Source: Corallococcus sp. NCRR (GTDB lineage: Bacteria; Myxococcota; Myxococcia; Myxococcales; Myxococcaceae). From it: a DNA stretch of 64,000 nt. The notes below the pieces were generated by a model. It worked only from the letters and a program-made list of their open reading frames with translations. It did no database searches and was not told where the DNA came from. Each line of letters opens with the position of its first letter. Positions within the stretch are counted from its first letter, which is position 1. The DNA lies in NCBI RefSeq assembly GCF_026965535.1, contig NZ_CP114039.1, positions 6,882,001 through 6,946,000 of the forward strand, read 5' to 3'. Of this stretch, positions 1-64,000 are shown one piece after another. The position numbers and the translations under genes were made by a program.

Positions 1-1
1 A

Positions 2-2013
2 CTGGGCCCGTCCGACCTGAGCCACCTGCCCGTGTACGCGCCCGAAGGTGCTCCGGTGCCGGTGCTCGTCACCACGCGCGCGCTGGTGGCCTCCGTGCGC
101 GTGGATGCAGCGCGCGTCGTCTACGTGGAGGACGTGCCAGCCGCGACCGAAGCCACCGCCGTGGACGTGGAGCCGCAGGCCCTCGCGTGGCTGCTGCCCA
201 CGGGCCGGGGCCAGCCCGCGTGGGCCCTGGGCCACCGGGAGCTGGCGGAGTTCTTCACCGGTCTGGACACGCGCCTGTCGCCCCCGGACGGCGGCGCGTG
301 GCTGGCCGCGAGCGAGCCGTCCTCCGACCGTCCGGATCTGGAGGCCCTGTGGGCGCTCACGCGCGGCCTGCGGGTGGTGTTCCCGCCGGAGCGCATCACC
401 GCCCGGCTGGTGAGCCTGGGCGATGGCGGCCCCCGCGCGAAGGCGATGGACCTGAGCCTCATCTACTTCGCCAACGACGAGGACACGCTCACCGGGCCCA
501 AGTACGAGCTGCTGCTGGAGGGCGCGAAGTTCGCGGACGCGAACGGCTTCTCCGCGGTGTGGACCCCGGAGCGGCACTTCCATTCGTTCGGCGGTCTGTA
601 CCCGCAGCCCGCCGTGGTGGCGGCGGGCCTGGCCACCGTCACGAAGCACCTGCGCTTGCGCTCCGGCAGCGTGGTGTTGCCGCTGCATGATCCGCTGCTC
701 ATCGCGGAGCAGTGGTCCGTGGTGGACAACCTGTCCCAGGGCCGCGTGGGCCTGTCCGTGGCCACGGGCTGGCACACGCAGGACTTCACCTTCGCGCCCG
801 CCAACTACGAGAAGCGCCGCGACATCCTGCTGGAGAAGCTGTCCACGCTGCGCGCCCTGTGGCGCGGCGAGCGCTTCAAGCGCCCCGCCGGTGCCGGCAG
901 CACGGCGGAGGTCGGTCTGCGCCCGAAGCCGGTGCAGAAGGAGCTGCCGGTGTGGCTCACCGCCACGGGCAACCCCGAGACGTTCCGCATGGCGGGCGAG
1001 CTGGGCGCGGGCGTGCTCACGGGCCTGCTGTCGCACTCGCTGGAGGAGCTGAAGCAGAAGGTGGCGCTGTATCGCGACGCGTGGCGCCGCAACGGGCACC
1101 CGGGCCGCGGCCACATCACCTGCATGCTGCACACGTACCTGGGCGACGACGAGCAGGAGGTGCTGCGCACGGTGCGCCAGCCGCTGCTCGGCTACTTCCG
1201 AAGCTCCGTGGACATCAGCACGTCGCTGCTCCAGGCGCAGGGCATCACCGACGTCCAGAAGCTGTCGCCGGACGACATCAACGCGGTGCTGGAGCGCACG
1301 TTCGAGAACCACGCGAAGAACACCGGCCTGCTGGGCACGGTGGACAGCGCGATGCGGCGGCTGCGTGACGTGCGCGCGGCGGACGTGGACGAGGTGGCGG
1401 CGCTCATCGACTTCGGCCTGGACACGCCGGTGGTACTGGACGGCCTGCGCCGGCTGGCCGTGGTGCGCGAGCGCATGGACGCGGAGGCCGCCGCCCGCCA
1501 GGAGCAGGTGCTGGTGGAGGCGGAGGCGGGCGTCGAAGGCCTGCTGGAGCTGGCGCGTCAGTCCGGCGCGGTGCTGCTGCACACGTCGGCCCGGCTGGCG
1601 CGTTCGCTGAGCGAACTGCCCGGAGCGCGTGAGTCCCTGTCCCGCGTGGGCGCGCTGGTGTTGGAGGGCGCGTCGGTGGAGCTGGGCGCGGCGCTGCACC
1701 GGGCCGCGGGCGTGGAGGTGTGGCTGTCCGGTGATGCCCAGGAGGGCGCGCTGCTGCCGCGCACGTTGGCGGAGCGCATCCCCGCGAACCTCCAGGCCTG
1801 GGTGCTGGACGCGGCCGGTCAGCCCGTGCCCGCGGGTGTGGTGGGCGAGCTGGCCCTCGCGGGCGCGGGGCTCCCCACAGCGCTGTGGCGCGCGGGTGAT
1901 GAAGAGCACCGGCGTCTGGTGCCGCACCCTCGCGAGGCTTCCGCGAAGCTGTTCCGCACCGGCCGCCACGCCCGCATGCGCGGGGATGGCCGGCTGGAGC
2001 CCGTGGCGTCACC
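2..2013 (+). other. Degenerate A domain with embedded luciferase-like monooxygenase (first line)
   Basis: A flavin-dependent luciferase-like monooxygenase of the natural-product type (MupA/Atu3671-like) spans about 446-1480. It starts at MDLSLIYFANDEDT and includes WTPERHFHSFGG and GWHTQDF. It lies inside an A-domain remnant. Upstream, the P-loop position reads LLPTGRGQPAWALGHREL instead of TSGSTGxPKG, and a decayed A4 region (ALWALTRGLRVVFPPER) follows. Downstream, about 1520-2010, are decayed A5-A7 remnants with no YGPTE and with TGR in place of the A7 TGD. A8-A10 and the carrier domain are absent. A Pro/Ala-rich linker (2015-2130) then leads to the next C domain. Adenylation should be dead. 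The likely role is oxidation of a carrier-bound intermediate delivered by the upstream part of the line, which is inferred. Confidence 0.85.
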
Positions 2014-5000
2014 GTCCCGCCTCCCCCCTCCGCCCGTGGCGCGTCCCGCCGTCGTGGAGGCGCCGCGTCCGGTGGCGCCCGCCGCCCCGGCGGTGGTGAA
2101 CCTGGGCCCGCCGCCCATCCCTCGCGTGAGCCGGGATCAGCCGCTGCCCCTGTCCTTCGCGCAGCAGCGCCTCTGGTATCTCCAGCAGTTGGAGCCCACG
2201 AGCAGCGCGTACAACAACCCGGCCATCTTCCGGCTCACGGGCGAGCTGGACAGGGACGCGCTCCAGACCGCGCTGGACATGATGGTGGTCCGCCACGAGG
2301 TGCTCCGCACCACGTACTCCCTGGAGGGGGACCACGCGGTGCAGGTCATCCACCCGCCTCGCGGCCTGCCGCTCCAGCACTGGGACGCGCCCGGCGACAC
2401 GCCGGAGGCCCGGGAGGCGGCGATGCACCGCTTCTGCCAGGAGGCCATCCGCCAACCCTTCGACCTGGAGAAGGACGTGGTGCGCGGGGCACTGCTGCGC
2501 CTGGGGGACCGGGAGCACGTGCTGTTCGTCACCTTCCACCACGCCGTGTCCGACGCGTGGTGCACCATGGTCATCGCGCATGAGCTGACGGTGAACTACA
2601 CCGCGTTCCGCGCGGGCCAGCCGTCGCCGCTGCCGGAGCTGCCGGTGCAGTACGCGGACTACGCCGTGTGGCAGCGCGCGTGGCTGGAAGGCGGCGTGAT
2701 GGAGAAGCAGGTGGCCTGGTGGAAGGACCACCTGACCGGCGCGCCTCCGCTGGAGCTGCCCACGGACAGGCCTCGTCCGGCGGTGATGTCGTACGCGGGC
2801 GCGCGGTACACGTTCCTCCTGCCGTCGGAGGTGTCCGCGCCGATGCTCGCGCTGGGCCGCAAGCATGGCGCCACGACGTTCATGGTGCTGATGGCGCTCT
2901 TCCAGACGGTGCTGTCGCGCTACTCCGGCCAGGAGGACTTCGTGGTGGGCACGCCCATCGCGGGCCGCACACGGCCGGAGCTTGAAATGCTGATGGGGTG
3001 CTTCATCAACACCCTGCCCTTCCGCTCGCGGCTGTCCGGCATGCCGTCCTTCGTGGAGCTGCTGGGCCGCGTGCGCACCCAGGCCCTGGAAGCCTTCGCG
3101 CACCAGGACGCCCCCTTCGAGCGCGTGCTGGACGCGATGCAGCTGCCGCGTGACCTGAGCCGCACTCCGCTGTTCCAGGCGAGCATCAACCTGGTGAACA
3201 CGCCGGAGGGCAAGGCCCGCCCGGCGGGTCTGGAGCTGACCCAGGTGGAGGTGCCGACCGGCACGTCCAAGTTCGACCTGGGCATGGAGGTGGTGGAGAA
3301 CCGCGCCGGCTTCAGTTGCAGCCTGGAGTACGCCACCGCCCTCTTCGACGCGTCCACCATGGAGCGCCTGGCCGGGCACATGGTGACCCTGGCGCGCGAG
3401 GTGGTGGCCCATCCCAAGACGCCCGTCGCCCTGCTGCCGCTCATGGATGAGACGGAGCGCCAGCGGGTGCTGCGCTCGTGGAACGACACCTTCCAGGACA
3501 TCCCGCGCGACGCCGTGCTGCCGGACCTCTTCGCCCGTCAGGTCGCGCTGCGTCCGGACGCGGTGGCGGTGGAGTTCGGGGACGCGCACCTGACGTACGC
3601 GCAGCTGGACGCACGCTCGAACCAGTGGGCACACCTGCTGCGCGGGCGCGGCGTGGGGCCGGACGTCCTGGTGGCGGTGTGCCTGGAGCGCTCGCTGGAG
3701 CTCATCGTCTCGCTGCTCGCCATCCTCAAGGCGGGCGGCGCGTACGTGCCGCTCGACCCGAGCTACCCGGCGCCGCGCCTGGCCGCGATGCTGGAGGACG
3801 CGCCCGCGAAGTGGGTGCTCACCACGCGTTCGATGCGCGGGACGGTGCCCCTGCCTCAAGGGGTGGAGTCCGTCTTCGTGGAGGAGCTCGGCGCCACGGA
3901 CCTGCCCACGGCGCCCGTGGTGTCAGGGGTGCGCTCGCGCCACCTGGCGTACGTGGACTTCACGTCCGGCAGCACCGGGCGTCCCAAGGGCGTCGCGGTG
4001 GAGCACCGCGCGGTGATGCGCCTGTTGCACCACCCGGCCTTCGTGGACATGAGCGCGGGTGAGACGTTCCTCCACGTCGCGCCCATCTCGTTCGATCCAG
4101 CGACGCTCGAGATCTGGGGGCCTCTGCTCAACGGCGGGCGGTTGGTGGTGTTCCCACCCACGTCGCCGTCGGACCTGGAGGTGCTGGCGCAGGTCATCCA
4201 GCGTCACGGCGTCACGTCGATGATGCTCACGGCGGGCCTCTTCACGCAGGTGGTGGACCTGAAGCCGGAGGCCCTGCGCGGCGTGCGCAGGCTCATCTCG
4301 GGCGGAGACGTCATCCCGCCCGCACAGTCGCGCAAGGTGCTGGAGGCACATCCGGGCCTCACGTTCCTGGCCTGCTACGGCCCCACGGAGGCGACGGTGA
4401 TCGCCTCCGTGCACGAGATGTCCGACCCCGCGCACGTGGAGCCCCCCGTGCCCCTGGGCCGTCCCATCACGTGCACGGAGCTGTACGTCCTGGACGCGCA
4501 CGGACAGCCGGTGCCCCCGGGCGTCCCCGGCGAGCTGTTCATCGGCGGCGAGGGCCTGGCGCGCGGCTACATCTCGCGGCCGGACCTCACCGCGGAGCGC
4601 TTCGTCCCCCACCCCTTCGCCTCGCGCCCCGGTGAGCGCCTCTATCGAACGGGCGACCTGGCGCGCTGGCGGCCGGACGGGGTGTTGGACTTCCTGGGCC
4701 GCACCGACCACCAGGTGAAGGTGCGCGGCTTCCGCGTCGAGCTGGCGGAGGTGGAGGCCGCCCTGTCCGCGCATCCGGACGTGCGCGAGGCCGTGGCCGT
4801 GGTGCGCGAGGACGCGCCCGGCGACAAGCGGCTCGTTGCCTACGTCGTCCCTGCGTCCGTCCCCGAGCCGGAGGTCCTGCGCGAGTTCATGCGCCAGCGG
4901 GTGCCGGACTACATGCTGCCGACGGTCTTCGTCCCGCTGGACGCTCTGCCGCTGACGGCGCAGGACAAGGTGGACCGCAAGGCGCTGCCCGCGCCGAAGG

Positions 5001-8000
5001 GCCAACGCGATTCGCGCCGCGAGTACGTCGCGCCGCGCACGCGGCGGGAACAGGTGCTGGCGCAGGTGTTGGCGCAGGTGCTGCGCGTGGATCGCGTGGG
5101 CCTGGACGACAACTTCTTCGCGCTGGGCGGCGACTCCATCATCAGCCTCCAGGTGGTGGCCCGGGCGCGGCAGGCCGGGGTGCGGTTGCAGGTGAAGGAC
5201 CTCTTCCAGCACCCCACCCTGGGCGCGCTGGCGGCGGTGGCGCGTGACGGTGAGGCGACCCTCGCCGAGCAGGGACCGGTGGTGGGCGACGTGCCCCTCA
5301 CGCCCATCCAGGTGGACCTGTTCGAGCGCGAGCCGACGTACCCGCACCACTTCAACCACGCCCTGCTGCTCAAGACCCGTCAGCCGCTGAAGGCCGACCT
5401 GTTGCAGCGGGCGCTCCAGGCGCTGGTCACGCACCACGACGCCCTGCGCCTGCGCTACGTCCACGCCGATGACGGCACGTGGCGCCAGGAGGACGTGGCG
5501 CCCGTGGAAGCGCCTCCCGAGCTCGCCCAGGTGGACCTGTCCATGCTGCCTCCGGAGGCACGGATCACCGCGATGGAGCGGGAGGCCGCGCGCCTCCAGG
5601 CGGACTTCGATCTGGCGACCCCGCCGCTGGTGCGCGTGGCGCTGTTCCACTTCGGTGCCGGTGAGCCGCAGCGCCTGCTGCTCATCATCCACCACCTGGT
5701 GGTGGACGCGGTGTCGTGGCGCATCCTGGTGGAGGACCTGGAGACGGCGTACCTCCAGCTCCAGTCCGCGCGCGCGCCGGTGCTGCCCGCGAAGACGACG
5801 TCGTTCCGCTCCTGGGCGCAGCGGCTCCAGCAGCACGCCCTGTCCGACGAGCTGGGAGCGCAGGAAGCCTTCTGGCAGGAAGCGCTGCGCGGAGACGTGG
5901 CCCCGCTGCCGGTGGATGGCCCGGGCCCGTACACGTACGCGTCACGAAGCAGCGTCGCGGTGGAGCTGGACGCGGAGGAGACGCGGCAGTTGCTCCAGGA
6001 GACCCCCACCGGTTGGCGGGCGCGCATCGACGACGTGCTGTTGACCGCGCTCGGGCGGACGCTGGGCGAATGGACGGGGATGCCGGACGTCCTCATCGAC
6101 CTGGAGGGCCACGGCCGCGAGGAGCTGTTCGCGGACGTAGACGTGTCGCGCACGGTGGGCTGGTTCACGTCCGTGGCGCCGGCCCTGCTGCGGCTGCCCA
6201 AGGGCGGCTCGCCAGGTGACGGGTTGCGCGCCGTGAGAGACTCGCTGAAGGCGTGGCCCGGCCGCGGCATCGGCTTCAACCTGCTGCGGCACCTGGGGCC
6301 TCCGGAGACGAGGGCCCGGCTGGCCGCGCTGCCCCGGGCGCAGGTGGCGTTCAACTACCTGGGCCAGCTCGATGGCACCGCCGCCGCCAGCACGCTCTTT
6401 ACGATGAGCGACGAGCCGGTGGGGCCCATCGTGGAGCCCCGGGCCGTGCAGCCGCACGCGCTGGCGGTGGACGGCTCGGTGTTCCAGGGCCGGCTGCGGA
6501 TGACGTTCGGCTACAGCCACCAGCAGCACCACGAGGCGACGGTGCGCGCGCTGGCGGAGCGCTTCCTCTCCGTGCTGCGCGAGCTCATCGCCCAGCGCCA
6601 TTCGGAGGACGCGCGGCGGCGCACGCCCGGCGACTTCCCACTGGCCCGCTTGTCCCAGGCCGCGCTGGACGCGGTGCTCGCGGCGCAGGGCCCCACGGTG
6701 GAGGACCTGTTCCCGCTGTCCCCGCTCCAGGAGGGCATGCTCTTCCACGCCCTGAATACGCCGGAGGCGGCCTACTACTTCGAGCAGGCTGCCTGGTCGA
6801 GCCACTCGGACGTGGACATCGCGCTGTTCCAGCGGACGTGGCAGACGGCCGTGGAGCGCAACCCCATGCTGCGCACCGCGTTCGTGTGGGAGGGACTGGA
6901 GTCGCCGCTCCAGGTGGTGCACTCGCACGCCACGCTGCCGTTCATCGTCCATGACTGGCGCCACCTGCCGGAGGCGGAGCAGCCGGCCGCGCTGGCGAAG
7001 CTCACGTCGGAGGACCGCGCACGCGGCTTCGACGTGTCGCGAGCGCCGCTGTCGCGGATGACGGTGGTGCGCCTGGGTGAAGCGCGCTGGCGCTTCCTCT
7101 GGAGCCACCACCACCTGCTGATGGACGGCTGGAGCATGGGCCTGTTCTTCCAGGAGGTCTTCGCCCTCTACGACGCCGTGCACGCCGGGACGACGCCACC
7201 GCCCGCGGGCCGGCCTCCGTTCCGCGACTACATCGCGTGGTTGGACCGCCGCGACGCTGGGGAGGACGAGCGCTTCTGGAGTGAGCAGCTCGCGGGCCTG
7301 ACGGCGCCCACGCCCCTGCCCTCGGCGCGGCCGGCGTCCCTGGTGCGGCCCACCACGTCCGAGAAGCGGCCCGACGTGAGGGTGACGCTGCCGGCGCCGG
7401 TCACCACCGCGCTGGAGTCCTTCGCGCGGCGGCATCAGCTCACGCTCAACACGCTGACGCAGGCGGCCTGGGCGCTGGTGCTGGCGCGCCATGCGGACAC
7501 GCGTGACGTGATCTTCGGCACCACGCTTTCGGGCCGTCCGCCAGAGCTGCCGGGCGCGGACGCCATGTTGGGTCTGCTCATCACCACGCAGCCGGTACGA
7601 ATCACGCTGCCCGCTGAAGGTGAGCCGGTGCTGCCGTGGCTCCAGTCGCTCCAGACGAAGCTGCTGGGCATCCAGCAGCACCAGTACGCGCCGCTGGTCT
7701 CGACGCATGGCTGGAGCGACATCCCCCGGGGACAGCCGCTGTTCCAGTCGCTGTTCGTCTTCGAGAACTACCCGTTCGACGCGTCGGTGTTGCGTCGCTT
7801 CACCGCGATGGACCTGCGCGACCTGGAGTTTGGCGACAGCACGAACTACCCGCTGTCCGCCACGGTGGTGCCGCGCGAGGAGCTCCAGCTGAACCTGGCC
7901 TACGACGAAGGCCGCTTCGACGCGGACGCCGTGCGGCGGGTGCTGGGCCAGTGGCGGCAGGCGCTGGAGGGACTGCTCCCGCCGGACGCCCGGATCGAGG

Positions 8001-11000
8001 ACGTCTCGCTGCTGTCCGCCGGAGACCGTGACTGGCTGCTGCGCACCGGGACCGGCGGCGCCATGGACTTCGAGCGCGAATCCACCCTGCACGCGCGTTT
8101 CGAACGGCAGGCCGCCGAGACGCCGGACGCGGACGCCGTGGTGTCCGACGGGACGACGCTGTCCTTCCGGGAGCTCAACACGCGGGCCAACCGGCTCGCG
8201 TGGCACCTGCGGTCGCTGGGCGTGGGCCCCGAGGTGACGGTGGCGCTCTGCCTGGACCGGTCGGTGGAGACCGTCGTCGCGATGCTGGCGGTGCTCAAGG
8301 CCGGCGGCGCCTACGTGCCCCTGGACCCGGCCGCGCCAGCAGCGCGCAAGTCGTTCGTCCTCAAGGATTGTGGCGCGAGCGTGCTGGTGACCACTCGGGC
8401 TCTGCAAGAGACGTGGCACCCAGAGGTGCCCCACCTGGTGCGGCTGGACGAAAAACCTGTCGGACAGTCGGACAGGTTCACGGACGCCGAGCGGTCCTCG
8501 GGGCCCACCGAACCTGTCGGACAGTCGGACAGGTTCGCGGAGACCGAGCCGGGAGCCGGGGACGCCAAACCTGTCGGACAGTCGGACAGGTTCGTGGCGA
8601 CCGAGCCGGTCCTGAGCGACGCAGCGCCTGTCGGACAGTCGGACAGGTTCTGGGAGACCGCCCTGGCGGCCGGGACCACCGAACTGGTCGGACAGTCGGA
8701 CAGGTTTTCGGAGAACCCGCCGCCGGTGGCGGGTCCGACGAACCTGGCCTACGTCATCTACACGTCGGGCTCCACGGGCACGCCCAAGGGCGTGATGGTG
8801 CGGCACCGCTCGGTGGCGCATCTGCGGCAGGCGATGAACGCGGCGTGCTTCACCCAAGCGTCCGGACCGCTGCGGGTCGCCCTCAACGCGCCGTACTCCT
8901 TCGACGTGTCGGTGGGACAGCTGGCGCTCATGCTGGAGGGCCACACGCTGTGCGTTGTTCCGGAGGCCGTGCGGCAGGATCCGGAGGCGATGCTCAAGTG
9001 GCTGGAGCAGCAGCGGGTGGACGTCCTGGACTGCACGCCGTCGCAGTTCAAGTTGCTGCTAGAGGCCGGCTTCCTGGAGCAGCGGCACGTGCCCGCGTAC
9101 GTCCTCCTCGCAGGCGAGGCCGTGGACGAGGTGACGTGGCGCACGCTCGCGGAGACGCGGCGCACGCAGGCGTTCAACCTCTACGGCCCGACGGAGGCGA
9201 CGGTGTACGCGACCTGGGAGCGCATCTCAGGCTCGGCACGCGCCACGCCCGTCATCGGTCGGCCGCTGGCCAACCTGAACGCGTATGTGCTGGACGCGCA
9301 CCATCGCTGGGTGCCCGTGGGCACGCCGGGGGAGCTGTGCCTCTCCGGTGAAGGCGTCACGCGCGGCTACCTGGGCCGGCCGGACCTGACGGCCGAACGC
9401 TTCGTGCCGGATCCGTTCAGCACGGAGCCCGGTGCGCGCCTCTACCGCACGGGCGACAAGGCCCGCTGGCGCGAGGACGGCACGCTCGAATACCTGGGCC
9501 GGTTGGACTTCCAGGTGAAGCTGCGCGGCTACCGCATCGAACTGGGCGAAATCGAATCCGCGCTGCGGACCCACCCGGACATCCGGGACGCGGTGGTGCT
9601 GGTGCGCGAGGACCGGCTCATCGCCTGGGTCGCGCCCCAGGTGGACACCGCGCCCCTGCGTCAGCACCTCCGGCGGACCCTGCCGGAGTACATGGTGCCC
9701 GCCACGTTCGTGGCGCTGGATGCCCTGCCCCAGACTGCCAACGGCAAGGTGGATCGCAACGCCCTGCCCTCGCCCGAGGCCGCCCCGGCCTCCGAGCGCG
9801 TCATCGAACCGCCCTCGACGCCCACGGAGGTGACGCTGGCCGCGCTGTGGAGCGAAGTGCTTCGCGTCCCGGCAGTGGGCCGTCATGACGGCTTCTTCGA
9901 ATTGGGAGGCCACTCGCTGCTGGCCACGCAGCTGGTGTCGCGAGTGCGTGCTCGCTTCGGCATGGAGCTGCCCCTGCGGGCCCTGCTGGAGGGCCCTACC
10001 GTGGCGGAGCTGGCGCGCCGGATCGACGCGCTCCACCAGCCGCAATCGCATGAGGCGTCCGCGCTGCCCTCGCTGGTCCGCGCGGAGCGGCCGGACGTGC
10101 TGCCGCTCTCGTTCGCGCAGCAGCGCATGTGGTTCGCGGAGCAACTGGGCACCGCGGGCACCGCCTACAGCCTCCCGAACCTGCTGGACCTGGATGGCTC
10201 GCTGGACGTCATCGTCCTGCTGGCCGCGTTCGACGAACTGGTGCGCCGCCACGAAGCGCTGCGCACCACGTTCCAGTCGCGGGAAGGCACGCCGTCGCAG
10301 GTCATCCACCCGCCGTTCCCCATGTCCCTGCGGCACGCGGACCTCTCCGCGCTCCCGACGCAGGAGGCTCGGGAGGCGGAGGTATCGCGGCTGGCCCGGG
10401 AGGAGTCCTCCACTCCGTTCGACCTGGAGCAGGGCCCGCTGTTCCGAGGCCTCCTGATGAAGCTGGGCCCCACGAAGCACGTGCTGCTGCTCAACACGCA
10501 CCACATCATCATGGATGGCTGGTCCACCGGCGTGCTGGTCCGGGAGATGGGCGCGCTCTACGCGGCGTTCGCGGCGGAGCAGCCGTCGCCGTTGCCCGCG
10601 CTGACTGTGCAGTTCGCGGACCATGCCCTCTGGCAGCGCGCCTGGTTCCAGGGCGAGGTGCTTGCGTCGCAGGTGGCGTACTGGCGCGCGCAGCTGGAAG
10701 GCGCCGCGCCCTACCTGGAGCTGCCCACGGACCACCCGCGTCCGGCCGGTCAGGGGGCCTATCGCGCCAGCTCCCAGCCGCTCGTGCTTTCGCGCGAGCT
10801 GAGCGAAGCGGTGGAGGCCTACGCACGGCAGGCGTCCGCCACGCCGTTCATGGTGCTGCTCTCGGCCTTCCAGCTCTTGCTGCACCGGTACTCCGGACAG
10901 GAGGACGTGCTCGTGGGGGCGCCCATCGCGGGCCGTCGTCACGCCGAGTCGGAGTCGCTGATCGGCTACTTCGCGAACACGGTCGTGCTGCGCACCCGGG

Positions 11001-14000
11001 TGCGCGGGACGCCGCGCTTCCGCGAGCTGCTGGAGCAGGTGCGTGCCACCACGCTGGGAGCGTACGAGCACCAGGACCTGCCGTTCGAGAAGCTGGTGGA
11101 GGCGCTCCAGCCGGAGCGCGACCTGGGGCGCACGCCGCTCTTCCAGGTGACGTTCACGCTACAGAACGCACCCATGCCGGAGCTGTCGCTGCCCGGCCTG
11201 ACGCTCAAGGGCCGCGAGGACCTGAAGGCGTCCACCGTCTTCGATCTGCAATGCGTGCTGTCCCGGGGACCGGACGGCTTCGAAGGCGTGCTGGGGTTCA
11301 ACCAGGACCTGTTCGATGCGGACACCGTGGCCGGCATGGTGGAGCACCTGCGGGTGCTGCTGGAGTCCGCGCTCCGCTCGCCGGACATGCGGCTGCCGGA
11401 GTTGCCGTGGCTCACCGGGGCGGAGCGTCAGCGGCTGCTCTCCGACTGGAGTGGCACCTCCCGCGACTTCCCGCGTGACGCGTCCGTGGCCACGCTCTTC
11501 ACCGAGCAGGCCGCTCGCACCCCGGACGCCACCGCGCTGAAGGCCGGGGAGCGGCGGATGTCCTACGCGGCGCTGGACCGGGCGTCGAACCAGCTCGCGC
11601 ACCACCTGCGGCGCCAGGGCGTGCGGCCCGGCCACCGGGTGGGCTTGTGCCTGGAGCGTTCGTTCGAGAGCATCACCGCGCTGCTCGGCATCCTGAAGGC
11701 CGGTGCGGCCTACGTGCCCGTGGACCCTCAGGCCCCCGCGGAGCGAATCGCGTGGGTCCTGCGCGAGGCGGGCGTCAGCCTGCTCGTGACGGTGGAAGCT
11801 GTCGCAGACGAGCTGCCGGCCATGACGGACCTCCAGGTCCTGTTGGACGCGGACGCTGCCGTCATCGCACGGCAGTCCGAAGCGGCGTTGGACGTGGCGG
11901 TGTCCTCGCAGGCGCTGGCCTACGTGATGTTCACGTCGGGAAGCACGGGGCGGCCCAAGGGCGTCAGCGTCCCGCACCGGGGCATCACGCGTCTGGTGCG
12001 CGGCGCGGACTTCATCCACTTCGGCCCCGAGGAGGTCTTCCTCCACCTGGCGCCCCTCGCGTTCGACGCGTCCACGCTGGAGGTCTGGGGCGCGCTGCTG
12101 AACGGAGCGACGCTGGTGGTGGCCCCTGCTGGAGCGCTGTCGCTCGGTGACACAGGAGCGTTGCTGCGGCGCGAGGGCATCACCACGCTGTGGCTCACCG
12201 CCGCCCTCTTCGACCAGATGGTGCTGCACCAGGGTGAAGCGCTGGCCCGGGTGAAGCAGGTGCTCGCGGGCGGCGACGTGCTGCCCGTGGAGCGCGTGCG
12301 CGAACACCTCAAGCGGCTGCCCCCGGGCGCGGTGCTGGTCAACGGCTACGGCCCTACGGAGAACACGACGTTCTCCGCCACGCACACGCTGCGCGCCGGG
12401 GACACCGTGGGCCGTTCGGTGCCCATCGGCCGGCCGCTGTCGAACTCCACGGCGTGGGTGCTGGACGCGGCGCTCCAGCCCGTGCCGCCGGGAGTACCCG
12501 GCACGCTGTACGTGGGCGGAGACGGCCTGGCCTGGGGCTACCTCCAGCGCCCGGACCTCACCGCCGAACGCTTCATCCCCCACCCCTTCGCCACCGAGCC
12601 GGGAGCACGCCTCTACGACACGGGCGACCGCGTTCGCTGGCAGCGCGACGGGACGTTGGAGTTCCTGGGCCGCACCGACTTCCAGGTGAAGCTGCGTGGC
12701 TTCCGCGTGGAGTTGGGCGAAATCGAAGCTGTGCTGCGCCTGTCGCCGGAAGTCGAGGAGGCGGTGGTCGTGGTGCGCGAGGACGTGCCGGGCGACAAGC
12801 GCCTCGTGGCCTACGTCGTGAGCGGCGAAGGCCTGGACACGGGAGCACTGCGGGTGTCCGTGCAGAAACAGCTGCCGGAGTACATGGTGCCGTCCGCCAT
12901 CGTGGTGCTGCCGAAGCTGCCGCTGAGCGCCAACGGCAAGGTGGACCGCAAGGCCCTGCCCGCGCCGAAGGCCCGCGTCGCGGACCCCGCATCCGCCACA
13001 CCCCGAAGCGCGCTGGAGAAGACGCTCGCGGGCATCTGGGCGGAGGTGCTGCACCTGGAGACCGTGGACATCCACGGCGACTTCTTCGAGCTGGGTGGGC
13101 ACTCGTTGCTGGCCACGCAGGTGGTGGCGCGCATCCGCTCGACGCTGGGACTGGAGCTGCCGCTGGGTGAGTTGTTCCGCGCGCCCACGGTGGCGTCGCT
13201 GGCGGAGCGGCTGGTGGATGCCCGCCGCACCCAGGCGCCACCGCTGGTCCCCGTGTCGCGCGCTTCAGCCCCACCGCTGTCGTTCGCGCAGCAGCGGCTG
13301 TGGTTCATCGACCAGTTGGAGCCGGGCAGCCCGCTCTACAACATGCCGCTGGCGTTGAGCCTCACCGGCGACCTGGACGTGGACGCATTGCGTGGAAGCC
13401 TGGACGCGCTGATGGCGCGGCATGAATCCCTGCGCACCACGTTCCGCATGGAGGCCGGCAAGCCCGTGCAGGATATCCACCCGGAGGGCCACGTCCCCAT
13501 GGAACGGGTGGACCTGACGGTCCTGGGCAACCGCGCCGCGAGGCAGGCCGAAGCCCAGCGCCTGGGCCACGCGGAGACGCTGAAGCCCTTCGACCTGAAG
13601 CGCGGGCCGGTCATCCGTGCGCTGCTCATGAAGCTGGAGGAACGGGAGCACGTGCTGGTGCTGCACCTGCACCACATCGTCTCCGACGGCTGGTCGCTGG
13701 GCGTCCTCGTGCGCGAGCTCACGGCGCTCTATGAGGCCCTTCGCGCGGGTCGTTCCGCAGCCCTACCGGAGCTGCCGGTGCAGTACGCGGACTACGCCGT
13801 CTGGCAGCGCGGCTGGCTCCAGGGCGGCGTGCTCCAGGCACAGGTGGAGTGGTGGAAGCAGCAGCTGTCCGGTGCACCCTTCGTGCTGGACATGCCCACG
13901 GACCGGCCGAGGACGGTCGGTGCGGATCGGCGCGGTGGACGGATCCGCGTGACGCTGCCGCGCGCCCTGAGCGAGCGCGTGGACGCACTGGCACAAGCGG

Positions 14001-17000
14001 AAGGCACAACGCCCTTCATGGCGCTATTGGCGGCGTTCCAGGCCGTGCTGTCGCGAGCTTCCGGACAGGACGACGTGCTGGTGGGCTCGCCCATCGCGAA
14101 CCGCCGGCAGGCGGAAACGGAGGGCCTCATCGGCTTCTTCGTGAACATGCTGGTGCTGCGCGGGCGCTTCGGCGCGCGGACGACCTTCCGCGAGTTGCTC
14201 GCGCAGATTCGCGCCACCACGCTGGGCGCGTACGAGCACCAGGACATCCCCTTCGAGCACCTGGTGGAAGCGCTCCAACCCGAGCGTGACCTGGGCCGCA
14301 CCCCGCTCTTCCAGGCGATGTTCGCGCTCCAGAATGCCCCGCTGCCGGAGCTGGCGGTGCCCGGCCTCACCGTGGCGCCGGCCCATCTGGAGGGCGATGC
14401 CCCATCGCAGTTCGAGCTGGCCCTGAACTTGAGCCGCTCCGCGGAAGGCTACGAGGGCCACCTGGGCTTCGCGGCTGACCTGTTCGACACGGCCACCATC
14501 GAGCGGCTCTTCGCCCAGTTGCGGCGGCTGCTGGAGGCCGTGTGTGACGCGCCGGACCTTCCCCTGGCGGACGTGTCGCTCGTCTCGCCGGAGGAACTGG
14601 TGCGGCTGGTGCGAGTGGGCAGTGGCGAGCGGGTGGACTTCGAACGCGACGCCACGCTGCACGGCCTCATCGAGCGGCAGGTGGCACGCACCCCGGATGC
14701 CCCCGCAGTGGTGTTCGAGGAGTCGTCTCTCACGTACCGGCAGCTCGACACGAGGGCGAACCAGCTCGCGTGGCGGCTGCGTTCGCTGGGCGTGGGGCCG
14801 GAGGTGAAGGTGGCGCTGTGTCTGGAGCGTTCGGTGGAGGCCATCGTGGCGCTCCTCGCGGTGCTCAAGGCCGGTGGCGCCTTCGTCCCGTTGGATCCTT
14901 CCGCCCCGGCGGCGCGCAGGGACTTCGTGCTGAAGGACAGCGGCGCGTCCGTGCTCGTCACGACGGAGGCCGCGTGCGGCGACTGGAGCCCCTACGGTGT
15001 CCACGAAGTCTGGCTGGACGTGGAGCAGACCGGGCTGGGCGCCCTGTCCCATGAGCCCCTGCCCGCCCTGACGGGCCCGGAGCACCTGGCCTACGTGCTG
15101 TACACCTCCGGCTCCACGGGCAGGCCGAAGGGCGTGATGGTGCAACACCGCACCCTCCTCAACATGCACCGGGCCTTCAACCGCGCCTTCTACGCGGGTC
15201 AGCCCAGGGGCCAGCGCGTCAGCGTCAACGCGCCGCTGTACTTCGACGCGGTGATGGATCGCGTGGTGCAGCTCATCGACGGCCACTGCCTCCACATCGT
15301 CCCGGACGCGCTACGCGTGGACCCGGAGGCGATGCTCACGTGGCTGGAGCAGCACCGCATTGACTCGTTCGACTGCACCCCCGCGCAGCTCAAGCCGCTC
15401 CTGGCGGCGGGGATGCTGGGGCGGGCCTGGGTACCGCCGCTCGTGATGATGGGAGGCGACGCACTGGACGTGGAGTCGTGGCGCAAGCTGGCCGCGACGG
15501 ACCGCACGCGCGTCTTCAATGGCTACGGCCCCACGGAGTGCACGGTCGGCACTGCGGGCGTCACCATCCAGGGCAGTTCCCGCACGGAGCCCTTCATTGG
15601 CAGGCCCATGGCGAACCTGAACGCCTACGTGCTGGACGCGCGGCAGCGCCTGGTGCCCATCGGGATGCCGGGCGAGCTGTGCTTCTCCGGTGAGAGCGTC
15701 ACGCGCGGCTACCTGGGCCGGCCAGACCTGACGGCCGAGCGCTTCGTCCCGGATCCTTTCAGCGCGGATCCTGGAGCCCGCCTCTACCGCACAGGAGACA
15801 GGGGCCGCTGGAGGCCGGACGGCACGTTGGAGTTCATGGGCCGCCTGGACTTCCAGGTGAAGCTGCGCGGCTACCGCATCGAACTGGGCGAAATCGAAGC
15901 CACGCTGCGCACGCACGCGGGCGTCAATGACGCGGTGGCGCTGGTACGCGAGGACGTGCCAGGCGACGCGCGGCTCGTGGCCTACGTGGTGACGGACGGC
16001 GACACGGAGGGACTGCGCGAGCACCTGCGCCGGCACCTGCCGGAGTACATGGTGCCGTCCGCGTTCGTCGCCCTGCCCGCCCTGCCGCTGACGCCCAACG
16101 GGAAGCTGGACCGAAGGGCCCTGCCCTCGCCAGAGGCACGGCTGCGTGCCGCACGCTCGTACGAGGCCCCTGCGACGCCCGCGGAGGTGGCCCTGGCCTC
16201 GCTGTGGGAGGAACTGCTGAACGTGCCCGTCGTGGGCCGCAACGACCACTTCTTCGAGTTGGGCGGCCACTCCATCCTCGCCACGCAGCTGGTCTCCCGC
16301 ATCCGCGCCCGCTTCGGCGTGGACGTGGGAGTGCGGGCGCTGTTCGAGTCCCCCACCGTGGCGGCCCTCGCCCAGCGGCTGCCGGACGCGCCGGAGGCCA
16401 ACGCCCTCCAGCCGCTGCGGCCCGCCGCGACGCCCGGTCCTCATCCGCTGTCGTTCGCGCAGCAGCGGCTGTGGTTCATCGACCAGTTGGAGCCGGGCAG
16501 TGCGCTCTACAACATGCCCACGGCGCTGCGCCTCACAGGCACGGTGGACGTGCCCGCCCTTCAGCAGGCCTTCGACGCGCTGGTGGATCGCCACGAAGCG
16601 CTGCGCACCACCTTCGAGTCCCGCGACGGCGAACCCAGCCAGCGCGTGCATCCCGCCCCCACCGGTGTCCTGTCGGTGGTGGACCTGTCGAATCTCCCTG
16701 GCGGAGAGAGAGAGGCAGAGGCCGCGCGGCTCGCGAGCGAGGACGCGCTGACGCCCTTCGACCTCGCCACGGGGCCGCTGGTGCGGCTCACGCTGCTGAA
16801 GCTGGGTGAAGCGGAGCACGTGCTGCTGTTGTGCATGCACCACGCCATTGGGGACGGCTGGTCCATGAGCATCCTGGTGCGTGAAGTCACCGCGCTCTAC
16901 GAGGCCTTCCGGCAGGGCCAGCCCTCGCCGCTGGCTCCGTTGCCGGTGCAGTACCCGGACTTCGCCGTCTGGCAGCGCGGCTGGCTCCAGGGCGAGGTGC

Positions 17001-20000
17001 TGGACGCGCAGCTCGCGTGGTGGACGCAGCAACTGGCCGGGGCCCCGCAGGCGCTGGCCCTGCCCACCGACAAGCCGCGTCCGCCGCAGCGTTCCGCGAG
17101 GGGCGCGACGTTCCCGGTACGCCTGTCGCAGCCGTTGAGCGAGGCGGTGGAAGCCCTGGCCCAGGCGGAGGGCGCCACGCCCTTCATGGTGCTGCTCACA
17201 GCCTTCCAAACGCTGCTGCACCGGTACTCCGGGCAGGAGGACCTGCTCGTGGGCACGTCCATCGCGGGCCGACGTCACGCGGAGACGGAGGGCCTCATCG
17301 GCTTCTTCGTCAACACGCTGGTGCTGCGCGCGCGGTTCGACGGCCGCCCGTCGTTCCGGACGCTGCTCGCGCAGGTGCGCGCCACCACGCTGGGCGCGTA
17401 CGAACACCAGGACATCCCCTTCGAGCGTCTGGTGGAGGCCGTGCAGCCCGCGCGCGACCTGTCGCGCACGCCGCTCATCCAGGCCCTCTTCGGGCTCCAG
17501 AACGTGCCGGACGCGGAGGTGCGCCTGCCGGAGCTGACGCTGCGTCCGGTAGAGGTGGACCTGCACTCGACGAAGTTCGACCTGGACCTGAGCATGGCCC
17601 GCACGGAGCGGGGCTTCGAGGGCGCCCTCTCCTACGCCACGGACCTCTTCGAACCCGCCACGGCCCGTAGGCTCTCCGAGCACTTCGTCCAGTTGCTGGA
17701 GGGTGCCATCACCCGGCCGGACGCGAAGGTGGACAGCTTGCCCCTGCTGACGGCGGAGGAGCGCCAGTGGGTGCTGGAGGAGTGGAGCGGCGAGACGGCT
17801 GCCTTCGAGGCCGACGTGCCCTTCCACGCGCGCTTCGAGCAGCAGGTCACGCGCACGCCCAAGGCGCCCGCCGTGGTGATGGGCGACACGACGGTGTCCT
17901 TCCACCAGCTCAACGTGCGCGCGAATCAGTTGGCGCATCACCTGCGCTCACTGGGCGTGGGCCCGGATGTGCCGGTGGCCTTCTGCCTGGAGCGCTCGCC
18001 GGAGGCCATCGTCGCCCTCCTGGGCATCCTCAAGGCGGGCGGCGCGTACGTGCCGCTCGACCCCGCAGCCCCTGAGGCGCGCAAGGCCTTCATCCTGGAG
18101 AACAGCGGCGCGGCCGTGCTGCTCACCACCCAGGCTCAGGTGGAGTCCTGGCAGCCGCCAGCGCGGCACGTGGTGCGGCTGGACGCGGACGCGCGGCGCA
18201 TCGAGTCGTCCTCGCCAGGCAACCCGCGCTCTGGCGTGCGGCCGGAGCACCTGGCCTACGTCATCTACACGTCGGGCTCCACGGGCATGCCCAAGGGCGT
18301 GATGATTCAGCACCGCTCGCTGGCGCACCTGCGGCGCGCGATGAACGAAACCTGCTTCGAGCGGGCGTCGTCCCGGCCGCTGCGCGTCAGCGTCAACGCG
18401 CCGTACTTCTTCGACGCGTCGGTGCAGCAACTGTCCCTGCTGCTGGACGGGCACTGCCTGTGCCTCGTCCCGGAGGCCGTGCGGCGCGACCCGGAGGCGA
18501 TGCTCGCGTGGGTGGAGCAGCACCGCATCGACGTGTTGGACACCACGCCGTCGCAATACCAGCTGCTCCTGGGGGCGGGCCTGCTGGAACGCGAGCACGT
18601 GCCGAGCCTCTGCTCCATCGGCGGTGAGGCGATGGACGAGGTGACGTGGCGCACGCTCGCGGCGACGGAGCGGACCTGGGCCTTCAACGCCTACGGGCCC
18701 ACTGAATGCACCGTGAACGCCACCATCGCCCCCATCCAGGGCAGCCCCATGCCCACGCCCGTCATCGGGCGCCCGCTGCTGAACCTGGGCGCGTACGTCC
18801 TGGATGCGAACCTGAACCCTGTGTCCGTGGGCGTCCCGGGCGAGCTGTTCATCTCGGGCGAGGGCCTGGCGCGCGGCTACCGCCACCGCCCGGACCTCAC
18901 CGCGGAGCGCTTCATCCCCCACCCCTTCAGCACGGAGCCCGGAGCGCGGATGTACCGCACGGGAGACCGGGTCCGGTGGATGCAGGATGGCACCCTGGAG
19001 TACCTGGGCCGGTTGGACTTCCAGGTGAAGCTGCGCGGCTACCGCATCGAGCTGGGAGAGATTGAAGCCGCGCTGCGTGCGTCTCCGGGCGTGCGCGACG
19101 CGACGGTGGTGCTGCGCGAGGACGTTCCCGGGCTCCCGCGACTGGTGGCCTATGTGACGCCGGAGGTGGACACCGCTCCGCTCCGAAGCCACCTCCAGCG
19201 CTCGCTGCCGGAGTACATGGTGCCCGCGGCCTATGTCGCCCTGCCCGTCCTGCCGCTGACGCCCAACGGCAAGGTGGACCGCAAGGCGCTGCCCGTCCCC
19301 GTGGACGGACCCATGAGCACCGAGACCCACGTGGGCCCCAGGAACGAAGCCGAGGCGCGGATCGCGGCGCTCTGGGCGGAGGCGCTGGGCGTGTCCAACG
19401 TGGACGTGCGCGCCAGCTTCTTTGAACTGGGCGGGCACTCGCTGCTGGCGGTGCGGCTGATGGCGGCGGTGCACCGGGAGACGGGCCGCAAGCTCCCGCT
19501 GTCGGCCCTCTTCCAGGCCCCCAGTGTGGAGCGGTTCGCGGTCCTGCTGGGAGAGGCCGAGCCGAAGCCCTTCACGCCGCTGGTGCCCTTCACGACCGAA
19601 GGCACCGGCACGCCGTTCTTCTGCGTGCACCCGGTGGGCGGCAACGTGCTGGCCTACGCGGAGCTCGCGCGGAAACTGGGAACGGCTCAGCCCTTCTACG
19701 GCATCCAGGCCCGAGGCCTCGACGGTACGGATCAGCCGCTGGACACCGTGGAAGCCCTGGCCGCCAGCTACGTGAGGGCGGTGCGAGGTGTCCAACCCCA
19801 CGGCCCGTACCGCCTGGGCGGTTGGTCCCTGGGCGGCGTCATCGCCTACGAGATGGCGTACCAGCTCCGCGAAGCAGGCGAAGCCGTGGAGCTGGTGGCG
19901 ATGATCGACTCGTATGTGCCCGAGACGGTGCCGGACTCGGAGCCGGACCTGGACCGCACGCTGGCGGTGGGCATGTTCGCGCAGGACCTGATGGGCGTGT

Positions 20001-20386
20001 CGCTGGCGGACCTGGATGTGGACACGGCGGAGCTGGCGACGCTTGCGCCTGAAGCGTCGCTCGCGAGGGTGCTGGAGTCCGCGGCCCGGTCCGGCGCGCT
20101 CCCGCCCGGAGTGGACGCCACCGCCCTCTTCCAGGTGTTCGAGGCGAACCTCGAAGCGGCCCGGCGCTACCACCCGCCCGCGATAGAGCAGCGCGTGCTG
20201 CGCATCCAGGCGGAGGAGCTCGCCGATGACACGGGCACGGGTGACGGAGGCTGGACGGCGCTCGTGGGAGACCGGTTGGAGTCGCACCGCCTGCCGGGCA
20301 CCCACTACACGCTGCTGCGCGAGCCGGGGGTCCAGTCGGTGGCGGAGTTGCTGACGAAGGCGCTCCGCGACGCGGACAAGGAGTAG
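2..20386 (+). CDS. Giant NRPS, 3' part (5' end outside window): [degenerate A with MOX]-C-A-T-E-(C-A-T)x4-TE
   Basis: Multimodular non-ribosomal peptide synthetase. The frame is open from base 2, and the first residues align with the middle of a degenerate A domain in the paralogue at 37580, so the true start lies upstream and the GTG at 32 is not a real start. Domain order: remnant A with a luciferase-like monooxygenase inside it (to about 2013), C-A-T-E (2105-6640), C-A-T (6690-10040), C-A-T (10075-13225), C-A-T (13255-16395), C-A-T (16435-19560) and a type I TE (19561-20386). Five A domains look active, with intact TSGSTG and YGPTE motifs and YRTGD-type motifs (YDTGD in the third). Carrier domains have GGDS or GGHS serines. 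It is paralogous to 37580-58069 throughout. The TAG at 20384 is followed by a strong hairpin. Expected to be a cytoplasmic megasynthetase that finishes and releases a peptide started upstream. The product is not identifiable from sequence. Confidence 0.95.
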   Translation: MGPSDLSHLPVYAPEGAPVPVLVTTRALVASVRVDAARVVYVEDVPAATEATAVDVEPQALAWLLPTGRGQPAWALGHRELAEFFTGLDTRLSPPDGGAWLAASEPSSDRPDLEALWALTRGLRVVFPPERITARLVSLGDGGPRAKAMDLSLIYFANDEDTLTGPKYELLLEGAKFADANGFSAVWTPERHFHSFGGLYPQPAVVAAGLATVTKHLRLRSGSVVLPLHDPLLIAEQWSVVDNLSQGRVGLSVATGWHTQDFTFAPANYEKRRDILLEKLSTLRALWRGERFKRPAGAGSTAEVGLRPKPVQKELPVWLTATGNPETFRMAGELGAGVLTGLLSHSLEELKQKVALYRDAWRRNGHPGRGHITCMLHTYLGDDEQEVLRTVRQPLLGYFRSSVDISTSLLQAQGITDVQKLSPDDINAVLERTFENHAKNTGLLGTVDSAMRRLRDVRAADVDEVAALIDFGLDTPVVLDGLRRLAVVRERMDAEAAARQEQVLVEAEAGVEGLLELARQSGAVLLHTSARLARSLSELPGARESLSRVGALVLEGASVELGAALHRAAGVEVWLSGDAQEGALLPRTLAERIPANLQAWVLDAAGQPVPAGVVGELALAGAGLPTALWRAGDEEHRRLVPHPREASAKLFRTGRHARMRGDGRLEPVASPSRLPPPPVARPAVVEAPRPVAPAAPAVVNLGPPPIPRVSRDQPLPLSFAQQRLWYLQQLEPTSSAYNNPAIFRLTGELDRDALQTALDMMVVRHEVLRTTYSLEGDHAVQVIHPPRGLPLQHWDAPGDTPEAREAAMHRFCQEAIRQPFDLEKDVVRGALLRLGDREHVLFVTFHHAVSDAWCTMVIAHELTVNYTAFRAGQPSPLPELPVQYADYAVWQRAWLEGGVMEKQVAWWKDHLTGAPPLELPTDRPRPAVMSYAGARYTFLLPSEVSAPMLALGRKHGATTFMVLMALFQTVLSRYSGQEDFVVGTPIAGRTRPELEMLMGCFINTLPFRSRLSGMPSFVELLGRVRTQALEAFAHQDAPFERVLDAMQLPRDLSRTPLFQASINLVNTPEGKARPAGLELTQVEVPTGTSKFDLGMEVVENRAGFSCSLEYATALFDASTMERLAGHMVTLAREVVAHPKTPVALLPLMDETERQRVLRSWNDTFQDIPRDAVLPDLFARQVALRPDAVAVEFGDAHLTYAQLDARSNQWAHLLRGRGVGPDVLVAVCLERSLELIVSLLAILKAGGAYVPLDPSYPAPRLAAMLEDAPAKWVLTTRSMRGTVPLPQGVESVFVEELGATDLPTAPVVSGVRSRHLAYVDFTSGSTGRPKGVAVEHRAVMRLLHHPAFVDMSAGETFLHVAPISFDPATLEIWGPLLNGGRLVVFPPTSPSDLEVLAQVIQRHGVTSMMLTAGLFTQVVDLKPEALRGVRRLISGGDVIPPAQSRKVLEAHPGLTFLACYGPTEATVIASVHEMSDPAHVEPPVPLGRPITCTELYVLDAHGQPVPPGVPGELFIGGEGLARGYISRPDLTAERFVPHPFASRPGERLYRTGDLARWRPDGVLDFLGRTDHQVKVRGFRVELAEVEAALSAHPDVREAVAVVREDAPGDKRLVAYVVPASVPEPEVLREFMRQRVPDYMLPTVFVPLDALPLTAQDKVDRKALPAPKGQRDSRREYVAPRTRREQVLAQVLAQVLRVDRVGLDDNFFALGGDSIISLQVVARARQAGVRLQVKDLFQHPTLGALAAVARDGEATLAEQGPVVGDVPLTPIQVDLFEREPTYPHHFNHALLLKTRQPLKADLLQRALQALVTHHDALRLRYVHADDGTWRQEDVAPVEAPPELAQVDLSMLPPEARITAMEREAARLQADFDLATPPLVRVALFHFGAGEPQRLLLIIHHLVVDAVSWRILVEDLETAYLQLQSARAPVLPAKTTSFRSWAQRLQQHALSDELGAQEAFWQEALRGDVAPLPVDGPGPYTYASRSSVAVELDAEETRQLLQETPTGWRARIDDVLLTALGRTLGEWTGMPDVLIDLEGHGREELFADVDVSRTVGWFTSVAPALLRLPKGGSPGDGLRAVRDSLKAWPGRGIGFNLLRHLGPPETRARLAALPRAQVAFNYLGQLDGTAAASTLFTMSDEPVGPIVEPRAVQPHALAVDGSVFQGRLRMTFGYSHQQHHEATVRALAERFLSVLRELIAQRHSEDARRRTPGDFPLARLSQAALDAVLAAQGPTVEDLFPLSPLQEGMLFHALNTPEAAYYFEQAAWSSHSDVDIALFQRTWQTAVERNPMLRTAFVWEGLESPLQVVHSHATLPFIVHDWRHLPEAEQPAALAKLTSEDRARGFDVSRAPLSRMTVVRLGEARWRFLWSHHHLLMDGWSMGLFFQEVFALYDAVHAGTTPPPAGRPPFRDYIAWLDRRDAGEDERFWSEQLAGLTAPTPLPSARPASLVRPTTSEKRPDVRVTLPAPVTTALESFARRHQLTLNTLTQAAWALVLARHADTRDVIFGTTLSGRPPELPGADAMLGLLITTQPVRITLPAEGEPVLPWLQSLQTKLLGIQQHQYAPLVSTHGWSDIPRGQPLFQSLFVFENYPFDASVLRRFTAMDLRDLEFGDSTNYPLSATVVPREELQLNLAYDEGRFDADAVRRVLGQWRQALEGLLPPDARIEDVSLLSAGDRDWLLRTGTGGAMDFERESTLHARFERQAAETPDADAVVSDGTTLSFRELNTRANRLAWHLRSLGVGPEVTVALCLDRSVETVVAMLAVLKAGGAYVPLDPAAPAARKSFVLKDCGASVLVTTRALQETWHPEVPHLVRLDEKPVGQSDRFTDAERSSGPTEPVGQSDRFAETEPGAGDAKPVGQSDRFVATEPVLSDAAPVGQSDRFWETALAAGTTELVGQSDRFSENPPPVAGPTNLAYVIYTSGSTGTPKGVMVRHRSVAHLRQAMNAACFTQASGPLRVALNAPYSFDVSVGQLALMLEGHTLCVVPEAVRQDPEAMLKWLEQQRVDVLDCTPSQFKLLLEAGFLEQRHVPAYVLLAGEAVDEVTWRTLAETRRTQAFNLYGPTEATVYATWERISGSARATPVIGRPLANLNAYVLDAHHRWVPVGTPGELCLSGEGVTRGYLGRPDLTAERFVPDPFSTEPGARLYRTGDKARWREDGTLEYLGRLDFQVKLRGYRIELGEIESALRTHPDIRDAVVLVREDRLIAWVAPQVDTAPLRQHLRRTLPEYMVPATFVALDALPQTANGKVDRNALPSPEAAPASERVIEPPSTPTEVTLAALWSEVLRVPAVGRHDGFFELGGHSLLATQLVSRVRARFGMELPLRALLEGPTVAELARRIDALHQPQSHEASALPSLVRAERPDVLPLSFAQQRMWFAEQLGTAGTAYSLPNLLDLDGSLDVIVLLAAFDELVRRHEALRTTFQSREGTPSQVIHPPFPMSLRHADLSALPTQEAREAEVSRLAREESSTPFDLEQGPLFRGLLMKLGPTKHVLLLNTHHIIMDGWSTGVLVREMGALYAAFAAEQPSPLPALTVQFADHALWQRAWFQGEVLASQVAYWRAQLEGAAPYLELPTDHPRPAGQGAYRASSQPLVLSRELSEAVEAYARQASATPFMVLLSAFQLLLHRYSGQEDVLVGAPIAGRRHAESESLIGYFANTVVLRTRVRGTPRFRELLEQVRATTLGAYEHQDLPFEKLVEALQPERDLGRTPLFQVTFTLQNAPMPELSLPGLTLKGREDLKASTVFDLQCVLSRGPDGFEGVLGFNQDLFDADTVAGMVEHLRVLLESALRSPDMRLPELPWLTGAERQRLLSDWSGTSRDFPRDASVATLFTEQAARTPDATALKAGERRMSYAALDRASNQLAHHLRRQGVRPGHRVGLCLERSFESITALLGILKAGAAYVPVDPQAPAERIAWVLREAGVSLLVTVEAVADELPAMTDLQVLLDADAAVIARQSEAALDVAVSSQALAYVMFTSGSTGRPKGVSVPHRGITRLVRGADFIHFGPEEVFLHLAPLAFDASTLEVWGALLNGATLVVAPAGALSLGDTGALLRREGITTLWLTAALFDQMVLHQGEALARVKQVLAGGDVLPVERVREHLKRLPPGAVLVNGYGPTENTTFSATHTLRAGDTVGRSVPIGRPLSNSTAWVLDAALQPVPPGVPGTLYVGGDGLAWGYLQRPDLTAERFIPHPFATEPGARLYDTGDRVRWQRDGTLEFLGRTDFQVKLRGFRVELGEIEAVLRLSPEVEEAVVVVREDVPGDKRLVAYVVSGEGLDTGALRVSVQKQLPEYMVPSAIVVLPKLPLSANGKVDRKALPAPKARVADPASATPRSALEKTLAGIWAEVLHLETVDIHGDFFELGGHSLLATQVVARIRSTLGLELPLGELFRAPTVASLAERLVDARRTQAPPLVPVSRASAPPLSFAQQRLWFIDQLEPGSPLYNMPLALSLTGDLDVDALRGSLDALMARHESLRTTFRMEAGKPVQDIHPEGHVPMERVDLTVLGNRAARQAEAQRLGHAETLKPFDLKRGPVIRALLMKLEEREHVLVLHLHHIVSDGWSLGVLVRELTALYEALRAGRSAALPELPVQYADYAVWQRGWLQGGVLQAQVEWWKQQLSGAPFVLDMPTDRPRTVGADRRGGRIRVTLPRALSERVDALAQAEGTTPFMALLAAFQAVLSRASGQDDVLVGSPIANRRQAETEGLIGFFVNMLVLRGRFGARTTFRELLAQIRATTLGAYEHQDIPFEHLVEALQPERDLGRTPLFQAMFALQNAPLPELAVPGLTVAPAHLEGDAPSQFELALNLSRSAEGYEGHLGFAADLFDTATIERLFAQLRRLLEAVCDAPDLPLADVSLVSPEELVRLVRVGSGERVDFERDATLHGLIERQVARTPDAPAVVFEESSLTYRQLDTRANQLAWRLRSLGVGPEVKVALCLERSVEAIVALLAVLKAGGAFVPLDPSAPAARRDFVLKDSGASVLVTTEAACGDWSPYGVHEVWLDVEQTGLGALSHEPLPALTGPEHLAYVLYTSGSTGRPKGVMVQHRTLLNMHRAFNRAFYAGQPRGQRVSVNAPLYFDAVMDRVVQLIDGHCLHIVPDALRVDPEAMLTWLEQHRIDSFDCTPAQLKPLLAAGMLGRAWVPPLVMMGGDALDVESWRKLAATDRTRVFNGYGPTECTVGTAGVTIQGSSRTEPFIGRPMANLNAYVLDARQRLVPIGMPGELCFSGESVTRGYLGRPDLTAERFVPDPFSADPGARLYRTGDRGRWRPDGTLEFMGRLDFQVKLRGYRIELGEIEATLRTHAGVNDAVALVREDVPGDARLVAYVVTDGDTEGLREHLRRHLPEYMVPSAFVALPALPLTPNGKLDRRALPSPEARLRAARSYEAPATPAEVALASLWEELLNVPVVGRNDHFFELGGHSILATQLVSRIRARFGVDVGVRALFESPTVAALAQRLPDAPEANALQPLRPAATPGPHPLSFAQQRLWFIDQLEPGSALYNMPTALRLTGTVDVPALQQAFDALVDRHEALRTTFESRDGEPSQRVHPAPTGVLSVVDLSNLPGGEREAEAARLASEDALTPFDLATGPLVRLTLLKLGEAEHVLLLCMHHAIGDGWSMSILVREVTALYEAFRQGQPSPLAPLPVQYPDFAVWQRGWLQGEVLDAQLAWWTQQLAGAPQALALPTDKPRPPQRSARGATFPVRLSQPLSEAVEALAQAEGATPFMVLLTAFQTLLHRYSGQEDLLVGTSIAGRRHAETEGLIGFFVNTLVLRARFDGRPSFRTLLAQVRATTLGAYEHQDIPFERLVEAVQPARDLSRTPLIQALFGLQNVPDAEVRLPELTLRPVEVDLHSTKFDLDLSMARTERGFEGALSYATDLFEPATARRLSEHFVQLLEGAITRPDAKVDSLPLLTAEERQWVLEEWSGETAAFEADVPFHARFEQQVTRTPKAPAVVMGDTTVSFHQLNVRANQLAHHLRSLGVGPDVPVAFCLERSPEAIVALLGILKAGGAYVPLDPAAPEARKAFILENSGAAVLLTTQAQVESWQPPARHVVRLDADARRIESSSPGNPRSGVRPEHLAYVIYTSGSTGMPKGVMIQHRSLAHLRRAMNETCFERASSRPLRVSVNAPYFFDASVQQLSLLLDGHCLCLVPEAVRRDPEAMLAWVEQHRIDVLDTTPSQYQLLLGAGLLEREHVPSLCSIGGEAMDEVTWRTLAATERTWAFNAYGPTECTVNATIAPIQGSPMPTPVIGRPLLNLGAYVLDANLNPVSVGVPGELFISGEGLARGYRHRPDLTAERFIPHPFSTEPGARMYRTGDRVRWMQDGTLEYLGRLDFQVKLRGYRIELGEIEAALRASPGVRDATVVLREDVPGLPRLVAYVTPEVDTAPLRSHLQRSLPEYMVPAAYVALPVLPLTPNGKVDRKALPVPVDGPMSTETHVGPRNEAEARIAALWAEALGVSNVDVRASFFELGGHSLLAVRLMAAVHRETGRKLPLSALFQAPSVERFAVLLGEAEPKPFTPLVPFTTEGTGTPFFCVHPVGGNVLAYAELARKLGTAQPFYGIQARGLDGTDQPLDTVEALAASYVRAVRGVQPHGPYRLGGWSLGGVIAYEMAYQLREAGEAVELVAMIDSYVPETVPDSEPDLDRTLAVGMFAQDLMGVSLADLDVDTAELATLAPEASLARVLESAARSGALPPGVDATALFQVFEANLEAARRYHPPAIEQRVLRIQAEELADDTGTGDGGWTALVGDRLESHRLPGTHYTLLREPGVQSVAELLTKALRDADKE
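2105..6640 (+). other. Module 1 of first line: C-A-T-E
   Basis: The C domain begins at PLPLSFAQQRLWYLQ, with active site HHAVSDAWC near 2537. The A domain (about 3480-5000) has FTSGSTGRPKG and ACYGPTE. Pocket residues by eye are D-P-L-M-I-G-C-V-I, which I cannot assign. The carrier has LGGDSI with the phosphopantetheine serine at 5135-5137; the GGDS form is typical of carriers that feed epimerases. The E domain (about 5273-6620) has HHLVVDAVSWRIL and FNYLGQLDG. The residue added here should therefore be presented in D-configuration. The paralogous module at 40060-44590 has pocket D-P-L-L-V-G-C-L-L, so specificity may have shifted slightly. Confidence 0.88.
6690..10040 (+). other. Module 2 of first line: C(DCL)-A-T with repeat-expanded A domain
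   Basis: The C domain starts EDLFPLSPLQEGMLFHAL and has HHHLLMDGWS. This is the form that follows an E domain and takes a D-aminoacyl donor. The A domain (about 8063-9780) carries five 57-bp in-frame repeats between core motifs A2 and A3 (8454-8706). After them it has YTSGSTGTPKG and NLYGPTEATVY. The pocket by eye is D-V-G-D-L-A-L-V-Y. This differs completely from the positional paralogue at 46010-47490 (D-A-E-D-S-G-G-V-D) and nearly equals that of module 8 of the second line (D-V-A-D-L-A-L-V-Y). The carrier has LGGHSLLATQ near 9900. The substrate is not assigned. Confidence 0.88.
8454..8706 (+). repeat. Five in-frame repeats, exact 57-bp period, each with a 25-bp near-palindrome
   Basis: Copies start at 8454, 8511, 8568, 8625 and 8682, exactly 57 bp (19 codons) apart. 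Each 25-bp element reads AACCT, then GTCGGACA twice, then GGTT, and is a near-palindrome (arms AACCTGTC and GACAGGTT). Copies 1-3 are identical; copies 4 and 5 differ only in the first six bases. The encoded peptide is (E/K)PVGQSDRF followed by about 11 variable residues. The position is a loop between A2 and A3 of the module-2 A domain. The paralogue has a single copy at 46395-46419. Confidence 0.95.
10075..13225 (+). other. Module 3 of first line: C-A-T, valine-like pocket
   Basis: The C domain has HHIIMDGWS, the LCL-like form. The A domain (about 11465-12980) has FTSGSTGRPKG and NGYGPTENTTF. The pocket by eye is D-A-L-W-A-G-G-T-F, close to the DAxWxGGTFK family associated with valine or similar aliphatic residues. 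Valine is therefore a tentative call. The carrier has LGGHSLLATQ near 13095. The corresponding module at 47800-50945 has an identical pocket, and a 221-bp stretch of the A domain (12647-12867 versus 50363-50583) is identical at the nucleotide level. Confidence 0.85.
13255..16395 (+). other. Module 4 of first line: C-A-T
   Basis: The C domain begins APPLSFAQQRLWFIDQLEP and has HHIVSDGWS. The A domain (about 14636-16130) has YTSGSTGRPKG and NGYGPTECTVG. The pocket by eye is D-A-D-D-M-G-G-V-G, which I cannot assign. The carrier has LGGHSILATQ. The paralogue at 50985-54110 differs from this pocket only at the last position (C for G). Confidence 0.85.
16435..19560 (+). other. Module 5 of first line: C-A-T, Gln/Glu-like pocket
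   Basis: The C domain has HHAIGDGWS. The A domain (about 17810-19300) has YTSGSTGMPKG and NAYGPTECTVN. The pocket by eye is D-A-Q-D-S-G-A-V-N, reminiscent of the DAQDLGVVDK glutamine code; Gln or Glu is a weak guess. The carrier has LGGHSLLAVRL, with the serine just after 19430. The positional paralogue at 54150-57265 has the same flanks but a different pocket core (D-V-A-D-L-A-L-V-Y). Confidence 0.85.
19561..20386 (+). other. Terminal type I thioesterase of first line
   Basis: An alpha/beta-hydrolase TE is fused to the last carrier. The nucleophile motif GWSLGG has its serine codon at 19826-19828. The likely catalytic histidine is in LPGTHYTLLREP near the C-terminus. It should release the chain by hydrolysis or macrocyclisation; which one cannot be read from sequence. 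Nucleotide identity to 57270-58069 is very high around the active site. The segment between the nucleophile and the C-terminus differs by small indels. Confidence 0.9.
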
Positions 20387-20395
20387 CGCGCCAAC

Positions 20396-20423
20396 CCCCG
20401 CTCCCTCCATCGAGGGGGCGGGG
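20396..20423 (+). terminator. Hairpin terminator of first NRPS gene
   Basis: A 12-bp stem, CCCCGCTCCCTC pairing with GAGGGGGCGGGG (one G-U pair), with a CATC loop, begins 10 bases after the TAG stop. There is no following T-run, so this is a strong GC hairpin rather than a textbook intrinsic terminator. The identical stem recurs after the second NRPS gene. Confidence 0.7.
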
Positions 20424-20636
20424 TCATACGGGATGTATCAGTTGGATCAAGGTAGAAAGGTTTCATGGGGTGGTTGAAGGGGCTTCTCGGCCGCGTGTGA
20501 GTGCGTGCCGAGTCCCCGCTCCCCGAGTGGGCTGGCGTCGCGAACCCGCCGGGATTCGTGACCAGGAGTGCCGAGGAATTGAGCACTCGGGCTGCTATTA
20601 AGTGTCGGCGGTTTTTCGACACATGGATGGCTCCCC
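20424..20636 (+). promoter_or_regulatory. Spacer between the two NRPS genes; presumed promoter region
   Basis: This 213-bp stretch has no gene and is locally richer in A and T than its surroundings. It must hold the start signals for the second NRPS gene unless transcription reads through. I see a 6-bp inverted repeat GAGTGC (20566-20571) / GCACTC (20583-20588), with an 11-base spacer, close to an AT-rich TATTAA (20596-20601). No convincing -35/-10 pair or sigma-54 site is visible, so promoter placement is a guess. Confidence 0.35.
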
Positions 20637-23010
20637 GTGCACGACTTCTCGCGAACCCTTCCTGGCGTCCTGCTGAAGCTCGCCCAAGGGCCATCCGCCC
20701 ACGCGCCGCTCTACACATTCCTGGGTGAGTCCGACGGTGAAGAGACCGTCTGGAGCGCGTTCGATCTGGACGTCCGGGCGCGGCGAATCGCGACCGCATT
20801 GCGTGAGCGAAGCGCGCGAGGCGAGCGCGTGCTGCTGCTGTACCCGCCGGGACTGGACTACATCGCGGGCTTCTTCGGCTGCCTGTACGCGGGAGCGGTG
20901 GCGGTGCCCGCGTATCCGCCGGACCCGATGCGGCTGGAGCGCACCCTGCCCCGCCTGCGCGCCATCATCCAGGACGCGCGCGCGTCGGTGGTGCTCACCA
21001 CGTCGGGCATCCTCGGACTGTCGGACTTCGTCTTCGAGCAGGCGCCGGACTTCCGAGAGCTGCACTGGATGGCGACGGACGCGTTGCCGGAGGGCGGCGA
21101 GAGGGACTGGGTGGCTCCGGAGGGACTGGGCGCGGAGTCGCTCGCGTTCCTTCAGTACACGTCCGGGAGTACGGGCACGCCGAAGGGCGTGATGCTCACG
21201 CACGGCAACCTGCTGCACAACCTGTCGCTCATCCACGGTGCGTTCGGCGCGCGTGCGGACAGCGTGGGCGTCATCTGGCTGCCGCCGTACCACGACATGG
21301 GGCTCATCGGCGGCATCCTGGAGCCGCTGTACGGGGGCTTCCCGGTGGCGTTGATGTCGCCCATGTCCTTCCTCAAGCGGCCCATGGCGTGGCTGGAGGC
21401 GGTGTCTCGCTTCGGGGGCACCATCAGCGGCGGGCCCAACTTCGCGTTCGACTTGTGCGTGCGCAAGAGCACGCCGGAGCAGCGCCAAGCGTTGGACTTG
21501 AGCCGGTGGGAGGTGGCCTTCTGCGGCGCGGAGCCGATTCGCCCGGAGACGCTGGAGCGTTTCGTGGAGGCGTTCGGCCCCAGTGGCTTCCGGCGTGAGG
21601 CCTTCTATCCGTGCTACGGCCTGGCGGAAGGCACGCTCATCGTCTCCGGAGGCGAGAAGTCGACGCCGCCGGTGTCGGTGACGATTTCGGGCGAGGCGAT
21701 GGAGCGGCACCGCGCGGAGGAAGTGGTCGCGGCGGAGCCTGGGGCGCGCACGCTGGTGGGGTGCGGCCGGACGCTGGAGGCGCAGCGAATCGCCATCGTG
21801 GATCCGGAGACGCTGGAGCGGCGTGGGCCTGGGGAGGTGGGCGAAATCTGGGTGTCGGGGCCGAGCGTGGCCCAGGGGTATTGGGGCCGAGAGGAAGCGA
21901 CGCGCGAGACATTCCATGCGCGCATCGCCCATGAGGACGGCGGGCCGTACCTGCGCACCGGGGACCTGGGCTTCCTGCGCCCGGAGGGCGAGCTGTACGT
22001 CACGGGACGGCGCAAGGACCTCATCATCCTGCGAGGGAGAAACCACTACCCGCAGGACCTGGAGGCGACGGTGGAGGGAGCGCACCCGGCGCTGAGGCCC
22101 GGGGGCGGCGCCGTCTTCGCGGTGGAGGTGGGGGGCGAGGAGCGCGCGGTTGTCGTGCAGGAAATCGACGTGCGGCGGCTGGGCGGACTGCGTGAGCAGT
22201 TGGCGGCGGCGGACGCGGCGGTGGGCACCCTCCGTCAGCGGCTGGCGGAGTCGCACGAGGTACAGGCGCACGCGGTGGTGCTGATTGAGCCGGGCAGTCT
22301 GCCGAAGACGTCCAGCGGCAAGGTGCAGCGGCATGCGTGCCGCGCGGCCTTCCTCGCGGGGACGTTGCAGGAGGTGACGGCGTGGCGGGCGGTGCCGCCA
22401 GGCGGCACGGCTCGGGCTCCCCTCCCCGCTTCATCCGCGGCGCCAGGCTTCGGTGCATCTGGACTGGGGGCTTCGACTGAGGCCCGCGCTGCATCCATTC
22501 CGGGCGACGGCAGGCCCAGGTCCGACACAGCAGCGAGCATCAGCGCGTCTGTGCTGGTGGCTTCGACTGAAGCCGCTGATTCGGGAGCCGCCGCTTCCGG
22601 TTCTGGAGCCGCTGCTTCAGCCGTCCTGGGCTCTGGCGCGACTGGGGCCACCAGGCCTTTGGCCTCGTCTGGTCCGTCGGCGGGTCATGAGGGCCGAGCC
22701 GTCAGCTCTACTTCTCCTGGCGCTGGTTCGGAAGCGCGCGAAGCGGTGTCCGGCTCCAAGGGGCTGCCCGCGAATCCGGATGAGGCAGAGTTGGTCGCGT
22801 GGCTGCGCGATGTCGTGGCCCGTCACATGCGCATGCGCCGTGAGGACATCGACGTCGATGCTCCAGTGACGCGCTACGGATTGGACTCGCTGGGCGCGGT
22901 GGAACTGGCGCATGAAATGGGTGTCGGCGCGACGCGCCTGACGGTGCCCATGGAGTGGTTGCTCCAGGGGCCGAGCATCACGTCCCTGGCGCGGCAGCTG
23001 CTCTCGGCCC
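20637..23010 (+). other. Loading unit: fatty acyl-AMP ligase (FAAL) and ACP
   Basis: The FAAL (20637 to about 22400) shows YTSGSTGTPKGVMLTHGN, WLPPYHDMGLIGG, the FAAL-type segment GGPNFAFDLC and RTGDLGFL. FAALs activate free fatty acids as acyl-adenylates and transfer them to an ACP without CoA. A roughly 130-residue Ala/Ser/Gly-rich linker (22400-22790) follows. The ACP has GLDSLGAVEL, with the phosphopantetheine serine at 22887-22889. This arrangement supplies an acyl starter in trans-free, fused form. Chain length cannot be read from sequence. Confidence 0.92.
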
Positions 23011-26000
23011 GGACGCAGGCGTCCGCCCCTGCATCGAGCACGCTGCATCGCAGGGATGTGCATGGTGACCGGGCGGCGTCCTTCGCGCAGGCGCGGCTGT
23101 GGTTCCTGGACCGTTACGCACCGGGCGACGTGACCTACAACCTTCCCGCCGCCGTGTGGCTGGAAGGCGAACTGGACGTCGCCGTGCTCCAGGACAGTCT
23201 CATGGTGCTCGCCGCGCGCCATGACGCGCTGAGGACTTCCTTCCGGGAACAAGACGGCAGGCCGCTTCAGGTCATCTCGAAGTCCGCATCCCTGCCGCTG
23301 GCTCGCGTGTCACTGGAGTCCCTTCCCTCCGACACACGTGAGGCCGAAGCCTCCCGGTGGGCCCATGAGGAGGCCCGCCGCCCGTTCGTCCTGACGCAAG
23401 GGCCGCTCGTACGCGCCACGCTGCTGACGCTGGACGAGCGCACGCACGTGCTCGTGCTCGTCATGCACCACGCCGTTTCCGACGGCACGTCCATGGCCGT
23501 GCTGGTGCGCGAGCTCTCCGCCCTCTACGCGGCGCTGCGCGAACACCGCCCGTCGCCGCTGCGCGCGCTGCCGGTGACCTACGCTGACTACGCGGAGTGG
23601 CAGCGCGAATGGCTGGACGGAGCCGCGCTGGCTTCGCACCTGGACTACTGGCGCCAGCAGCTCTCGGGCGCACCCCGGTTGCTGGAGCTGGCCACGGACC
23701 GGCCGCGTCCCGCCGAGCGCGGGACGCAGGGCGCCCGCGTGCCGGTGGTGCTCGACTCGCGGCTCGCTGATGCGGTGCGCGCGCTGGCGGTTCAAGAGGG
23801 CGCCACCCCCTTCATGGTCCTGCTCGCGGCCTTCCAGGCGGTGCTCGCGCGCCACTCCGGACAGGACGACGTCAGCGTGGGCACCGCCATCGCGGGCCGC
23901 GACCGCGCGGAGTTGAAGGGCCTGGTGGGCTTCTTCGTCAACACGCTGGTGATGCGCACGAAGCTATCCGGCGCGCCCACCTTCCGTGAGCTGCTGGGCC
24001 GGGTGCGCGGGACGGCGATGGGCGCATACGCGCACCAGGACGTGCCCTTCGAGAAGCTGGTCGAAGCGCTCCAGCCCACGCGCGAGCGCGGGCACACGCC
24101 CCTCTTCCAGGTGATGTTCATCCTCCAGGGCGCGCAGGTGGGCGCCCCCGTGCTGCCAGGCCTCCAGTCGCGCTTGATGAACCTTCATTCGGGCACGGCG
24201 ATGTTCGACCTGACGCTCTCGCTCTCCGAATCCGCGCGGGGCTTCGAGGGCTGGCTGGAGTACGCCACCGGCCTCTTCAACGCGGACACTGTGATCCGCA
24301 TCGCTGGCCACCTGCGCGTGCTGCTGGAGGCCGCCGTCGCGGATCCTTCGCGCCAGGTGGACGCGCTCCCGTGGCTGGATGCCGACGAGTCGGAGCACCT
24401 GCTCGCGCTGTCGCGAGGACCCGGCAACGAGTTCCCGTCGGACGCAACCCTTTCCTCGCGCTTCGCGGCGCAGGTGGCCCGCACTCCAGATGCCGTGGCG
24501 CTCGTCGCTGGGGAGCACCGCCTGACGTACCGGGAGCTGCGTGCTCGGGTCCGGGCCGTGGCGCACACGCTGAGGCAGCGTGGCGTGGGGCCGGAGTCGG
24601 TGGTGGGCCTGTGCGTGGACCGGTCGGTGGATCTGGCGGTGGGGATGCTTGGCATCCTCGAAGCAGGTGCGGCGTACCTACCGTTGGATCCGGCGTACCC
24701 GGCGCAGCGGCTCGCGGCGATGTGGGAGGACTCGGGGGCGAAGGTCCTCGTGGGGCCTCGCCGCCTGGAGGGCGTGATCGCGGTGCCGGCCGAGCGCCGG
24801 CTCCTCCTCGACGACGTGGACCCTTCACTGGGCGCGGACTTCGTGCGGTCCGCGAGCGACGCACGGACGCTGGCCTACGTCCTCTACACGTCGGGTTCGA
24901 CCGGGCGGCCCAAGGGCGTGGGCGTGCCGCACCGGACGGTGATGAACTTCTTCCGCGCGATGGATGCGCACGTCACGCCGTGCCCGGGAACGTGGCTGGC
25001 GATGACGAGCATCTCGTTCGACATCTCCGTGCTGGAGCTGCTCTGGACCTGGACGCGCGGCTTCCAGGTGGTGCTCGCGCCCACGGGCCTGGAGCCCGCC
25101 GCGTTCGCGGACCTGCTGGAGCGCCACGCCGTCACCCACTTCCAGTGCACGCCGTCGTATGCGAGCGCCCTCGTGGAGGAGCCCCGGGCACTGCATGCGC
25201 TGGGCGGGCTGCGGCAGATGCTCGTGGGCGGCGAAGCGCTTCCGGGAGGCCTCGCCTCGAAGCTGCGGGCGCACGTCCCCGCGCTGCTCAACATGTACGG
25301 TCCCACCGAGACGACGGTGTGGTCGTCCATGCATCGTGTGGAGACGGACACGGCCGGCACGGTGCCGCTGGGACGGCCACTGGCGAACACCGGGCTGCAC
25401 GTCCTGGATGATCGGCTGAGGCCGGTGCCGGTCGGTGTCTCCGGTGAGCTGTTCATCGGCGGCGAAGGCGTGGTGCGCGGCTACCTGGGCCGGCCAGACC
25501 TGACGGCCGAGCGCTTCGTGCCGGACGCATTCCGCGACGCGCCTGGCACGCGGATGTACCGCACGGGCGACCGGGTGCGCTGGAGCGCGGACGGGACGTT
25601 GGAGTTCCTGGGCCGCATCGACCACCAGGTCAAGCTGCGCGGCTTCCGCATCGAACCAGGCGAAATCGAAGCCGCGCTCCGCATGCACCCCGAGGTCCGC
25701 GAGGCCGTGGTCGACGTGCGCGACCAGCGGCTCGTGGCCTATGTCGTCCCAGCCTCGGCGGATGCCGGCGCCCTGCGTGAGCACCTGCGCTCCCGCCTCC
25801 CGGAGTACATGGTGCCCTCGGCCTACGTCGGCCTGGACGCCCTGCCCCTCACGCCCAACGGCAAGGTGGACCGAGGCGCCCTGCCCACCCCCGCGACGCC
25901 CGCCGCCACCGAGGACACCGGCCCTCTGACGCCGCTCCAGGAGAAGCTGGCCGCGCTGTTCCAGGACGTGCTCCACGTGGAGCGCGTGGGCGCGCACGAT

Positions 26001-29000
26001 GACTTCTTCGCGCTAGGCGGGCATTCACTGCGGGCCACCCAGCTCGTCACCCGGGTGAGCGCCCGGTTCGGCGTGGACCTGCCCGTGCGCGCGCTGTTCG
26101 ACGCTCCCACCGTGGCCAGGCTCGCGGAGCGCATCGAAGCGCTCCCCTCCCGATACCCCGCCGACCCCATCCCCACCGTGTCCCGGGACGGGGCGCTGCC
26201 GCTGTCGTTCGCGCAGCAGCGCATGTGGTTCCTGGACCAGTTGGAGCCCGGCCAGACCCTCTACAACATCCCCCTGGCCCTGCGGCTCTCTGGTCCCCTG
26301 GACGTGGACGTGCTGCGCCGCACGCTCGCGGAGATCGTCCGCCGGCACGAACCGCTGCGCACCACCTTCGAGGATCACGAGGGCCAACCGCTCCAGCGCA
26401 TCCACGCGCCGCCCTCGGACTGGCCGCTGCCGGTGGAGTCCCTGCCCGAAGGCGCCGAGCGCGACGCCCTCCTGCGGCAGCACATGCGGGAGGACGCGAC
26501 CCGGCCGTTCAATCTGGGCACCGGTCCGTTGCTGCGCACGCGGCTGCTCAGGCTGTCCCCGGACGAACACGTGCTGCTGCTGTGCATGCACCACATCGTC
26601 ACGGATGGCTGGTCCATGGGTGTCCTCGTGCACGAGGTGGCCAGCCTCTACCCGGCGCTCGCGGCGGGACGTCCGTCGCCGCTTCCGGCGCTGGAGGTGC
26701 AGGCCGCGGACTTCGCCGCATGGCAGCGCCAGCAGGAGGACTCCGAGACGGCCCGGGCCCGGCTGGACACCCTCAAGGAGTCCCTGAAGGACGTGCCCGT
26801 GCTCACCCTGCCCGCCGAGCAGGGACAGCCGGGGACCCGGTCGACGCGTGGGGGCAGCCATGTCTTCACGCTGCCTGAGTCCCTGGTGCGTTCGCTGGAA
26901 CAGGTGGGCCGCGACCGGGACGCCACGTTGTTCATGGTGCTGATGGCCGGATACCAGGCCGTGCTGTCGCGCTACTCCGGGCAGGACGACTTCGCCGTGG
27001 GCATGCCGGTGGCACACCGCAACCGGCCGGAGCTGGAGCCGCTCATCGGCGTGTTCCTCAACACGCTGGTGCTGCGCGCCCGCCTGGACGGAGCGCCTCG
27101 CTTCTCCGAGCTCCTGGACCGTGTGCGCGAGTCCTCCCTGGCCGCGTACGCGCACCAGGACGTGCCGTTCGAGAAGCTGATGGAGGCGGTGGCGCACGCG
27201 CGGGGTGGAGACCGCACCCCGCTGTTCCAGGTGATGTTCGTGCTGCAGAACGCGCCGCTGGCCACGCCGTCCCTGCCCGGCGTCCACGTGGAGCGGCTGC
27301 ACACCTCGACCGAGACCGCGCGCTTCGACCTCATCCTGTCGCTCACCGCGCGGGACGGCGGGCTGGAGGGCACGCTCGAGTACAGCCGCGACCTCTTCTC
27401 CGAGGATGCCGCCCCGCGCTTCGCGACCCACTTCCGGGTCCTTTTGGAGGCCGTGGCCCACGACACGGCGACGCCCGTGTGGCGGCTGCCCCTGATGGAC
27501 GCGGCGGAGCGTGCGCGGGTGCTCGAAGCCTTCAGCGCACCGGACCTCCGGCCGCTGAGCACGCCGTCCCTCCTGGAGTGCTTCGACGCGCAGGTCCAGC
27601 GGGCTCCGGAGGCCGTGGCCGTGGAGCACGAAGGCCGCACGCTGACGTACGCGCAGTTGGATGCACGGGCGAACCAGCTGGCGCGGCACCTGCTGTCCCA
27701 GGGCCTCCCGCCCGAGGGCCGCGTGGGCCTGTGTCTGGAGCGAGGCCTGGACCTCATCGTGGGCATGCTCGGCGTCGTCAAGGCGGGCGGGTGCTACGTG
27801 CCGCTGGATCCGGCGTACCCGGCCTCGCGGCTGACGTTCATGTTCCAGGACGCCGGGCTGTCGCTGGTGGTGACGGAGCGCTCGCTGCCCCCGTCCGTCC
27901 AGGATCGCTCATGGCCCACGGTGAGCCTGGAGACGGACCGGGACACGATCGCGCGCCATGACGTGTCCGCTCCGGGCGTGCGGCTGCTGCCCGACGCGTG
28001 CGTCTACGTGCTCTTCACGTCGGGCTCCACGGGCACTCCCAAGGGCGTCGGCGTCACGGCCGCCTCCATCGTCCACGTGGTACGGGACACGGGCTACATC
28101 CAGCTCGGGCCCGACGACCGCATGGTGCAGGCGGGCACGCCTTCGTTCGACCTGGCCACCTTCGAGGTCTGGGGCGCACTGCTCAACGGCGCCCGGCTCG
28201 TCATCCTGCCTCGCGAGGTGACGCTGGAGCCGGTGCGACTGGCTCGCGTGTTGCGGGAGACGGGCGCCACCACGGCCCTGTTCGCCACGGCCCTGTTCCA
28301 CACCGTGGCGCGCGAGGTCCCTGATGCCTTCGCCACGATGCGCACGGTCCTGTACGCCGGGGAGGCCGCGAACGCGGACGCGGCTCGGGCGGTGCTGCGC
28401 GCGGGGCCTCCGGGCCGGCTGGTGAACCTGTACGGCCCCACGGAGACGACCGTGGGCGTCACCACGCACGACATCGTAGCCCTGCCGGAGGATGCAACAT
28501 CGGTCCCCATCGGTCGGCCGATGACACGGGTCCGGGCGTACGTGCTGGATGCGCGCGGCGAGCCCGTGCCCGTAGGCGTCCCGGGGGAGCTGTACATCGG
28601 CGGTGACGGCGTCGGCCGGGGCTACGTGGGCCGGCCGGACCTCACAGCGGAGCGCTTCGTGCCCTCACCCTTCGGTGACGTGCCCGGCGCACGGCTCTAT
28701 CGCACGGGCGACCGCGTGCGCTGGAGGGAGGACGGGGCGCTGGACTTCCTGGGCCGCCTGGACAACCAGGTGAAGCTGCGCGGCTTCCGCATCGAGCTGG
28801 GAGAGGTGGAGGCCATCGTCCGCCAGCACCCGGCGGTGAAGGCCGCGGTGGCGTCGGTGCTCGACGACGGTGAGGGCGATTCGCGCCTGGTGGCGTGGTA
28901 CGTGCCCCGCTCACCGATGGAGGCGGCGGAGCTGCGCGCCTTCGTCTCCGAGCGGCTGCCCGCGCCGCTGGTGCCCTCCGCGTTCGTGCCGCTCCAGGCC

Positions 29001-29612
29001 CTGCCCCTCACGCCCGTGGGCAAGGTGGACCGCAAGGCCCTGCCCGCTCCGGATGCGCGCTCGGTCGCCGTGGCGCCTTCGAAGCCTCGGCGGATGTCGC
29101 CCTTCCAGCAGCGGATCGCGGACCTGTTCCGTGACGTCCTGCGCGTGCCGGACGTGGGCGTGCACGATGACTTCTTCGCCCTGGGTGGCCACTCGCTGCT
29201 GGCCACGCGGCTCGTGTCCCGCGTGCGATCCACGTTCCAGGTGGAGCTGCCCCTGCGCGGCCTCTTCGACGGCGCCACCGTCGCGGACGTCACCGACCAG
29301 GTGGAGGCGCGGCTCCTCGCGCGCACCGGCCTTCCGCGCGTGCCGGCGATCCGCAAGGTGCCTCGCGACGGCGAGCTTCCCCTGTCCTTCGCGCAGCAGC
29401 GGCTCTGGGTGATGGAGCAACTGCAACCCGGCGCCACGCCCTACATCCTGCTGGGCGCCGTGCGGCTGGAGGGCGCGCTGGACGCGGAGGCCCTGCGCCG
29501 CGCGCTGGAGTTGCTCGTCGATCGTCATGAGGCGCTCCGCACCACCTTCACGCTCAAGGGCCGCGACCCCTCCAGGTCATCCAGGCCACGCCCTCCTGGG
29601 CCCTGCCTCTGA
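20637..29612 (+). CDS. Giant hybrid NRPS/PKS, N-terminal part: FAAL-ACP-C-A-T-C-A-T-C(partial)
   Basis: First reading frame of the second assembly line. GTG at 20637 is the first usual start after an in-frame TGA at 20580, and the protein begins as FAALs do (MHDFSRTLPGVLLKLA). The ribosome-binding site is weak. Domains: fatty acyl-AMP ligase (residues about 1-585), Ala/Ser/Gly-rich linker, ACP (about 720-790), C-A-T, C-A-T, and the first third of another C domain, which ends in a non-homologous tail (SRSSRPRPPGPCL) and a TGA at 29610. The C domain continues in the -1 frame from about 29567. This is therefore almost certainly the 5' part of one gene running to 58069, interrupted by a frameshift or a missing base. 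It activates a fatty acid and the first amino acids of a lipopeptide. Confidence 0.9.
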   Translation: MHDFSRTLPGVLLKLAQGPSAHAPLYTFLGESDGEETVWSAFDLDVRARRIATALRERSARGERVLLLYPPGLDYIAGFFGCLYAGAVAVPAYPPDPMRLERTLPRLRAIIQDARASVVLTTSGILGLSDFVFEQAPDFRELHWMATDALPEGGERDWVAPEGLGAESLAFLQYTSGSTGTPKGVMLTHGNLLHNLSLIHGAFGARADSVGVIWLPPYHDMGLIGGILEPLYGGFPVALMSPMSFLKRPMAWLEAVSRFGGTISGGPNFAFDLCVRKSTPEQRQALDLSRWEVAFCGAEPIRPETLERFVEAFGPSGFRREAFYPCYGLAEGTLIVSGGEKSTPPVSVTISGEAMERHRAEEVVAAEPGARTLVGCGRTLEAQRIAIVDPETLERRGPGEVGEIWVSGPSVAQGYWGREEATRETFHARIAHEDGGPYLRTGDLGFLRPEGELYVTGRRKDLIILRGRNHYPQDLEATVEGAHPALRPGGGAVFAVEVGGEERAVVVQEIDVRRLGGLREQLAAADAAVGTLRQRLAESHEVQAHAVVLIEPGSLPKTSSGKVQRHACRAAFLAGTLQEVTAWRAVPPGGTARAPLPASSAAPGFGASGLGASTEARAASIPGDGRPRSDTAASISASVLVASTEAADSGAAASGSGAAASAVLGSGATGATRPLASSGPSAGHEGRAVSSTSPGAGSEAREAVSGSKGLPANPDEAELVAWLRDVVARHMRMRREDIDVDAPVTRYGLDSLGAVELAHEMGVGATRLTVPMEWLLQGPSITSLARQLLSARTQASAPASSTLHRRDVHGDRAASFAQARLWFLDRYAPGDVTYNLPAAVWLEGELDVAVLQDSLMVLAARHDALRTSFREQDGRPLQVISKSASLPLARVSLESLPSDTREAEASRWAHEEARRPFVLTQGPLVRATLLTLDERTHVLVLVMHHAVSDGTSMAVLVRELSALYAALREHRPSPLRALPVTYADYAEWQREWLDGAALASHLDYWRQQLSGAPRLLELATDRPRPAERGTQGARVPVVLDSRLADAVRALAVQEGATPFMVLLAAFQAVLARHSGQDDVSVGTAIAGRDRAELKGLVGFFVNTLVMRTKLSGAPTFRELLGRVRGTAMGAYAHQDVPFEKLVEALQPTRERGHTPLFQVMFILQGAQVGAPVLPGLQSRLMNLHSGTAMFDLTLSLSESARGFEGWLEYATGLFNADTVIRIAGHLRVLLEAAVADPSRQVDALPWLDADESEHLLALSRGPGNEFPSDATLSSRFAAQVARTPDAVALVAGEHRLTYRELRARVRAVAHTLRQRGVGPESVVGLCVDRSVDLAVGMLGILEAGAAYLPLDPAYPAQRLAAMWEDSGAKVLVGPRRLEGVIAVPAERRLLLDDVDPSLGADFVRSASDARTLAYVLYTSGSTGRPKGVGVPHRTVMNFFRAMDAHVTPCPGTWLAMTSISFDISVLELLWTWTRGFQVVLAPTGLEPAAFADLLERHAVTHFQCTPSYASALVEEPRALHALGGLRQMLVGGEALPGGLASKLRAHVPALLNMYGPTETTVWSSMHRVETDTAGTVPLGRPLANTGLHVLDDRLRPVPVGVSGELFIGGEGVVRGYLGRPDLTAERFVPDAFRDAPGTRMYRTGDRVRWSADGTLEFLGRIDHQVKLRGFRIEPGEIEAALRMHPEVREAVVDVRDQRLVAYVVPASADAGALREHLRSRLPEYMVPSAYVGLDALPLTPNGKVDRGALPTPATPAATEDTGPLTPLQEKLAALFQDVLHVERVGAHDDFFALGGHSLRATQLVTRVSARFGVDLPVRALFDAPTVARLAERIEALPSRYPADPIPTVSRDGALPLSFAQQRMWFLDQLEPGQTLYNIPLALRLSGPLDVDVLRRTLAEIVRRHEPLRTTFEDHEGQPLQRIHAPPSDWPLPVESLPEGAERDALLRQHMREDATRPFNLGTGPLLRTRLLRLSPDEHVLLLCMHHIVTDGWSMGVLVHEVASLYPALAAGRPSPLPALEVQAADFAAWQRQQEDSETARARLDTLKESLKDVPVLTLPAEQGQPGTRSTRGGSHVFTLPESLVRSLEQVGRDRDATLFMVLMAGYQAVLSRYSGQDDFAVGMPVAHRNRPELEPLIGVFLNTLVLRARLDGAPRFSELLDRVRESSLAAYAHQDVPFEKLMEAVAHARGGDRTPLFQVMFVLQNAPLATPSLPGVHVERLHTSTETARFDLILSLTARDGGLEGTLEYSRDLFSEDAAPRFATHFRVLLEAVAHDTATPVWRLPLMDAAERARVLEAFSAPDLRPLSTPSLLECFDAQVQRAPEAVAVEHEGRTLTYAQLDARANQLARHLLSQGLPPEGRVGLCLERGLDLIVGMLGVVKAGGCYVPLDPAYPASRLTFMFQDAGLSLVVTERSLPPSVQDRSWPTVSLETDRDTIARHDVSAPGVRLLPDACVYVLFTSGSTGTPKGVGVTAASIVHVVRDTGYIQLGPDDRMVQAGTPSFDLATFEVWGALLNGARLVILPREVTLEPVRLARVLRETGATTALFATALFHTVAREVPDAFATMRTVLYAGEAANADAARAVLRAGPPGRLVNLYGPTETTVGVTTHDIVALPEDATSVPIGRPMTRVRAYVLDARGEPVPVGVPGELYIGGDGVGRGYVGRPDLTAERFVPSPFGDVPGARLYRTGDRVRWREDGALDFLGRLDNQVKLRGFRIELGEVEAIVRQHPAVKAAVASVLDDGEGDSRLVAWYVPRSPMEAAELRAFVSERLPAPLVPSAFVPLQALPLTPVGKVDRKALPAPDARSVAVAPSKPRRMSPFQQRIADLFRDVLRVPDVGVHDDFFALGGHSLLATRLVSRVRSTFQVELPLRGLFDGATVADVTDQVEARLLARTGLPRVPAIRKVPRDGELPLSFAQQRLWVMEQLQPGATPYILLGAVRLEGALDAEALRRALELLVDRHEALRTTFTLKGRDPSRSSRPRPPGPCL
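23075..26145 (+). other. Module 1 of second line: starter C-A-T, glycine-like
   Basis: The C domain (SFAQARLWFLDRYAPG; HHAVSDGTS) follows the ACP, so it acts as a lipo-initiation (starter) C domain that N-acylates the first residue. The A domain (about 24430-25890) has YTSGSTGRPKG and NMYGPTETTVW. The pocket by eye is D-I-L-Q-L-G-M-V-W, very close to the glycine code DILQLGLIWK. Glycine is my best-supported substrate call in the window. The carrier has LGGHSLRATQ near 26020. Confidence 0.87.
26180..29315 (+). other. Module 2 of second line: C-A-T
   Basis: The C domain has HHIVTDGWS. The A domain (about 27545-29060) has FTSGSTGTPKG and NLYGPTETTVG. The pocket by eye is D-L-F-L-L-A-L-V-G, which I cannot assign. 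The carrier has LGGHSLLATRL near 29185. It is followed directly by the C domain that contains the frame break. Confidence 0.85.
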
Positions 29613-32510
29613 CGGACCTGTCCAGCGTGCCGGCGGAGGAGCGCGAGGCGGAAGTGCGGCGGCTCGTGCGGGAAGAAGCGGCCCGGCCCTTCGACCTGGG
29701 CACGGGACCGCTGCTGCGCACCCTGCTCTTGCGGCTGCCCCCGTCCCATCACGTGCTGCTGCTGGGCATGCACCATGTCGTCTCCGACGGCTGGTCGCTG
29801 GAGGTGATGGTGCGCGAGGTGGCCACGGCCTACGCGGCCTTCGCCTCCGGGGTGTCTCCGGTGCTGCCGGCCCTGCCCGTGCAGTACGCGGACTTCGCGG
29901 CATGGCAGCGCGGCTGGCTCCAGGGCGACGTGCTCGCGGACGAGGTCGCATGGTGGAAGGAGCAACTGGCCGGCGCGCCCCGGGTGCTGGAGCTGCCCAC
30001 GGACAAGCCGCGCCCCACGACGCGAAGTCCGCGCGGCGCGCTCCTGCCCGTGCACGTGCCTCGCGAGCTGACGGACCGGCTGGCGGAGCTCGCGCGGCGG
30101 GAGGGCGCCACGCCCTTCATGGCGCTGCTGGCCGTGTGGCAGGTGTTGCTGTCGCGCTACAGCCGGCAGGAGGATCTGCTCGTCGGCGCCCCCATCGCGG
30201 GCCGCACCCACGGCGACGTGGAGGGGCTGGTCGGCTTCTTCGTCAACACGCTGGTCCTGCGAGCGCGGGTCCGTCCGGAGGATTCCTTCCGCGCGCTGCT
30301 GGGACAGGCGCGGGACACGACGGTCGCGGCCTATGAGCACCAGGACCTGCCGTTCGAGAAGCTGGTGGAGGAGCTCCAGGTGTCTCGCGATCTGGGGCGC
30401 ACGCCGCTGGTGCAGGCCGTGGTCGCGCTTCAGAACGCTCCGGCCGCGGTGCTCGAAGCGCCCGGACTGAGGATGGAGTTGCTGGAGGTGGACGCGGGCA
30501 CGGCGCACTTCGACCTGGGCCTGCTGCTCACGCAGACGCAGGACGGGCTGCGCGGCTCCATCGAATACAGCACCGACCTCTTCGAACGTGACACCGTGGC
30601 CCGGCTCGCGGGCCACCTGCGCGTGTTGCTGGAGGCCTCCGTCTCCGGGCCGGACGTGCCGGTCTCCCAACTGCCGTGGCTCACGCCGGAGGAGCGCCAG
30701 CAGGTGCTCGTCGCGTGGAACGACACCGCCCTGCCCTATCCCTCCGACAGCACCGTCGCGGCGCGCTTCGAGCTGCATGCCGCGCGGCGGCCGGACGCCA
30801 TCGCGGTGGAGGACGGCGAAGCCCAGCTCACGTACGCGCAGCTGGATGCCCGGGCGAACCAGCTCGCGCACGTCCTGCGCTCGCGGGGCGTTGGCGCGGA
30901 CGTGCCGGTGGCGCTGTGCCTGGAGCGCTCCGTGGGCTTCGTGGTCACGGTGCTCGGCATCCTCAAGGCCGGGGGCGCCTATGTCCCGCTGGACGCGTCC
31001 TATCCCGCGCAGCGGCTGCGCTTCATGCTGGAGGACGCACGGCCGCACCTGCTCGTCACCACGCGCGAGCTGCATGGGCGGCTGCAACTCCCCGACGCGT
31101 CCCTGCCGTGCCTGTTCCTGGAGGAGCTGGCGCTGGAGGACCAGCCCGTCACCGCACCCGAGACCGGCGTAGGGCCGCGCAACCTGGCCTACGTCATCTT
31201 CACGTCCGGCAGCGGCGGACGGCCCAAGGGCGTGGGCATCGAGCAGCGCGGGCTTCTGCGCCTGATGCACTCGGCGCCGTACACGCGCTACGGGGCGCGC
31301 GACACGGGGCTGCTCTTCGCGCCGGTGTCCTTCGATGGCTCCGTGCTGGAGCTGTGGACGCCGCTGTTGCACGGCGGCCGGCTGGTCGTCTTCCCGGGCC
31401 ACGTCCCCGCTAGCGACATGGACGCACTGGCCCACGTGGTGGAGCGCCACGGCGTCACCTTCGTGCATCTGCCCGCGGGCCTCTTCTCGCAGTTGATGGA
31501 GCACCGGCCGGACATCCTCGGGCGGCTGCGGGAGCTGCACGCGGGCGGCGACATCGTGTCCGCGCCGCACGTGCGCCGGGCCGTGGAGTCGCTGGGCATC
31601 CCCTTCACCAACGCGTACGGACCGACCGAGTGCTCCGTGGTCGCCACCACCTTCACGGTGGAGCGGCCGGAGCAGGTGTCCCTGTCCGTGCCCATTGGCT
31701 CGCCGCTCTCCAACACGTCGGTGTACGTGCTGGACGCGCGGCTGCACCCGGTGCCGGTGGGCGTGCCGGGCGAGCTGTTCCTCGGCGGCGACGGCGTGGC
31801 CCGGGGCTATGTGTCACGGCCGGACCTCACGGCGGAGCGCTTCGTCCCGGATGCGCACGGCGCGATGCCCGGTGCCCGGCTGTACCGCACGGGGGACCTG
31901 GTGCGCTGGCGTCCGGACGGCACGCTGGAGTTCCTGGGCCGTGCGGACCAACAGGTGAAGGTGCGCGGCTTCCGCATCGAGCTGGCGGAGGTGGAGGCGG
32001 CCCTGCGCGACCTGCCCGCGGTGCAGGAGGCCGCGGTGGTGGTGCGCGAGGACGTGCCCGGAGACAAGCGGCTCGTCGCCTACGCGATGCCCCGCGCGGG
32101 TCAGGTGCTGGAGGCCTCGGCGCTGCGCGCGGCGCTGCGGCAGCGGCTGCCGGAGTACATGGTCCCGTCGGTGTTCGTGACGCTGGCCACCCTGCCCCTC
32201 AACCCCAGCGGCAAGGTGGACCGCAAGGCGCTGCCCGCGCCGGATGCCGCGTCCACGGGACGGCAGGTCCGCTTCGTGGAGCCGTCGCACCCGCTGGAGC
32301 AGCGGCTGGCGCCCCTCTTCGCCCGCGAGCTGGGCACGGATCGCGTGGGCGCGCAGGACCACCTCTTCGAGGAGCTGGGAGCCACGTCGCTGACGGTGGT
32401 GCGTCTGGCCGCGCGTCTGCGCGAGGAGCTCCAGCGCGAGGTGCCCGTGGTGTGGTTGTTCGAGCACCCCACGCTCGAAGGGCTCGTCCAGCGGCTGGAG
32501 CGCGAGTCCC
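29360..32510 (+). other. Module 3 of second line: C-A-T, split by the frame break, altered P-loop
   Basis: The C domain runs from about 29370 across the frame break to about 30700 (HHVVSDGWS near 29772). The A domain (about 30715-32250) has TSGSGGRPKG, with Gly in place of the usual Thr or Ser of the ATP-binding loop (31202-31228), and NAYGPTECSVV. The pocket by eye is D-G-L-H-H-G-A-V-V, unusual and unassigned. The carrier has LGATSLTVVRL instead of LGGHSL, as expected for a carrier that donates to a ketosynthase. Confidence 0.82.
29567..29570 (+). other. CCCC run at frame break within a C domain
   Basis: Frame 20637-29612 encodes a normal C-domain start up to RHEALRTTFTLKGRDP. The homologous continuation (LQVIQATPSWALPLTDL) is read in the -1 frame from CTC at 29570. 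The overlap of the two open frames is limited to 29531-29611. One extra C here would fuse the two reading frames into a single protein of about 12,480 residues. Confidence 0.9.
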
Positions 32511-35500
32511 AGGGCTCGAACGCCGCACCGTCCGTGGCCCCGGCCCCCGGTCACCGTCCGCGCGAGGCGTCGAAGCCGGGCGCGTCCGGCTCCATCGCCA
32601 TCATCGGCATGGCGGGCCGCTTCCCCGGCGCGATGACGGTGGCGGAGTTCTGGCGCAACCTGCGCGGGGGCGTGGAGTCCATCACGCGCTTCGCACCGGA
32701 GGAACTGGAGCACCTGCCCGTCCTGCCCGAGGGCGTGGAGCTGTGGCAGCACCCGGCGTTCGTCCCGGCCGCGGGCGTGCTCGACGGCGTGGACCGGTTC
32801 GACCACACGTTCTTCGACATGTCGCTGCGCGAGGCGCAGTTCACGGATCCGCAGCAGCGGCTGTTTCTCCAGACGGCGTGGGCCGCGCTGGAGGACGCGG
32901 GCATCGATCCGGAGCGCTTCCCTGGAGCCATCTCGCTGTACGCGGGAGCCACGGGCTCCGGGTACACGGACGCCGTGCGCCAGGCGATGCCGATGGACGC
33001 GGCGTCGTTCATGGAGCTGCAGGGCACGGCCACGCACGAGAGCCTGGCGACGAAGACGTCCTTCAAGCTGGGGCTCACGGGTGAGAGCACGCTGCTCTAC
33101 ACCGCGTGCTCCACGGGTCTGGTGGCCGTGCACCTGGCCTGCCAGAGCCTGCGCGTGGGGCAGTCCGACGTGGCGCTCGCGGGCGCGACGCGTCTGTCGG
33201 TCCCGCAGCGCACGGGTTACGTGGCGCAGGAGGGGCTCATCTTCTCCCCGGACGGCCACTGCCGTGCGTTCGATGAGAAGGCGGGCGGAACACTCTCCGG
33301 CAATGGCGTGGGCGCGGTGGTGCTCAAGCGCCTGGAAGATGCGGTGCGGGATGGGGACTCCATCTACGCCGTCATCCGGGGCTCGGCCATCAACAACGAT
33401 GGGCGGAACAAGTCCGGCTTCACCGCGCCCAGCGTGCAGGGCCAGGCGGCGGTCGTGTCCCAGGCGCTGACCAACGCGGGCGTGTCACCGGAGGCCGTGG
33501 GCTACGTGGAGGCCCATGGCACCGCGACGCCTCTGGGCGACCCGATTGAAGTGGCGGCGCTGACGCGCGCGTATGGCCTGGGGGCGGAGCACCGGGGGCA
33601 CATCGCGCTGGCGTCGCTGAAGACGAACGTGGGGCACCTGGACACGGCCGCGGGGCTGGCGGGCCTGATGAAGGCCGCACTGGCGCTGCACCACGGGGAG
33701 ATTCCCCCCAGCCTCCACTTCGAGAAGCCCAACCCGCAAATCGACTTCGACGCGGGGCCGTTCTTCGTCAACACCACCTTGCGGTCGTGGCCTCGCAGCG
33801 AGACGCCTCGCTTCGCCGCGGTCAGCTCCTTCGGCATTGGTGGCACCAATGCCCACGCCATCCTCGAGGAAGCCCCCATGCGGCAGAGTGGTTTCACCAC
33901 GCGTTCCCACCAGCTCGTCGTGCTGTCCGCGCGCTCGCCGGAGGCCCTGGAGGCGGCGGCGCGGCAGCTCGATGCGCACGTGGCGGAGGGCGTGGACGCG
34001 CGGGCGCTGGCGGACCTGGCGTTCACGCACGCCGTGGGGCGCAGGGTGTTCGAGTACCGCCACGCGGTGGTGGCGAAGGACGCGGAGGACCTGGCGCGGC
34101 AGCTGCGCAAGCCGGTGACGGCGGTGAAGACCGGCAAGCGCTCGCCGCGCGTGGCGTTCGTGTTCTCCGGCCAGGGAGCGCAGCGGGTCGCGATGGGGCG
34201 CGAGCTGGCGGAGGCTTCGCCCCGATTCCGCGCGCACCTGGATGCGTGCCTCGCGTTGCTGGATGCGCCGCTGCGGGAACGGGTATCGGTCCTGCTCGCG
34301 CCCGAAGGCGACGCGGAGGCCTCGGTATTGCTCGCGGACACGCGCGTGGCGCTGCCCGCGTTGTTCAGCGTGCAGGTGGCGCTGGCGCGGCTGTGGCAGG
34401 ACCTGGGCGTCACGCCGTCCGCGGTGATGGGACACAGCTTCGGTGAGTACGCGGCGGCGTGCGTCGCGGGCGCGCTGTCGCTGGAGGACGCGATGCGCCT
34501 CACGGTGGCGCGCGGTGAGCTGATGCACCGGATGCCGCCGGGCGCGATGCTCGCGGTGGCGCTGCCCGTGGAGCGCGTCCAGCCCCTGCTGTCCGGCCGG
34601 CTGGAGCTGGCGGCGGTGAACGCGCCGGACCGCTGCGTGGTCTCCGGGCCGGTGGAGGAAGTGGAGCGGCTGGAGGCGGAGCTGAGGGCCCAGAAGGCCG
34701 GCGCGGTGCGCATGCCGGCGCCGCACGCGTTCCATTCCGCGGACGTGGAGCCGTTGATGCCGGAGCTGGCGCGCGTGGTGGGCACGCTGCGCTGGACGGA
34801 GCCCACGGTGCGCTACGTGTCCAGCCTCACGGGCATGGCGGCGAGGCCCGGGCAGCTCGCGGATCCAGCCTACTGGACGGAGCAGATGCGCCGGCCGGTG
34901 CACTTCACCCGCGCGGTGGAGACGCTCCAGGAGGAAGGCTGCGCGGTGATGCTGGAGGTGGGTCCCGGCCAGGACGTGACGCCGCTGGTGCGCGCGAACC
35001 TGCTGCCGGTGGAGCCCGGAGCGCCCCGCGTGCGAGGGCTCGCGTCACTGCGCATGGGCGGGACGACGACGGAGCAGATGGGCTGGCTCCAGGCCGTGGG
35101 CGAGCTGTGGTCCGCGGGCGTCGCCGTGGACTGGAACGCGTTCTACGCGCACGAGCAGCGCATGCGGCTGCACCTGCCCACCTACGTCTTCCAGGAGAAG
35201 ACCGTCTGGGTGGAATCCAAGGCGCAAGCCCCTGCGTCCGGCCGTGTTCCCGCAGTGGAAGTGGTGGCGCAGGCTGCAGCCCTCCCCGCTTCAAGTTCCG
35301 TTGAGGCCCCGCGCCCGGTACCCGCTGGAGCCTTCGGAGGAGCCCACGGGCCGTCCGGCTCCATGCAGAGCCGAGCTGCGGGCCGGGTAGCGACAGTGAC
35401 TCAGACCTCGTCCTCCGAAGAACCTCCGTCGGCAACTCCCGGCGCCGCCGCGTCCTTCGCCACGACACCGCTCCTGGCGCAGACCGACGCTGCCTCCGTC

Positions 35501-38500
35501 GACAGAGGCCCGATGTCCACGCGCACGGACGCTCCTTCCTCTGACGGTCCTGAGACCGGGTCCTTCGCGTCCTCGATTCACACGTCAGAAACCGCGGTCC
35601 CCACGGCCTCGCACGACGCGATTGAGACCGCTGCCTCCGCGACCTCGCGAACCGCCCGTGACGACGCGCCTCGCGGTGAGGTGGAGGAACGCGTGGCCGC
35701 GCTGTGGCGTGAGCGCCTGGGGCTGGAGTTCGTCGGCCGCAACGACGACTTCCTGGAGATTGGCGGCAACTCGCTGACGGCCGCGCAGCTCCTCAACCAG
35801 GTGCGCGACGCGTTCGGCGTGAACCTCCCGCTCGCCGCCCTCTTCGAAGCGCCCACCGTCGCGGGCATCGCGGAGCGCCTGGAGCCCCTGCTGCGGCAGG
35901 CGCCGCACGCACACGTCTCCGTGGAGCTGCCCCTGGTGCCGCTCTCGCGCACCGGCGAGCTGCCGCTGTCCTTCGTGCAGGAGCGCGTCTGGCGTCTGGA
36001 GCAGCACCTGCCCGGTCAGTCCGCGTACAACATCCCGTTCGTCCTGCGCCTGGAAGGCGACGTGAACGCCGAGGTGCTGGAGCGCGGCGTCCAGGAGATC
36101 GTCCAGCGCCACGAAGCGCTGCGCACTACCTACGACGCCGTGGACGGCCGCCCGGTGCAACGCTTCCACGCGCGGATGCACGTCCCGCTCACCCTCGTGG
36201 AGCTGCGCGGCCCCATGGAGACCCGCGAACCCGAGGCCCTGCGGCTCGCCCGCGAGGACGCCGCGAAGCCGTTCGACCTGATTCATGGCCCCGTGCTGCG
36301 CACCACGCTCGTGCGCGTGGCCCCCCAGGTGCACCTGCTCCTGGGCTGCATCCACCACATCGTCAGCGACACGCTGTCCATCGCCCTGTTCGTCCAGGAG
36401 CTGGGCCAGCTCTACGACGCCTTCCTCCAGGGCCGTCCCTCGCCCCTGCCCCCGCTGCCCCTCCAGTACGCGGACTTCGGCGCGTGGCAGCGCCACAGCG
36501 TCGCGGGCAACCACCTGCCGGAGCAGGACCAGGGCTGGCGGCAGCGACTGGCCGGCATGCCGCGCAGGCTGGACCTGCCCACGGACCGTCCGCGCCCCGC
36601 CGACAGCCCGCTCACCTCCGCTCGCATGACGGTGGACTTCCCGCCCGCGCTCGCCCGCGAGCTCACGGCCTTCGGCCGCCGCGAGGGCTTCACCGGCTAC
36701 ATGACGGTGCTCGCCGCGTGGCAGACGCTGCTGCACCGCTATTCCGGGCAGACGGACATCATCGTCGGCACGCCCATCGCCAACCGCACGCGGCCGGAGT
36801 TGCTGCCGCTCATCGGCTACGTGGCGCACTCGGCGGCGTTCCGCACGCGCTTCACGGACGGGCTGACGTTCCGCGAGCTGCTGGCCCAGGTGCGCGAGGA
36901 GGTCGCCGACGCGCAGACGCGTCCCGACGTCCCCTTCGAGTCCCTGGTGGAAGCCCTCGTCCCGGGCAAGGACATCGGCCGCGGGCGCATGACGGACTCC
37001 GTGTTCGTCTACCACACGGGCGCGGCCGCGGGCGCCACGACGCTGAACCTCACCGGCCTGCGTGGCTCGCTGGTGGAGGTGCCGGGCACGCCCGTGCAGT
37101 GGGGCGCCACGCTGGCGGACCTCACGCTCGTGCTCTCCGAGTCCCACGGCCGCGTCCACGGCGCACTGGAGTACGCGACGGAGTTGTTCGACGCGGCCAC
37201 CGTGGCACGGCTCGTGGAGCACTTCCAGGTGTTGCTCGGCGCCGGGCTCGCCCGGCCAGAGACGCCTGTCTCCCACCTGCCCCTGGCCACGGAGGCCGAG
37301 CGCCGCGCCTGGCCCGCGCCCCGGGCCTCGCCGGGCTTCACCTCCGTGCCGTCGCTCCTCGCGGAACGTCGCGAGCGTCAGGCGGACGCCATCGCCGTGT
37401 CGCGTGGGGACAGCCACTGGACCTGGGCGGAGCTGGGCGGTCGCGCGGAGGCCCTGGCCTCGCGACTGATGGCCCTGGGCGTGTCGGCTGGGACGCCCGT
37501 GGCGGTGTGCCTGCGCTCATCACCGGAGAAGCTGTCCGCGCTGTGGGCCGTGCTGTCCGCCGGTGGCGCGGCCATCGCGCTGGGCCCTTCGGAACTGGCG
37601 CGGCTGTCCGTCTACGCGCCGGAGGGCGCCCGCGTGCCGGTGCTCGTCACCACGCGCGCGCTGGTGGCCTCCGTGCGCATGGAGGATTCGCGCGTCGTGT
37701 ACGTGGAGGACGTGGAGGCAGCGGCGGCTTCCTCCGGCGCCGTGGCGGACGCGCACGCCCTGGCGTGGCTGCTGCCCACGGGCGCGGGTCAGCCCGCATG
37801 GGCCCTGGGGCACCGCGAGCTGGCGGAGTTCTTCACCGCCCTGGACACGCGCCTGTCGCCCCCGGATGGCGGCGCGTGGCTGTCCGCGAGCGAGCCGTCC
37901 GCGGATCGGCCGGAGCTGGAGGCCCTGTGGGCGCTCACGCGCGGGCTGCGCGTGGTGTACCCGCCGGAGCGCATCACCGCGGGGCTGGTGAACCTGCACG
38001 GGGGTGGGCCTCGCGCGAAGGCCATGGACCTGAGCCTCATCTACTTCGCCAACGACGAGGACACGCTCCAGGGGCCGAAGTACGAGCTCTTGATGGAGGG
38101 CGCGAAGTACGCGGACGCGAACGGGTTCTCCGCCATCTGGACGCCCGAGCGGCACTTCCACTCCTTCGGCGGCCTGTACCCGCAGCCGGCGGTCATCTCC
38201 GCCGCGATCGCGGCCGTCACGAAGCACGTGCACGTGCGCTCCGGCAGCGTGGTGCTGCCGCTGCATGATCCGTTGATCATCGCGGAGCAGTGGTCCGTGG
38301 TGGACAACGTGTCCCAGGGCCGCGTGGGTCTATCGGTGGCAACGGGCTGGCACACGCAGGACTTCACCTTCGCGCCGGCCAACTTCGAGAAGCGCCGCGA
38401 CATCCTCCTGGAGAAGCTGGCCACGCTGCGCGCCCTGTGGCGGGGCGAGCGCTTCAAGCGGCCCGGCGGTGCGGGCACCACGGTGGAGGGCGCCCTGCGG

Positions 38501-41500
38501 CCGAAGCCGGTGCAGAAAGAGCTGCCGGTGTGGCTCACCGCCACGTCCAATCCGGAGACCTTCCGCATGGCGGGCGAGCTGGGTGCGGGCGTGCTTACGG
38601 GCCTGCTGTCCCATTCGCTGGAGGAGCTGAAGCCGAAGGTGGCGCTGTACCGCGAGGCGTGGCGCCGCAACGGGCACCCGGGCCGGGGCCACGTCACCTG
38701 CATGCTGCACACGTACCTGGGCGACGACGAAGAGCAGGTGCTGAAGCTCGTGCGCCAGCCGCTGCTCGCGTACTTCCGCAGCTCGGTGGACATCGTCACG
38801 TCGCTGCTGCTCACGCAGGGCTACCAGGGGGACATCCAGAAACTGTCCGCGGATGACATCAACGCGCTGCTGGAGCACACCTTCGAGCACCACGCCAAGA
38901 CGACGGGCCTCGTGGGCACGGTGGACAGCGCGATGCGGCGGCTGCGCGACGTGCGCGCGGCGGACGTGGACGAAGTGGCGGCGCTCATCGACTTCGGCCT
39001 GGATACGCCGGTGGTGCTGGACGGCCTGCGCCGGTTGGCCGTGGTGCGCGAGCGCATGGACGCGGAGGCCGCCGCCCGCCAGGAGCAGGTGCTGGTGGAG
39101 GCCGAGGCGGGCGTGGAGGGACTGCTGGAGCTGGCGCGCCAGTCCGGCGCGGTGCTGGTGCACACGTCGGCGCGTCTGGCGCGCACGCTGAGCGAGCTGC
39201 CCGGAGCACGCGAATCGTTGTCCCGCGTGGGCGCGCTGGTGGTGGAGGGCGCGTCGGTGGAGCTGGGCGCGGCGCTGCACCGTACGGCGGGCGTGGAGGT
39301 GTGGCTGTCCGGTGATGCCCAGGAGGGAGCCCTGCTGCCGCGCACCCCGCGCGAGCGCATCCCCGCGAACCTCCAGGCTTGGGTGCTGGACGCGGCCGGT
39401 CAGCCCGTGCCCGCGGGCGTGGTGGGCGAGCTGGCCCTCGCGGGCGCGGGACTCCCCACGGCGCTGTGGCGCGCGGGTGATGAAGAGCACCGGCGCCTGG
39501 TGCCGCACCCTCGCGAGTCCGCGGCCCGGCTGTACCGCACGGGCCGCCATGCACGGTTGCGCGCGGATGGCCGTGTGGAGCCGGTGGCCTCGCCGTCCCG
39601 CCTCCCCCCTCCGCCCGTGGCGCATCCCGCCGTGGAGGCACTGAGTCCCATAGCGCCCGTCGGCGTGGATGGACTGCGGCCTGCGGCGCAACCTGTCGCC
39701 GCGGGAGGCCTGCGCCCTGGAGCGCAGCCCATCAGTGCGAACACCCCGTGGCCTGGCGCGCAGCCTGTCGGTACGGAAGCGTTGGGCCCTGGAGCGCAGC
39801 CCACCGGTGCAAACACCCCGTGGCCTGGCGCGCAGACTCTCGGCACGGAAGCCGTGCGCCCTGGGGCTCAGCCCACCGGTGCGAACACCCCGTGGCCTGG
39901 CGCGCAGCCTGCCGGTGCGAACAGTCCGTGGCCTGGAGCGCATGCCGCCAGCGCGGAAGCCCCGCGCCCTGGAGCGCATCCCGCCGTGGGACAGACCGCG
40001 CGCCCGGTGTCGCAAGTGGCCACACGGCCCCCGGTCCGGATGGACGCGGGTCCGCCGCCCATCCCTCGCGTGGGGCGCGACACGCCGCTGCCCCTGTCCT
40101 TCGCGCAGCAGCGCCTCTGGTACCTCCAGCAGTTGGAGCCCGGCAGCGGCGCGTACAACAACCCGTCCCTCTTCCGTCTCGTCGGAGCGCTGGACGTGGA
40201 CGCGCTCCAGGCCGCACTGGACGCGTTGGTGGCGCGGCATGAGGTGCTGCGCACCACATACTCACTGGAGGGCGACCGCGCGGTGCAGAACATCAACCCG
40301 CCGCGAAGCCTGCCGCTCCCGCTGCGCGACGTGACGGGCGACACACCCGAGGCCCGCGAAGCGGAGATGCTGCGCTTCTGCAAGGCGTACGTGCTGCTCC
40401 CCTTCGACCTGGAGAAGGGCGTCCTGCGCGCGACGCTGCTGCGCATGGAGCCCCAGGTGCACGTGCTGGCGCTCGTCTTCCACCACGCGGTGTCCGACGC
40501 GTGGTGCAACATGGTCATCGCGCACGATCTGACGGCGAACTACGCCGCGTTCCGCTCGGGCCAGCCGTCGCCCCTGCCGGAGCTGCCGGTGCAGTACGCG
40601 GACTATGCCGTGTGGCAGCGCGCGTGGCTGGAGGGCGGCGAGATGGAGGCGCAGCTCGCCTGGTGGAAGCAGCGGCTCTCCGGTGCGCCCAACCTGGAGC
40701 TGCCCACGGACCGGCCACGTCCCGCCGTCATCTCCTTCGCGGGCGCGCGGCACCGGTTCACGCTCCCTCCGGACGTGTCCACACCGCTGCTGGCGCTGGG
40801 CCGCAAACACGGCGCCACGACGTTCATGGTGCTGATGGCGCTCTTCCAGACGATGCTGTCGCGCTACTCCGGCCAGGACGACTTCGTGGTGGGCACCCCC
40901 ATCGCGGGCCGCACGCGCCCGGAGCTCGAGTGGCTGATGGGGTGCTTCATCAACACCCTGCCCTTCCGCGCGAAGCTGTCCGGCCTGCCGTCCTTCGCGG
41001 AGCTCCTGGTCCGCGTGCGCACCCAGGCCCTGGAGGCCTACTCGCACCAGGACGCCCCCTTCGAGCGCGTGCTGGACGCGATGCAGTTGCCGCGCGACCT
41101 GAGCCGCACGCCGCTGTTCCAGGTGAGCATCAACGTGGTGAACACCCCGGAGGCCCAGGCCCGTCCCGCGGACCTGACGCTCAGCGGAGTGACCGTCCCC
41201 ACGGACACGTCCAAGTTCGACCTGGGCTTCGAGGTGCTGGAGGGCCGCGACGGCTTCAGCTGCAGCCTGGAGTACGCCACCGCCCTCTTCGACGCGGCCA
41301 CCATCGAGCGCATGGCGGAGCACCTGGTGGGCCTGGCGCGCGCCGTCGTCGCGAGCCCCCGGACGCCCGTCGCCCTGCTGCCGCTGCTGGCGGAGGCGGA
41401 GCGGCACCAGGTCCTGGACGCCTGGAACGACACGTTTCGCGACTACCCCCATGACGCGTGCATCCCGGACCTCTTCGCCCGTCAGGCCGAGCTGCGCCCG

Positions 41501-44500
41501 GACGCGGTGGCGCTTGAGTTCGGAGAGGAGCGCCTGACGTACGCGCAGTTGGACGCGCGCACGAACCAGTGGGCACACCTGCTGCGCCAGCACGGCGTGG
41601 GCCCGGACGTGCTGGTGGCGGTCTCCCTGGACCGCTCGGTGGAGCTCATCGTCGCGCTGCTGGGCATCCTCAAGGCCGGGGGCGCCTACGTGCCGCTGGA
41701 TGCGTCCTACCCGGCGGCGCGCCTGGCCGCGATGCTGGAGGACGCGCCCGCGAAGCTGCTCGTCACCACACGCGCGACGCGCGAAGCGCTGCCGGTGGAG
41801 CTGCCGTCCCTCTTCGTGGAGGAGGCGCCCGTCGCGGATCAGCCCACGTCGCGAGTGGCAGACACCGGCCTGCGCTCACGCCACCTGGCCTACGTGGACT
41901 TCACGTCCGGCAGCACCGGCCGGCCCAAGGGCGTCGCGGTGGAGCACCGCGCCGTGATGCGCCTCCTGCACCACCCGACGTACGGGCACGTGGGGCCGGA
42001 GGAGACCTTCCTGCTCGTCGCGCCCATCTCCTTCGACCCCACCACGCTGGAGATCTGGGGACCGCTGCTGCACGGCGGAAAGCTGGCGGTGTTCCCGCCC
42101 ACCTCACCGTCGGACGTGGACCTGCTGGCCAGGGTCCTCCAGCGCCACGGCGTCACCACGCTGCTGCTGACCTCCGGCCTCTTCACGCAGGTGGTGGACG
42201 TCAACATGGAGGCGCTGCGCGGCGTGCGGCGCGTGCTCGTGGGCGGTGACGTCGTGTCACCGGTCCACGTGCGCCGGGTGCTGGAGTCGGACCTGGGGAC
42301 CGCCGTCACGGCCTGCTACGGCCCGACGGAGACGACCCTCCTCGCGTCCACCTGGTCCGTGCCAGACGCGGCGTCCGTGGGCGCGACGATGCCCATAGGC
42401 CGGCCCATCGCGCAGACGCAGCTCTACGTGCTGGACGTGCACGGACAGCCGGTCCCCCCGGGTGTGCCCGGCGAGCTGTACGTCGGCGGCGACGGCCTGG
42501 CGCGCGGCTACGCGTCCCGGCCGGACCTCACGGCGGAGCGCTTCGTCCCGCACCCCTTCTCCTCGCGGCCCGGTGAGCGGCTCTACCGCACGGGCGACCT
42601 GGCGCGCTGGCGGCGCGACGGAGTCATGGAGTTCCTGGGCCGCGTGGACCACCAGGTGAAGGTGCGCGGCTTCCGCATCGAGCTGGCGGAGGTGGAGGCC
42701 GCCCTGCGCGCCCACTCCAACGTGCGCGAAGCCGTGGCCTGGGTGCGCGAGGACGTGCCCGGCGACAAGCGGCTCGTGGCCTACGTCGTCCCGGACGGCG
42801 GGCCGCTCGACGCGAACGCGCTGCGCGACTTCATGCGCCAGCGGGTGCCGGAGTTCATGCTCCCGTCCGCGTTCGTCACCCTGGCGGCCCTGCCGCTGAC
42901 GGCGCAGGCGAAGGTGGACCGCAAGGCCCTGCCCGCTCCCGAGGGCCAGCGCGCCTCGCGCCGTGAGTACGTCGCGCCCCGCACGCGCATGGAGCAGTCG
43001 CTGGCGCAGGTGCTCGCCCAGGTGTTGCGCGTGGAGCGCGTGGGCCTGGATGACAACTTCTTCGAACTGGGCGGCGACTCCATCATCAGCCTCCAGGTCG
43101 TCGCGAAGGCGCGGCAGGCCGGCGTCCAGTTGCTGGTGAAGGACCTCTTCCAGCACCCCACCCTGGGCGCGCTGGCGGCCGTGGCCCGCGTGAGCGCGGC
43201 CAGCCTCGCTGAACAGGGCCCGGTGGTGGGCGACGTGCCCCTCACCCCCATCCAGGCGGGCTTCCTGGAGCGCGAGCCGGTGTACGCGCACCACTTCAAC
43301 CACGCCCTGCTCCTCAAGGCCCGGCAGCCGCTCTCGCCCGCGCACCTGGAGCAGGCCCTCACAGCGCTCGTCGTCCACCACGACGCCCTGCGCCTGCACT
43401 ACCTCCGTGGCCCGGAGGGCACCTGGCGCCAGCGCGACGCCGGGCCTGACGAAGCCCCGCTCACGCTCCTCCAGGTGGACCTCTCCGCGCTGCCGGCCGA
43501 GGCGCACGCGTCCGCCATGGAAGCGGAGGCCACGCGCATCCAGGCGTCGTTCGACCTGTCCGCGCCGCCGCTCGTGCGGCCGGTGCTGTTCCACTTCGGG
43601 CCGGGCGAGGCGCAGCGCCTGCTGCTCGTCATCCATCACCTGGTGGTGGACACGGTGTCGTGGCGGATCCTCGTCGAGGACCTGGAGACGGCCTACCGCC
43701 AGCTCCAGTCGGGCCAGGGCATCACGCTGCCCGCGAAGACGACGTCCTTCCTGTCGTGGGCCCGAAGGCTGGAGACGCATGCCCTGTCGGACGTGCTCGG
43801 CGCGGAGGCCGCCTTCTGGCTGGAGGCGGCGCGCGCGGACGTGGCGCCGCTGCCCGTGGACGGACCGGGGCCGCGCACCTACGCCACGCACCGGACGGTG
43901 GCCGCGGAGCTGGACGCGGAGGCCACCCGGCTCCTGCTCCAGGAGACGCCCGGCGCGTGGAGGGCGCGCATCGACGACGTGCTGCTGACCGCGCTCGGCG
44001 TGGCGCTGGGCGAGTGGACCGGCAAACCCGACGTCCTCATCGACCTGGAGGGCCACGGCCGCGAGGAGCTGTTCGCGGACGCGGATGTGTCGCGCACCGT
44101 GGGCTGGTTCACGTCCCTCACGCCCGCCCTGCTGCGGCTGTCTTTCAGGGGCACGCTGGGAGACCGGCTGCGCGCCGTGCGCGACACGCTGCGCGCGTGG
44201 CCCGGCCGGGGCATCGGCTTCGGGCTGCTGCGCCACCTGGGTCCCGTCGAAACGCGGGCCCGGCTGGCCGCATTGCCCCAGGCGCAGGTGTCGTTCAATT
44301 ACCTGGGACAACTGGATGGCTCGGCCGCCGCGAGCACCCTCTTCGCCCTGAGCGACGAGCCCGTGGGCCCGAACGTGGCCCCCCAGGCCGCGCATCCGCA
44401 CGCGCTGGTGGTGGATGGCTCGGTGCTGGACGGGCGGCTGCGCATGGCCTTCGGCTACAGCCCACTGCTGCACCACGAGGAGACCGTGCGGACCCTGTCC

Positions 44501-47500
44501 CAGCGCTTCCTCTCCGTGCTGCGGGAGCTCATCGCACAGCGCCACTCGGAGGACGCGCGCCGGAGGACGCCGAGCGACTTCCCCCTGGCGCACCTCTCCC
44601 AGGCCGCGCTGGACGCGGTGCTGGCTGCGCAGGGCCCCACGGTGGAGGACCTGTTCCCGCTGTCTCCGCTCCAGGAGGGCATGCTCTTCCACGCCCTGGA
44701 GGACCCGCACGCGGGCTTCTACGTGGAGCACACCGCGTGGACGTTCCACTCGGACGTGGACGTCGCGCTGCTCCAGCGGACGTGGCAGACGGCGGTGGAC
44801 CGCAACCCCATCCTGCGCACCGCGTTCGTGTGGAAGGGACTGGAGACGCCGCTGCAGGCGGTGCACTCGCACGCGGCGCTGCCGTTCGAAGTGCATGACT
44901 GGCGCCACCTGCCGGACGCGGAGCAGCAGGCCGCCCTGGAGCGGCTGATGGCCGAGGACCGCTCGCGCGGCTTCGACGTGTCCCGGGCCCCGCTGTCGCG
45001 CATGACGGTGGTGCGGCTGTCGGACGCGCGCTGGCGCTGCGTGTGGAGCCACCACCACCTGCTGTTCGACGGCTGGAGCCTGGGGCTGTTCTTCCAGGAG
45101 GTCTTCGCCCTCTACGACGCCCTTCGCGCCGGAACGCCGCTGCCCGCCGCGGGCCGGCCCCCCTTCCGCGACTACATCGCGTGGCTGGGACAGCGTGACG
45201 CCGCCGGGGACGAGCGCTTCTGGCGCGGCCAACTGTCCGGCCTGTCGTCGCCCACGCCCCTGCCCGCGGTGCGTCCTCTGGCCGCGCAGCCCTCGGGCGT
45301 GGTGGAGCAGCCCGACCTGGCGATCGCGGTTCCGGAGGCCCGGACCCAGGCGCTCGACGCCTTCGCGAAGCAGCACCAGCTCACGCTCAACACGCTGACG
45401 CAGGCGGCCTGGGCGCTGGTGCTGGCGCGCCATGCGGACACGCGCGACGTCCTCTTCGGCACCACGCTGGCCGGCCGTCCGCCGGAGCTGGCGGGTTCGG
45501 AGTCCATGCTGGGCCTGCTCATCGCCACGCTGCCGGTCCGCGTCACGCTCCCTGACGAGGACTCGCCCGTGCTGCCGTGGCTCCAGTCCCTCCAGGCGAA
45601 GCTCCTGGGCATCCAGCAGCACCAGCACACGCCGCTGGTCGCCGCGCACGGGTGGAGTGACATCCCCCGGGGACAGCCGCTCTTCCAGTCACTGCTCATC
45701 TTCGAGAACTACCCCTTCGACGAATCCCTGCTGCGCCGCTCCACCGCGCTGGACCTGCGCGACTTGGTGATGGGCGAGAGCACGAACTACCCGCTGGCGG
45801 CCTCGGTGTTGCCGGGCCGCGAGCTCCAGTTGCACCTCACCTACGACGCGAACCGCTTCGACGAGGATGCCGTCCGCCGGGTGCTGGGCCAGTGGAGGCA
45901 GGCGCTGGAGGAGCTGGCCCGGCCCCAAGCCCGGCTGGCCGACGTGTCCCTCGTGTCGGCCGAAGACCGCGCGTGGCTGTTGCGCGCCGGGCTCGGTGAT
46001 GTCGTGGACTTCGAGCGCGACTCCACGGTGCACGGCCGCTTCGAACGGCAGGCCGAGGAGACGCCGGACGCGGACGCAGTGGTCTTCGGGGAAACGACGC
46101 TGTCCTTCCGTCAGCTCAACGCGAAGGCCAACGCGCTCGCCTGGCACCTGCGGTCGCTGGGCGTGGGCCCGGAGGTCCCGGTGGCCCTGTGCCTGGAGCG
46201 ATCGGCGGAGGTCATCGTCGCGCTGCTCGCGGTGCTCAAGGCCGGAGGCGCCTTCGTGCCGCTGGACCCCAGGGCTCCGGCCGCGCGCAAGTCGTTCGTC
46301 ATCGAGGACAGCGGCGCGACCGTGCTGATCACGACGCAGGCGCTGCAAGAAGCGTGGCACTCGGAGGTGCCCCACCGGGTGCTGCTGGACGCAGAACCTG
46401 TCGGACAGTCGGACAGGTTTTCGGAGAACCCGCCCCGGGCGGCGGGTCCGGCGAACCTCGCCTACGTCATCTACACGTCGGGCTCCACGGGCGCGCCGAA
46501 GGGCGTGATGGTGCAGCACCGCTCGGTGCTCCATCTGCACAAGTCGATGACGTTGAGCATCTACGAGGACCTGCCGCCGGCTCAGCGCATCACCGTGAAC
46601 GCGCCGCTGTACTTCGACGCGTCCATCGAACAGGTGATCCAGCTGCTGTCCGGCCACTGCCTCTACATCGTCCCGGAGGACGTGCGCCTGGAGCCGGAGG
46701 TCCTGCTCGAGTGGCTGGAGCGTCAGAGTATCGACGTGTTCGACAGCACGCCGTCACAGCTCAAGCTCCTGCTGTCCGCCGGGCTGCTGGAGCGCGCCCA
46801 CGTCCCCAAGCACTTCTCCATCGGAGGCGAGGCGATGGACGAGGTGACCTGGCGGCAGCTTGCCGCGGCGAAGCGCGGTCGTGGCTACAACGGCTATGGC
46901 CCCACGGAGGTCACCGTGGACGCGACGGTCAGCGTCGTCCAGGGCGCGCCCCAGCAGGTGCCCGTCATCGGCCGGCCCATCGCCAACCTGCGGGCCTACG
47001 TGCTCGACACGGACGGGCGCCTGGCACCCGTCGGAACGCCGGGCGAGCTGTGCCTCGCGGGTGAAGGCCTCGCGCGAGGCTACCTGGGCCTGCCCGCCCT
47101 GACGGCCGAGCGCTTCATGCCGGATCCGTTCAGCCCGGAGCCCGGCGCGCGCCTCTACCGCACGGGCGACAAGGCCCGCTGGCGGGAGGATGGCACGCTC
47201 GACTTCATGGGCCGCCTGGACTTCCAGGTGAAGTTGCGCGGCAATCGCATCGAGCTGGGCGAAATCGAAGCCACGCTGCGAGCGCACCCGGGCATCCGGG
47301 ACGCGGTGGTGCAGGTCCACGACGACCGGCTCATCGCGTACATCGCGCCCCAGGTGGACACGTCGCCCCTGCGCGAACACGTGCGTCAGCACCTGCCGGA
47401 GTACATGGTGCCCGCCGCGTTCATCCCGCTGGACGCCCTGCCCCTCACGCCCAACGGCAAGGTGGACCGCAAGGCGCTGCCCGCACCGGAGGCCGCCCCC

Positions 47501-50500
47501 GTCACCGAGCGCGTGATCGAACCGCCCGCGACGCCCACCGAAGCGGCGCTGATCCCGCTGTGGACCGAAGTGCTTCGAGTCCCCGCCGTGAGCCGGCACG
47601 ACGGCTTCTTCGAGCTGGGCGGCCACTCCCTGCTGGCCACGCAGCTGGTGTCGCGGGTGCGCACGCACTTCGGCGTGGAGCTGCCCCTGCGAGCCCTGCT
47701 GGAAGGCCCCACGGTCGCGGCGCTGGCCGAGCGCATCGACGCGCTCCGGAAGCCAGAGGCTCCGCAGGCGCCCACGTCCGCCCTGCCCGCGCTGATCCGG
47801 GCGGAGCGGCCCGACGTGCTGCCCCTGTCGTTCGCGCAGCACCGGCTGTGGTTCATCGAGCAGCTGGGCACCGCGGGCAACGCGTACAGCCTGCCGAGCA
47901 TGCTCGTGCTGCAAGGCACGCTGGACATCATCGTGATGCTCGCGGCGTTCGACGAGTTGGTCCGCCGTCACGAAGCGCTGCGCACCACCTTCCGTTCGCA
48001 CGAAGGCACGCCGTCACAGGTCATCCATCCGCCCTTCCCCATGCCCCTGCGGCACGTGGACCTCTCCGCGCTCCCGACGCAGGAGGCTCGGGAGGCCGAG
48101 GTGTCGCGGCTGGCGCAGGAGGAGCTGCACACCCCGTTCGACCTGGAACAGGGGCCGTTGTTCCGGGGCCTCCTGATGAAGCTGGGCCCCACCGAGCACC
48201 GGCTGCTGCTCAACACGCACCACATCATCTCCGACGGCTGGTCCACGGGCGTGCTGGTGCGCGAGATGGCCGCGCTCTACACGGCGTTCTCCGAGGAGCA
48301 GCCGTCGCCGCTGCCGGAGCTGCCGGTCCAGGCCGCGGACCACGCCCTCTGGCAGCGTGGCTGGCTCCAGGGGGAAGTGCTGGATTCGCAGGTGGCGTAC
48401 TGGCGCGGACAGCTGGAAGGCGCCGCGCCCTTCCTGGAGCTGCCCACGGACCACCCGCGTCCGGCGCGTCAGTCCTTCCGGGCCGGCGTGCGGCCCATGC
48501 CCCTGCCGCGAGACCTGAGCGAGGCGCTGGAGGCCCTGGCACGACAGACCTCCACCACGCCCTTCATGGTGCTGCTCGCGGCGTTCCAGTTGATGCTGCA
48601 CCGGTACGCGGGCCAGGAGGACGTGCTCGTGGGGTCCCCCATCGCGGGCCGCCGTCACGCGGAGGTCGAGGGCCTCATCGGCTACTTCGCGAACACGGTG
48701 GTGCTGCGCACGCGGGTCCGCGACACGCTGCGCTTCCGTGAACTGCTGGAGCAGGTGCGCGCCACCACGCTGGGCGCGTACGAGCATCAGGACCTGCCGT
48801 TCGAGAAGCTGGTGGAGGTGCTCCAGCCCGAGCGCGACCTGGGGCGCACGCCGCTCTTCCAGGTGACCTTCACGCTCCAGAACGCGCCCATGCCGGAGCT
48901 GTCCCTGCCCGGCCTGACGCTGCGCCCGCTGGAAGCGAACGCCGACGTCATCCTCTTCGACCTCCAGTGGCTGATGCAGCGCACGCCGGAGGGCTTCGAC
49001 GGAGCACTCGTCTTCAACCAGGACCTCTTCGAACCGGCCACGGCGGCCAGCATGGTGGAGCACCTGCGCGTGTTGCTTGAGGCCGTCGTCCGCGCACCGG
49101 ACACGCGGCTGGGGCAATTGCCGTGGCTCACGGAGGCGGAGCGTCAGCGGCTGCTCGTCGGATGGAACGACACGGCTCGGGACTACCCGCGTGACGCGTC
49201 CGTGACCGCGCTCTTCACCGAGCAGGCCGCGCGCACGCCGGACGCCATCGCGCTGAAGTCCGGCGGGGAGACGCTCACGTACGCGGCGCTGGAGCGCGCA
49301 TCGAACCAGCTCGCGCACCACCTGCGGCGCCAGGGCGTACGGCCCGGACACCGGGTGGGCCTGTGCCTGGAGCGGTCATTCGACCTCGTCACCGGTCTGC
49401 TGGGCATCCTCAAGGCCGGCGCGGCCTACGTGCCGGTGGACGCGAAGACACCGGCGGAGCGCATCACCTGGATGCTCCAGGCCGCCAGCGTCAGCGTGCT
49501 CGTCACGCAGGAGTCCCTGGCGGATGAGCTGCCGCAGGTGACGGACCTCCAGGTACTGCTGGACGCGGATGAATCCCAGATCGCGAGGCAGCCGGAGACG
49601 CCGCTGGACCTGAGCGTGCACGCCGACGCGCTGGCCTACGTGATGTTCACGTCGGGAAGCACCGGCCGGCCCAAGGGCGTCAGAGTCCCGCACCGGGGCA
49701 TCACGCGTCTGGTGCGCGGCGCGGACTTCATCCACTTCGGCCCCGAGGAGGTCTTCCTCCATCTGGCGCCCCTCGCGTTCGACGCGTCCACGCTGGAGGT
49801 CTGGGGCGCGCTGCTGAACGGCGCGACGCTGGTGCTGGCGCCGCCCAGGGTCTTGTCACTGGAGGAGACGGGAGCGCTGCTGCGGCGCGAAGGCATCACC
49901 ACGCTGTGGCTCACCGCCGCCCTCTTCGACCAGATGGTGCTGCACCAGGGTGAAGCGCTGGCCCGCGTGAAGCAGGTGCTCGCGGGCGGCGACGTGCTGA
50001 GCGTGGAGCGCGTGCGCGAACACCTGAAGCGGTTGCCCCCGGGCGCGGTGTTGGTCAACGGCTACGGCCCCACGGAGAACACGACGTTCTCCGCCACGCA
50101 CACGCTGCGCGCCGGAGACACCGTGGGCCATTCGGTGCCCATCGGCCGGCCGCTGTCGAACTCCACGGTGTGGGTGCTGGACGCGGCACTCCAGCCCGTG
50201 CCGCCGGGAGTGCCGGGCACGCTGTACGTGGGCGGAGACGGTCTGGCCTGGGGCTACCTCCAGCGCCCGGACCTCACGGCCGAACGCTTCATCCCCCACC
50301 CCTTCGCCACCGAGCCGGGAGCACGCCTCTACGACACGGGCGACCGCGTGCGCTGGCAGCGTGACGGGACGTTGGAGTTCCTGGGCCGCACCGACTTCCA
50401 GGTGAAGCTGCGTGGCTTCCGCGTGGAGTTGGGCGAAATCGAAGCTGTGCTGCGCCTGTCGCCGGAAGTCGAGGAGGCGGTGGTCGTGGTGCGCGAGGAC

Positions 50501-53500
50501 GTGCCGGGCGACAAGCGCCTCGTGGCCTACGTCGTGAGCGGCGAAGGCCTGGACACGGGAGCACTGCGGGTGTCCGTGCAGAAGCAGCTGCCGGAGTACA
50601 TGGTGCCCTCGGCCATCGTGGTACTGCCGAAGCTGCCGCTGAGTCCCAACGGCAAGGTGGACCGCAAGGCCCTGCCCGCGCCCCAGCCCCGTGCCACGGA
50701 CAGTTCCACCGCTGCCCCCCGAAGCGCGCTGGAGAAGACGCTCGCGGGCATCTGGGCGGAGGTGCTGCAACTGAAGACGGTGGACATCCACGGCGACTTC
50801 TTCGAGCTGGGTGGCCACTCGCTGCTGGCCACGCAGGTCGTGTCGCGCATCCGCTCGACGCTGGGCCTGGAGCTGCCGCTGGGCGAACTGTTTCGTTCGC
50901 CCACGGTGGCATCGCTGGCGGAGCGGCTGGTGGATGCCCGCCGCACCCAGGCGCCACCGCTGGTCCGAGCAGAGCGCACGTCCGCGCCGCCGCTGTCGTT
51001 CGCTCAGCAGCGGCTGTGGTTCATCGACCAGTTGGAGCCGGGCAGCCCGCTCTACAACATGCCGCTGGCGCTGAGCCTCACCGGCGACCTGGACGTAGCC
51101 GCGCTGCAAGGAAGCCTGGACGCGCTGATGGCGCGGCATGAATCCCTGCGCACCACCTTCCGCATGGAGTCCGGCAAGCCCGTGCAGGACATCCACCCGG
51201 AGGGCCACGTCCCCCTAGAGACGGTGGACCTGACGGTCCTGGGCAGCCGCGCCGCGAGGCAGGCCGAAGCCCAGCGCCTGGGCCACGCGGAGACGCTGAA
51301 GCCCTTCGACCTGAAGCGCGGGCCGGTCGTCCGCGCGCTGCTGATGAAGCTGGATGAACGCGAGCACGTGCTGGTGCTGCACCTGCACCACATCGTCTCC
51401 GACGGGTGGTCGCTGGGCGTCCTCGTGCGGGAACTCACGGCCCTCTACGAGGCCATGCGCACAGGCCGCGCCGCCGTCCTGCCGGAGCTGCCGGTGCAGT
51501 ACGCGGACTACGCCGTCTGGCAGCGCGGCTGGCTCCAGGGCGGCGTGCTGCAAGCGCAGGTCGAGTGGTGGAAGAACCAGTTGTCCGGAGCGCCCCTCGT
51601 GCTGGACATGCCCACCGACCGGCCGAGGACCACCACCGCCACGCAGCAAGGCGGCCTGGTCCGGGTGACGCTGCCGCGAGTCTTGAGCGAGCGCGTGGAT
51701 GCATTGGCGCAAGCCGAAGGCGCCACGCCCTTCATGGCGCTTCTGGCTGCATTCCAGGCCGTACTGTCACGCGTGTCCGGGCAGGACGATGTGCTGGTGG
51801 GCTCGCCCATCGCGAACCGCCGGCAGGCGGAGACGGAGGGCCTCATCGGCTTCTTCGTGAACATGCTGGTGCTGCGCGGGCGCTTCGGCGCGAGGACGAC
51901 CTTCCGCGAGCTGCTCGCGCAGATTCGCGCCACCACTCTGGGCGCGTACGAGCACCAGGACATCCCGTTCGAACACCTGGTGGAAGCGCTCCAACCCGAG
52001 CGTGACCTGGGGCGCACCCCGCTCTTCCAGGCGATGTTCGCGCTCCAGAACGCGCCCGTGCCGGAGATGGCGGTACCCGGACTCACCGTGGGGCCGGCCC
52101 ACTTCGAGGGCGGCGCGCCGACGCAGTTCGAGCTGGCGCTGGACCTGAACCGGACCCGCGACGGCTACGAGGGCCGCATCCACTACGCCGCGGACCTCTT
52201 CGACGCGAGCACCATCGAGCGGCTCGTCGCGCACCTGCGCAGGCTGCTGGAGGCCGTGTGCGACGCGCCGGACCTGCCGCTGTCGGACGTGTCGCTCGTC
52301 TCGCCGGAGGAACTGGTGCGGCTGGTGCGCATGGGCAGCGGCGAGCGGGTGGACTTCGAGCGTGACGCCACCCTGCACGGCCTCATCGAGCGGCAGGTGA
52401 CGCGCACCCCGGATGCGCCGGCCGTCGTGTTCGGAGAGACGGCGTTGACCTACCGGCAGCTCGACACGCGGGCGAACCAGCTCGCGTGGCGGCTGCGCTC
52501 CATGGGAGTGGGCCCGGAGGTGCGGGTGGGCCTGTGCCTGGAGCGCTCAGTGGAGGCCATCGTGGCGTTCCTCGCGGTGCTCAAGGCCGGGGGCGCCTTC
52601 GTGCCGCTGGACCCCAGGGCACCACCCGCGCGCAAGGACTACGTGCTGAAGGACAGCGGCGCGGCCGTGCTCGTCACGACGGGAGCCGCGTGCGGCGACT
52701 GGAGTCCGGGCACGGTGCAGACGCTGTGGCTGGACGTGGAGCAGACCGGACTGGGCGCCCTCTCTCACGAGCCCCTGCCCGCCCTGACAGGCCCGGAGCA
52801 CCTGGCCTACGTGCTGTACACCTCCGGCTCCACGGGCAGGCCCAAGGGCGTCATGGTGCAACACCGCACCATCCTCAACATGCACCGGGCCTTCATCCGC
52901 GCCTTCTACGCGGGCCAGCCCAGGGGCCAGCGCGTCAGCGTCAACGCGCCGCTGTACTTCGACGCGGTGATGGACCGCGTGGTGCAGCTAATCGACGGCC
53001 ACTGCCTCCACATCGTCCCGGACGCGCTGCGCGTGGACCCGGAGGCGATGCTCACGTGGCTGGAGCAGCACCGCATTGACTCGTTCGACTGCACCCCCGC
53101 GCAGCTCAAGCCGCTCCTGGCGGCGGGGATGCTGGAGCGCGCCTGGGTCCCGCCCCTCGTGATGATGGGAGGCGACGCATTGGACGTGGAGTCGTGGCGC
53201 AAGCTGGCCGCGACGGACCGCACGCGCGTCTTCAACGGCTACGGCCCCACGGAGTGCACCGTCTGCACGGCGGGCGTCACCATCCAGGGAACGCGCCGGA
53301 CCGAGCCCTTCATCGGCCGGCCCGTGGCGAACCTGAACGCATATGTCCTCGACGCGCGGCAGCGGCCAGTGCCCATCGGGATGCCGGGAGAGTTGTGCTT
53401 CTCCGGCGAGAGCGTCACGCGAGGCTACCTGGGCCGTCCGGAACTGACGGCCGAGCGCTTCGTCCCGGATCCGTTCAGCGACGAGCCCGGCGCCCGCCTC

Positions 53501-56500
53501 TACCGCACGGGAGACCGGGGCCGTTGGAAGCCGGACGGCACGTTGGAGTTCATGGGCCGCCTGGACTTCCAGGTGAAGCTGCGCGGCTACCGCATCGAAC
53601 TGGGCGAAATTGAAGCCACGCTGCGCACGCACGCGGGCGTCAATGACGCGGTGGCCCTGGTGCGCGAGGACGTGCCAGGCGATGCGCGGCTCGTGGCCTA
53701 CGTGGTGACGGAGGGCGACACGGAGGGACTGCGCGAGCACCTGCGCCGGCACCTGCCGGAGTACATGGTGCCGTCCGCGTTCGTCGCCCTGCCCGCCCTG
53801 CCGCTGACGCCCAACGGGAAGCTGGACCGCAAGGCGCTGCCGTCACCGGAAGCGCAGCGGCGCGCGTCGCGCTCGTACGAAGCTCCGGCGACACCCGCGG
53901 AGGTGGCCCTGGCCTCGCTGTGGGAGGAACTGCTGAACGTGCCCGTCGTGGGCCGCAACGACCACTTCTTCGAACTGGGCGGCCACTCGCTGCTGGCCAC
54001 GCAACTGGTCTCCCGAATCCGCGCCCGCTTCGGCGTGGACGTGGGCGTCCGGGCGCTGTTCGAGTCGCCCACCGTGGCGGGGCTCGCCCAGCGGCTGCCG
54101 GATGCACCGGAGGCCAGCGCCCTCCCGGCGCTGCGGCCCGCGGCGCCCCCCGGTCCTCATCCGCTATCGTTCGCGCAGCAGCGGCTGTGGTTCATCGACC
54201 AGTTGGAGCCGGGCAGCGCGCTCTACAACATGCCCACGGCGCTGCGCCTCACAGGCACGGTGGACGTGCCCGCGCTCCAGCAGGCCTTCGACGCGCTGGT
54301 GGAACGCCACGAAGCGCTGCGCACCACCTTCGAGTCCCACGACGGTGAACCCCGCCAGCACGTGCACCCCGCCCCCACCGGAGTCCTGTCGGTGGTGGAC
54401 CTGACGGGCCTGCCGGATGACCTGCGGGAAGCGGAGGCCATCCGGCTCGCGAGCGAGGACGCACTGACGCCCTTCGACCTCGCCACGGGGCCGCTGGTGC
54501 GGCTCACGCTGCTGAAGCTGGGCGAAGCGGAGCACGTGCTGCTGTTGTGCATGCACCACGCCATTGGAGACGGCTGGTCCATGAGCATCCTGGTGCGTGA
54601 AGTCACCGCGCTCTACGAGGCATTCCGGCAGGGCCAGCCCTCGCCGCTGGCTCCGTTGCCGGTGCAGTACCCGGACTTCGCCGTGTGGCAGCGATGCTGG
54701 CTCCAGGGCGAAGTGCTGGACGCGCAGCTCGCGTGGTGGACGCAGCAGTTGGCCGGAGCCCCTCAGGCCCTGGCGCTGCCTACTGACAAGCCGCGTCCGC
54801 CCCAGCGCTCCGCGAGGGGCGCCACCTTCCCGGTGCGACTGTCGCAGCCGTTGAGCGAGGCGGTGGAGGCACTGGCCCAGGCGGAGGGTGCCACGCCCTT
54901 CATGGTGCTGCTCGCGGCCTTCCAGACGCTGCTGCACCGGTACTCCGGCCAGGAGGACCTGCTCGTGGGCACCTCCATCGCGGGCCGGCGTCACGCGGAG
55001 ACGGAGGGCCTCATTGGCTTCTTCGTCAACACGCTGGTGCTGCGCGCGCGGTTCGATGGACGCCCGTCGTTCCGGACGCTGCTCGCGCAGGTGCGCGCCA
55101 CCACGCTGGGCGCGTACGAGCACCAGGACATCCCCTTCGAGCGCCTGGTGGAGGCCGTGCAGCCCGCGCGCGACCTGTCGCGCACGCCGCTCATCCAGGC
55201 CCTCTTCGCGCTCCAGAACATGCCGGACGCGGAGGTGCGCCTGCCGGAGTTGACGCTGCGTCCAGTGGAGGTGGACCTGCCCACGACGAAGTTCGACCTG
55301 GACCTCGCGCTGTCCCGCACGGAGCAGGGCTTCGAGGGGACCCTCTCCTACGCCACGGACCTCTTCGAGCCCGCCACGGCCCGTAGGCTGTCCGAGCACC
55401 TGGTCCAACTGCTGGAGGGCGCGGTCGCGAAGCCCGACGCCGCGCTCGACACCCTGCCCCTGCTGACGGCCGAGGAGCGCCAGTGGGTACTGGAGGAGTG
55501 GAGTGGCGAAACAGCCCGCTTCGACGCCGACCTGCTCTTCCACGCACGCTTCGAACAGCAGGTGGCGCGCACGCCCAAGGCTCCCGCCGTGGTGATGGGC
55601 GACACGACGGTGTCCTTCCACCAGCTCAACGTGCGCGCGAACCAGCTGGCGCACTACCTGCGCTCGCTGGGCGTGGGCCCGGAGGCGCCGGTGGCCTTCT
55701 GCCTGGAGCGCTCGCCGGAGGCCATCGTCGCCCTCCTGGGCATCCTCAAGGCGGGCGGCGCGTACGTGCCGCTCGACCCCGCGGCCCCTGAAGCGCGACG
55801 GGCCTTCATCCTGGAGAACAGCGGCGCGGCCGTGCTGCTGACCATGCAGGATCAGGTGGAGTCGTGGCAGCCGGCGGTGCGGCACGTGGTGCGACTGGAC
55901 GCGGACGCGCGGCGCATCGAAGCGTCCTCGCCGGGCAACCCGCGTTCGGGCGTGCGGCCGGAGCATCTGGCCTACGTCATCTACACGTCGGGCTCCACGG
56001 GCATGCCCAAGGGCGTGATGGTCCAGCACCGCTCGCTTTCGCACCTGCGGCACGCGATGTCCGAGGCGTGCTTCAGCAAAGTGCCTCCGGGCATGCGGGT
56101 GGCCCTCAACGCGCCGTACTACTTCGACGTGTCGGTGGCGCAGTGGGTGCTGATGGGAGACGGCCACTGCCTGTGCCTCGTCCCGGAAGCCGTTCGGCAG
56201 GATCCAGAGGCGATGCTCGCGTGGCTGGAGCAGCGGAGGGTAGACGTCCTGGACTGCACGCCGTCGCAGTTCAAGCTGCTGCTGGAGGCGGGGCTCCTGG
56301 AGCAGGGGCATGTGCCCGCGCACATCCTCCTCGCCGGAGAGGCGGTGGACGAGGTGACGTGGCGCACGCTCGCGGAGGCGCGGCGCACGCGGGCGTTCAA
56401 CCTCTACGGCCCGACGGAAACGACGGTGTATGCGACCTGGGAGCGCATCTCCGGCACGGCGCACCCCACGCCCATCATCGGGAGGCCCCTGGTGAACATG

Positions 56501-58069
56501 GGGGCCTACGTGCTGGACGCGAACCTGAGTCCCGTGTCGGTGGGCGTCCCGGGTGAGCTGTTCATCGCGGGCGAGGGCCTGGCGCGTGGCTACCGCAACC
56601 GTCCAGACCTGACGGCGGAGCGCTTCCTGCCGCATCCGTTCAGCACGAAGCCCGGAGCCCGCCTCTACCGCACGGGCGACCGGGTCCGCTGGAAGCACGA
56701 TGGCACGCTCGACTTCATGGGGCGCGTGGACTTCCAGGTGAAGCTGCGCGGCTACCGCATCGAGCCGGGCGAAATCGAGGCCGCGCTGCGCACGCACCCG
56801 GGCATCCGCGACGCGATGGTGCTCGCGCGTGAGGACGTGCCGGGCGTGCAACGGCTGGTGGCGTACGTGGCGCCGGAGGTGGACACCGCTCCGCTCCGAA
56901 GCCACCTCCAGCGCTCGCTGCCGGACTACATGATCCCGGCGGCCTACGTCGCCCTGCCCGTCCTGCCGCTGACGCCCAACGGCAAGGTGGACCGCAAGGC
57001 GCTGCCGGCTCCGTTGGATGAAGCCGCGCCCCCCGAAGCGAGGGTCGGCCCCAGGGACGAACAGGAAGCGCTGCTCGAGCGTCTCTGGGCCGAAGCCCTG
57101 GGCGTGGCCGCGGTGGACGTGCGCACCAGCTTCTTCGAACTGGGTGGGCACTCGCTGCTCGCGGTGCGGCTGATGGCGGCGGTGCACCGGGAGACGGGCC
57201 GCAAGCTCCCGCTGTCAGCGCTCTTCCAGGCCCCCAGCGTGGAGCGGTTCGCGGTCCTGCTGGGAGAGGCCGAGCCAGAGGCGCCGAAGCCCTTCACGCC
57301 GCTGGTGCCCTTCACGACCGAAGGCACCGGCACGCCGTTCTTCTGCGTGCACCCGGTGGGCGGCAACGTGCTGGCCTACGCGGAGCTCGCGCGGAAGCTG
57401 GGAGCGGATCAGCCCTTCTACGGCATCCAGGCCCGGGGCCTCGACGGAACGGATCAGCCGCTGGACACCGTGGAGGCCCTGGCCGCCAGCTACGTACGGG
57501 CGGTGCGAGGTGTCCAACCCCACGGCCCGTACCGCCTGGGCGGTTGGTCCCTGGGCGGCGTCATCGCCTACGAGATGGCGTACCAGCTCCGCGAAGCAGG
57601 CGAAGCCGTGGAGCTGGTGGCGATGATCGACTCATACGTCCCAGAGACGGTGCCGGACTCGGAGCCGGACCTGGACCGCACGCTGGCGGCGGGCCTGTTC
57701 GCGCAGGACCTGGGCGTTTCGCTGGAGGCCCTGGCACCTGACGCGTCGATCATGGAGGTGCTGGAAGCCGCGGTCCAGGCCGGCGCGCTGCCGCCCGGCG
57801 TGGACGCCACGGCCCTCTTCCAGGTCTTCGAGGCGAACCTCGAAGCGGCCCGGCGCTACCACCCACCCGCGATGGAGCAACACGTCCTGCGCATCCACGC
57901 GGAGGAGCGGGACGAGTCACGCCCCATCGACGGCGGTTGGGCGGCGCTGGTGGGCGAGCAGCTCGAATCGCACGAACTGCCGGGCACCCACCACACGCTG
58001 CTGCGCGAGCCCACGGTGCAGTCAGTGGCGGAGCTGCTGGCGAAGGCACTCCGGGACGCAGGCAGGTAG
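29627..58069 (+). CDS. Giant hybrid NRPS/PKS, C-terminal part: (C)-A-T-KS-AT-ACP-C-[A with MOX]-C-A-T-E-(C-A-T)x4-TE
   Basis: Second reading frame of the second assembly line. The GTG at 29627 lies in the middle of a C domain, and the frame carries C-domain sequence from about 29567, so an independent start is unlikely. Order: rest of C, A, T (LGATSL), KS, malonyl-type AT, ACP, C, degenerate A with luciferase-like monooxygenase, 36-bp repeat linker, C-A-T-E, four C-A-T modules and a type I TE. The PKS module has no KR, DH or ER. From 37580 to the TAG at 58067 it is paralogous to 2-20386. Cytoplasmic megasynthetase. The architecture recalls the single-gene NRPS/PKS lines of Myxococcus such as that for myxoprincomide (from memory, unverified). 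Confidence 0.95.
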   Translation: MPAEEREAEVRRLVREEAARPFDLGTGPLLRTLLLRLPPSHHVLLLGMHHVVSDGWSLEVMVREVATAYAAFASGVSPVLPALPVQYADFAAWQRGWLQGDVLADEVAWWKEQLAGAPRVLELPTDKPRPTTRSPRGALLPVHVPRELTDRLAELARREGATPFMALLAVWQVLLSRYSRQEDLLVGAPIAGRTHGDVEGLVGFFVNTLVLRARVRPEDSFRALLGQARDTTVAAYEHQDLPFEKLVEELQVSRDLGRTPLVQAVVALQNAPAAVLEAPGLRMELLEVDAGTAHFDLGLLLTQTQDGLRGSIEYSTDLFERDTVARLAGHLRVLLEASVSGPDVPVSQLPWLTPEERQQVLVAWNDTALPYPSDSTVAARFELHAARRPDAIAVEDGEAQLTYAQLDARANQLAHVLRSRGVGADVPVALCLERSVGFVVTVLGILKAGGAYVPLDASYPAQRLRFMLEDARPHLLVTTRELHGRLQLPDASLPCLFLEELALEDQPVTAPETGVGPRNLAYVIFTSGSGGRPKGVGIEQRGLLRLMHSAPYTRYGARDTGLLFAPVSFDGSVLELWTPLLHGGRLVVFPGHVPASDMDALAHVVERHGVTFVHLPAGLFSQLMEHRPDILGRLRELHAGGDIVSAPHVRRAVESLGIPFTNAYGPTECSVVATTFTVERPEQVSLSVPIGSPLSNTSVYVLDARLHPVPVGVPGELFLGGDGVARGYVSRPDLTAERFVPDAHGAMPGARLYRTGDLVRWRPDGTLEFLGRADQQVKVRGFRIELAEVEAALRDLPAVQEAAVVVREDVPGDKRLVAYAMPRAGQVLEASALRAALRQRLPEYMVPSVFVTLATLPLNPSGKVDRKALPAPDAASTGRQVRFVEPSHPLEQRLAPLFARELGTDRVGAQDHLFEELGATSLTVVRLAARLREELQREVPVVWLFEHPTLEGLVQRLERESQGSNAAPSVAPAPGHRPREASKPGASGSIAIIGMAGRFPGAMTVAEFWRNLRGGVESITRFAPEELEHLPVLPEGVELWQHPAFVPAAGVLDGVDRFDHTFFDMSLREAQFTDPQQRLFLQTAWAALEDAGIDPERFPGAISLYAGATGSGYTDAVRQAMPMDAASFMELQGTATHESLATKTSFKLGLTGESTLLYTACSTGLVAVHLACQSLRVGQSDVALAGATRLSVPQRTGYVAQEGLIFSPDGHCRAFDEKAGGTLSGNGVGAVVLKRLEDAVRDGDSIYAVIRGSAINNDGRNKSGFTAPSVQGQAAVVSQALTNAGVSPEAVGYVEAHGTATPLGDPIEVAALTRAYGLGAEHRGHIALASLKTNVGHLDTAAGLAGLMKAALALHHGEIPPSLHFEKPNPQIDFDAGPFFVNTTLRSWPRSETPRFAAVSSFGIGGTNAHAILEEAPMRQSGFTTRSHQLVVLSARSPEALEAAARQLDAHVAEGVDARALADLAFTHAVGRRVFEYRHAVVAKDAEDLARQLRKPVTAVKTGKRSPRVAFVFSGQGAQRVAMGRELAEASPRFRAHLDACLALLDAPLRERVSVLLAPEGDAEASVLLADTRVALPALFSVQVALARLWQDLGVTPSAVMGHSFGEYAAACVAGALSLEDAMRLTVARGELMHRMPPGAMLAVALPVERVQPLLSGRLELAAVNAPDRCVVSGPVEEVERLEAELRAQKAGAVRMPAPHAFHSADVEPLMPELARVVGTLRWTEPTVRYVSSLTGMAARPGQLADPAYWTEQMRRPVHFTRAVETLQEEGCAVMLEVGPGQDVTPLVRANLLPVEPGAPRVRGLASLRMGGTTTEQMGWLQAVGELWSAGVAVDWNAFYAHEQRMRLHLPTYVFQEKTVWVESKAQAPASGRVPAVEVVAQAAALPASSSVEAPRPVPAGAFGGAHGPSGSMQSRAAGRVATVTQTSSSEEPPSATPGAAASFATTPLLAQTDAASVDRGPMSTRTDAPSSDGPETGSFASSIHTSETAVPTASHDAIETAASATSRTARDDAPRGEVEERVAALWRERLGLEFVGRNDDFLEIGGNSLTAAQLLNQVRDAFGVNLPLAALFEAPTVAGIAERLEPLLRQAPHAHVSVELPLVPLSRTGELPLSFVQERVWRLEQHLPGQSAYNIPFVLRLEGDVNAEVLERGVQEIVQRHEALRTTYDAVDGRPVQRFHARMHVPLTLVELRGPMETREPEALRLAREDAAKPFDLIHGPVLRTTLVRVAPQVHLLLGCIHHIVSDTLSIALFVQELGQLYDAFLQGRPSPLPPLPLQYADFGAWQRHSVAGNHLPEQDQGWRQRLAGMPRRLDLPTDRPRPADSPLTSARMTVDFPPALARELTAFGRREGFTGYMTVLAAWQTLLHRYSGQTDIIVGTPIANRTRPELLPLIGYVAHSAAFRTRFTDGLTFRELLAQVREEVADAQTRPDVPFESLVEALVPGKDIGRGRMTDSVFVYHTGAAAGATTLNLTGLRGSLVEVPGTPVQWGATLADLTLVLSESHGRVHGALEYATELFDAATVARLVEHFQVLLGAGLARPETPVSHLPLATEAERRAWPAPRASPGFTSVPSLLAERRERQADAIAVSRGDSHWTWAELGGRAEALASRLMALGVSAGTPVAVCLRSSPEKLSALWAVLSAGGAAIALGPSELARLSVYAPEGARVPVLVTTRALVASVRMEDSRVVYVEDVEAAAASSGAVADAHALAWLLPTGAGQPAWALGHRELAEFFTALDTRLSPPDGGAWLSASEPSADRPELEALWALTRGLRVVYPPERITAGLVNLHGGGPRAKAMDLSLIYFANDEDTLQGPKYELLMEGAKYADANGFSAIWTPERHFHSFGGLYPQPAVISAAIAAVTKHVHVRSGSVVLPLHDPLIIAEQWSVVDNVSQGRVGLSVATGWHTQDFTFAPANFEKRRDILLEKLATLRALWRGERFKRPGGAGTTVEGALRPKPVQKELPVWLTATSNPETFRMAGELGAGVLTGLLSHSLEELKPKVALYREAWRRNGHPGRGHVTCMLHTYLGDDEEQVLKLVRQPLLAYFRSSVDIVTSLLLTQGYQGDIQKLSADDINALLEHTFEHHAKTTGLVGTVDSAMRRLRDVRAADVDEVAALIDFGLDTPVVLDGLRRLAVVRERMDAEAAARQEQVLVEAEAGVEGLLELARQSGAVLVHTSARLARTLSELPGARESLSRVGALVVEGASVELGAALHRTAGVEVWLSGDAQEGALLPRTPRERIPANLQAWVLDAAGQPVPAGVVGELALAGAGLPTALWRAGDEEHRRLVPHPRESAARLYRTGRHARLRADGRVEPVASPSRLPPPPVAHPAVEALSPIAPVGVDGLRPAAQPVAAGGLRPGAQPISANTPWPGAQPVGTEALGPGAQPTGANTPWPGAQTLGTEAVRPGAQPTGANTPWPGAQPAGANSPWPGAHAASAEAPRPGAHPAVGQTARPVSQVATRPPVRMDAGPPPIPRVGRDTPLPLSFAQQRLWYLQQLEPGSGAYNNPSLFRLVGALDVDALQAALDALVARHEVLRTTYSLEGDRAVQNINPPRSLPLPLRDVTGDTPEAREAEMLRFCKAYVLLPFDLEKGVLRATLLRMEPQVHVLALVFHHAVSDAWCNMVIAHDLTANYAAFRSGQPSPLPELPVQYADYAVWQRAWLEGGEMEAQLAWWKQRLSGAPNLELPTDRPRPAVISFAGARHRFTLPPDVSTPLLALGRKHGATTFMVLMALFQTMLSRYSGQDDFVVGTPIAGRTRPELEWLMGCFINTLPFRAKLSGLPSFAELLVRVRTQALEAYSHQDAPFERVLDAMQLPRDLSRTPLFQVSINVVNTPEAQARPADLTLSGVTVPTDTSKFDLGFEVLEGRDGFSCSLEYATALFDAATIERMAEHLVGLARAVVASPRTPVALLPLLAEAERHQVLDAWNDTFRDYPHDACIPDLFARQAELRPDAVALEFGEERLTYAQLDARTNQWAHLLRQHGVGPDVLVAVSLDRSVELIVALLGILKAGGAYVPLDASYPAARLAAMLEDAPAKLLVTTRATREALPVELPSLFVEEAPVADQPTSRVADTGLRSRHLAYVDFTSGSTGRPKGVAVEHRAVMRLLHHPTYGHVGPEETFLLVAPISFDPTTLEIWGPLLHGGKLAVFPPTSPSDVDLLARVLQRHGVTTLLLTSGLFTQVVDVNMEALRGVRRVLVGGDVVSPVHVRRVLESDLGTAVTACYGPTETTLLASTWSVPDAASVGATMPIGRPIAQTQLYVLDVHGQPVPPGVPGELYVGGDGLARGYASRPDLTAERFVPHPFSSRPGERLYRTGDLARWRRDGVMEFLGRVDHQVKVRGFRIELAEVEAALRAHSNVREAVAWVREDVPGDKRLVAYVVPDGGPLDANALRDFMRQRVPEFMLPSAFVTLAALPLTAQAKVDRKALPAPEGQRASRREYVAPRTRMEQSLAQVLAQVLRVERVGLDDNFFELGGDSIISLQVVAKARQAGVQLLVKDLFQHPTLGALAAVARVSAASLAEQGPVVGDVPLTPIQAGFLEREPVYAHHFNHALLLKARQPLSPAHLEQALTALVVHHDALRLHYLRGPEGTWRQRDAGPDEAPLTLLQVDLSALPAEAHASAMEAEATRIQASFDLSAPPLVRPVLFHFGPGEAQRLLLVIHHLVVDTVSWRILVEDLETAYRQLQSGQGITLPAKTTSFLSWARRLETHALSDVLGAEAAFWLEAARADVAPLPVDGPGPRTYATHRTVAAELDAEATRLLLQETPGAWRARIDDVLLTALGVALGEWTGKPDVLIDLEGHGREELFADADVSRTVGWFTSLTPALLRLSFRGTLGDRLRAVRDTLRAWPGRGIGFGLLRHLGPVETRARLAALPQAQVSFNYLGQLDGSAAASTLFALSDEPVGPNVAPQAAHPHALVVDGSVLDGRLRMAFGYSPLLHHEETVRTLSQRFLSVLRELIAQRHSEDARRRTPSDFPLAHLSQAALDAVLAAQGPTVEDLFPLSPLQEGMLFHALEDPHAGFYVEHTAWTFHSDVDVALLQRTWQTAVDRNPILRTAFVWKGLETPLQAVHSHAALPFEVHDWRHLPDAEQQAALERLMAEDRSRGFDVSRAPLSRMTVVRLSDARWRCVWSHHHLLFDGWSLGLFFQEVFALYDALRAGTPLPAAGRPPFRDYIAWLGQRDAAGDERFWRGQLSGLSSPTPLPAVRPLAAQPSGVVEQPDLAIAVPEARTQALDAFAKQHQLTLNTLTQAAWALVLARHADTRDVLFGTTLAGRPPELAGSESMLGLLIATLPVRVTLPDEDSPVLPWLQSLQAKLLGIQQHQHTPLVAAHGWSDIPRGQPLFQSLLIFENYPFDESLLRRSTALDLRDLVMGESTNYPLAASVLPGRELQLHLTYDANRFDEDAVRRVLGQWRQALEELARPQARLADVSLVSAEDRAWLLRAGLGDVVDFERDSTVHGRFERQAEETPDADAVVFGETTLSFRQLNAKANALAWHLRSLGVGPEVPVALCLERSAEVIVALLAVLKAGGAFVPLDPRAPAARKSFVIEDSGATVLITTQALQEAWHSEVPHRVLLDAEPVGQSDRFSENPPRAAGPANLAYVIYTSGSTGAPKGVMVQHRSVLHLHKSMTLSIYEDLPPAQRITVNAPLYFDASIEQVIQLLSGHCLYIVPEDVRLEPEVLLEWLERQSIDVFDSTPSQLKLLLSAGLLERAHVPKHFSIGGEAMDEVTWRQLAAAKRGRGYNGYGPTEVTVDATVSVVQGAPQQVPVIGRPIANLRAYVLDTDGRLAPVGTPGELCLAGEGLARGYLGLPALTAERFMPDPFSPEPGARLYRTGDKARWREDGTLDFMGRLDFQVKLRGNRIELGEIEATLRAHPGIRDAVVQVHDDRLIAYIAPQVDTSPLREHVRQHLPEYMVPAAFIPLDALPLTPNGKVDRKALPAPEAAPVTERVIEPPATPTEAALIPLWTEVLRVPAVSRHDGFFELGGHSLLATQLVSRVRTHFGVELPLRALLEGPTVAALAERIDALRKPEAPQAPTSALPALIRAERPDVLPLSFAQHRLWFIEQLGTAGNAYSLPSMLVLQGTLDIIVMLAAFDELVRRHEALRTTFRSHEGTPSQVIHPPFPMPLRHVDLSALPTQEAREAEVSRLAQEELHTPFDLEQGPLFRGLLMKLGPTEHRLLLNTHHIISDGWSTGVLVREMAALYTAFSEEQPSPLPELPVQAADHALWQRGWLQGEVLDSQVAYWRGQLEGAAPFLELPTDHPRPARQSFRAGVRPMPLPRDLSEALEALARQTSTTPFMVLLAAFQLMLHRYAGQEDVLVGSPIAGRRHAEVEGLIGYFANTVVLRTRVRDTLRFRELLEQVRATTLGAYEHQDLPFEKLVEVLQPERDLGRTPLFQVTFTLQNAPMPELSLPGLTLRPLEANADVILFDLQWLMQRTPEGFDGALVFNQDLFEPATAASMVEHLRVLLEAVVRAPDTRLGQLPWLTEAERQRLLVGWNDTARDYPRDASVTALFTEQAARTPDAIALKSGGETLTYAALERASNQLAHHLRRQGVRPGHRVGLCLERSFDLVTGLLGILKAGAAYVPVDAKTPAERITWMLQAASVSVLVTQESLADELPQVTDLQVLLDADESQIARQPETPLDLSVHADALAYVMFTSGSTGRPKGVRVPHRGITRLVRGADFIHFGPEEVFLHLAPLAFDASTLEVWGALLNGATLVLAPPRVLSLEETGALLRREGITTLWLTAALFDQMVLHQGEALARVKQVLAGGDVLSVERVREHLKRLPPGAVLVNGYGPTENTTFSATHTLRAGDTVGHSVPIGRPLSNSTVWVLDAALQPVPPGVPGTLYVGGDGLAWGYLQRPDLTAERFIPHPFATEPGARLYDTGDRVRWQRDGTLEFLGRTDFQVKLRGFRVELGEIEAVLRLSPEVEEAVVVVREDVPGDKRLVAYVVSGEGLDTGALRVSVQKQLPEYMVPSAIVVLPKLPLSPNGKVDRKALPAPQPRATDSSTAAPRSALEKTLAGIWAEVLQLKTVDIHGDFFELGGHSLLATQVVSRIRSTLGLELPLGELFRSPTVASLAERLVDARRTQAPPLVRAERTSAPPLSFAQQRLWFIDQLEPGSPLYNMPLALSLTGDLDVAALQGSLDALMARHESLRTTFRMESGKPVQDIHPEGHVPLETVDLTVLGSRAARQAEAQRLGHAETLKPFDLKRGPVVRALLMKLDEREHVLVLHLHHIVSDGWSLGVLVRELTALYEAMRTGRAAVLPELPVQYADYAVWQRGWLQGGVLQAQVEWWKNQLSGAPLVLDMPTDRPRTTTATQQGGLVRVTLPRVLSERVDALAQAEGATPFMALLAAFQAVLSRVSGQDDVLVGSPIANRRQAETEGLIGFFVNMLVLRGRFGARTTFRELLAQIRATTLGAYEHQDIPFEHLVEALQPERDLGRTPLFQAMFALQNAPVPEMAVPGLTVGPAHFEGGAPTQFELALDLNRTRDGYEGRIHYAADLFDASTIERLVAHLRRLLEAVCDAPDLPLSDVSLVSPEELVRLVRMGSGERVDFERDATLHGLIERQVTRTPDAPAVVFGETALTYRQLDTRANQLAWRLRSMGVGPEVRVGLCLERSVEAIVAFLAVLKAGGAFVPLDPRAPPARKDYVLKDSGAAVLVTTGAACGDWSPGTVQTLWLDVEQTGLGALSHEPLPALTGPEHLAYVLYTSGSTGRPKGVMVQHRTILNMHRAFIRAFYAGQPRGQRVSVNAPLYFDAVMDRVVQLIDGHCLHIVPDALRVDPEAMLTWLEQHRIDSFDCTPAQLKPLLAAGMLERAWVPPLVMMGGDALDVESWRKLAATDRTRVFNGYGPTECTVCTAGVTIQGTRRTEPFIGRPVANLNAYVLDARQRPVPIGMPGELCFSGESVTRGYLGRPELTAERFVPDPFSDEPGARLYRTGDRGRWKPDGTLEFMGRLDFQVKLRGYRIELGEIEATLRTHAGVNDAVALVREDVPGDARLVAYVVTEGDTEGLREHLRRHLPEYMVPSAFVALPALPLTPNGKLDRKALPSPEAQRRASRSYEAPATPAEVALASLWEELLNVPVVGRNDHFFELGGHSLLATQLVSRIRARFGVDVGVRALFESPTVAGLAQRLPDAPEASALPALRPAAPPGPHPLSFAQQRLWFIDQLEPGSALYNMPTALRLTGTVDVPALQQAFDALVERHEALRTTFESHDGEPRQHVHPAPTGVLSVVDLTGLPDDLREAEAIRLASEDALTPFDLATGPLVRLTLLKLGEAEHVLLLCMHHAIGDGWSMSILVREVTALYEAFRQGQPSPLAPLPVQYPDFAVWQRCWLQGEVLDAQLAWWTQQLAGAPQALALPTDKPRPPQRSARGATFPVRLSQPLSEAVEALAQAEGATPFMVLLAAFQTLLHRYSGQEDLLVGTSIAGRRHAETEGLIGFFVNTLVLRARFDGRPSFRTLLAQVRATTLGAYEHQDIPFERLVEAVQPARDLSRTPLIQALFALQNMPDAEVRLPELTLRPVEVDLPTTKFDLDLALSRTEQGFEGTLSYATDLFEPATARRLSEHLVQLLEGAVAKPDAALDTLPLLTAEERQWVLEEWSGETARFDADLLFHARFEQQVARTPKAPAVVMGDTTVSFHQLNVRANQLAHYLRSLGVGPEAPVAFCLERSPEAIVALLGILKAGGAYVPLDPAAPEARRAFILENSGAAVLLTMQDQVESWQPAVRHVVRLDADARRIEASSPGNPRSGVRPEHLAYVIYTSGSTGMPKGVMVQHRSLSHLRHAMSEACFSKVPPGMRVALNAPYYFDVSVAQWVLMGDGHCLCLVPEAVRQDPEAMLAWLEQRRVDVLDCTPSQFKLLLEAGLLEQGHVPAHILLAGEAVDEVTWRTLAEARRTRAFNLYGPTETTVYATWERISGTAHPTPIIGRPLVNMGAYVLDANLSPVSVGVPGELFIAGEGLARGYRNRPDLTAERFLPHPFSTKPGARLYRTGDRVRWKHDGTLDFMGRVDFQVKLRGYRIEPGEIEAALRTHPGIRDAMVLAREDVPGVQRLVAYVAPEVDTAPLRSHLQRSLPDYMIPAAYVALPVLPLTPNGKVDRKALPAPLDEAAPPEARVGPRDEQEALLERLWAEALGVAAVDVRTSFFELGGHSLLAVRLMAAVHRETGRKLPLSALFQAPSVERFAVLLGEAEPEAPKPFTPLVPFTTEGTGTPFFCVHPVGGNVLAYAELARKLGADQPFYGIQARGLDGTDQPLDTVEALAASYVRAVRGVQPHGPYRLGGWSLGGVIAYEMAYQLREAGEAVELVAMIDSYVPETVPDSEPDLDRTLAAGLFAQDLGVSLEALAPDASIMEVLEAAVQAGALPPGVDATALFQVFEANLEAARRYHPPAMEQHVLRIHAEERDESRPIDGGWAALVGEQLESHELPGTHHTLLREPTVQSVAELLAKALRDAGR
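32590..35905 (+). other. PKS extension module KS-AT-ACP (malonyl)
   Basis: KS about 32590-33880: active-site Cys in TACSTG (codon 33107-33109), histidine in VEAHGTATPLGDP, and Lys/His in KTNVGHLDTAAG. AT about 34145-35050: GHSFGEYAAA (Ser codon 34436-34438) and HAFHS, the signature of malonyl-CoA specificity. No KR, DH, ER, methyltransferase or aminotransferase follows. A low-complexity Ser/Thr/Ala linker (35220-35670) leads to an ACP with IGGNSLTAAQL. The product of this step should therefore be a beta-keto extension of the preceding amino acid. Confidence 0.92.
35935..39600 (+). other. C domain plus degenerate A domain with embedded monooxygenase (second line)
   Basis: The C domain (about 35940-37300) has HHIVSDTLS. 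The A remnant (about 37340-38020) has only a recognisable A1/A2 frame; its P-loop position reads LLPTGAGQPAWALGHREL. The luciferase-like monooxygenase starts at MDLSLIYFANDEDT (38024) and runs to about 39060, with WTPERHFHSFGG and GWHTQDF. A decayed A5-A7 remnant follows (TGR in place of TGD), with no A8-A10 and no carrier. Because the nearest upstream carrier is the PKS ACP, the monooxygenase probably acts on the beta-keto intermediate held there. That is inference. Confidence 0.87.
39680..40003 (+). repeat. Nine tandem 36-bp (12-residue) repeats in interdomain linker
   Basis: Nine consecutive 12-codon units, of which PGAQPTGANTPW is typical, run without gaps from 39680 to 40003. They form a Pro/Gly/Ala-rich linker between the MOX-bearing A remnant and the next C domain. 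The paralogous linker at 2015-2130 is short and lacks the repeats, so the array arose or was lost after the duplication. Probably a flexible spacer. Confidence 0.95.
40060..44590 (+). other. Module 4 of second line: C-A-T-E
   Basis: The C domain has HHAVSDAWC. The A domain (about 41405-42945) has FTSGSTGRPKG and ACYGPTETTLL. The pocket by eye is D-P-L-L-V-G-C-L-L, unassigned. The carrier has LGGDSIISLQ near 43070. The E domain (about 43220-44560) has HHLVVDTVSWRIL and FNYLGQLDG. This is the only epimerisation step in this line, so one D-residue is expected. Paralogue of 2105-6640. Confidence 0.88.
44640..47745 (+). other. Module 5 of second line: C(DCL)-A-T
   Basis: The C domain begins EDLFPLSPLQEGMLFHAL and has HHHLLFDGWS, as expected after an epimerase. 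The A domain (about 46010-47490) has one copy of the near-palindrome at 46395, then YTSGSTGAPKG and NGYGPTEVTVD. The pocket by eye is D-A-E-D-S-G-G-V-D, Glu/Gln-like at best. The carrier has LGGHSLLATQ near 47620. Its flanks match module 2 of the first line, but its pocket does not. Confidence 0.87.
46395..46419 (+). repeat. Single copy of the same 25-bp near-palindrome in the paralogous A domain
   Basis: Sequence identical to copies 1-3 of the 8454-8706 array, at the equivalent A2-A3 loop, again read as EPVGQSDRF. It shows that the element pre-dates the duplication or was copied between the genes, and that the first gene expanded it or this one contracted it. Confidence 0.95.
47800..50945 (+). 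other. Module 6 of second line: C-A-T, valine-like pocket
   Basis: The C domain has HHIISDGWS. The A domain (about 49175-50680) has FTSGSTGRPKG and NGYGPTENTTF. Its pocket D-A-L-W-A-G-G-T-F is identical to module 3 of the first line, so the same aliphatic residue (valine, tentative) is expected in both products. The carrier has LGGHSLLATQ near 50810. Confidence 0.86.
50985..54110 (+). other. Module 7 of second line: C-A-T
   Basis: The C domain has HHIVSDGWS. The A domain (about 52355-53850) has YTSGSTGRPKG and NGYGPTECTVC. The pocket by eye is D-A-D-D-M-G-G-V-C, one residue different from module 4 of the first line. The substrate is not assigned. The carrier has LGGHSLLATQ near 53980. Confidence 0.86.
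54150..57265 (+). other. Module 8 of second line: C-A-T with pocket like module 2 of first line
   Basis: The C domain has HHAIGDGWS. The A domain (about 55520-57010) has YTSGSTGMPKG and NLYGPTETTVY. Its flanks (for example the PGNPRSGVRPEHLAY segment before the P-loop) match module 5 of the first line. Its core from about 56027 to 56475 and its pocket D-V-A-D-L-A-L-V-Y match module 2 of the first line instead. The carrier has LGGHSLLAVRL near 57140. Confidence 0.86.
57270..58069 (+). other. Terminal type I thioesterase of second line
   Basis: The GWSLGG nucleophile motif has its serine codon at 57548-57550, and a candidate catalytic His lies in LPGTHHTLLREP. Closely similar to 19561-20386, including long identical nucleotide stretches around the active site. 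It is slightly shorter in the lid region (LGVSLEALAPDAS against the longer version in the first line). It releases the finished peptide. Confidence 0.9.
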
Positions 58070-58079
58070 CAACGAAGAA

Positions 58080-58108
58080 CCCCGCTCCCTCTCGTCGAGG
58101 GGGCGGGG
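58080..58108 (+). terminator. Hairpin terminator of second NRPS gene (shared, convergent)
   Basis: The same 12-bp stem as at 20396-20423 (CCCCGCTCCCTC / GAGGGGGCGGGG) with a TCGTC loop, starting 11 bases after the TAG. It sits between the NRPS stop and the stop of the convergent DedA gene (58139), so it may act in both directions. No T-run follows. Confidence 0.7.
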
Positions 58109-58138
58109 TCCGTGAACCGCGTCACCGCTGGACCGCGG

Positions 58139-58933
58139 CTACTTGTGCGCGTTCAGGTCCGGCTCGGACGTGGGCGCCTTGTCGGCGGGCACGTCGAAGA
58201 AGGCGTTGGGGCTGGAAGCGCGCGTCGGCGACATGCTGTTCTCCAGCGTCTCCGGCACGGGCGGCAGGGCCACCGGCGTCATCTGCGCCTGGGCGGCGGC
58301 CTCGGCCTTGATCTTCGCGTTCTTGCGGCGGCGGTAGAGGAAGTAGCCCACCGCCAGCACCGCCAGCGTCCCCATCACCACGACCTGGCCGTCCTTCAGC
58401 TTGCGGATGACCATGTCCAGCTCGCCACCGAAGTGGAACCCGAGCCACACGAACACCGGCGCGGACAGGAGCGCCGCCAGGCCGTCCCAGAAGATGAAGC
58501 GCCAGTACGACATGTGCACGGAGCCCGCGGTGAAGTACGTCACCGCGCGCACGCCCGGCATGAAGCGGGCGATCATCACGATCTTCTGGCCGTGCGTGAC
58601 GAAGAGCGACTCCACCTTCGCCCGCTTCTCCGGCGTGACGATCTTGGAGAAGAACCCTCCGCCCTTCGCCCCCGGATCGCGCCCCAGCCGCGTGCCCAGC
58701 CGGCGCCCCGCCAGGTAGATGAGGCTGTCACCCACCAGGATGCCGAAGAACCCCACCGCCATCATCACCGGCAGGTGCGCCGCGCCCTTGTGCGCCAGGA
58801 ACCCACCGAGGATGAGCGAGATGTCCTCCGGCAGCGGCACGCCCAGTCCGCACGCCACCAGGATGGCGAACACGGACAGGTAGGCGAAGAGGCCCTGGGA
58901 GCTACCGAGCAGGTTGGTGAGCAGTTCTTCCAC
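58139..58933 (-). CDS. DedA/VTT-domain membrane protein
   Basis: Integral inner-membrane protein of the DedA (VTT/SNARE-associated) family, linked in other bacteria to lipid flipping and membrane homeostasis. From the GTG at 58933 it has 264 residues. Hydrophobic segments lie near 15-35, 55-75, 145-170 and 185-200. Family motifs include GVPLPEDISLILGG (31-44) and IARFMPGVRA (121-130), with the conserved arginines. The C-terminal 60 residues are a charged tail rich in Ala and Pro. A GGAA box lies about 9 bases before the GTG. A longer version from TTG at 58975 adds MPSGPSGSDWTERR and is less likely. It converges with the NRPS gene and has no evident link to it. Confidence 0.88.
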   Translation of the reverse strand: MEELLTNLLGSSQGLFAYLSVFAILVACGLGVPLPEDISLILGGFLAHKGAAHLPVMMAVGFFGILVGDSLIYLAGRRLGTRLGRDPGAKGGGFFSKIVTPEKRAKVESLFVTHGQKIVMIARFMPGVRAVTYFTAGSVHMSYWRFIFWDGLAALLSAPVFVWLGFHFGGELDMVIRKLKDGQVVVMGTLAVLAVGYFLYRRRKNAKIKAEAAAQAQMTPVALPPVPETLENSMSPTRASSPNAFFDVPADKAPTSEPDLNAHK

Positions 58934-58975
58934 GCGTCGTTCCGTCCAATCACTTCCCGAAGGGCCGCTCGGCAA

Positions 58976-59239
58976 CCACCCGGGCCGGCCCGTCCATCAC
59001 CCAGCCATCAACCGGGTGAGGCAGTTGAAAACTCCGGCCGCCCAGCTTCCCACCTCAAGCGCCCGCGCCACATCACGAAAGCCGCCGCCCGTCTGTCTAC
59101 CCACACCCACGGTGTGCGACATCCCGAGAGCCTGGAGAGGCTCCAGGCGAGCACAGTAACCACCTCCGGTGCGGGTGGCAGGACCGTTCGCCGTTCTGGC
59201 CTCCCGGCAGGAGCCCGGGGCCACCTGTCCGACAGTCGT
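58976..59239. other. Intergenic region between DedA gene and cNMP-binding gene
   Basis: About 260 bases (longer if DedA starts at 58933) without a gene. It should hold the DedA promoter. Visible structure: an inverted repeat CACACC-CAC-GGTGTG at 59100-59114, and a copy of the NRPS near-palindrome at 59222-59246. I see no convincing promoter boxes or RNA gene. Confidence 0.5.
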
Positions 59240-59246
59240 TCAGGTT
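59222..59246. repeat. Degenerate copy of the 25-bp near-palindrome outside the NRPS genes
   Basis: Matches the NRPS element at 21 of 25 positions by eye (ACCTGTC at one end, CAGGTT at the other, GACAGTCG within). It overlaps the end of the minus-strand gene 59240-59710, whose TGA stop lies inside the element. On the minus strand the transcript would carry CTGTCGGACAG, a 5-bp stem with a one-base centre. Confidence 0.8.
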
Positions 59247-59710
59247 CCCGGGGCCCGCGCCACCAGCGTGCGCAGCATGTCCCGGTTGTCCCGGGCCTTG
59301 GCGCCGAAGTGGCTGACGATGCCCATCAACAACTTGATGCAGGCCTGCGGCTTCTGGGCGAGCAGCTTCTGGAAGTCCGCCGCGCGGATCTCCAGCGCCA
59401 TCACGTCCGTCTGGGCCGTGGCCGAGCACAGCCGCTCGCCCTTCTGCACGAGCGCCAGCTCACCCAGGGGCTCACCGGCGGTCACCTCGCCCAGGGGCAC
59501 GTCCTCGCCCGAGGGGCTCCGGGCGCTCAGCCGCACCGTGCCCTCACCCACGATCAGCAGCGAGTCCCCCGCCTTGCCCTCGGTGAACAGGGCCGTCCCC
59601 TTGGGGTAGGCGCGCGACACGGCCGCCGCCGCGAAGATGGAGATGCCGGTGTCGGTGAAGCCCTTGAAGAGCGGACAGGCCTTCAGGGTCGTCTCGGGGG
59701 CGAGCGCCAT
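59240..59710 (-). CDS. Stand-alone cyclic nucleotide-binding domain protein
   Basis: A 156-residue Crp/cNMP-type beta-barrel domain without a DNA-binding domain. The phosphate-binding cassette is recognisable as GEPLGELALVQKGERLCSATA-like sequence at about 79-99, with Arg93. An upstream AGGAA box supports ATG at 59710. The C-terminal helix continues to DNRDMLRTLVARAPGT. Such single-domain proteins often act as cAMP- or c-di-GMP-responsive adaptors, or have lost ligand binding; the partner is unknown. It is co-oriented with the carbonic anhydrase gene 32 bases upstream and may be in the same transcript. Confidence 0.87.
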   Translation of the reverse strand: MALAPETTLKACPLFKGFTDTGISIFAAAAVSRAYPKGTALFTEGKAGDSLLIVGEGTVRLSARSPSGEDVPLGEVTAGEPLGELALVQKGERLCSATAQTDVMALEIRAADFQKLLAQKPQACIKLLMGIVSHFGAKARDNRDMLRTLVARAPGT

Positions 59711-59742
59711 GGGGTGTTCCTAACACGCACAGCGCGGCCGCG

Positions 59743-60258
59743 TCAGCGGCTGGCGCGGTGTTCGGCGGCGGTGTGCACGTAGTGGAGGGCGGACTGCACC
59801 AGGAACTCGCGTTCGCCGTCGTGGATGGGGCGCTTCACCTTGCCGGGCGAGCCCACCACCAGCGACCCGGGGGGAATCTTCGTCCCGGGCGTCAGCAGCG
59901 TACCGGCGCCGATGATGCAGTCGTCCCCCACCTCCACGCCGTCCATCAGGATGGCGCCCATGCCCACCAGCACTCGGTGGCCCACGACGCACCCGTGGAG
60001 GATGACCCGGTGGCCCACCGTGCAGTCGTCGCCCACCGTGGTCGAGTCACCCTGGCTGGTGACGTGGATCATGGTGAGGTCCTGGATGTTGGTGCGCTTG
60101 CCGATGCGGATGGAGTTCACGTCCCCGCGCAGCACGGAGTTGAACCAGATGGACGAGTCCTCGCCCAGCTCCACGTCGCCCACCACCTGGGCGGAGTCCT
60201 CGATGAAGCAGCTCGGGTGGACGCGGGGGGACACCCCGCGAAACGGCTTCAACGGCAT
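59743..60258 (-). CDS. Gamma-class carbonic anhydrase-like hexapeptide protein
   Basis: A 171-residue left-handed beta-helix protein of the gamma-carbonic anhydrase/YrdA family. The body is a series of hexapeptide repeats. Putative metal ligands are His65 (MIHVTSQG), His83 and His88 (GHRVILHG), with the family spacing between the last two. N-terminal RGDVNSIRIG is also typical. ATG at 60258 is preceded by a good GGAGGTG box. Likely a cytoplasmic trimer. Many YrdA-like members lack proven carbonic anhydrase activity, so the reaction is not certain. It lies 36 bases downstream of miaB, in the same direction. Confidence 0.9.
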   Translation of the reverse strand: MPLKPFRGVSPRVHPSCFIEDSAQVVGDVELGEDSSIWFNSVLRGDVNSIRIGKRTNIQDLTMIHVTSQGDSTTVGDDCTVGHRVILHGCVVGHRVLVGMGAILMDGVEVGDDCIIGAGTLLTPGTKIPPGSLVVGSPGKVKRPIHDGEREFLVQSALHYVHTAAEHRASR

Positions 60259-60294
60259 GGTGGCACCTCCGACGGCGGGACAGCGGCGGAGGCG

Positions 60295-61680
60295 TCAGGC
60301 CTCCGCCGGGACATGCTGCGGCACGGGCAGCTCCACGGCGGGCGGCGCCACGGTGGGGGCCTGGAGCACCGCCACCTGCTTGCCCGCGAGCTGGTTGGGC
60401 GTGGCGCGCTCCACGTGCACCTTCACGACGGAGCCCGCCGCAGCGTCACCCTCGAAGTTCACCGTGCGGTTCTCCGGCGTGCGGCCGAAGCGCTTGGTGG
60501 CGTCGTAGCGCGAGCGGCCCTCCACCAGCACCTCCACGTCCAGGCCCACCTGCGCCTGGGTGTACTCGCCGCTGATGCGCCGCTGCAGCTTCTGCAGCCG
60601 CTCCAGCCGGGCCACCTTCACCTCGTGCGGGATGGGGCCCCAGTCCTTCTCGCGCAGCGCGGCGCCCGTCTTGGGGCGCGGGCTGTACACGAAGGAGAAC
60701 TGGTTGTCGTACTTCACCCGTTCGGTGAGCTGCATCGTCATCTCGAACTCCTCCTCGGTCTCCCCGGGGAAGCCGACGATGATGTCCGTGGTGATGGCGA
60801 TGCCGGGACGCGCGGCGCGCAGCTTCTCCAGCCGCTCCATGTACTGCTCGACGGTGTAGTCGCGGCGCATCATCTTCAGGATGCGGTCGCTGCCGCACTG
60901 CACGGGCAGGTGGAAGTGCGGGGCGATCTTCGGCTGCACCCGGAACGCTTCGATCAGCTCGTCCGACAGGTCATGCGGGTGGCTCGTCGTGAAGCGCACG
61001 CGTTCGATGCCCGGCACCTCCGCGGTGCGCAGGAGCAGCTGCGCGAAGCTGATGCCGCCCTGGTACGAGTTCACGTTCTGGCCAATGAGCGTGACTTCCC
61101 GCACGCCCACGCCGGCCAGGTCCGCCACCTCGTTGAGCACCTCCGGGAAGTTGCGGCTCACCTCGCGGCCACGGGTGTGCGGGACGATGCAGAACGAGCA
61201 GACGTTGTCGCAGCCCTTCATCACCGTGACGAACTCGGACACCTTGCCGCGGGACGTCTCCGCGTCGGCGCGCGGGAAGACGTACTCCTCGGAGTCCACG
61301 AAGGCCGTCTCCACCACGCGCTCGCGGGCGTCCTGCACGCGGGCGATCACTTCCGGCAGCTTCGCGATGTTGTCCGGGCCGAAGACGAAGTCCAGGTACG
61401 GGACCTTCTTCAGCAGCTTGTCCTTCTCCTGCTGGGCCACGCAGCCGCCCACGCCCAGGATGGCGCCCCGGCTGGCCTTCACGGCGCGGTAGCGCCCCAG
61501 CGCGGAGAGCATCTTGTCCTCGGCCTTCTCCCGGATGGAGCAGGTGTTGAGGATGATGAGGTCCGCGTTGTCCGCCTCGGGCGTGGGGACGTAGGACATC
61601 TTCGACAACGCCTCGCTCATGCGGAGCGAGTCGTTGACGTTCATCTGGCAGCCGAAGGTGTGGATGAAGTAGCGCTTCAT
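60295..61680 (-). CDS. miaB: MiaB, tRNA-2-methylthio-N6-isopentenyladenosine synthase
   Basis: A 461-residue radical-SAM methylthiotransferase that adds the 2-methylthio group to i6A37 of tRNAs reading UNN codons. The N-terminal UPF0004 domain has Cys11, Cys47 and Cys80 for the auxiliary [4Fe-4S] cluster. The radical-SAM motif CDNVCSFC (Cys157, Cys161, Cys164) follows, then a TRAM domain near the C-terminus (about 380-435). The start MKRYFIHTFGCQMNVNDS is the usual MiaB N-terminus and fixes ATG at 61680. The length is normal for the family. It may form a short operon with the downstream carbonic anhydrase and cNMP genes. Confidence 0.96.
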   Translation of the reverse strand: MKRYFIHTFGCQMNVNDSLRMSEALSKMSYVPTPEADNADLIILNTCSIREKAEDKMLSALGRYRAVKASRGAILGVGGCVAQQEKDKLLKKVPYLDFVFGPDNIAKLPEVIARVQDARERVVETAFVDSEEYVFPRADAETSRGKVSEFVTVMKGCDNVCSFCIVPHTRGREVSRNFPEVLNEVADLAGVGVREVTLIGQNVNSYQGGISFAQLLLRTAEVPGIERVRFTTSHPHDLSDELIEAFRVQPKIAPHFHLPVQCGSDRILKMMRRDYTVEQYMERLEKLRAARPGIAITTDIIVGFPGETEEEFEMTMQLTERVKYDNQFSFVYSPRPKTGAALREKDWGPIPHEVKVARLERLQKLQRRISGEYTQAQVGLDVEVLVEGRSRYDATKRFGRTPENRTVNFEGDAAAGSVVKVHVERATPNQLAGKQVAVLQAPTVAPPAVELPVPQHVPAEA

Positions 61681-61753
61681 GGGTGGGCCTTGAAGGAAAA
61701 CGGGCCGTTATGGAACGCCCGGACGCGGAATGCAACCGGGCGGGCACTCCGGG

Positions 61754-62269
61754 TCATCCCCGGCTGAGCACCTTGGTGAGCCGGGTGTGCAGGGCCACCA
61801 GCTCCGGCTCACGCTCCCGGAGCAGGGCCACCGTCTCCACGCCGTACCGCCGGCCCAGGGCGTCCGTCTCCCGCTCCTGCTTCACCAGCTCGTCCTGGAC
61901 GCGCTTCTTCACCTCGTCCACCTCCGGCCCGGAGCGGGACTCCAGCTCCGTCAGCTTCGAGCGCAGCCGCTGCGCGGTCCACCGCCGCCCACCAAAGGCC
62001 CGGAGGACGGCGCTCCCCCACTCCGCCGCCTTCACGTCCAGGCCGCTCGACTCCAGGGCCGCCTTGGCCGCCCCGGCCATGGCCTCCGGGCTGGTGTCCG
62101 CCTCCACGTGCGACAGGAAGGTCTCCTGGTAGCGGACCAGCTGTTCGAGCAGCGCCTTGTCCACCGGCCGGGACGCCATGCGCAGCGTGCGGTCGTCGGC
62201 GGCGTCGAAGGCCGGACCGGTCTCCACGTTGGGGACGTCCTGGTAGTCGTCGAAGAAGGACGGGGCCAT
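61754..62269 (-). CDS. Hypothetical protein, helical and charged
   Basis: A 171-residue protein that I do not recognise. It starts MAPSFFDDYQDVPNVETGP, has no signal peptide or membrane segment, and is rich in Glu, Arg, Ala and Leu. The stretch from about 95 to 165 (RSKLTELESRSG, VDEVKKRVQDELVKQE) looks like long alpha helix or coiled coil. ATG at 62269 is preceded by a GAGGAG box. It lies 30 bases after the VWA gene, in the same direction, so it is probably co-transcribed and may work with it. Confidence 0.75.
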   Translation of the reverse strand: MAPSFFDDYQDVPNVETGPAFDAADDRTLRMASRPVDKALLEQLVRYQETFLSHVEADTSPEAMAGAAKAALESSGLDVKAAEWGSAVLRAFGGRRWTAQRLRSKLTELESRSGPEVDEVKKRVQDELVKQERETDALGRRYGVETVALLREREPELVALHTRLTKVLSRG

Positions 62270-62299
62270 GGGGGCGCTCCTCGTTGGGTGAAGGGGTTT

Positions 62300-63697
62300 T
62301 CAGACGGGGACGAGCTGTTCCGCGATGCGGGCCAGGTCCGACACGGAGGTGACGACCACGGCCTGGGTGCAGTGCTTCTCGTAGGTGAGCATCTCGCTGT
62401 CGCCGATGCCCCAGTTGCCCCGGTCCTCGGGGCAGATCCACAGCACGCGCTTGGCCTTGCGCTTCAGGTCCTTCAGGGCCCAGGCGTTGCTCGCGTTGTA
62501 GTTGTTGCGGCCGTCGCCGATGATCATCACGGTGGTGCGGCGCGTGATGCTGCCCAGGTGGTCGCGCGTGAAGTCCGCCAGCGCGCGGCCGTAGTTGGAG
62601 TTGGAGCTCATGGACACGGTGCGCCCGGCGGTCGCCGCGTCGATGGCCTCGCTCACGTCCAGGTCCTTGAAGAACTGCGTCACCTCGCCCACGTCGGACA
62701 CGAAGACGAACGAGCGCACGCGCACGAACAGCGACTGCATCGTGTGCATGAACAGCAGCATCATCCGGGACGCGTTGCGCACGGAGTCGGACACGTCGCA
62801 GAGCACCACCAGCTCCGGACGCTCCGGGCGGCGGGTGCGGAACACGGGCACCATGGGGATGCCGTCCCACGGCATGTTACGGCGCAGCGTGCGCTGGGCG
62901 TGGAGCGACCCGCGCCGGTGCGAGCGCTGCTTGCGGATCATCCGGCTCTTGAGCTTCTCCGCCAGCGTGCGGACGGCGGCCTCCATCTGGTCCACCTCCG
63001 CCTGCGTGAGCAGGTGCAGCGGCTTCTCCGTGACGGTGTCCGTGCGGCGGCGGATGCGCGCCTCGGACTGGCGCTTCACCTCCGCGCGGGCGGCCTCTTC
63101 AATCTTGCGCATCGCCGCGGCCACGTGGCGCGAGACGATCTCCACGCCCTCGGTGTGCAGCCCGCGAGCCTTGAGCTCGTCCTCCATCGACTTGAGGTCG
63201 GAGCGCGCCCGCTCCATGCCCGCGCCCGCGAGCATCCGCCGCGTGAAGAACCCCGTCTGAAGGGGGCTCTCCAGCTGCCCCAGGTCCAGCTGGAGCGACG
63301 CCTGCCGGAAGATCTGCGCCAGCCGCGCGCGGTCACCCGCGAGGATGGCCTGCGCCAGGGGGGACATCTCCGGCGCCAGCAGGTTCATCTGGTAGATGAC
63401 CATCTTCAAGAGGTCGCCTTCCAGGTAGCCCTCTTCCTCCAGCTGCTTCGCCAGCGACTTGTCGAGTGCCTCGAACGTGCGGGCCGCGCCGGAGAAGAAG
63501 AAGTCGAACGCGCGGCGGAACGTCTCCACGTCCAGCTCGCGCTTCACCAGCGTGGTGCGCAGCACGGAGCGGAACAGCCCCCGGTCCTCGAGGCCCACCT
63601 CCGCGGTGGCGCGAAGCGCGTCCTGCACCTCGGACGTGCTGACGCGCACGCCGTTCTGGCGAAGCACTTCGGCGAACTCGACGATGCGGGCGTCCAT
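62300..63697 (-). CDS. VWA domain-containing protein (CoxE-like)
   Basis: 465 residues. The N-terminal two thirds are helical and charged. The C-terminal third is a von Willebrand factor A domain with a MIDAS motif DVSDS at 301-305 and a further acidic position in IIGDGRNNY (about 393-400), as in CoxE-like proteins. CoxE-type proteins usually work with a MoxR-type AAA+ ATPase in maturation or assembly of target complexes; no such ATPase is in the window. ATG at 63697 is preceded by GGGGAG inside the end of the upstream methyltransferase gene (6-base gap), so the two are almost certainly translated from one message. Confidence 0.88.
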   Translation of the reverse strand: MDARIVEFAEVLRQNGVRVSTSEVQDALRATAEVGLEDRGLFRSVLRTTLVKRELDVETFRRAFDFFFSGAARTFEALDKSLAKQLEEEGYLEGDLLKMVIYQMNLLAPEMSPLAQAILAGDRARLAQIFRQASLQLDLGQLESPLQTGFFTRRMLAGAGMERARSDLKSMEDELKARGLHTEGVEIVSRHVAAAMRKIEEAARAEVKRQSEARIRRRTDTVTEKPLHLLTQAEVDQMEAAVRTLAEKLKSRMIRKQRSHRRGSLHAQRTLRRNMPWDGIPMVPVFRTRRPERPELVVLCDVSDSVRNASRMMLLFMHTMQSLFVRVRSFVFVSDVGEVTQFFKDLDVSEAIDAATAGRTVSMSSNSNYGRALADFTRDHLGSITRRTTVMIIGDGRNNYNASNAWALKDLKRKAKRVLWICPEDRGNWGIGDSEMLTYEKHCTQAVVVTSVSDLARIAEQLVPV

Positions 63698-63703
63698 GGC
63701 GCG

Positions 63704-64000
63704 TCAGGCTCCCCGTTCGAACGACATCACCGCTTCCACGTGGTGCGTCTGCGGGAACATGTCCACCACCTGGAGCGCCACGGGCTTGTAACCGGCGTCC
63801 ACCAGCCCCGCCGCGTCGCGCGCCAGCGAGGCCGGGTCGCACGCCACGTAGACGACCCGGCGCACGTTCAACGCGCGCATCCACTTCGCCAGGCCCGGAG
63901 CCCCGGCGCGCGGCGGATCCGCGAGGCACAGGTCGAACGAACGCCCCTCCGCCACCAGCCCGTCGCACACCTTGCGAGCGTCGCCCTGGACGAAGCGCAC
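63704..64000 (-). CDS. TrmA/RlmD-class RNA (uracil-5-)-methyltransferase, C-terminal fragment
   Basis: The last 98 residues of a gene that continues beyond the right edge of the window, so the start is outside. Conserved features: LADPPRAGAPG (substrate-binding motif), VYVACDPASLARD with the likely catalytic cysteine, and DMFPQTHHVEAV, the C-terminal signature of the RumA/RlmCD/TrmA family of SAM-dependent 5-methyluridine methyltransferases. Whether it acts on rRNA or tRNA cannot be decided from this part. The stop is 6 bases before the VWA gene, suggesting an operon. Confidence 0.88.
   Translation of the reverse strand: MRFVQGDARKVCDGLVAEGRSFDLCLADPPRAGAPGLAKWMRALNVRRVVYVACDPASLARDAAGLVDAGYKPVALQVVDMFPQTHHVEAVMSFERGA

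Follow-up and report, generated by a model that had tools for sequence, protein, structure and literature searches.

The presence, in one stretch of a Corallococcus genome, of two parallel NRPS lines whose modules at one position carry entirely different pockets raises the question of how one of these A domains came by its core. The window, by which we mean the whole 64,000-nucleotide stretch that was analysed (Corallococcus sp. NCRR, NZ_CP114039.1, positions 6,882,001 to 6,946,000), is part of a single-contig genome of 9.79 Mb and holds the two lines in tandem, each closed by a thioesterase (Table 1). Modules 2 and 5 of line 1 are called L1M2 and L1M5, modules 5 and 8 of line 2 are called L2M5 and L2M8, and other modules are named likewise. 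An epimerisation-type domain (TIGR01720) is present in both L1M1 and L2M4, so that the five modules L1M1-L1M5 run parallel to L2M4-L2M8. A PDB search confirmed an NRPS A domain and gave nothing further. Line 1 also contains a luciferase-like monooxygenase domain (TIGR04020, window 452-1465), and downstream of line 2 (window 58112-64000) there are three long, slightly overlapping plus-strand ORFs that had no Pfam match up to E 0.01.

Table 1. Features of the two NRPS lines, in window coordinates
Feature	Position	Strand	Basis
Epimerisation-type domain (TIGR01720), end of line-1 module 1, upstream of L1M2	6218..6673	+	
Native position-2 type condensation domain of L1M2, after the epimerisation-type domain, not exchanged	6686..8000 (ends approximate)	+	windows 66-96% DNA to L2M5, 41-58% to L2M8
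Five near-palindrome copies, 57 bp apart, A2-A3 linker of L1M2	8459..8704	+	
Transplanted Acore segment of L1M2	outer 8743..9269, inner about 8817-9246	+	two-breakpoint likelihood, six triples
A3 P-loop of L1M2 (TSGSTGTPKG), inside the 5' breakpoint range	8762..8791	+	
Pocket-bearing stretch of L1M2, A4 (SFDVSVG) to A5 (NLYGPTEATVY), code DVGDLALVY	8897..9208	+	
G-motif PVIGRP of L1M2, holding or touching the 3' breakpoint	9248..9265	+	motif described in PMC10212144 (available text)
Native 3' flank of L1M2 (A6-A10 and T domain), position-2 type	9329..10051	+	identity comparisons
L1M5 A domain, A3 to about the G-motif; position-native core, DAQDSGAVN	18269..18772	+	core and flank trees agree; end inferred from L1M2 spacing
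Line-1 terminal thioesterase	19613..20359	+	PF00975
Single near-palindrome copy, L2M5 linker	46400..46417	+	
L2M5 A domain, A3 to about the G-motif; native position-2 core, DAEDSGGVD	46475..46978	+	end inferred from L1M2 spacing
L2M8 core, DVADLALVY, donor family of last-module cores	56043..56488	+	identity, trees, motif positions
Line-2 terminal thioesterase	57335..58042	+	PF00975

To read the pocket letters anew, we aligned 104 A-type domains bearing the A3 motif, taken from stretches of the strain's own genome. We obtained DVGDLALVY for L1M2, DAEDSGGVD for L2M5, DAQDSGAVN for L1M5 and DVADLALVY for L2M8, identical to the codes read in the first-pass annotation of this DNA. That annotation had also claimed that L1M2 resembles L2M5 in its flanks and L2M8 in its core, and that the flanks of L2M8 match L1M5. 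The DNA identities of N flank, core and C flank bore out all three points, being 83.0, 66.1 and 85.8% for L1M2-L2M5, 73.0, 84.6 and 78.6% for L1M2-L2M8, and 93.4, 73.2 and 85.8% for L1M5-L2M8, and a sliding, codon-aligned comparison of the kind it had proposed revealed a sharp switch inside L1M2. Its coordinates for the L2M8 core (56027-56475) had to be corrected by about 13-16 bases: with A3 at 8762 and 55985 and IGRP at 9254 and 56477 as anchors, the counterpart of 8820-9265 is 56043-56488.

Outside the core, L1M2 is of position-2 type, that is L2M5-like, in the C domain, A1-A2, A6-A10 and the T domain. These retained parts are 66-96% (C domain, in windows), 85.8% (A6-A10) and 73-87% (T domain) identical to L2M5, against 41-58%, 78.6% and 54-62% to L2M8. 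At the protein level the C domains track the flanks and not the cores (74% for L1M2-L2M5, 95% for L1M5-L2M8), which speaks against a joint transfer of C and A domains. In each of the remaining positional pairs, the two modules match each other best within the genome set, whether N flank, core or C flank is compared (83.5, 74.9 and 85.5% for L1M1/L2M4, 79.9, 92.9 and 97.4% for L1M3/L2M6, and 83.6, 96.4 and 95.2% for L1M4/L2M7). In modules 3-4 of line 1 (A3 at 11933 and 15104) compared with modules 6-7 of line 2 (A3 at 49649 and 52820), core and C flank reach 93-97% versus 80-84% in the N flank, as would be expected if the two lines had later undergone conversion. Over the 5356 pairs formed by the 104 domains, core identity had a mean of 48%, a 95th percentile of 67% and a 99th percentile of 90%, so that the L1M2/L2M8 value lies far above chance. 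When pairs were ranked by core identity minus that of the better flank, L1M2/L2M8 came 19th of 5356, behind pairs that mostly share a pocket code; what is special here is thus the change of code between positions and not the mosaic itself.

The ends of the foreign segment were placed by two-breakpoint likelihood on informative sites, run on 15 triples, the breakpoint range being taken from the six with a position-2 DVGDLALVY child and either G007b_4484 or L2M5 as flank parent. These gave log-likelihood gains of 114.9-182.1 and run statistics of 92-114 against permutation maxima of 10-14, with the 5' breakpoint at 8743-8817 and the 3' breakpoint at 9246-9269. Breakpoints had been suggested just after the A3 P-loop and near A5/A6, and we indeed find them at or just after A3 and at the G-motif; both are inside the Acore and flank the pocket (A2-A4 and A5-A6). 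Because every one of the 15 triples, even a weak one such as L1M5 with L2M8/L2M5 (run 8 versus 6), reached the lowest permutation p possible in the run test (1 in 2001), we relied on the size of the statistic alone. Two triples with G009b_2001 as flank parent gave a 3' end at 10029-10051, and one of them a 5' end at 8152-8156; both fall outside the quoted range because the 3' part of G009b_2001 itself differs. Three triples with L2M8 as child had 3' ends at 9275-9619, and with L1M5 and L2M5 as children the gains were 64.6 and 46.0.

Core homologues (E at most 1e-40) were found in 19 of 79 genomes, namely our own, all 15 others of the genus in this set and three of the same family; a search with the L1M2 core gave 11 loci, of which seven are in Corallococcus (six species), one in a Myxococcaceae MAG and three are weak matches in unrelated MAGs. 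From the relatives we used 77 A domains in 20 stretches, with position assigned via the C domain where the contig holds enough of it. The first-pass annotation had named the comparison of core and flank trees as the test of recombination, and the two trees (75 and 74 rows, respectively) conflict. In the core tree, L1M2, G004a_9315 and G009b_6570 group together (96/87) inside a 24-row family of last-position cores (100/99), which consists of these three position-2 DVGDLALVY rows, 20 rows treated as last-position (in three, G010a, G010b and G006, the C domain could not be read) and a single row from C. terminator. The neighbours of the three, L2M8, G007a_15793 and G013_15424, are each last-position. 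In the flank tree, the same three rows stand among 12 position-2 domains (100/99). In AU tests, whose p-values are optimistic for groups beyond the annotation's own pairs because these were chosen partly after the trees were built, a clade of the five DVxDLALVY domains was rejected by the flanks (p 9.5e-9) and one of the 12 position-2 domains by the core (p 2.6e-4), and the core data also rejected separation of the 20 last-position rows from the position-2 recipients. Both rejections persisted with 15 extra rows (G032, G038, G008 and G012; seven further stretches/genomes; p 4.4e-5 for flanks and 8.7e-5 for core), and L1M2 kept its neighbours in both trees.

The relatives also reveal which code is native. 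Position 2 reads DAEDSGGVD in seven line-2 type rows (L2M5, G007a, G009a, G013, G001, G011 and G003) and DAEDSGGVD, DAEDSGGVN or DAEDSGAVN in more distant lines (G002, G012 and G008, with C domains 65-67% similar). At position 2 of line 1 it is either DAADSGEV, as in the unswapped homologue of G007b (DAADSGEVD) and in one G009b module, or DVGDLALVY, as in L1M2, G004a and the next G009b module. Last positions have DAQDSGAV, DATDFG/DAADFG, DASDIGIVF, DVxDLALVY and DIGDL/DVGDLAAVY types. Since the L1M2 core is nested in the last-position family and its flanks lie among the position-2 rows, the core went one way, from the last-module core family into line-1 position 2. The claim of an A-subdomain recombination that altered the pocket is thus upheld by the conflict between core and flanks together with the change from DAADSGEV/DAEDSGGVD to DVGDLALVY.

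We therefore regard it as very probable that L1M2 is a natural, one-way replacement of an Acore subdomain, in which a last-module DVxDLALVY core was laid over a position-2 core by homologous recombination, most simply once in a shared ancestor. In such an event, a tract of some 430-530 bp from an A domain of the DVxDLALVY family, located in a last module, would have been copied over the native DAADSGEV/DAEDSGGVD-type core of a position-2 module by gene conversion or double crossover, each end falling in a conserved stretch (the region of the A3 P-loop on one side and the G-motif on the other). The module's own C domain, the N part of its A domain, Asub and the T domain would have stayed in place. 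The recombination presumably took place inside one cell, in an ancestor shared with at least two Corallococcus-type genomes (G004 and G009).

The DVGDLALVY core at line-1 position 2 is common to three lines, those of our own genome, G004 and G009. The flanks do not separate L1M2, G004a, G009b_6570 and the unswapped G007b from one another (p 0.505 for the three swapped rows as one clade), which makes a single event compatible with the data but not proven. In G009 (10.08 Mb; L065, G009:C1:5264001-5284000), the code order is DPLMIGCVI, DAADSGEVN, DVGDLALVY and a Val-type code. Thus, G009b, a line-1 relative one module longer, holds unswapped and swapped position-2 modules in tandem. This tandem opens the possibility, which we hold only tentatively, that L1M2 is a fusion formed after loss of one of two such modules, with the C domain of the unswapped and the A domain of the swapped copy; the core would then have been replaced at an earlier time. 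The C domain of L1M2 is indeed 96% identical at the protein level to that of the unswapped copy versus 84% to that of the swapped one, and its core is 78-94% identical to that of the swapped copy in DNA windows. However, the tandem occurs in one genome only, the C domain of the swapped copy may itself be part-replaced (72% to L1M2 in the comparison window at 7271), and a fusion would supplement the core transfer and not substitute for it.

We also considered L2M8 as a recombinant of a DATDFGAVA module and a DVxDLALVY donor. In a triple with G009a and G007a the gain was 23.0 and the run 44 versus 25, and the core rejected L2M8 with five DATDFGAVA rows (p 4.7e-4), but the flanks do not demand such an origin: they do not reject L2M8 with G007a and G013 (AU p 0.44), and L2M8 may thus merely retain an old core, with no swap required.

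That L1M2 and L2M8 of this strain recently underwent gene conversion with each other inside the genome appears very unlikely to us. Both lines lie in one window, the C flank of L1M3/L2M6 and the core of L1M4/L2M7 look homogenised, and L1M2 and L2M8 alone as a core clade were not rejected (AU p 0.11). Yet the two cores are only 84.6% identical, each is nearer to G004a (88% for L1M2 and 87% for L2M8, the best match in either case), and L1M2 groups with the position-2 cores of two other genomes; at third positions, the L1M2 core is 80% identical to L2M8 versus 78% to the last module of G007a. The swap is not recent, since three line-1 lines share it, the L1M2 and L2M8 cores are about 85% alike, and G009 holds unswapped and swapped modules side by side. 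The best match of the L1M2 core, G004a, is itself a recipient and no donor was found among the sequences compared, so that a donor in the same cell and one in another strain are indistinguishable.

The first-pass annotation had worded the event as an exchange between the two paralogues, and this part of its claim did not hold. A reciprocal exchange of cores between L1M2 and L2M8 could be read from their common core type and from the similar codes of L1M5 and L2M5, but we give it hardly any credence. The L2M5 core is native, belonging to a clade of seven native position-2 domains in both the core (96/91) and the flank (100/98) tree, and the L1M5 core is a member of the last-position family, where six DAQDSGAV domains including L1M5 form a clade in both trees (100/100 core, 100/99 flanks), and is only 70.8% identical to the L2M5 core. 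The L2M8 flanks, as described above, are compatible with G007a and G013.

The conflict between core and flanks is not confined to selected residues. The core rejected grouping by position after removal of the nine pocket codons (p 3.5e-64) and also when only third codon positions outside the pocket codons were used (p 1.0e-3), and in the third-position core tree the five DVxDLALVY rows form a clade (100/85). Fourfold sites agree between L1M2 and L2M8 in 80% of cases in the core (48/60) versus 56-61% outside it (C flank 45/75), and between L1M2 and L2M5 in 56% in the core (22/39) versus 69-80% outside (C flank 59/74). Convergence, or selection on the pocket without DNA transfer, can thus be dismissed with near certainty, even though last-module cores show several pockets on flanks 81-94% identical, and pockets there can hence change with no evident outside donor: the discordance persists at third positions, at fourfold sites and in the tree lacking the pocket codons, which means recombination and not convergence.

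A 25-bp near-palindrome, AACCTGTCGGACAGTCGGACAGGTT, lies close to the swapped segment. It had 122 forward and 124 reverse matches in the genome with up to 3 mismatches, where one site may count on both strands, while the reversed control had 0; many of the matches listed form arrays with a spacing of about 57-75 bp. In some NRPS A2-A3 linkers it is read in frame as VGQSDRF, five times in L1M2. L1M2 and L2M5 had been described as sharing a near-palindrome insert; the element is present in both, but L1M2 has its five copies in a 99-aa linker and L2M5 a single one in an ordinary linker of 23 aa. The last L1M2 copy (8687-8704) ends some 40-110 bp short of the 5' breakpoint. As a cause of the swap the element is not supported, as the linker of the swapped G009b_6570 has no copy, that of G004a has a changed copy and the C. 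terminator swap has none, and copy-bearing modules (L2M5, G007a_6292, G013_5893, G009a_5671 and D6373279) are unswapped.

A second donation of a last-module core is seen in C. terminator (G012a_9593). A module of position-2 type precedes it; of the modules in the window, L2M7 has the C domain most similar to its own (72%), and the flanks closest to its own are those of internal DAEDIGVVN-type modules (86%). Its core, DVGDVAAVY, falls in the last-position DVGDLAAVY group (100/99; 99/96 with the 15 extra rows), and the flanks reject it with the DVGDLAAVY last-position modules (p 2.5e-4). Two triples with this module as child had 5' ends at 8755-8866 and 3' ends at 9478-9499, the second being weak (run 102 versus a permutation maximum of 82); in L1M2 numbering the tract thus seems longer on its 3' side, to about 9478-9499, although the flank parents used are not the closest. 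Last-position A domains, such as those at 18269-18772 and 55985-56488, have cores only 73-84% identical between pocket types, with C domains and A flanks at 81-94%, which points to fast core change in place. It is conceivable, though we consider it rather unlikely, that the last module before the thioesterase is a recurrent source of specificity cassettes, with at least five pocket types on flanks 81-94% identical and one-way copying at least twice, into line-1 position 2 and into the internal DAEDIGVVN-type module of C. terminator.

Other units have moved as well. At line-2 position 3 of G009, the A domain differs throughout (Ser-type code; N flank 64, core 52 and C flank 66%) behind a C domain that is 91% identical, and at line-2 position 4 of G009 and G013, the A domain is 82-95% identical to a cluster-D module at 6379705, with C domains at 72-75%. 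These whole or partial A-domain replacements indicate that units of several sizes move in this NRPS family. L2M3 (A3 at 28017) is a further mosaic of a different unit, with a core 90%, C flank 84%, N flank 70% and C domain 60% identical to those of a module of another cluster (genome position 6393322). A plasmid database search gave 23 matching records, none covering 80% of the query, with short matches among those listed.

Judged by its code, L1M2 most likely activates the same residue as the last-module DVxDLALVY domains, and the line-1 peptide, if the enzyme works as we suppose, would be altered at this position with the rest of the line kept. A search of the literature for six pocket-code strings retrieved no paper with any of them, and no substrate for the codes was found in PMC12283262. 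The locus offers a natural before-and-after experiment, in which an orthologous position is native in one species, bears a foreign core in others and occurs in both states in tandem in one. Swapped and unswapped cores sit behind closely related C domains of post-epimerisation type, and the C domains of modules with donor cores are of quite another kind (41-58% DNA identity in windows), a contrast relevant to the question of whether the acceptor residue is gated by C domains. For engineering, the A3 region and the G-motif represent cut points tested by evolution.

No prior account of the L1M2 case or of A-core recombination in Corallococcus was found, judging by title and abstract start, among the papers listed from literature under searchable licences, but Acore subdomain swaps as such are already known in other bacteria. 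In the available text of Baunach et al. 2021 (PMC8097286), recombination affects part of the Acore with varied ends, the C domain, C-A linker, Asub and T domain are kept, and units of several sizes from one or several clusters are mixed. L1M2 is like these cases in the replacement of an Acore part behind a kept C domain, with Asub and T domain retained. Unlike in that study, the available text of which does not contain 'myxobacteri', direction is here derived from relatives, and swapped and unswapped modules coexist in one relative. Calcott et al. 2020 (PMC7486941) describe, in the portion available, natural hotspots at A2-A4 and from close to A5 onwards in C-A-T modules of Pseudomonas, Bacillus and Streptomyces, with which both ends of the L1M2 segment are in keeping; those are statistical hotspots across sets, whereas an L1M2-type swap, known from sequence, is kept in three lines.

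As regards engineering, the record in the available texts is mixed: Calcott et al. report partial A swaps as generally unsuccessful or inefficient, with no visible product from their own partial A-domain constructs, whereas Baunach et al. see great potential in them. The engineered A-subdomain swaps of Crusemann 2013 and Kries 2015, as described in the available parts of PMC7486941 and PMC10212144, use an A3-A6 exchange unit, that of Kries starting in the middle of A3-A4 and ending exactly at the G-motif. L1M2 resembles them in this unit and in its 3' end at the G-motif; it is, however, natural, and its 5' end is nearer to A3 than the start of the Kries unit. A 2017 study of myxobacteria, as cited in the available text of PMC10212144, found A-domain exchange behind a kept C domain, which is like the line-2 replacements seen here at positions 3 and 4, where the A domain was exchanged largely or completely. 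The L1M2 event differs from it in lying within the A domain and not at its start. Thus, to the Acore subdomain swaps known from other bacteria (PMC8097286 and PMC7486941), L1M2 adds a well polarised case.
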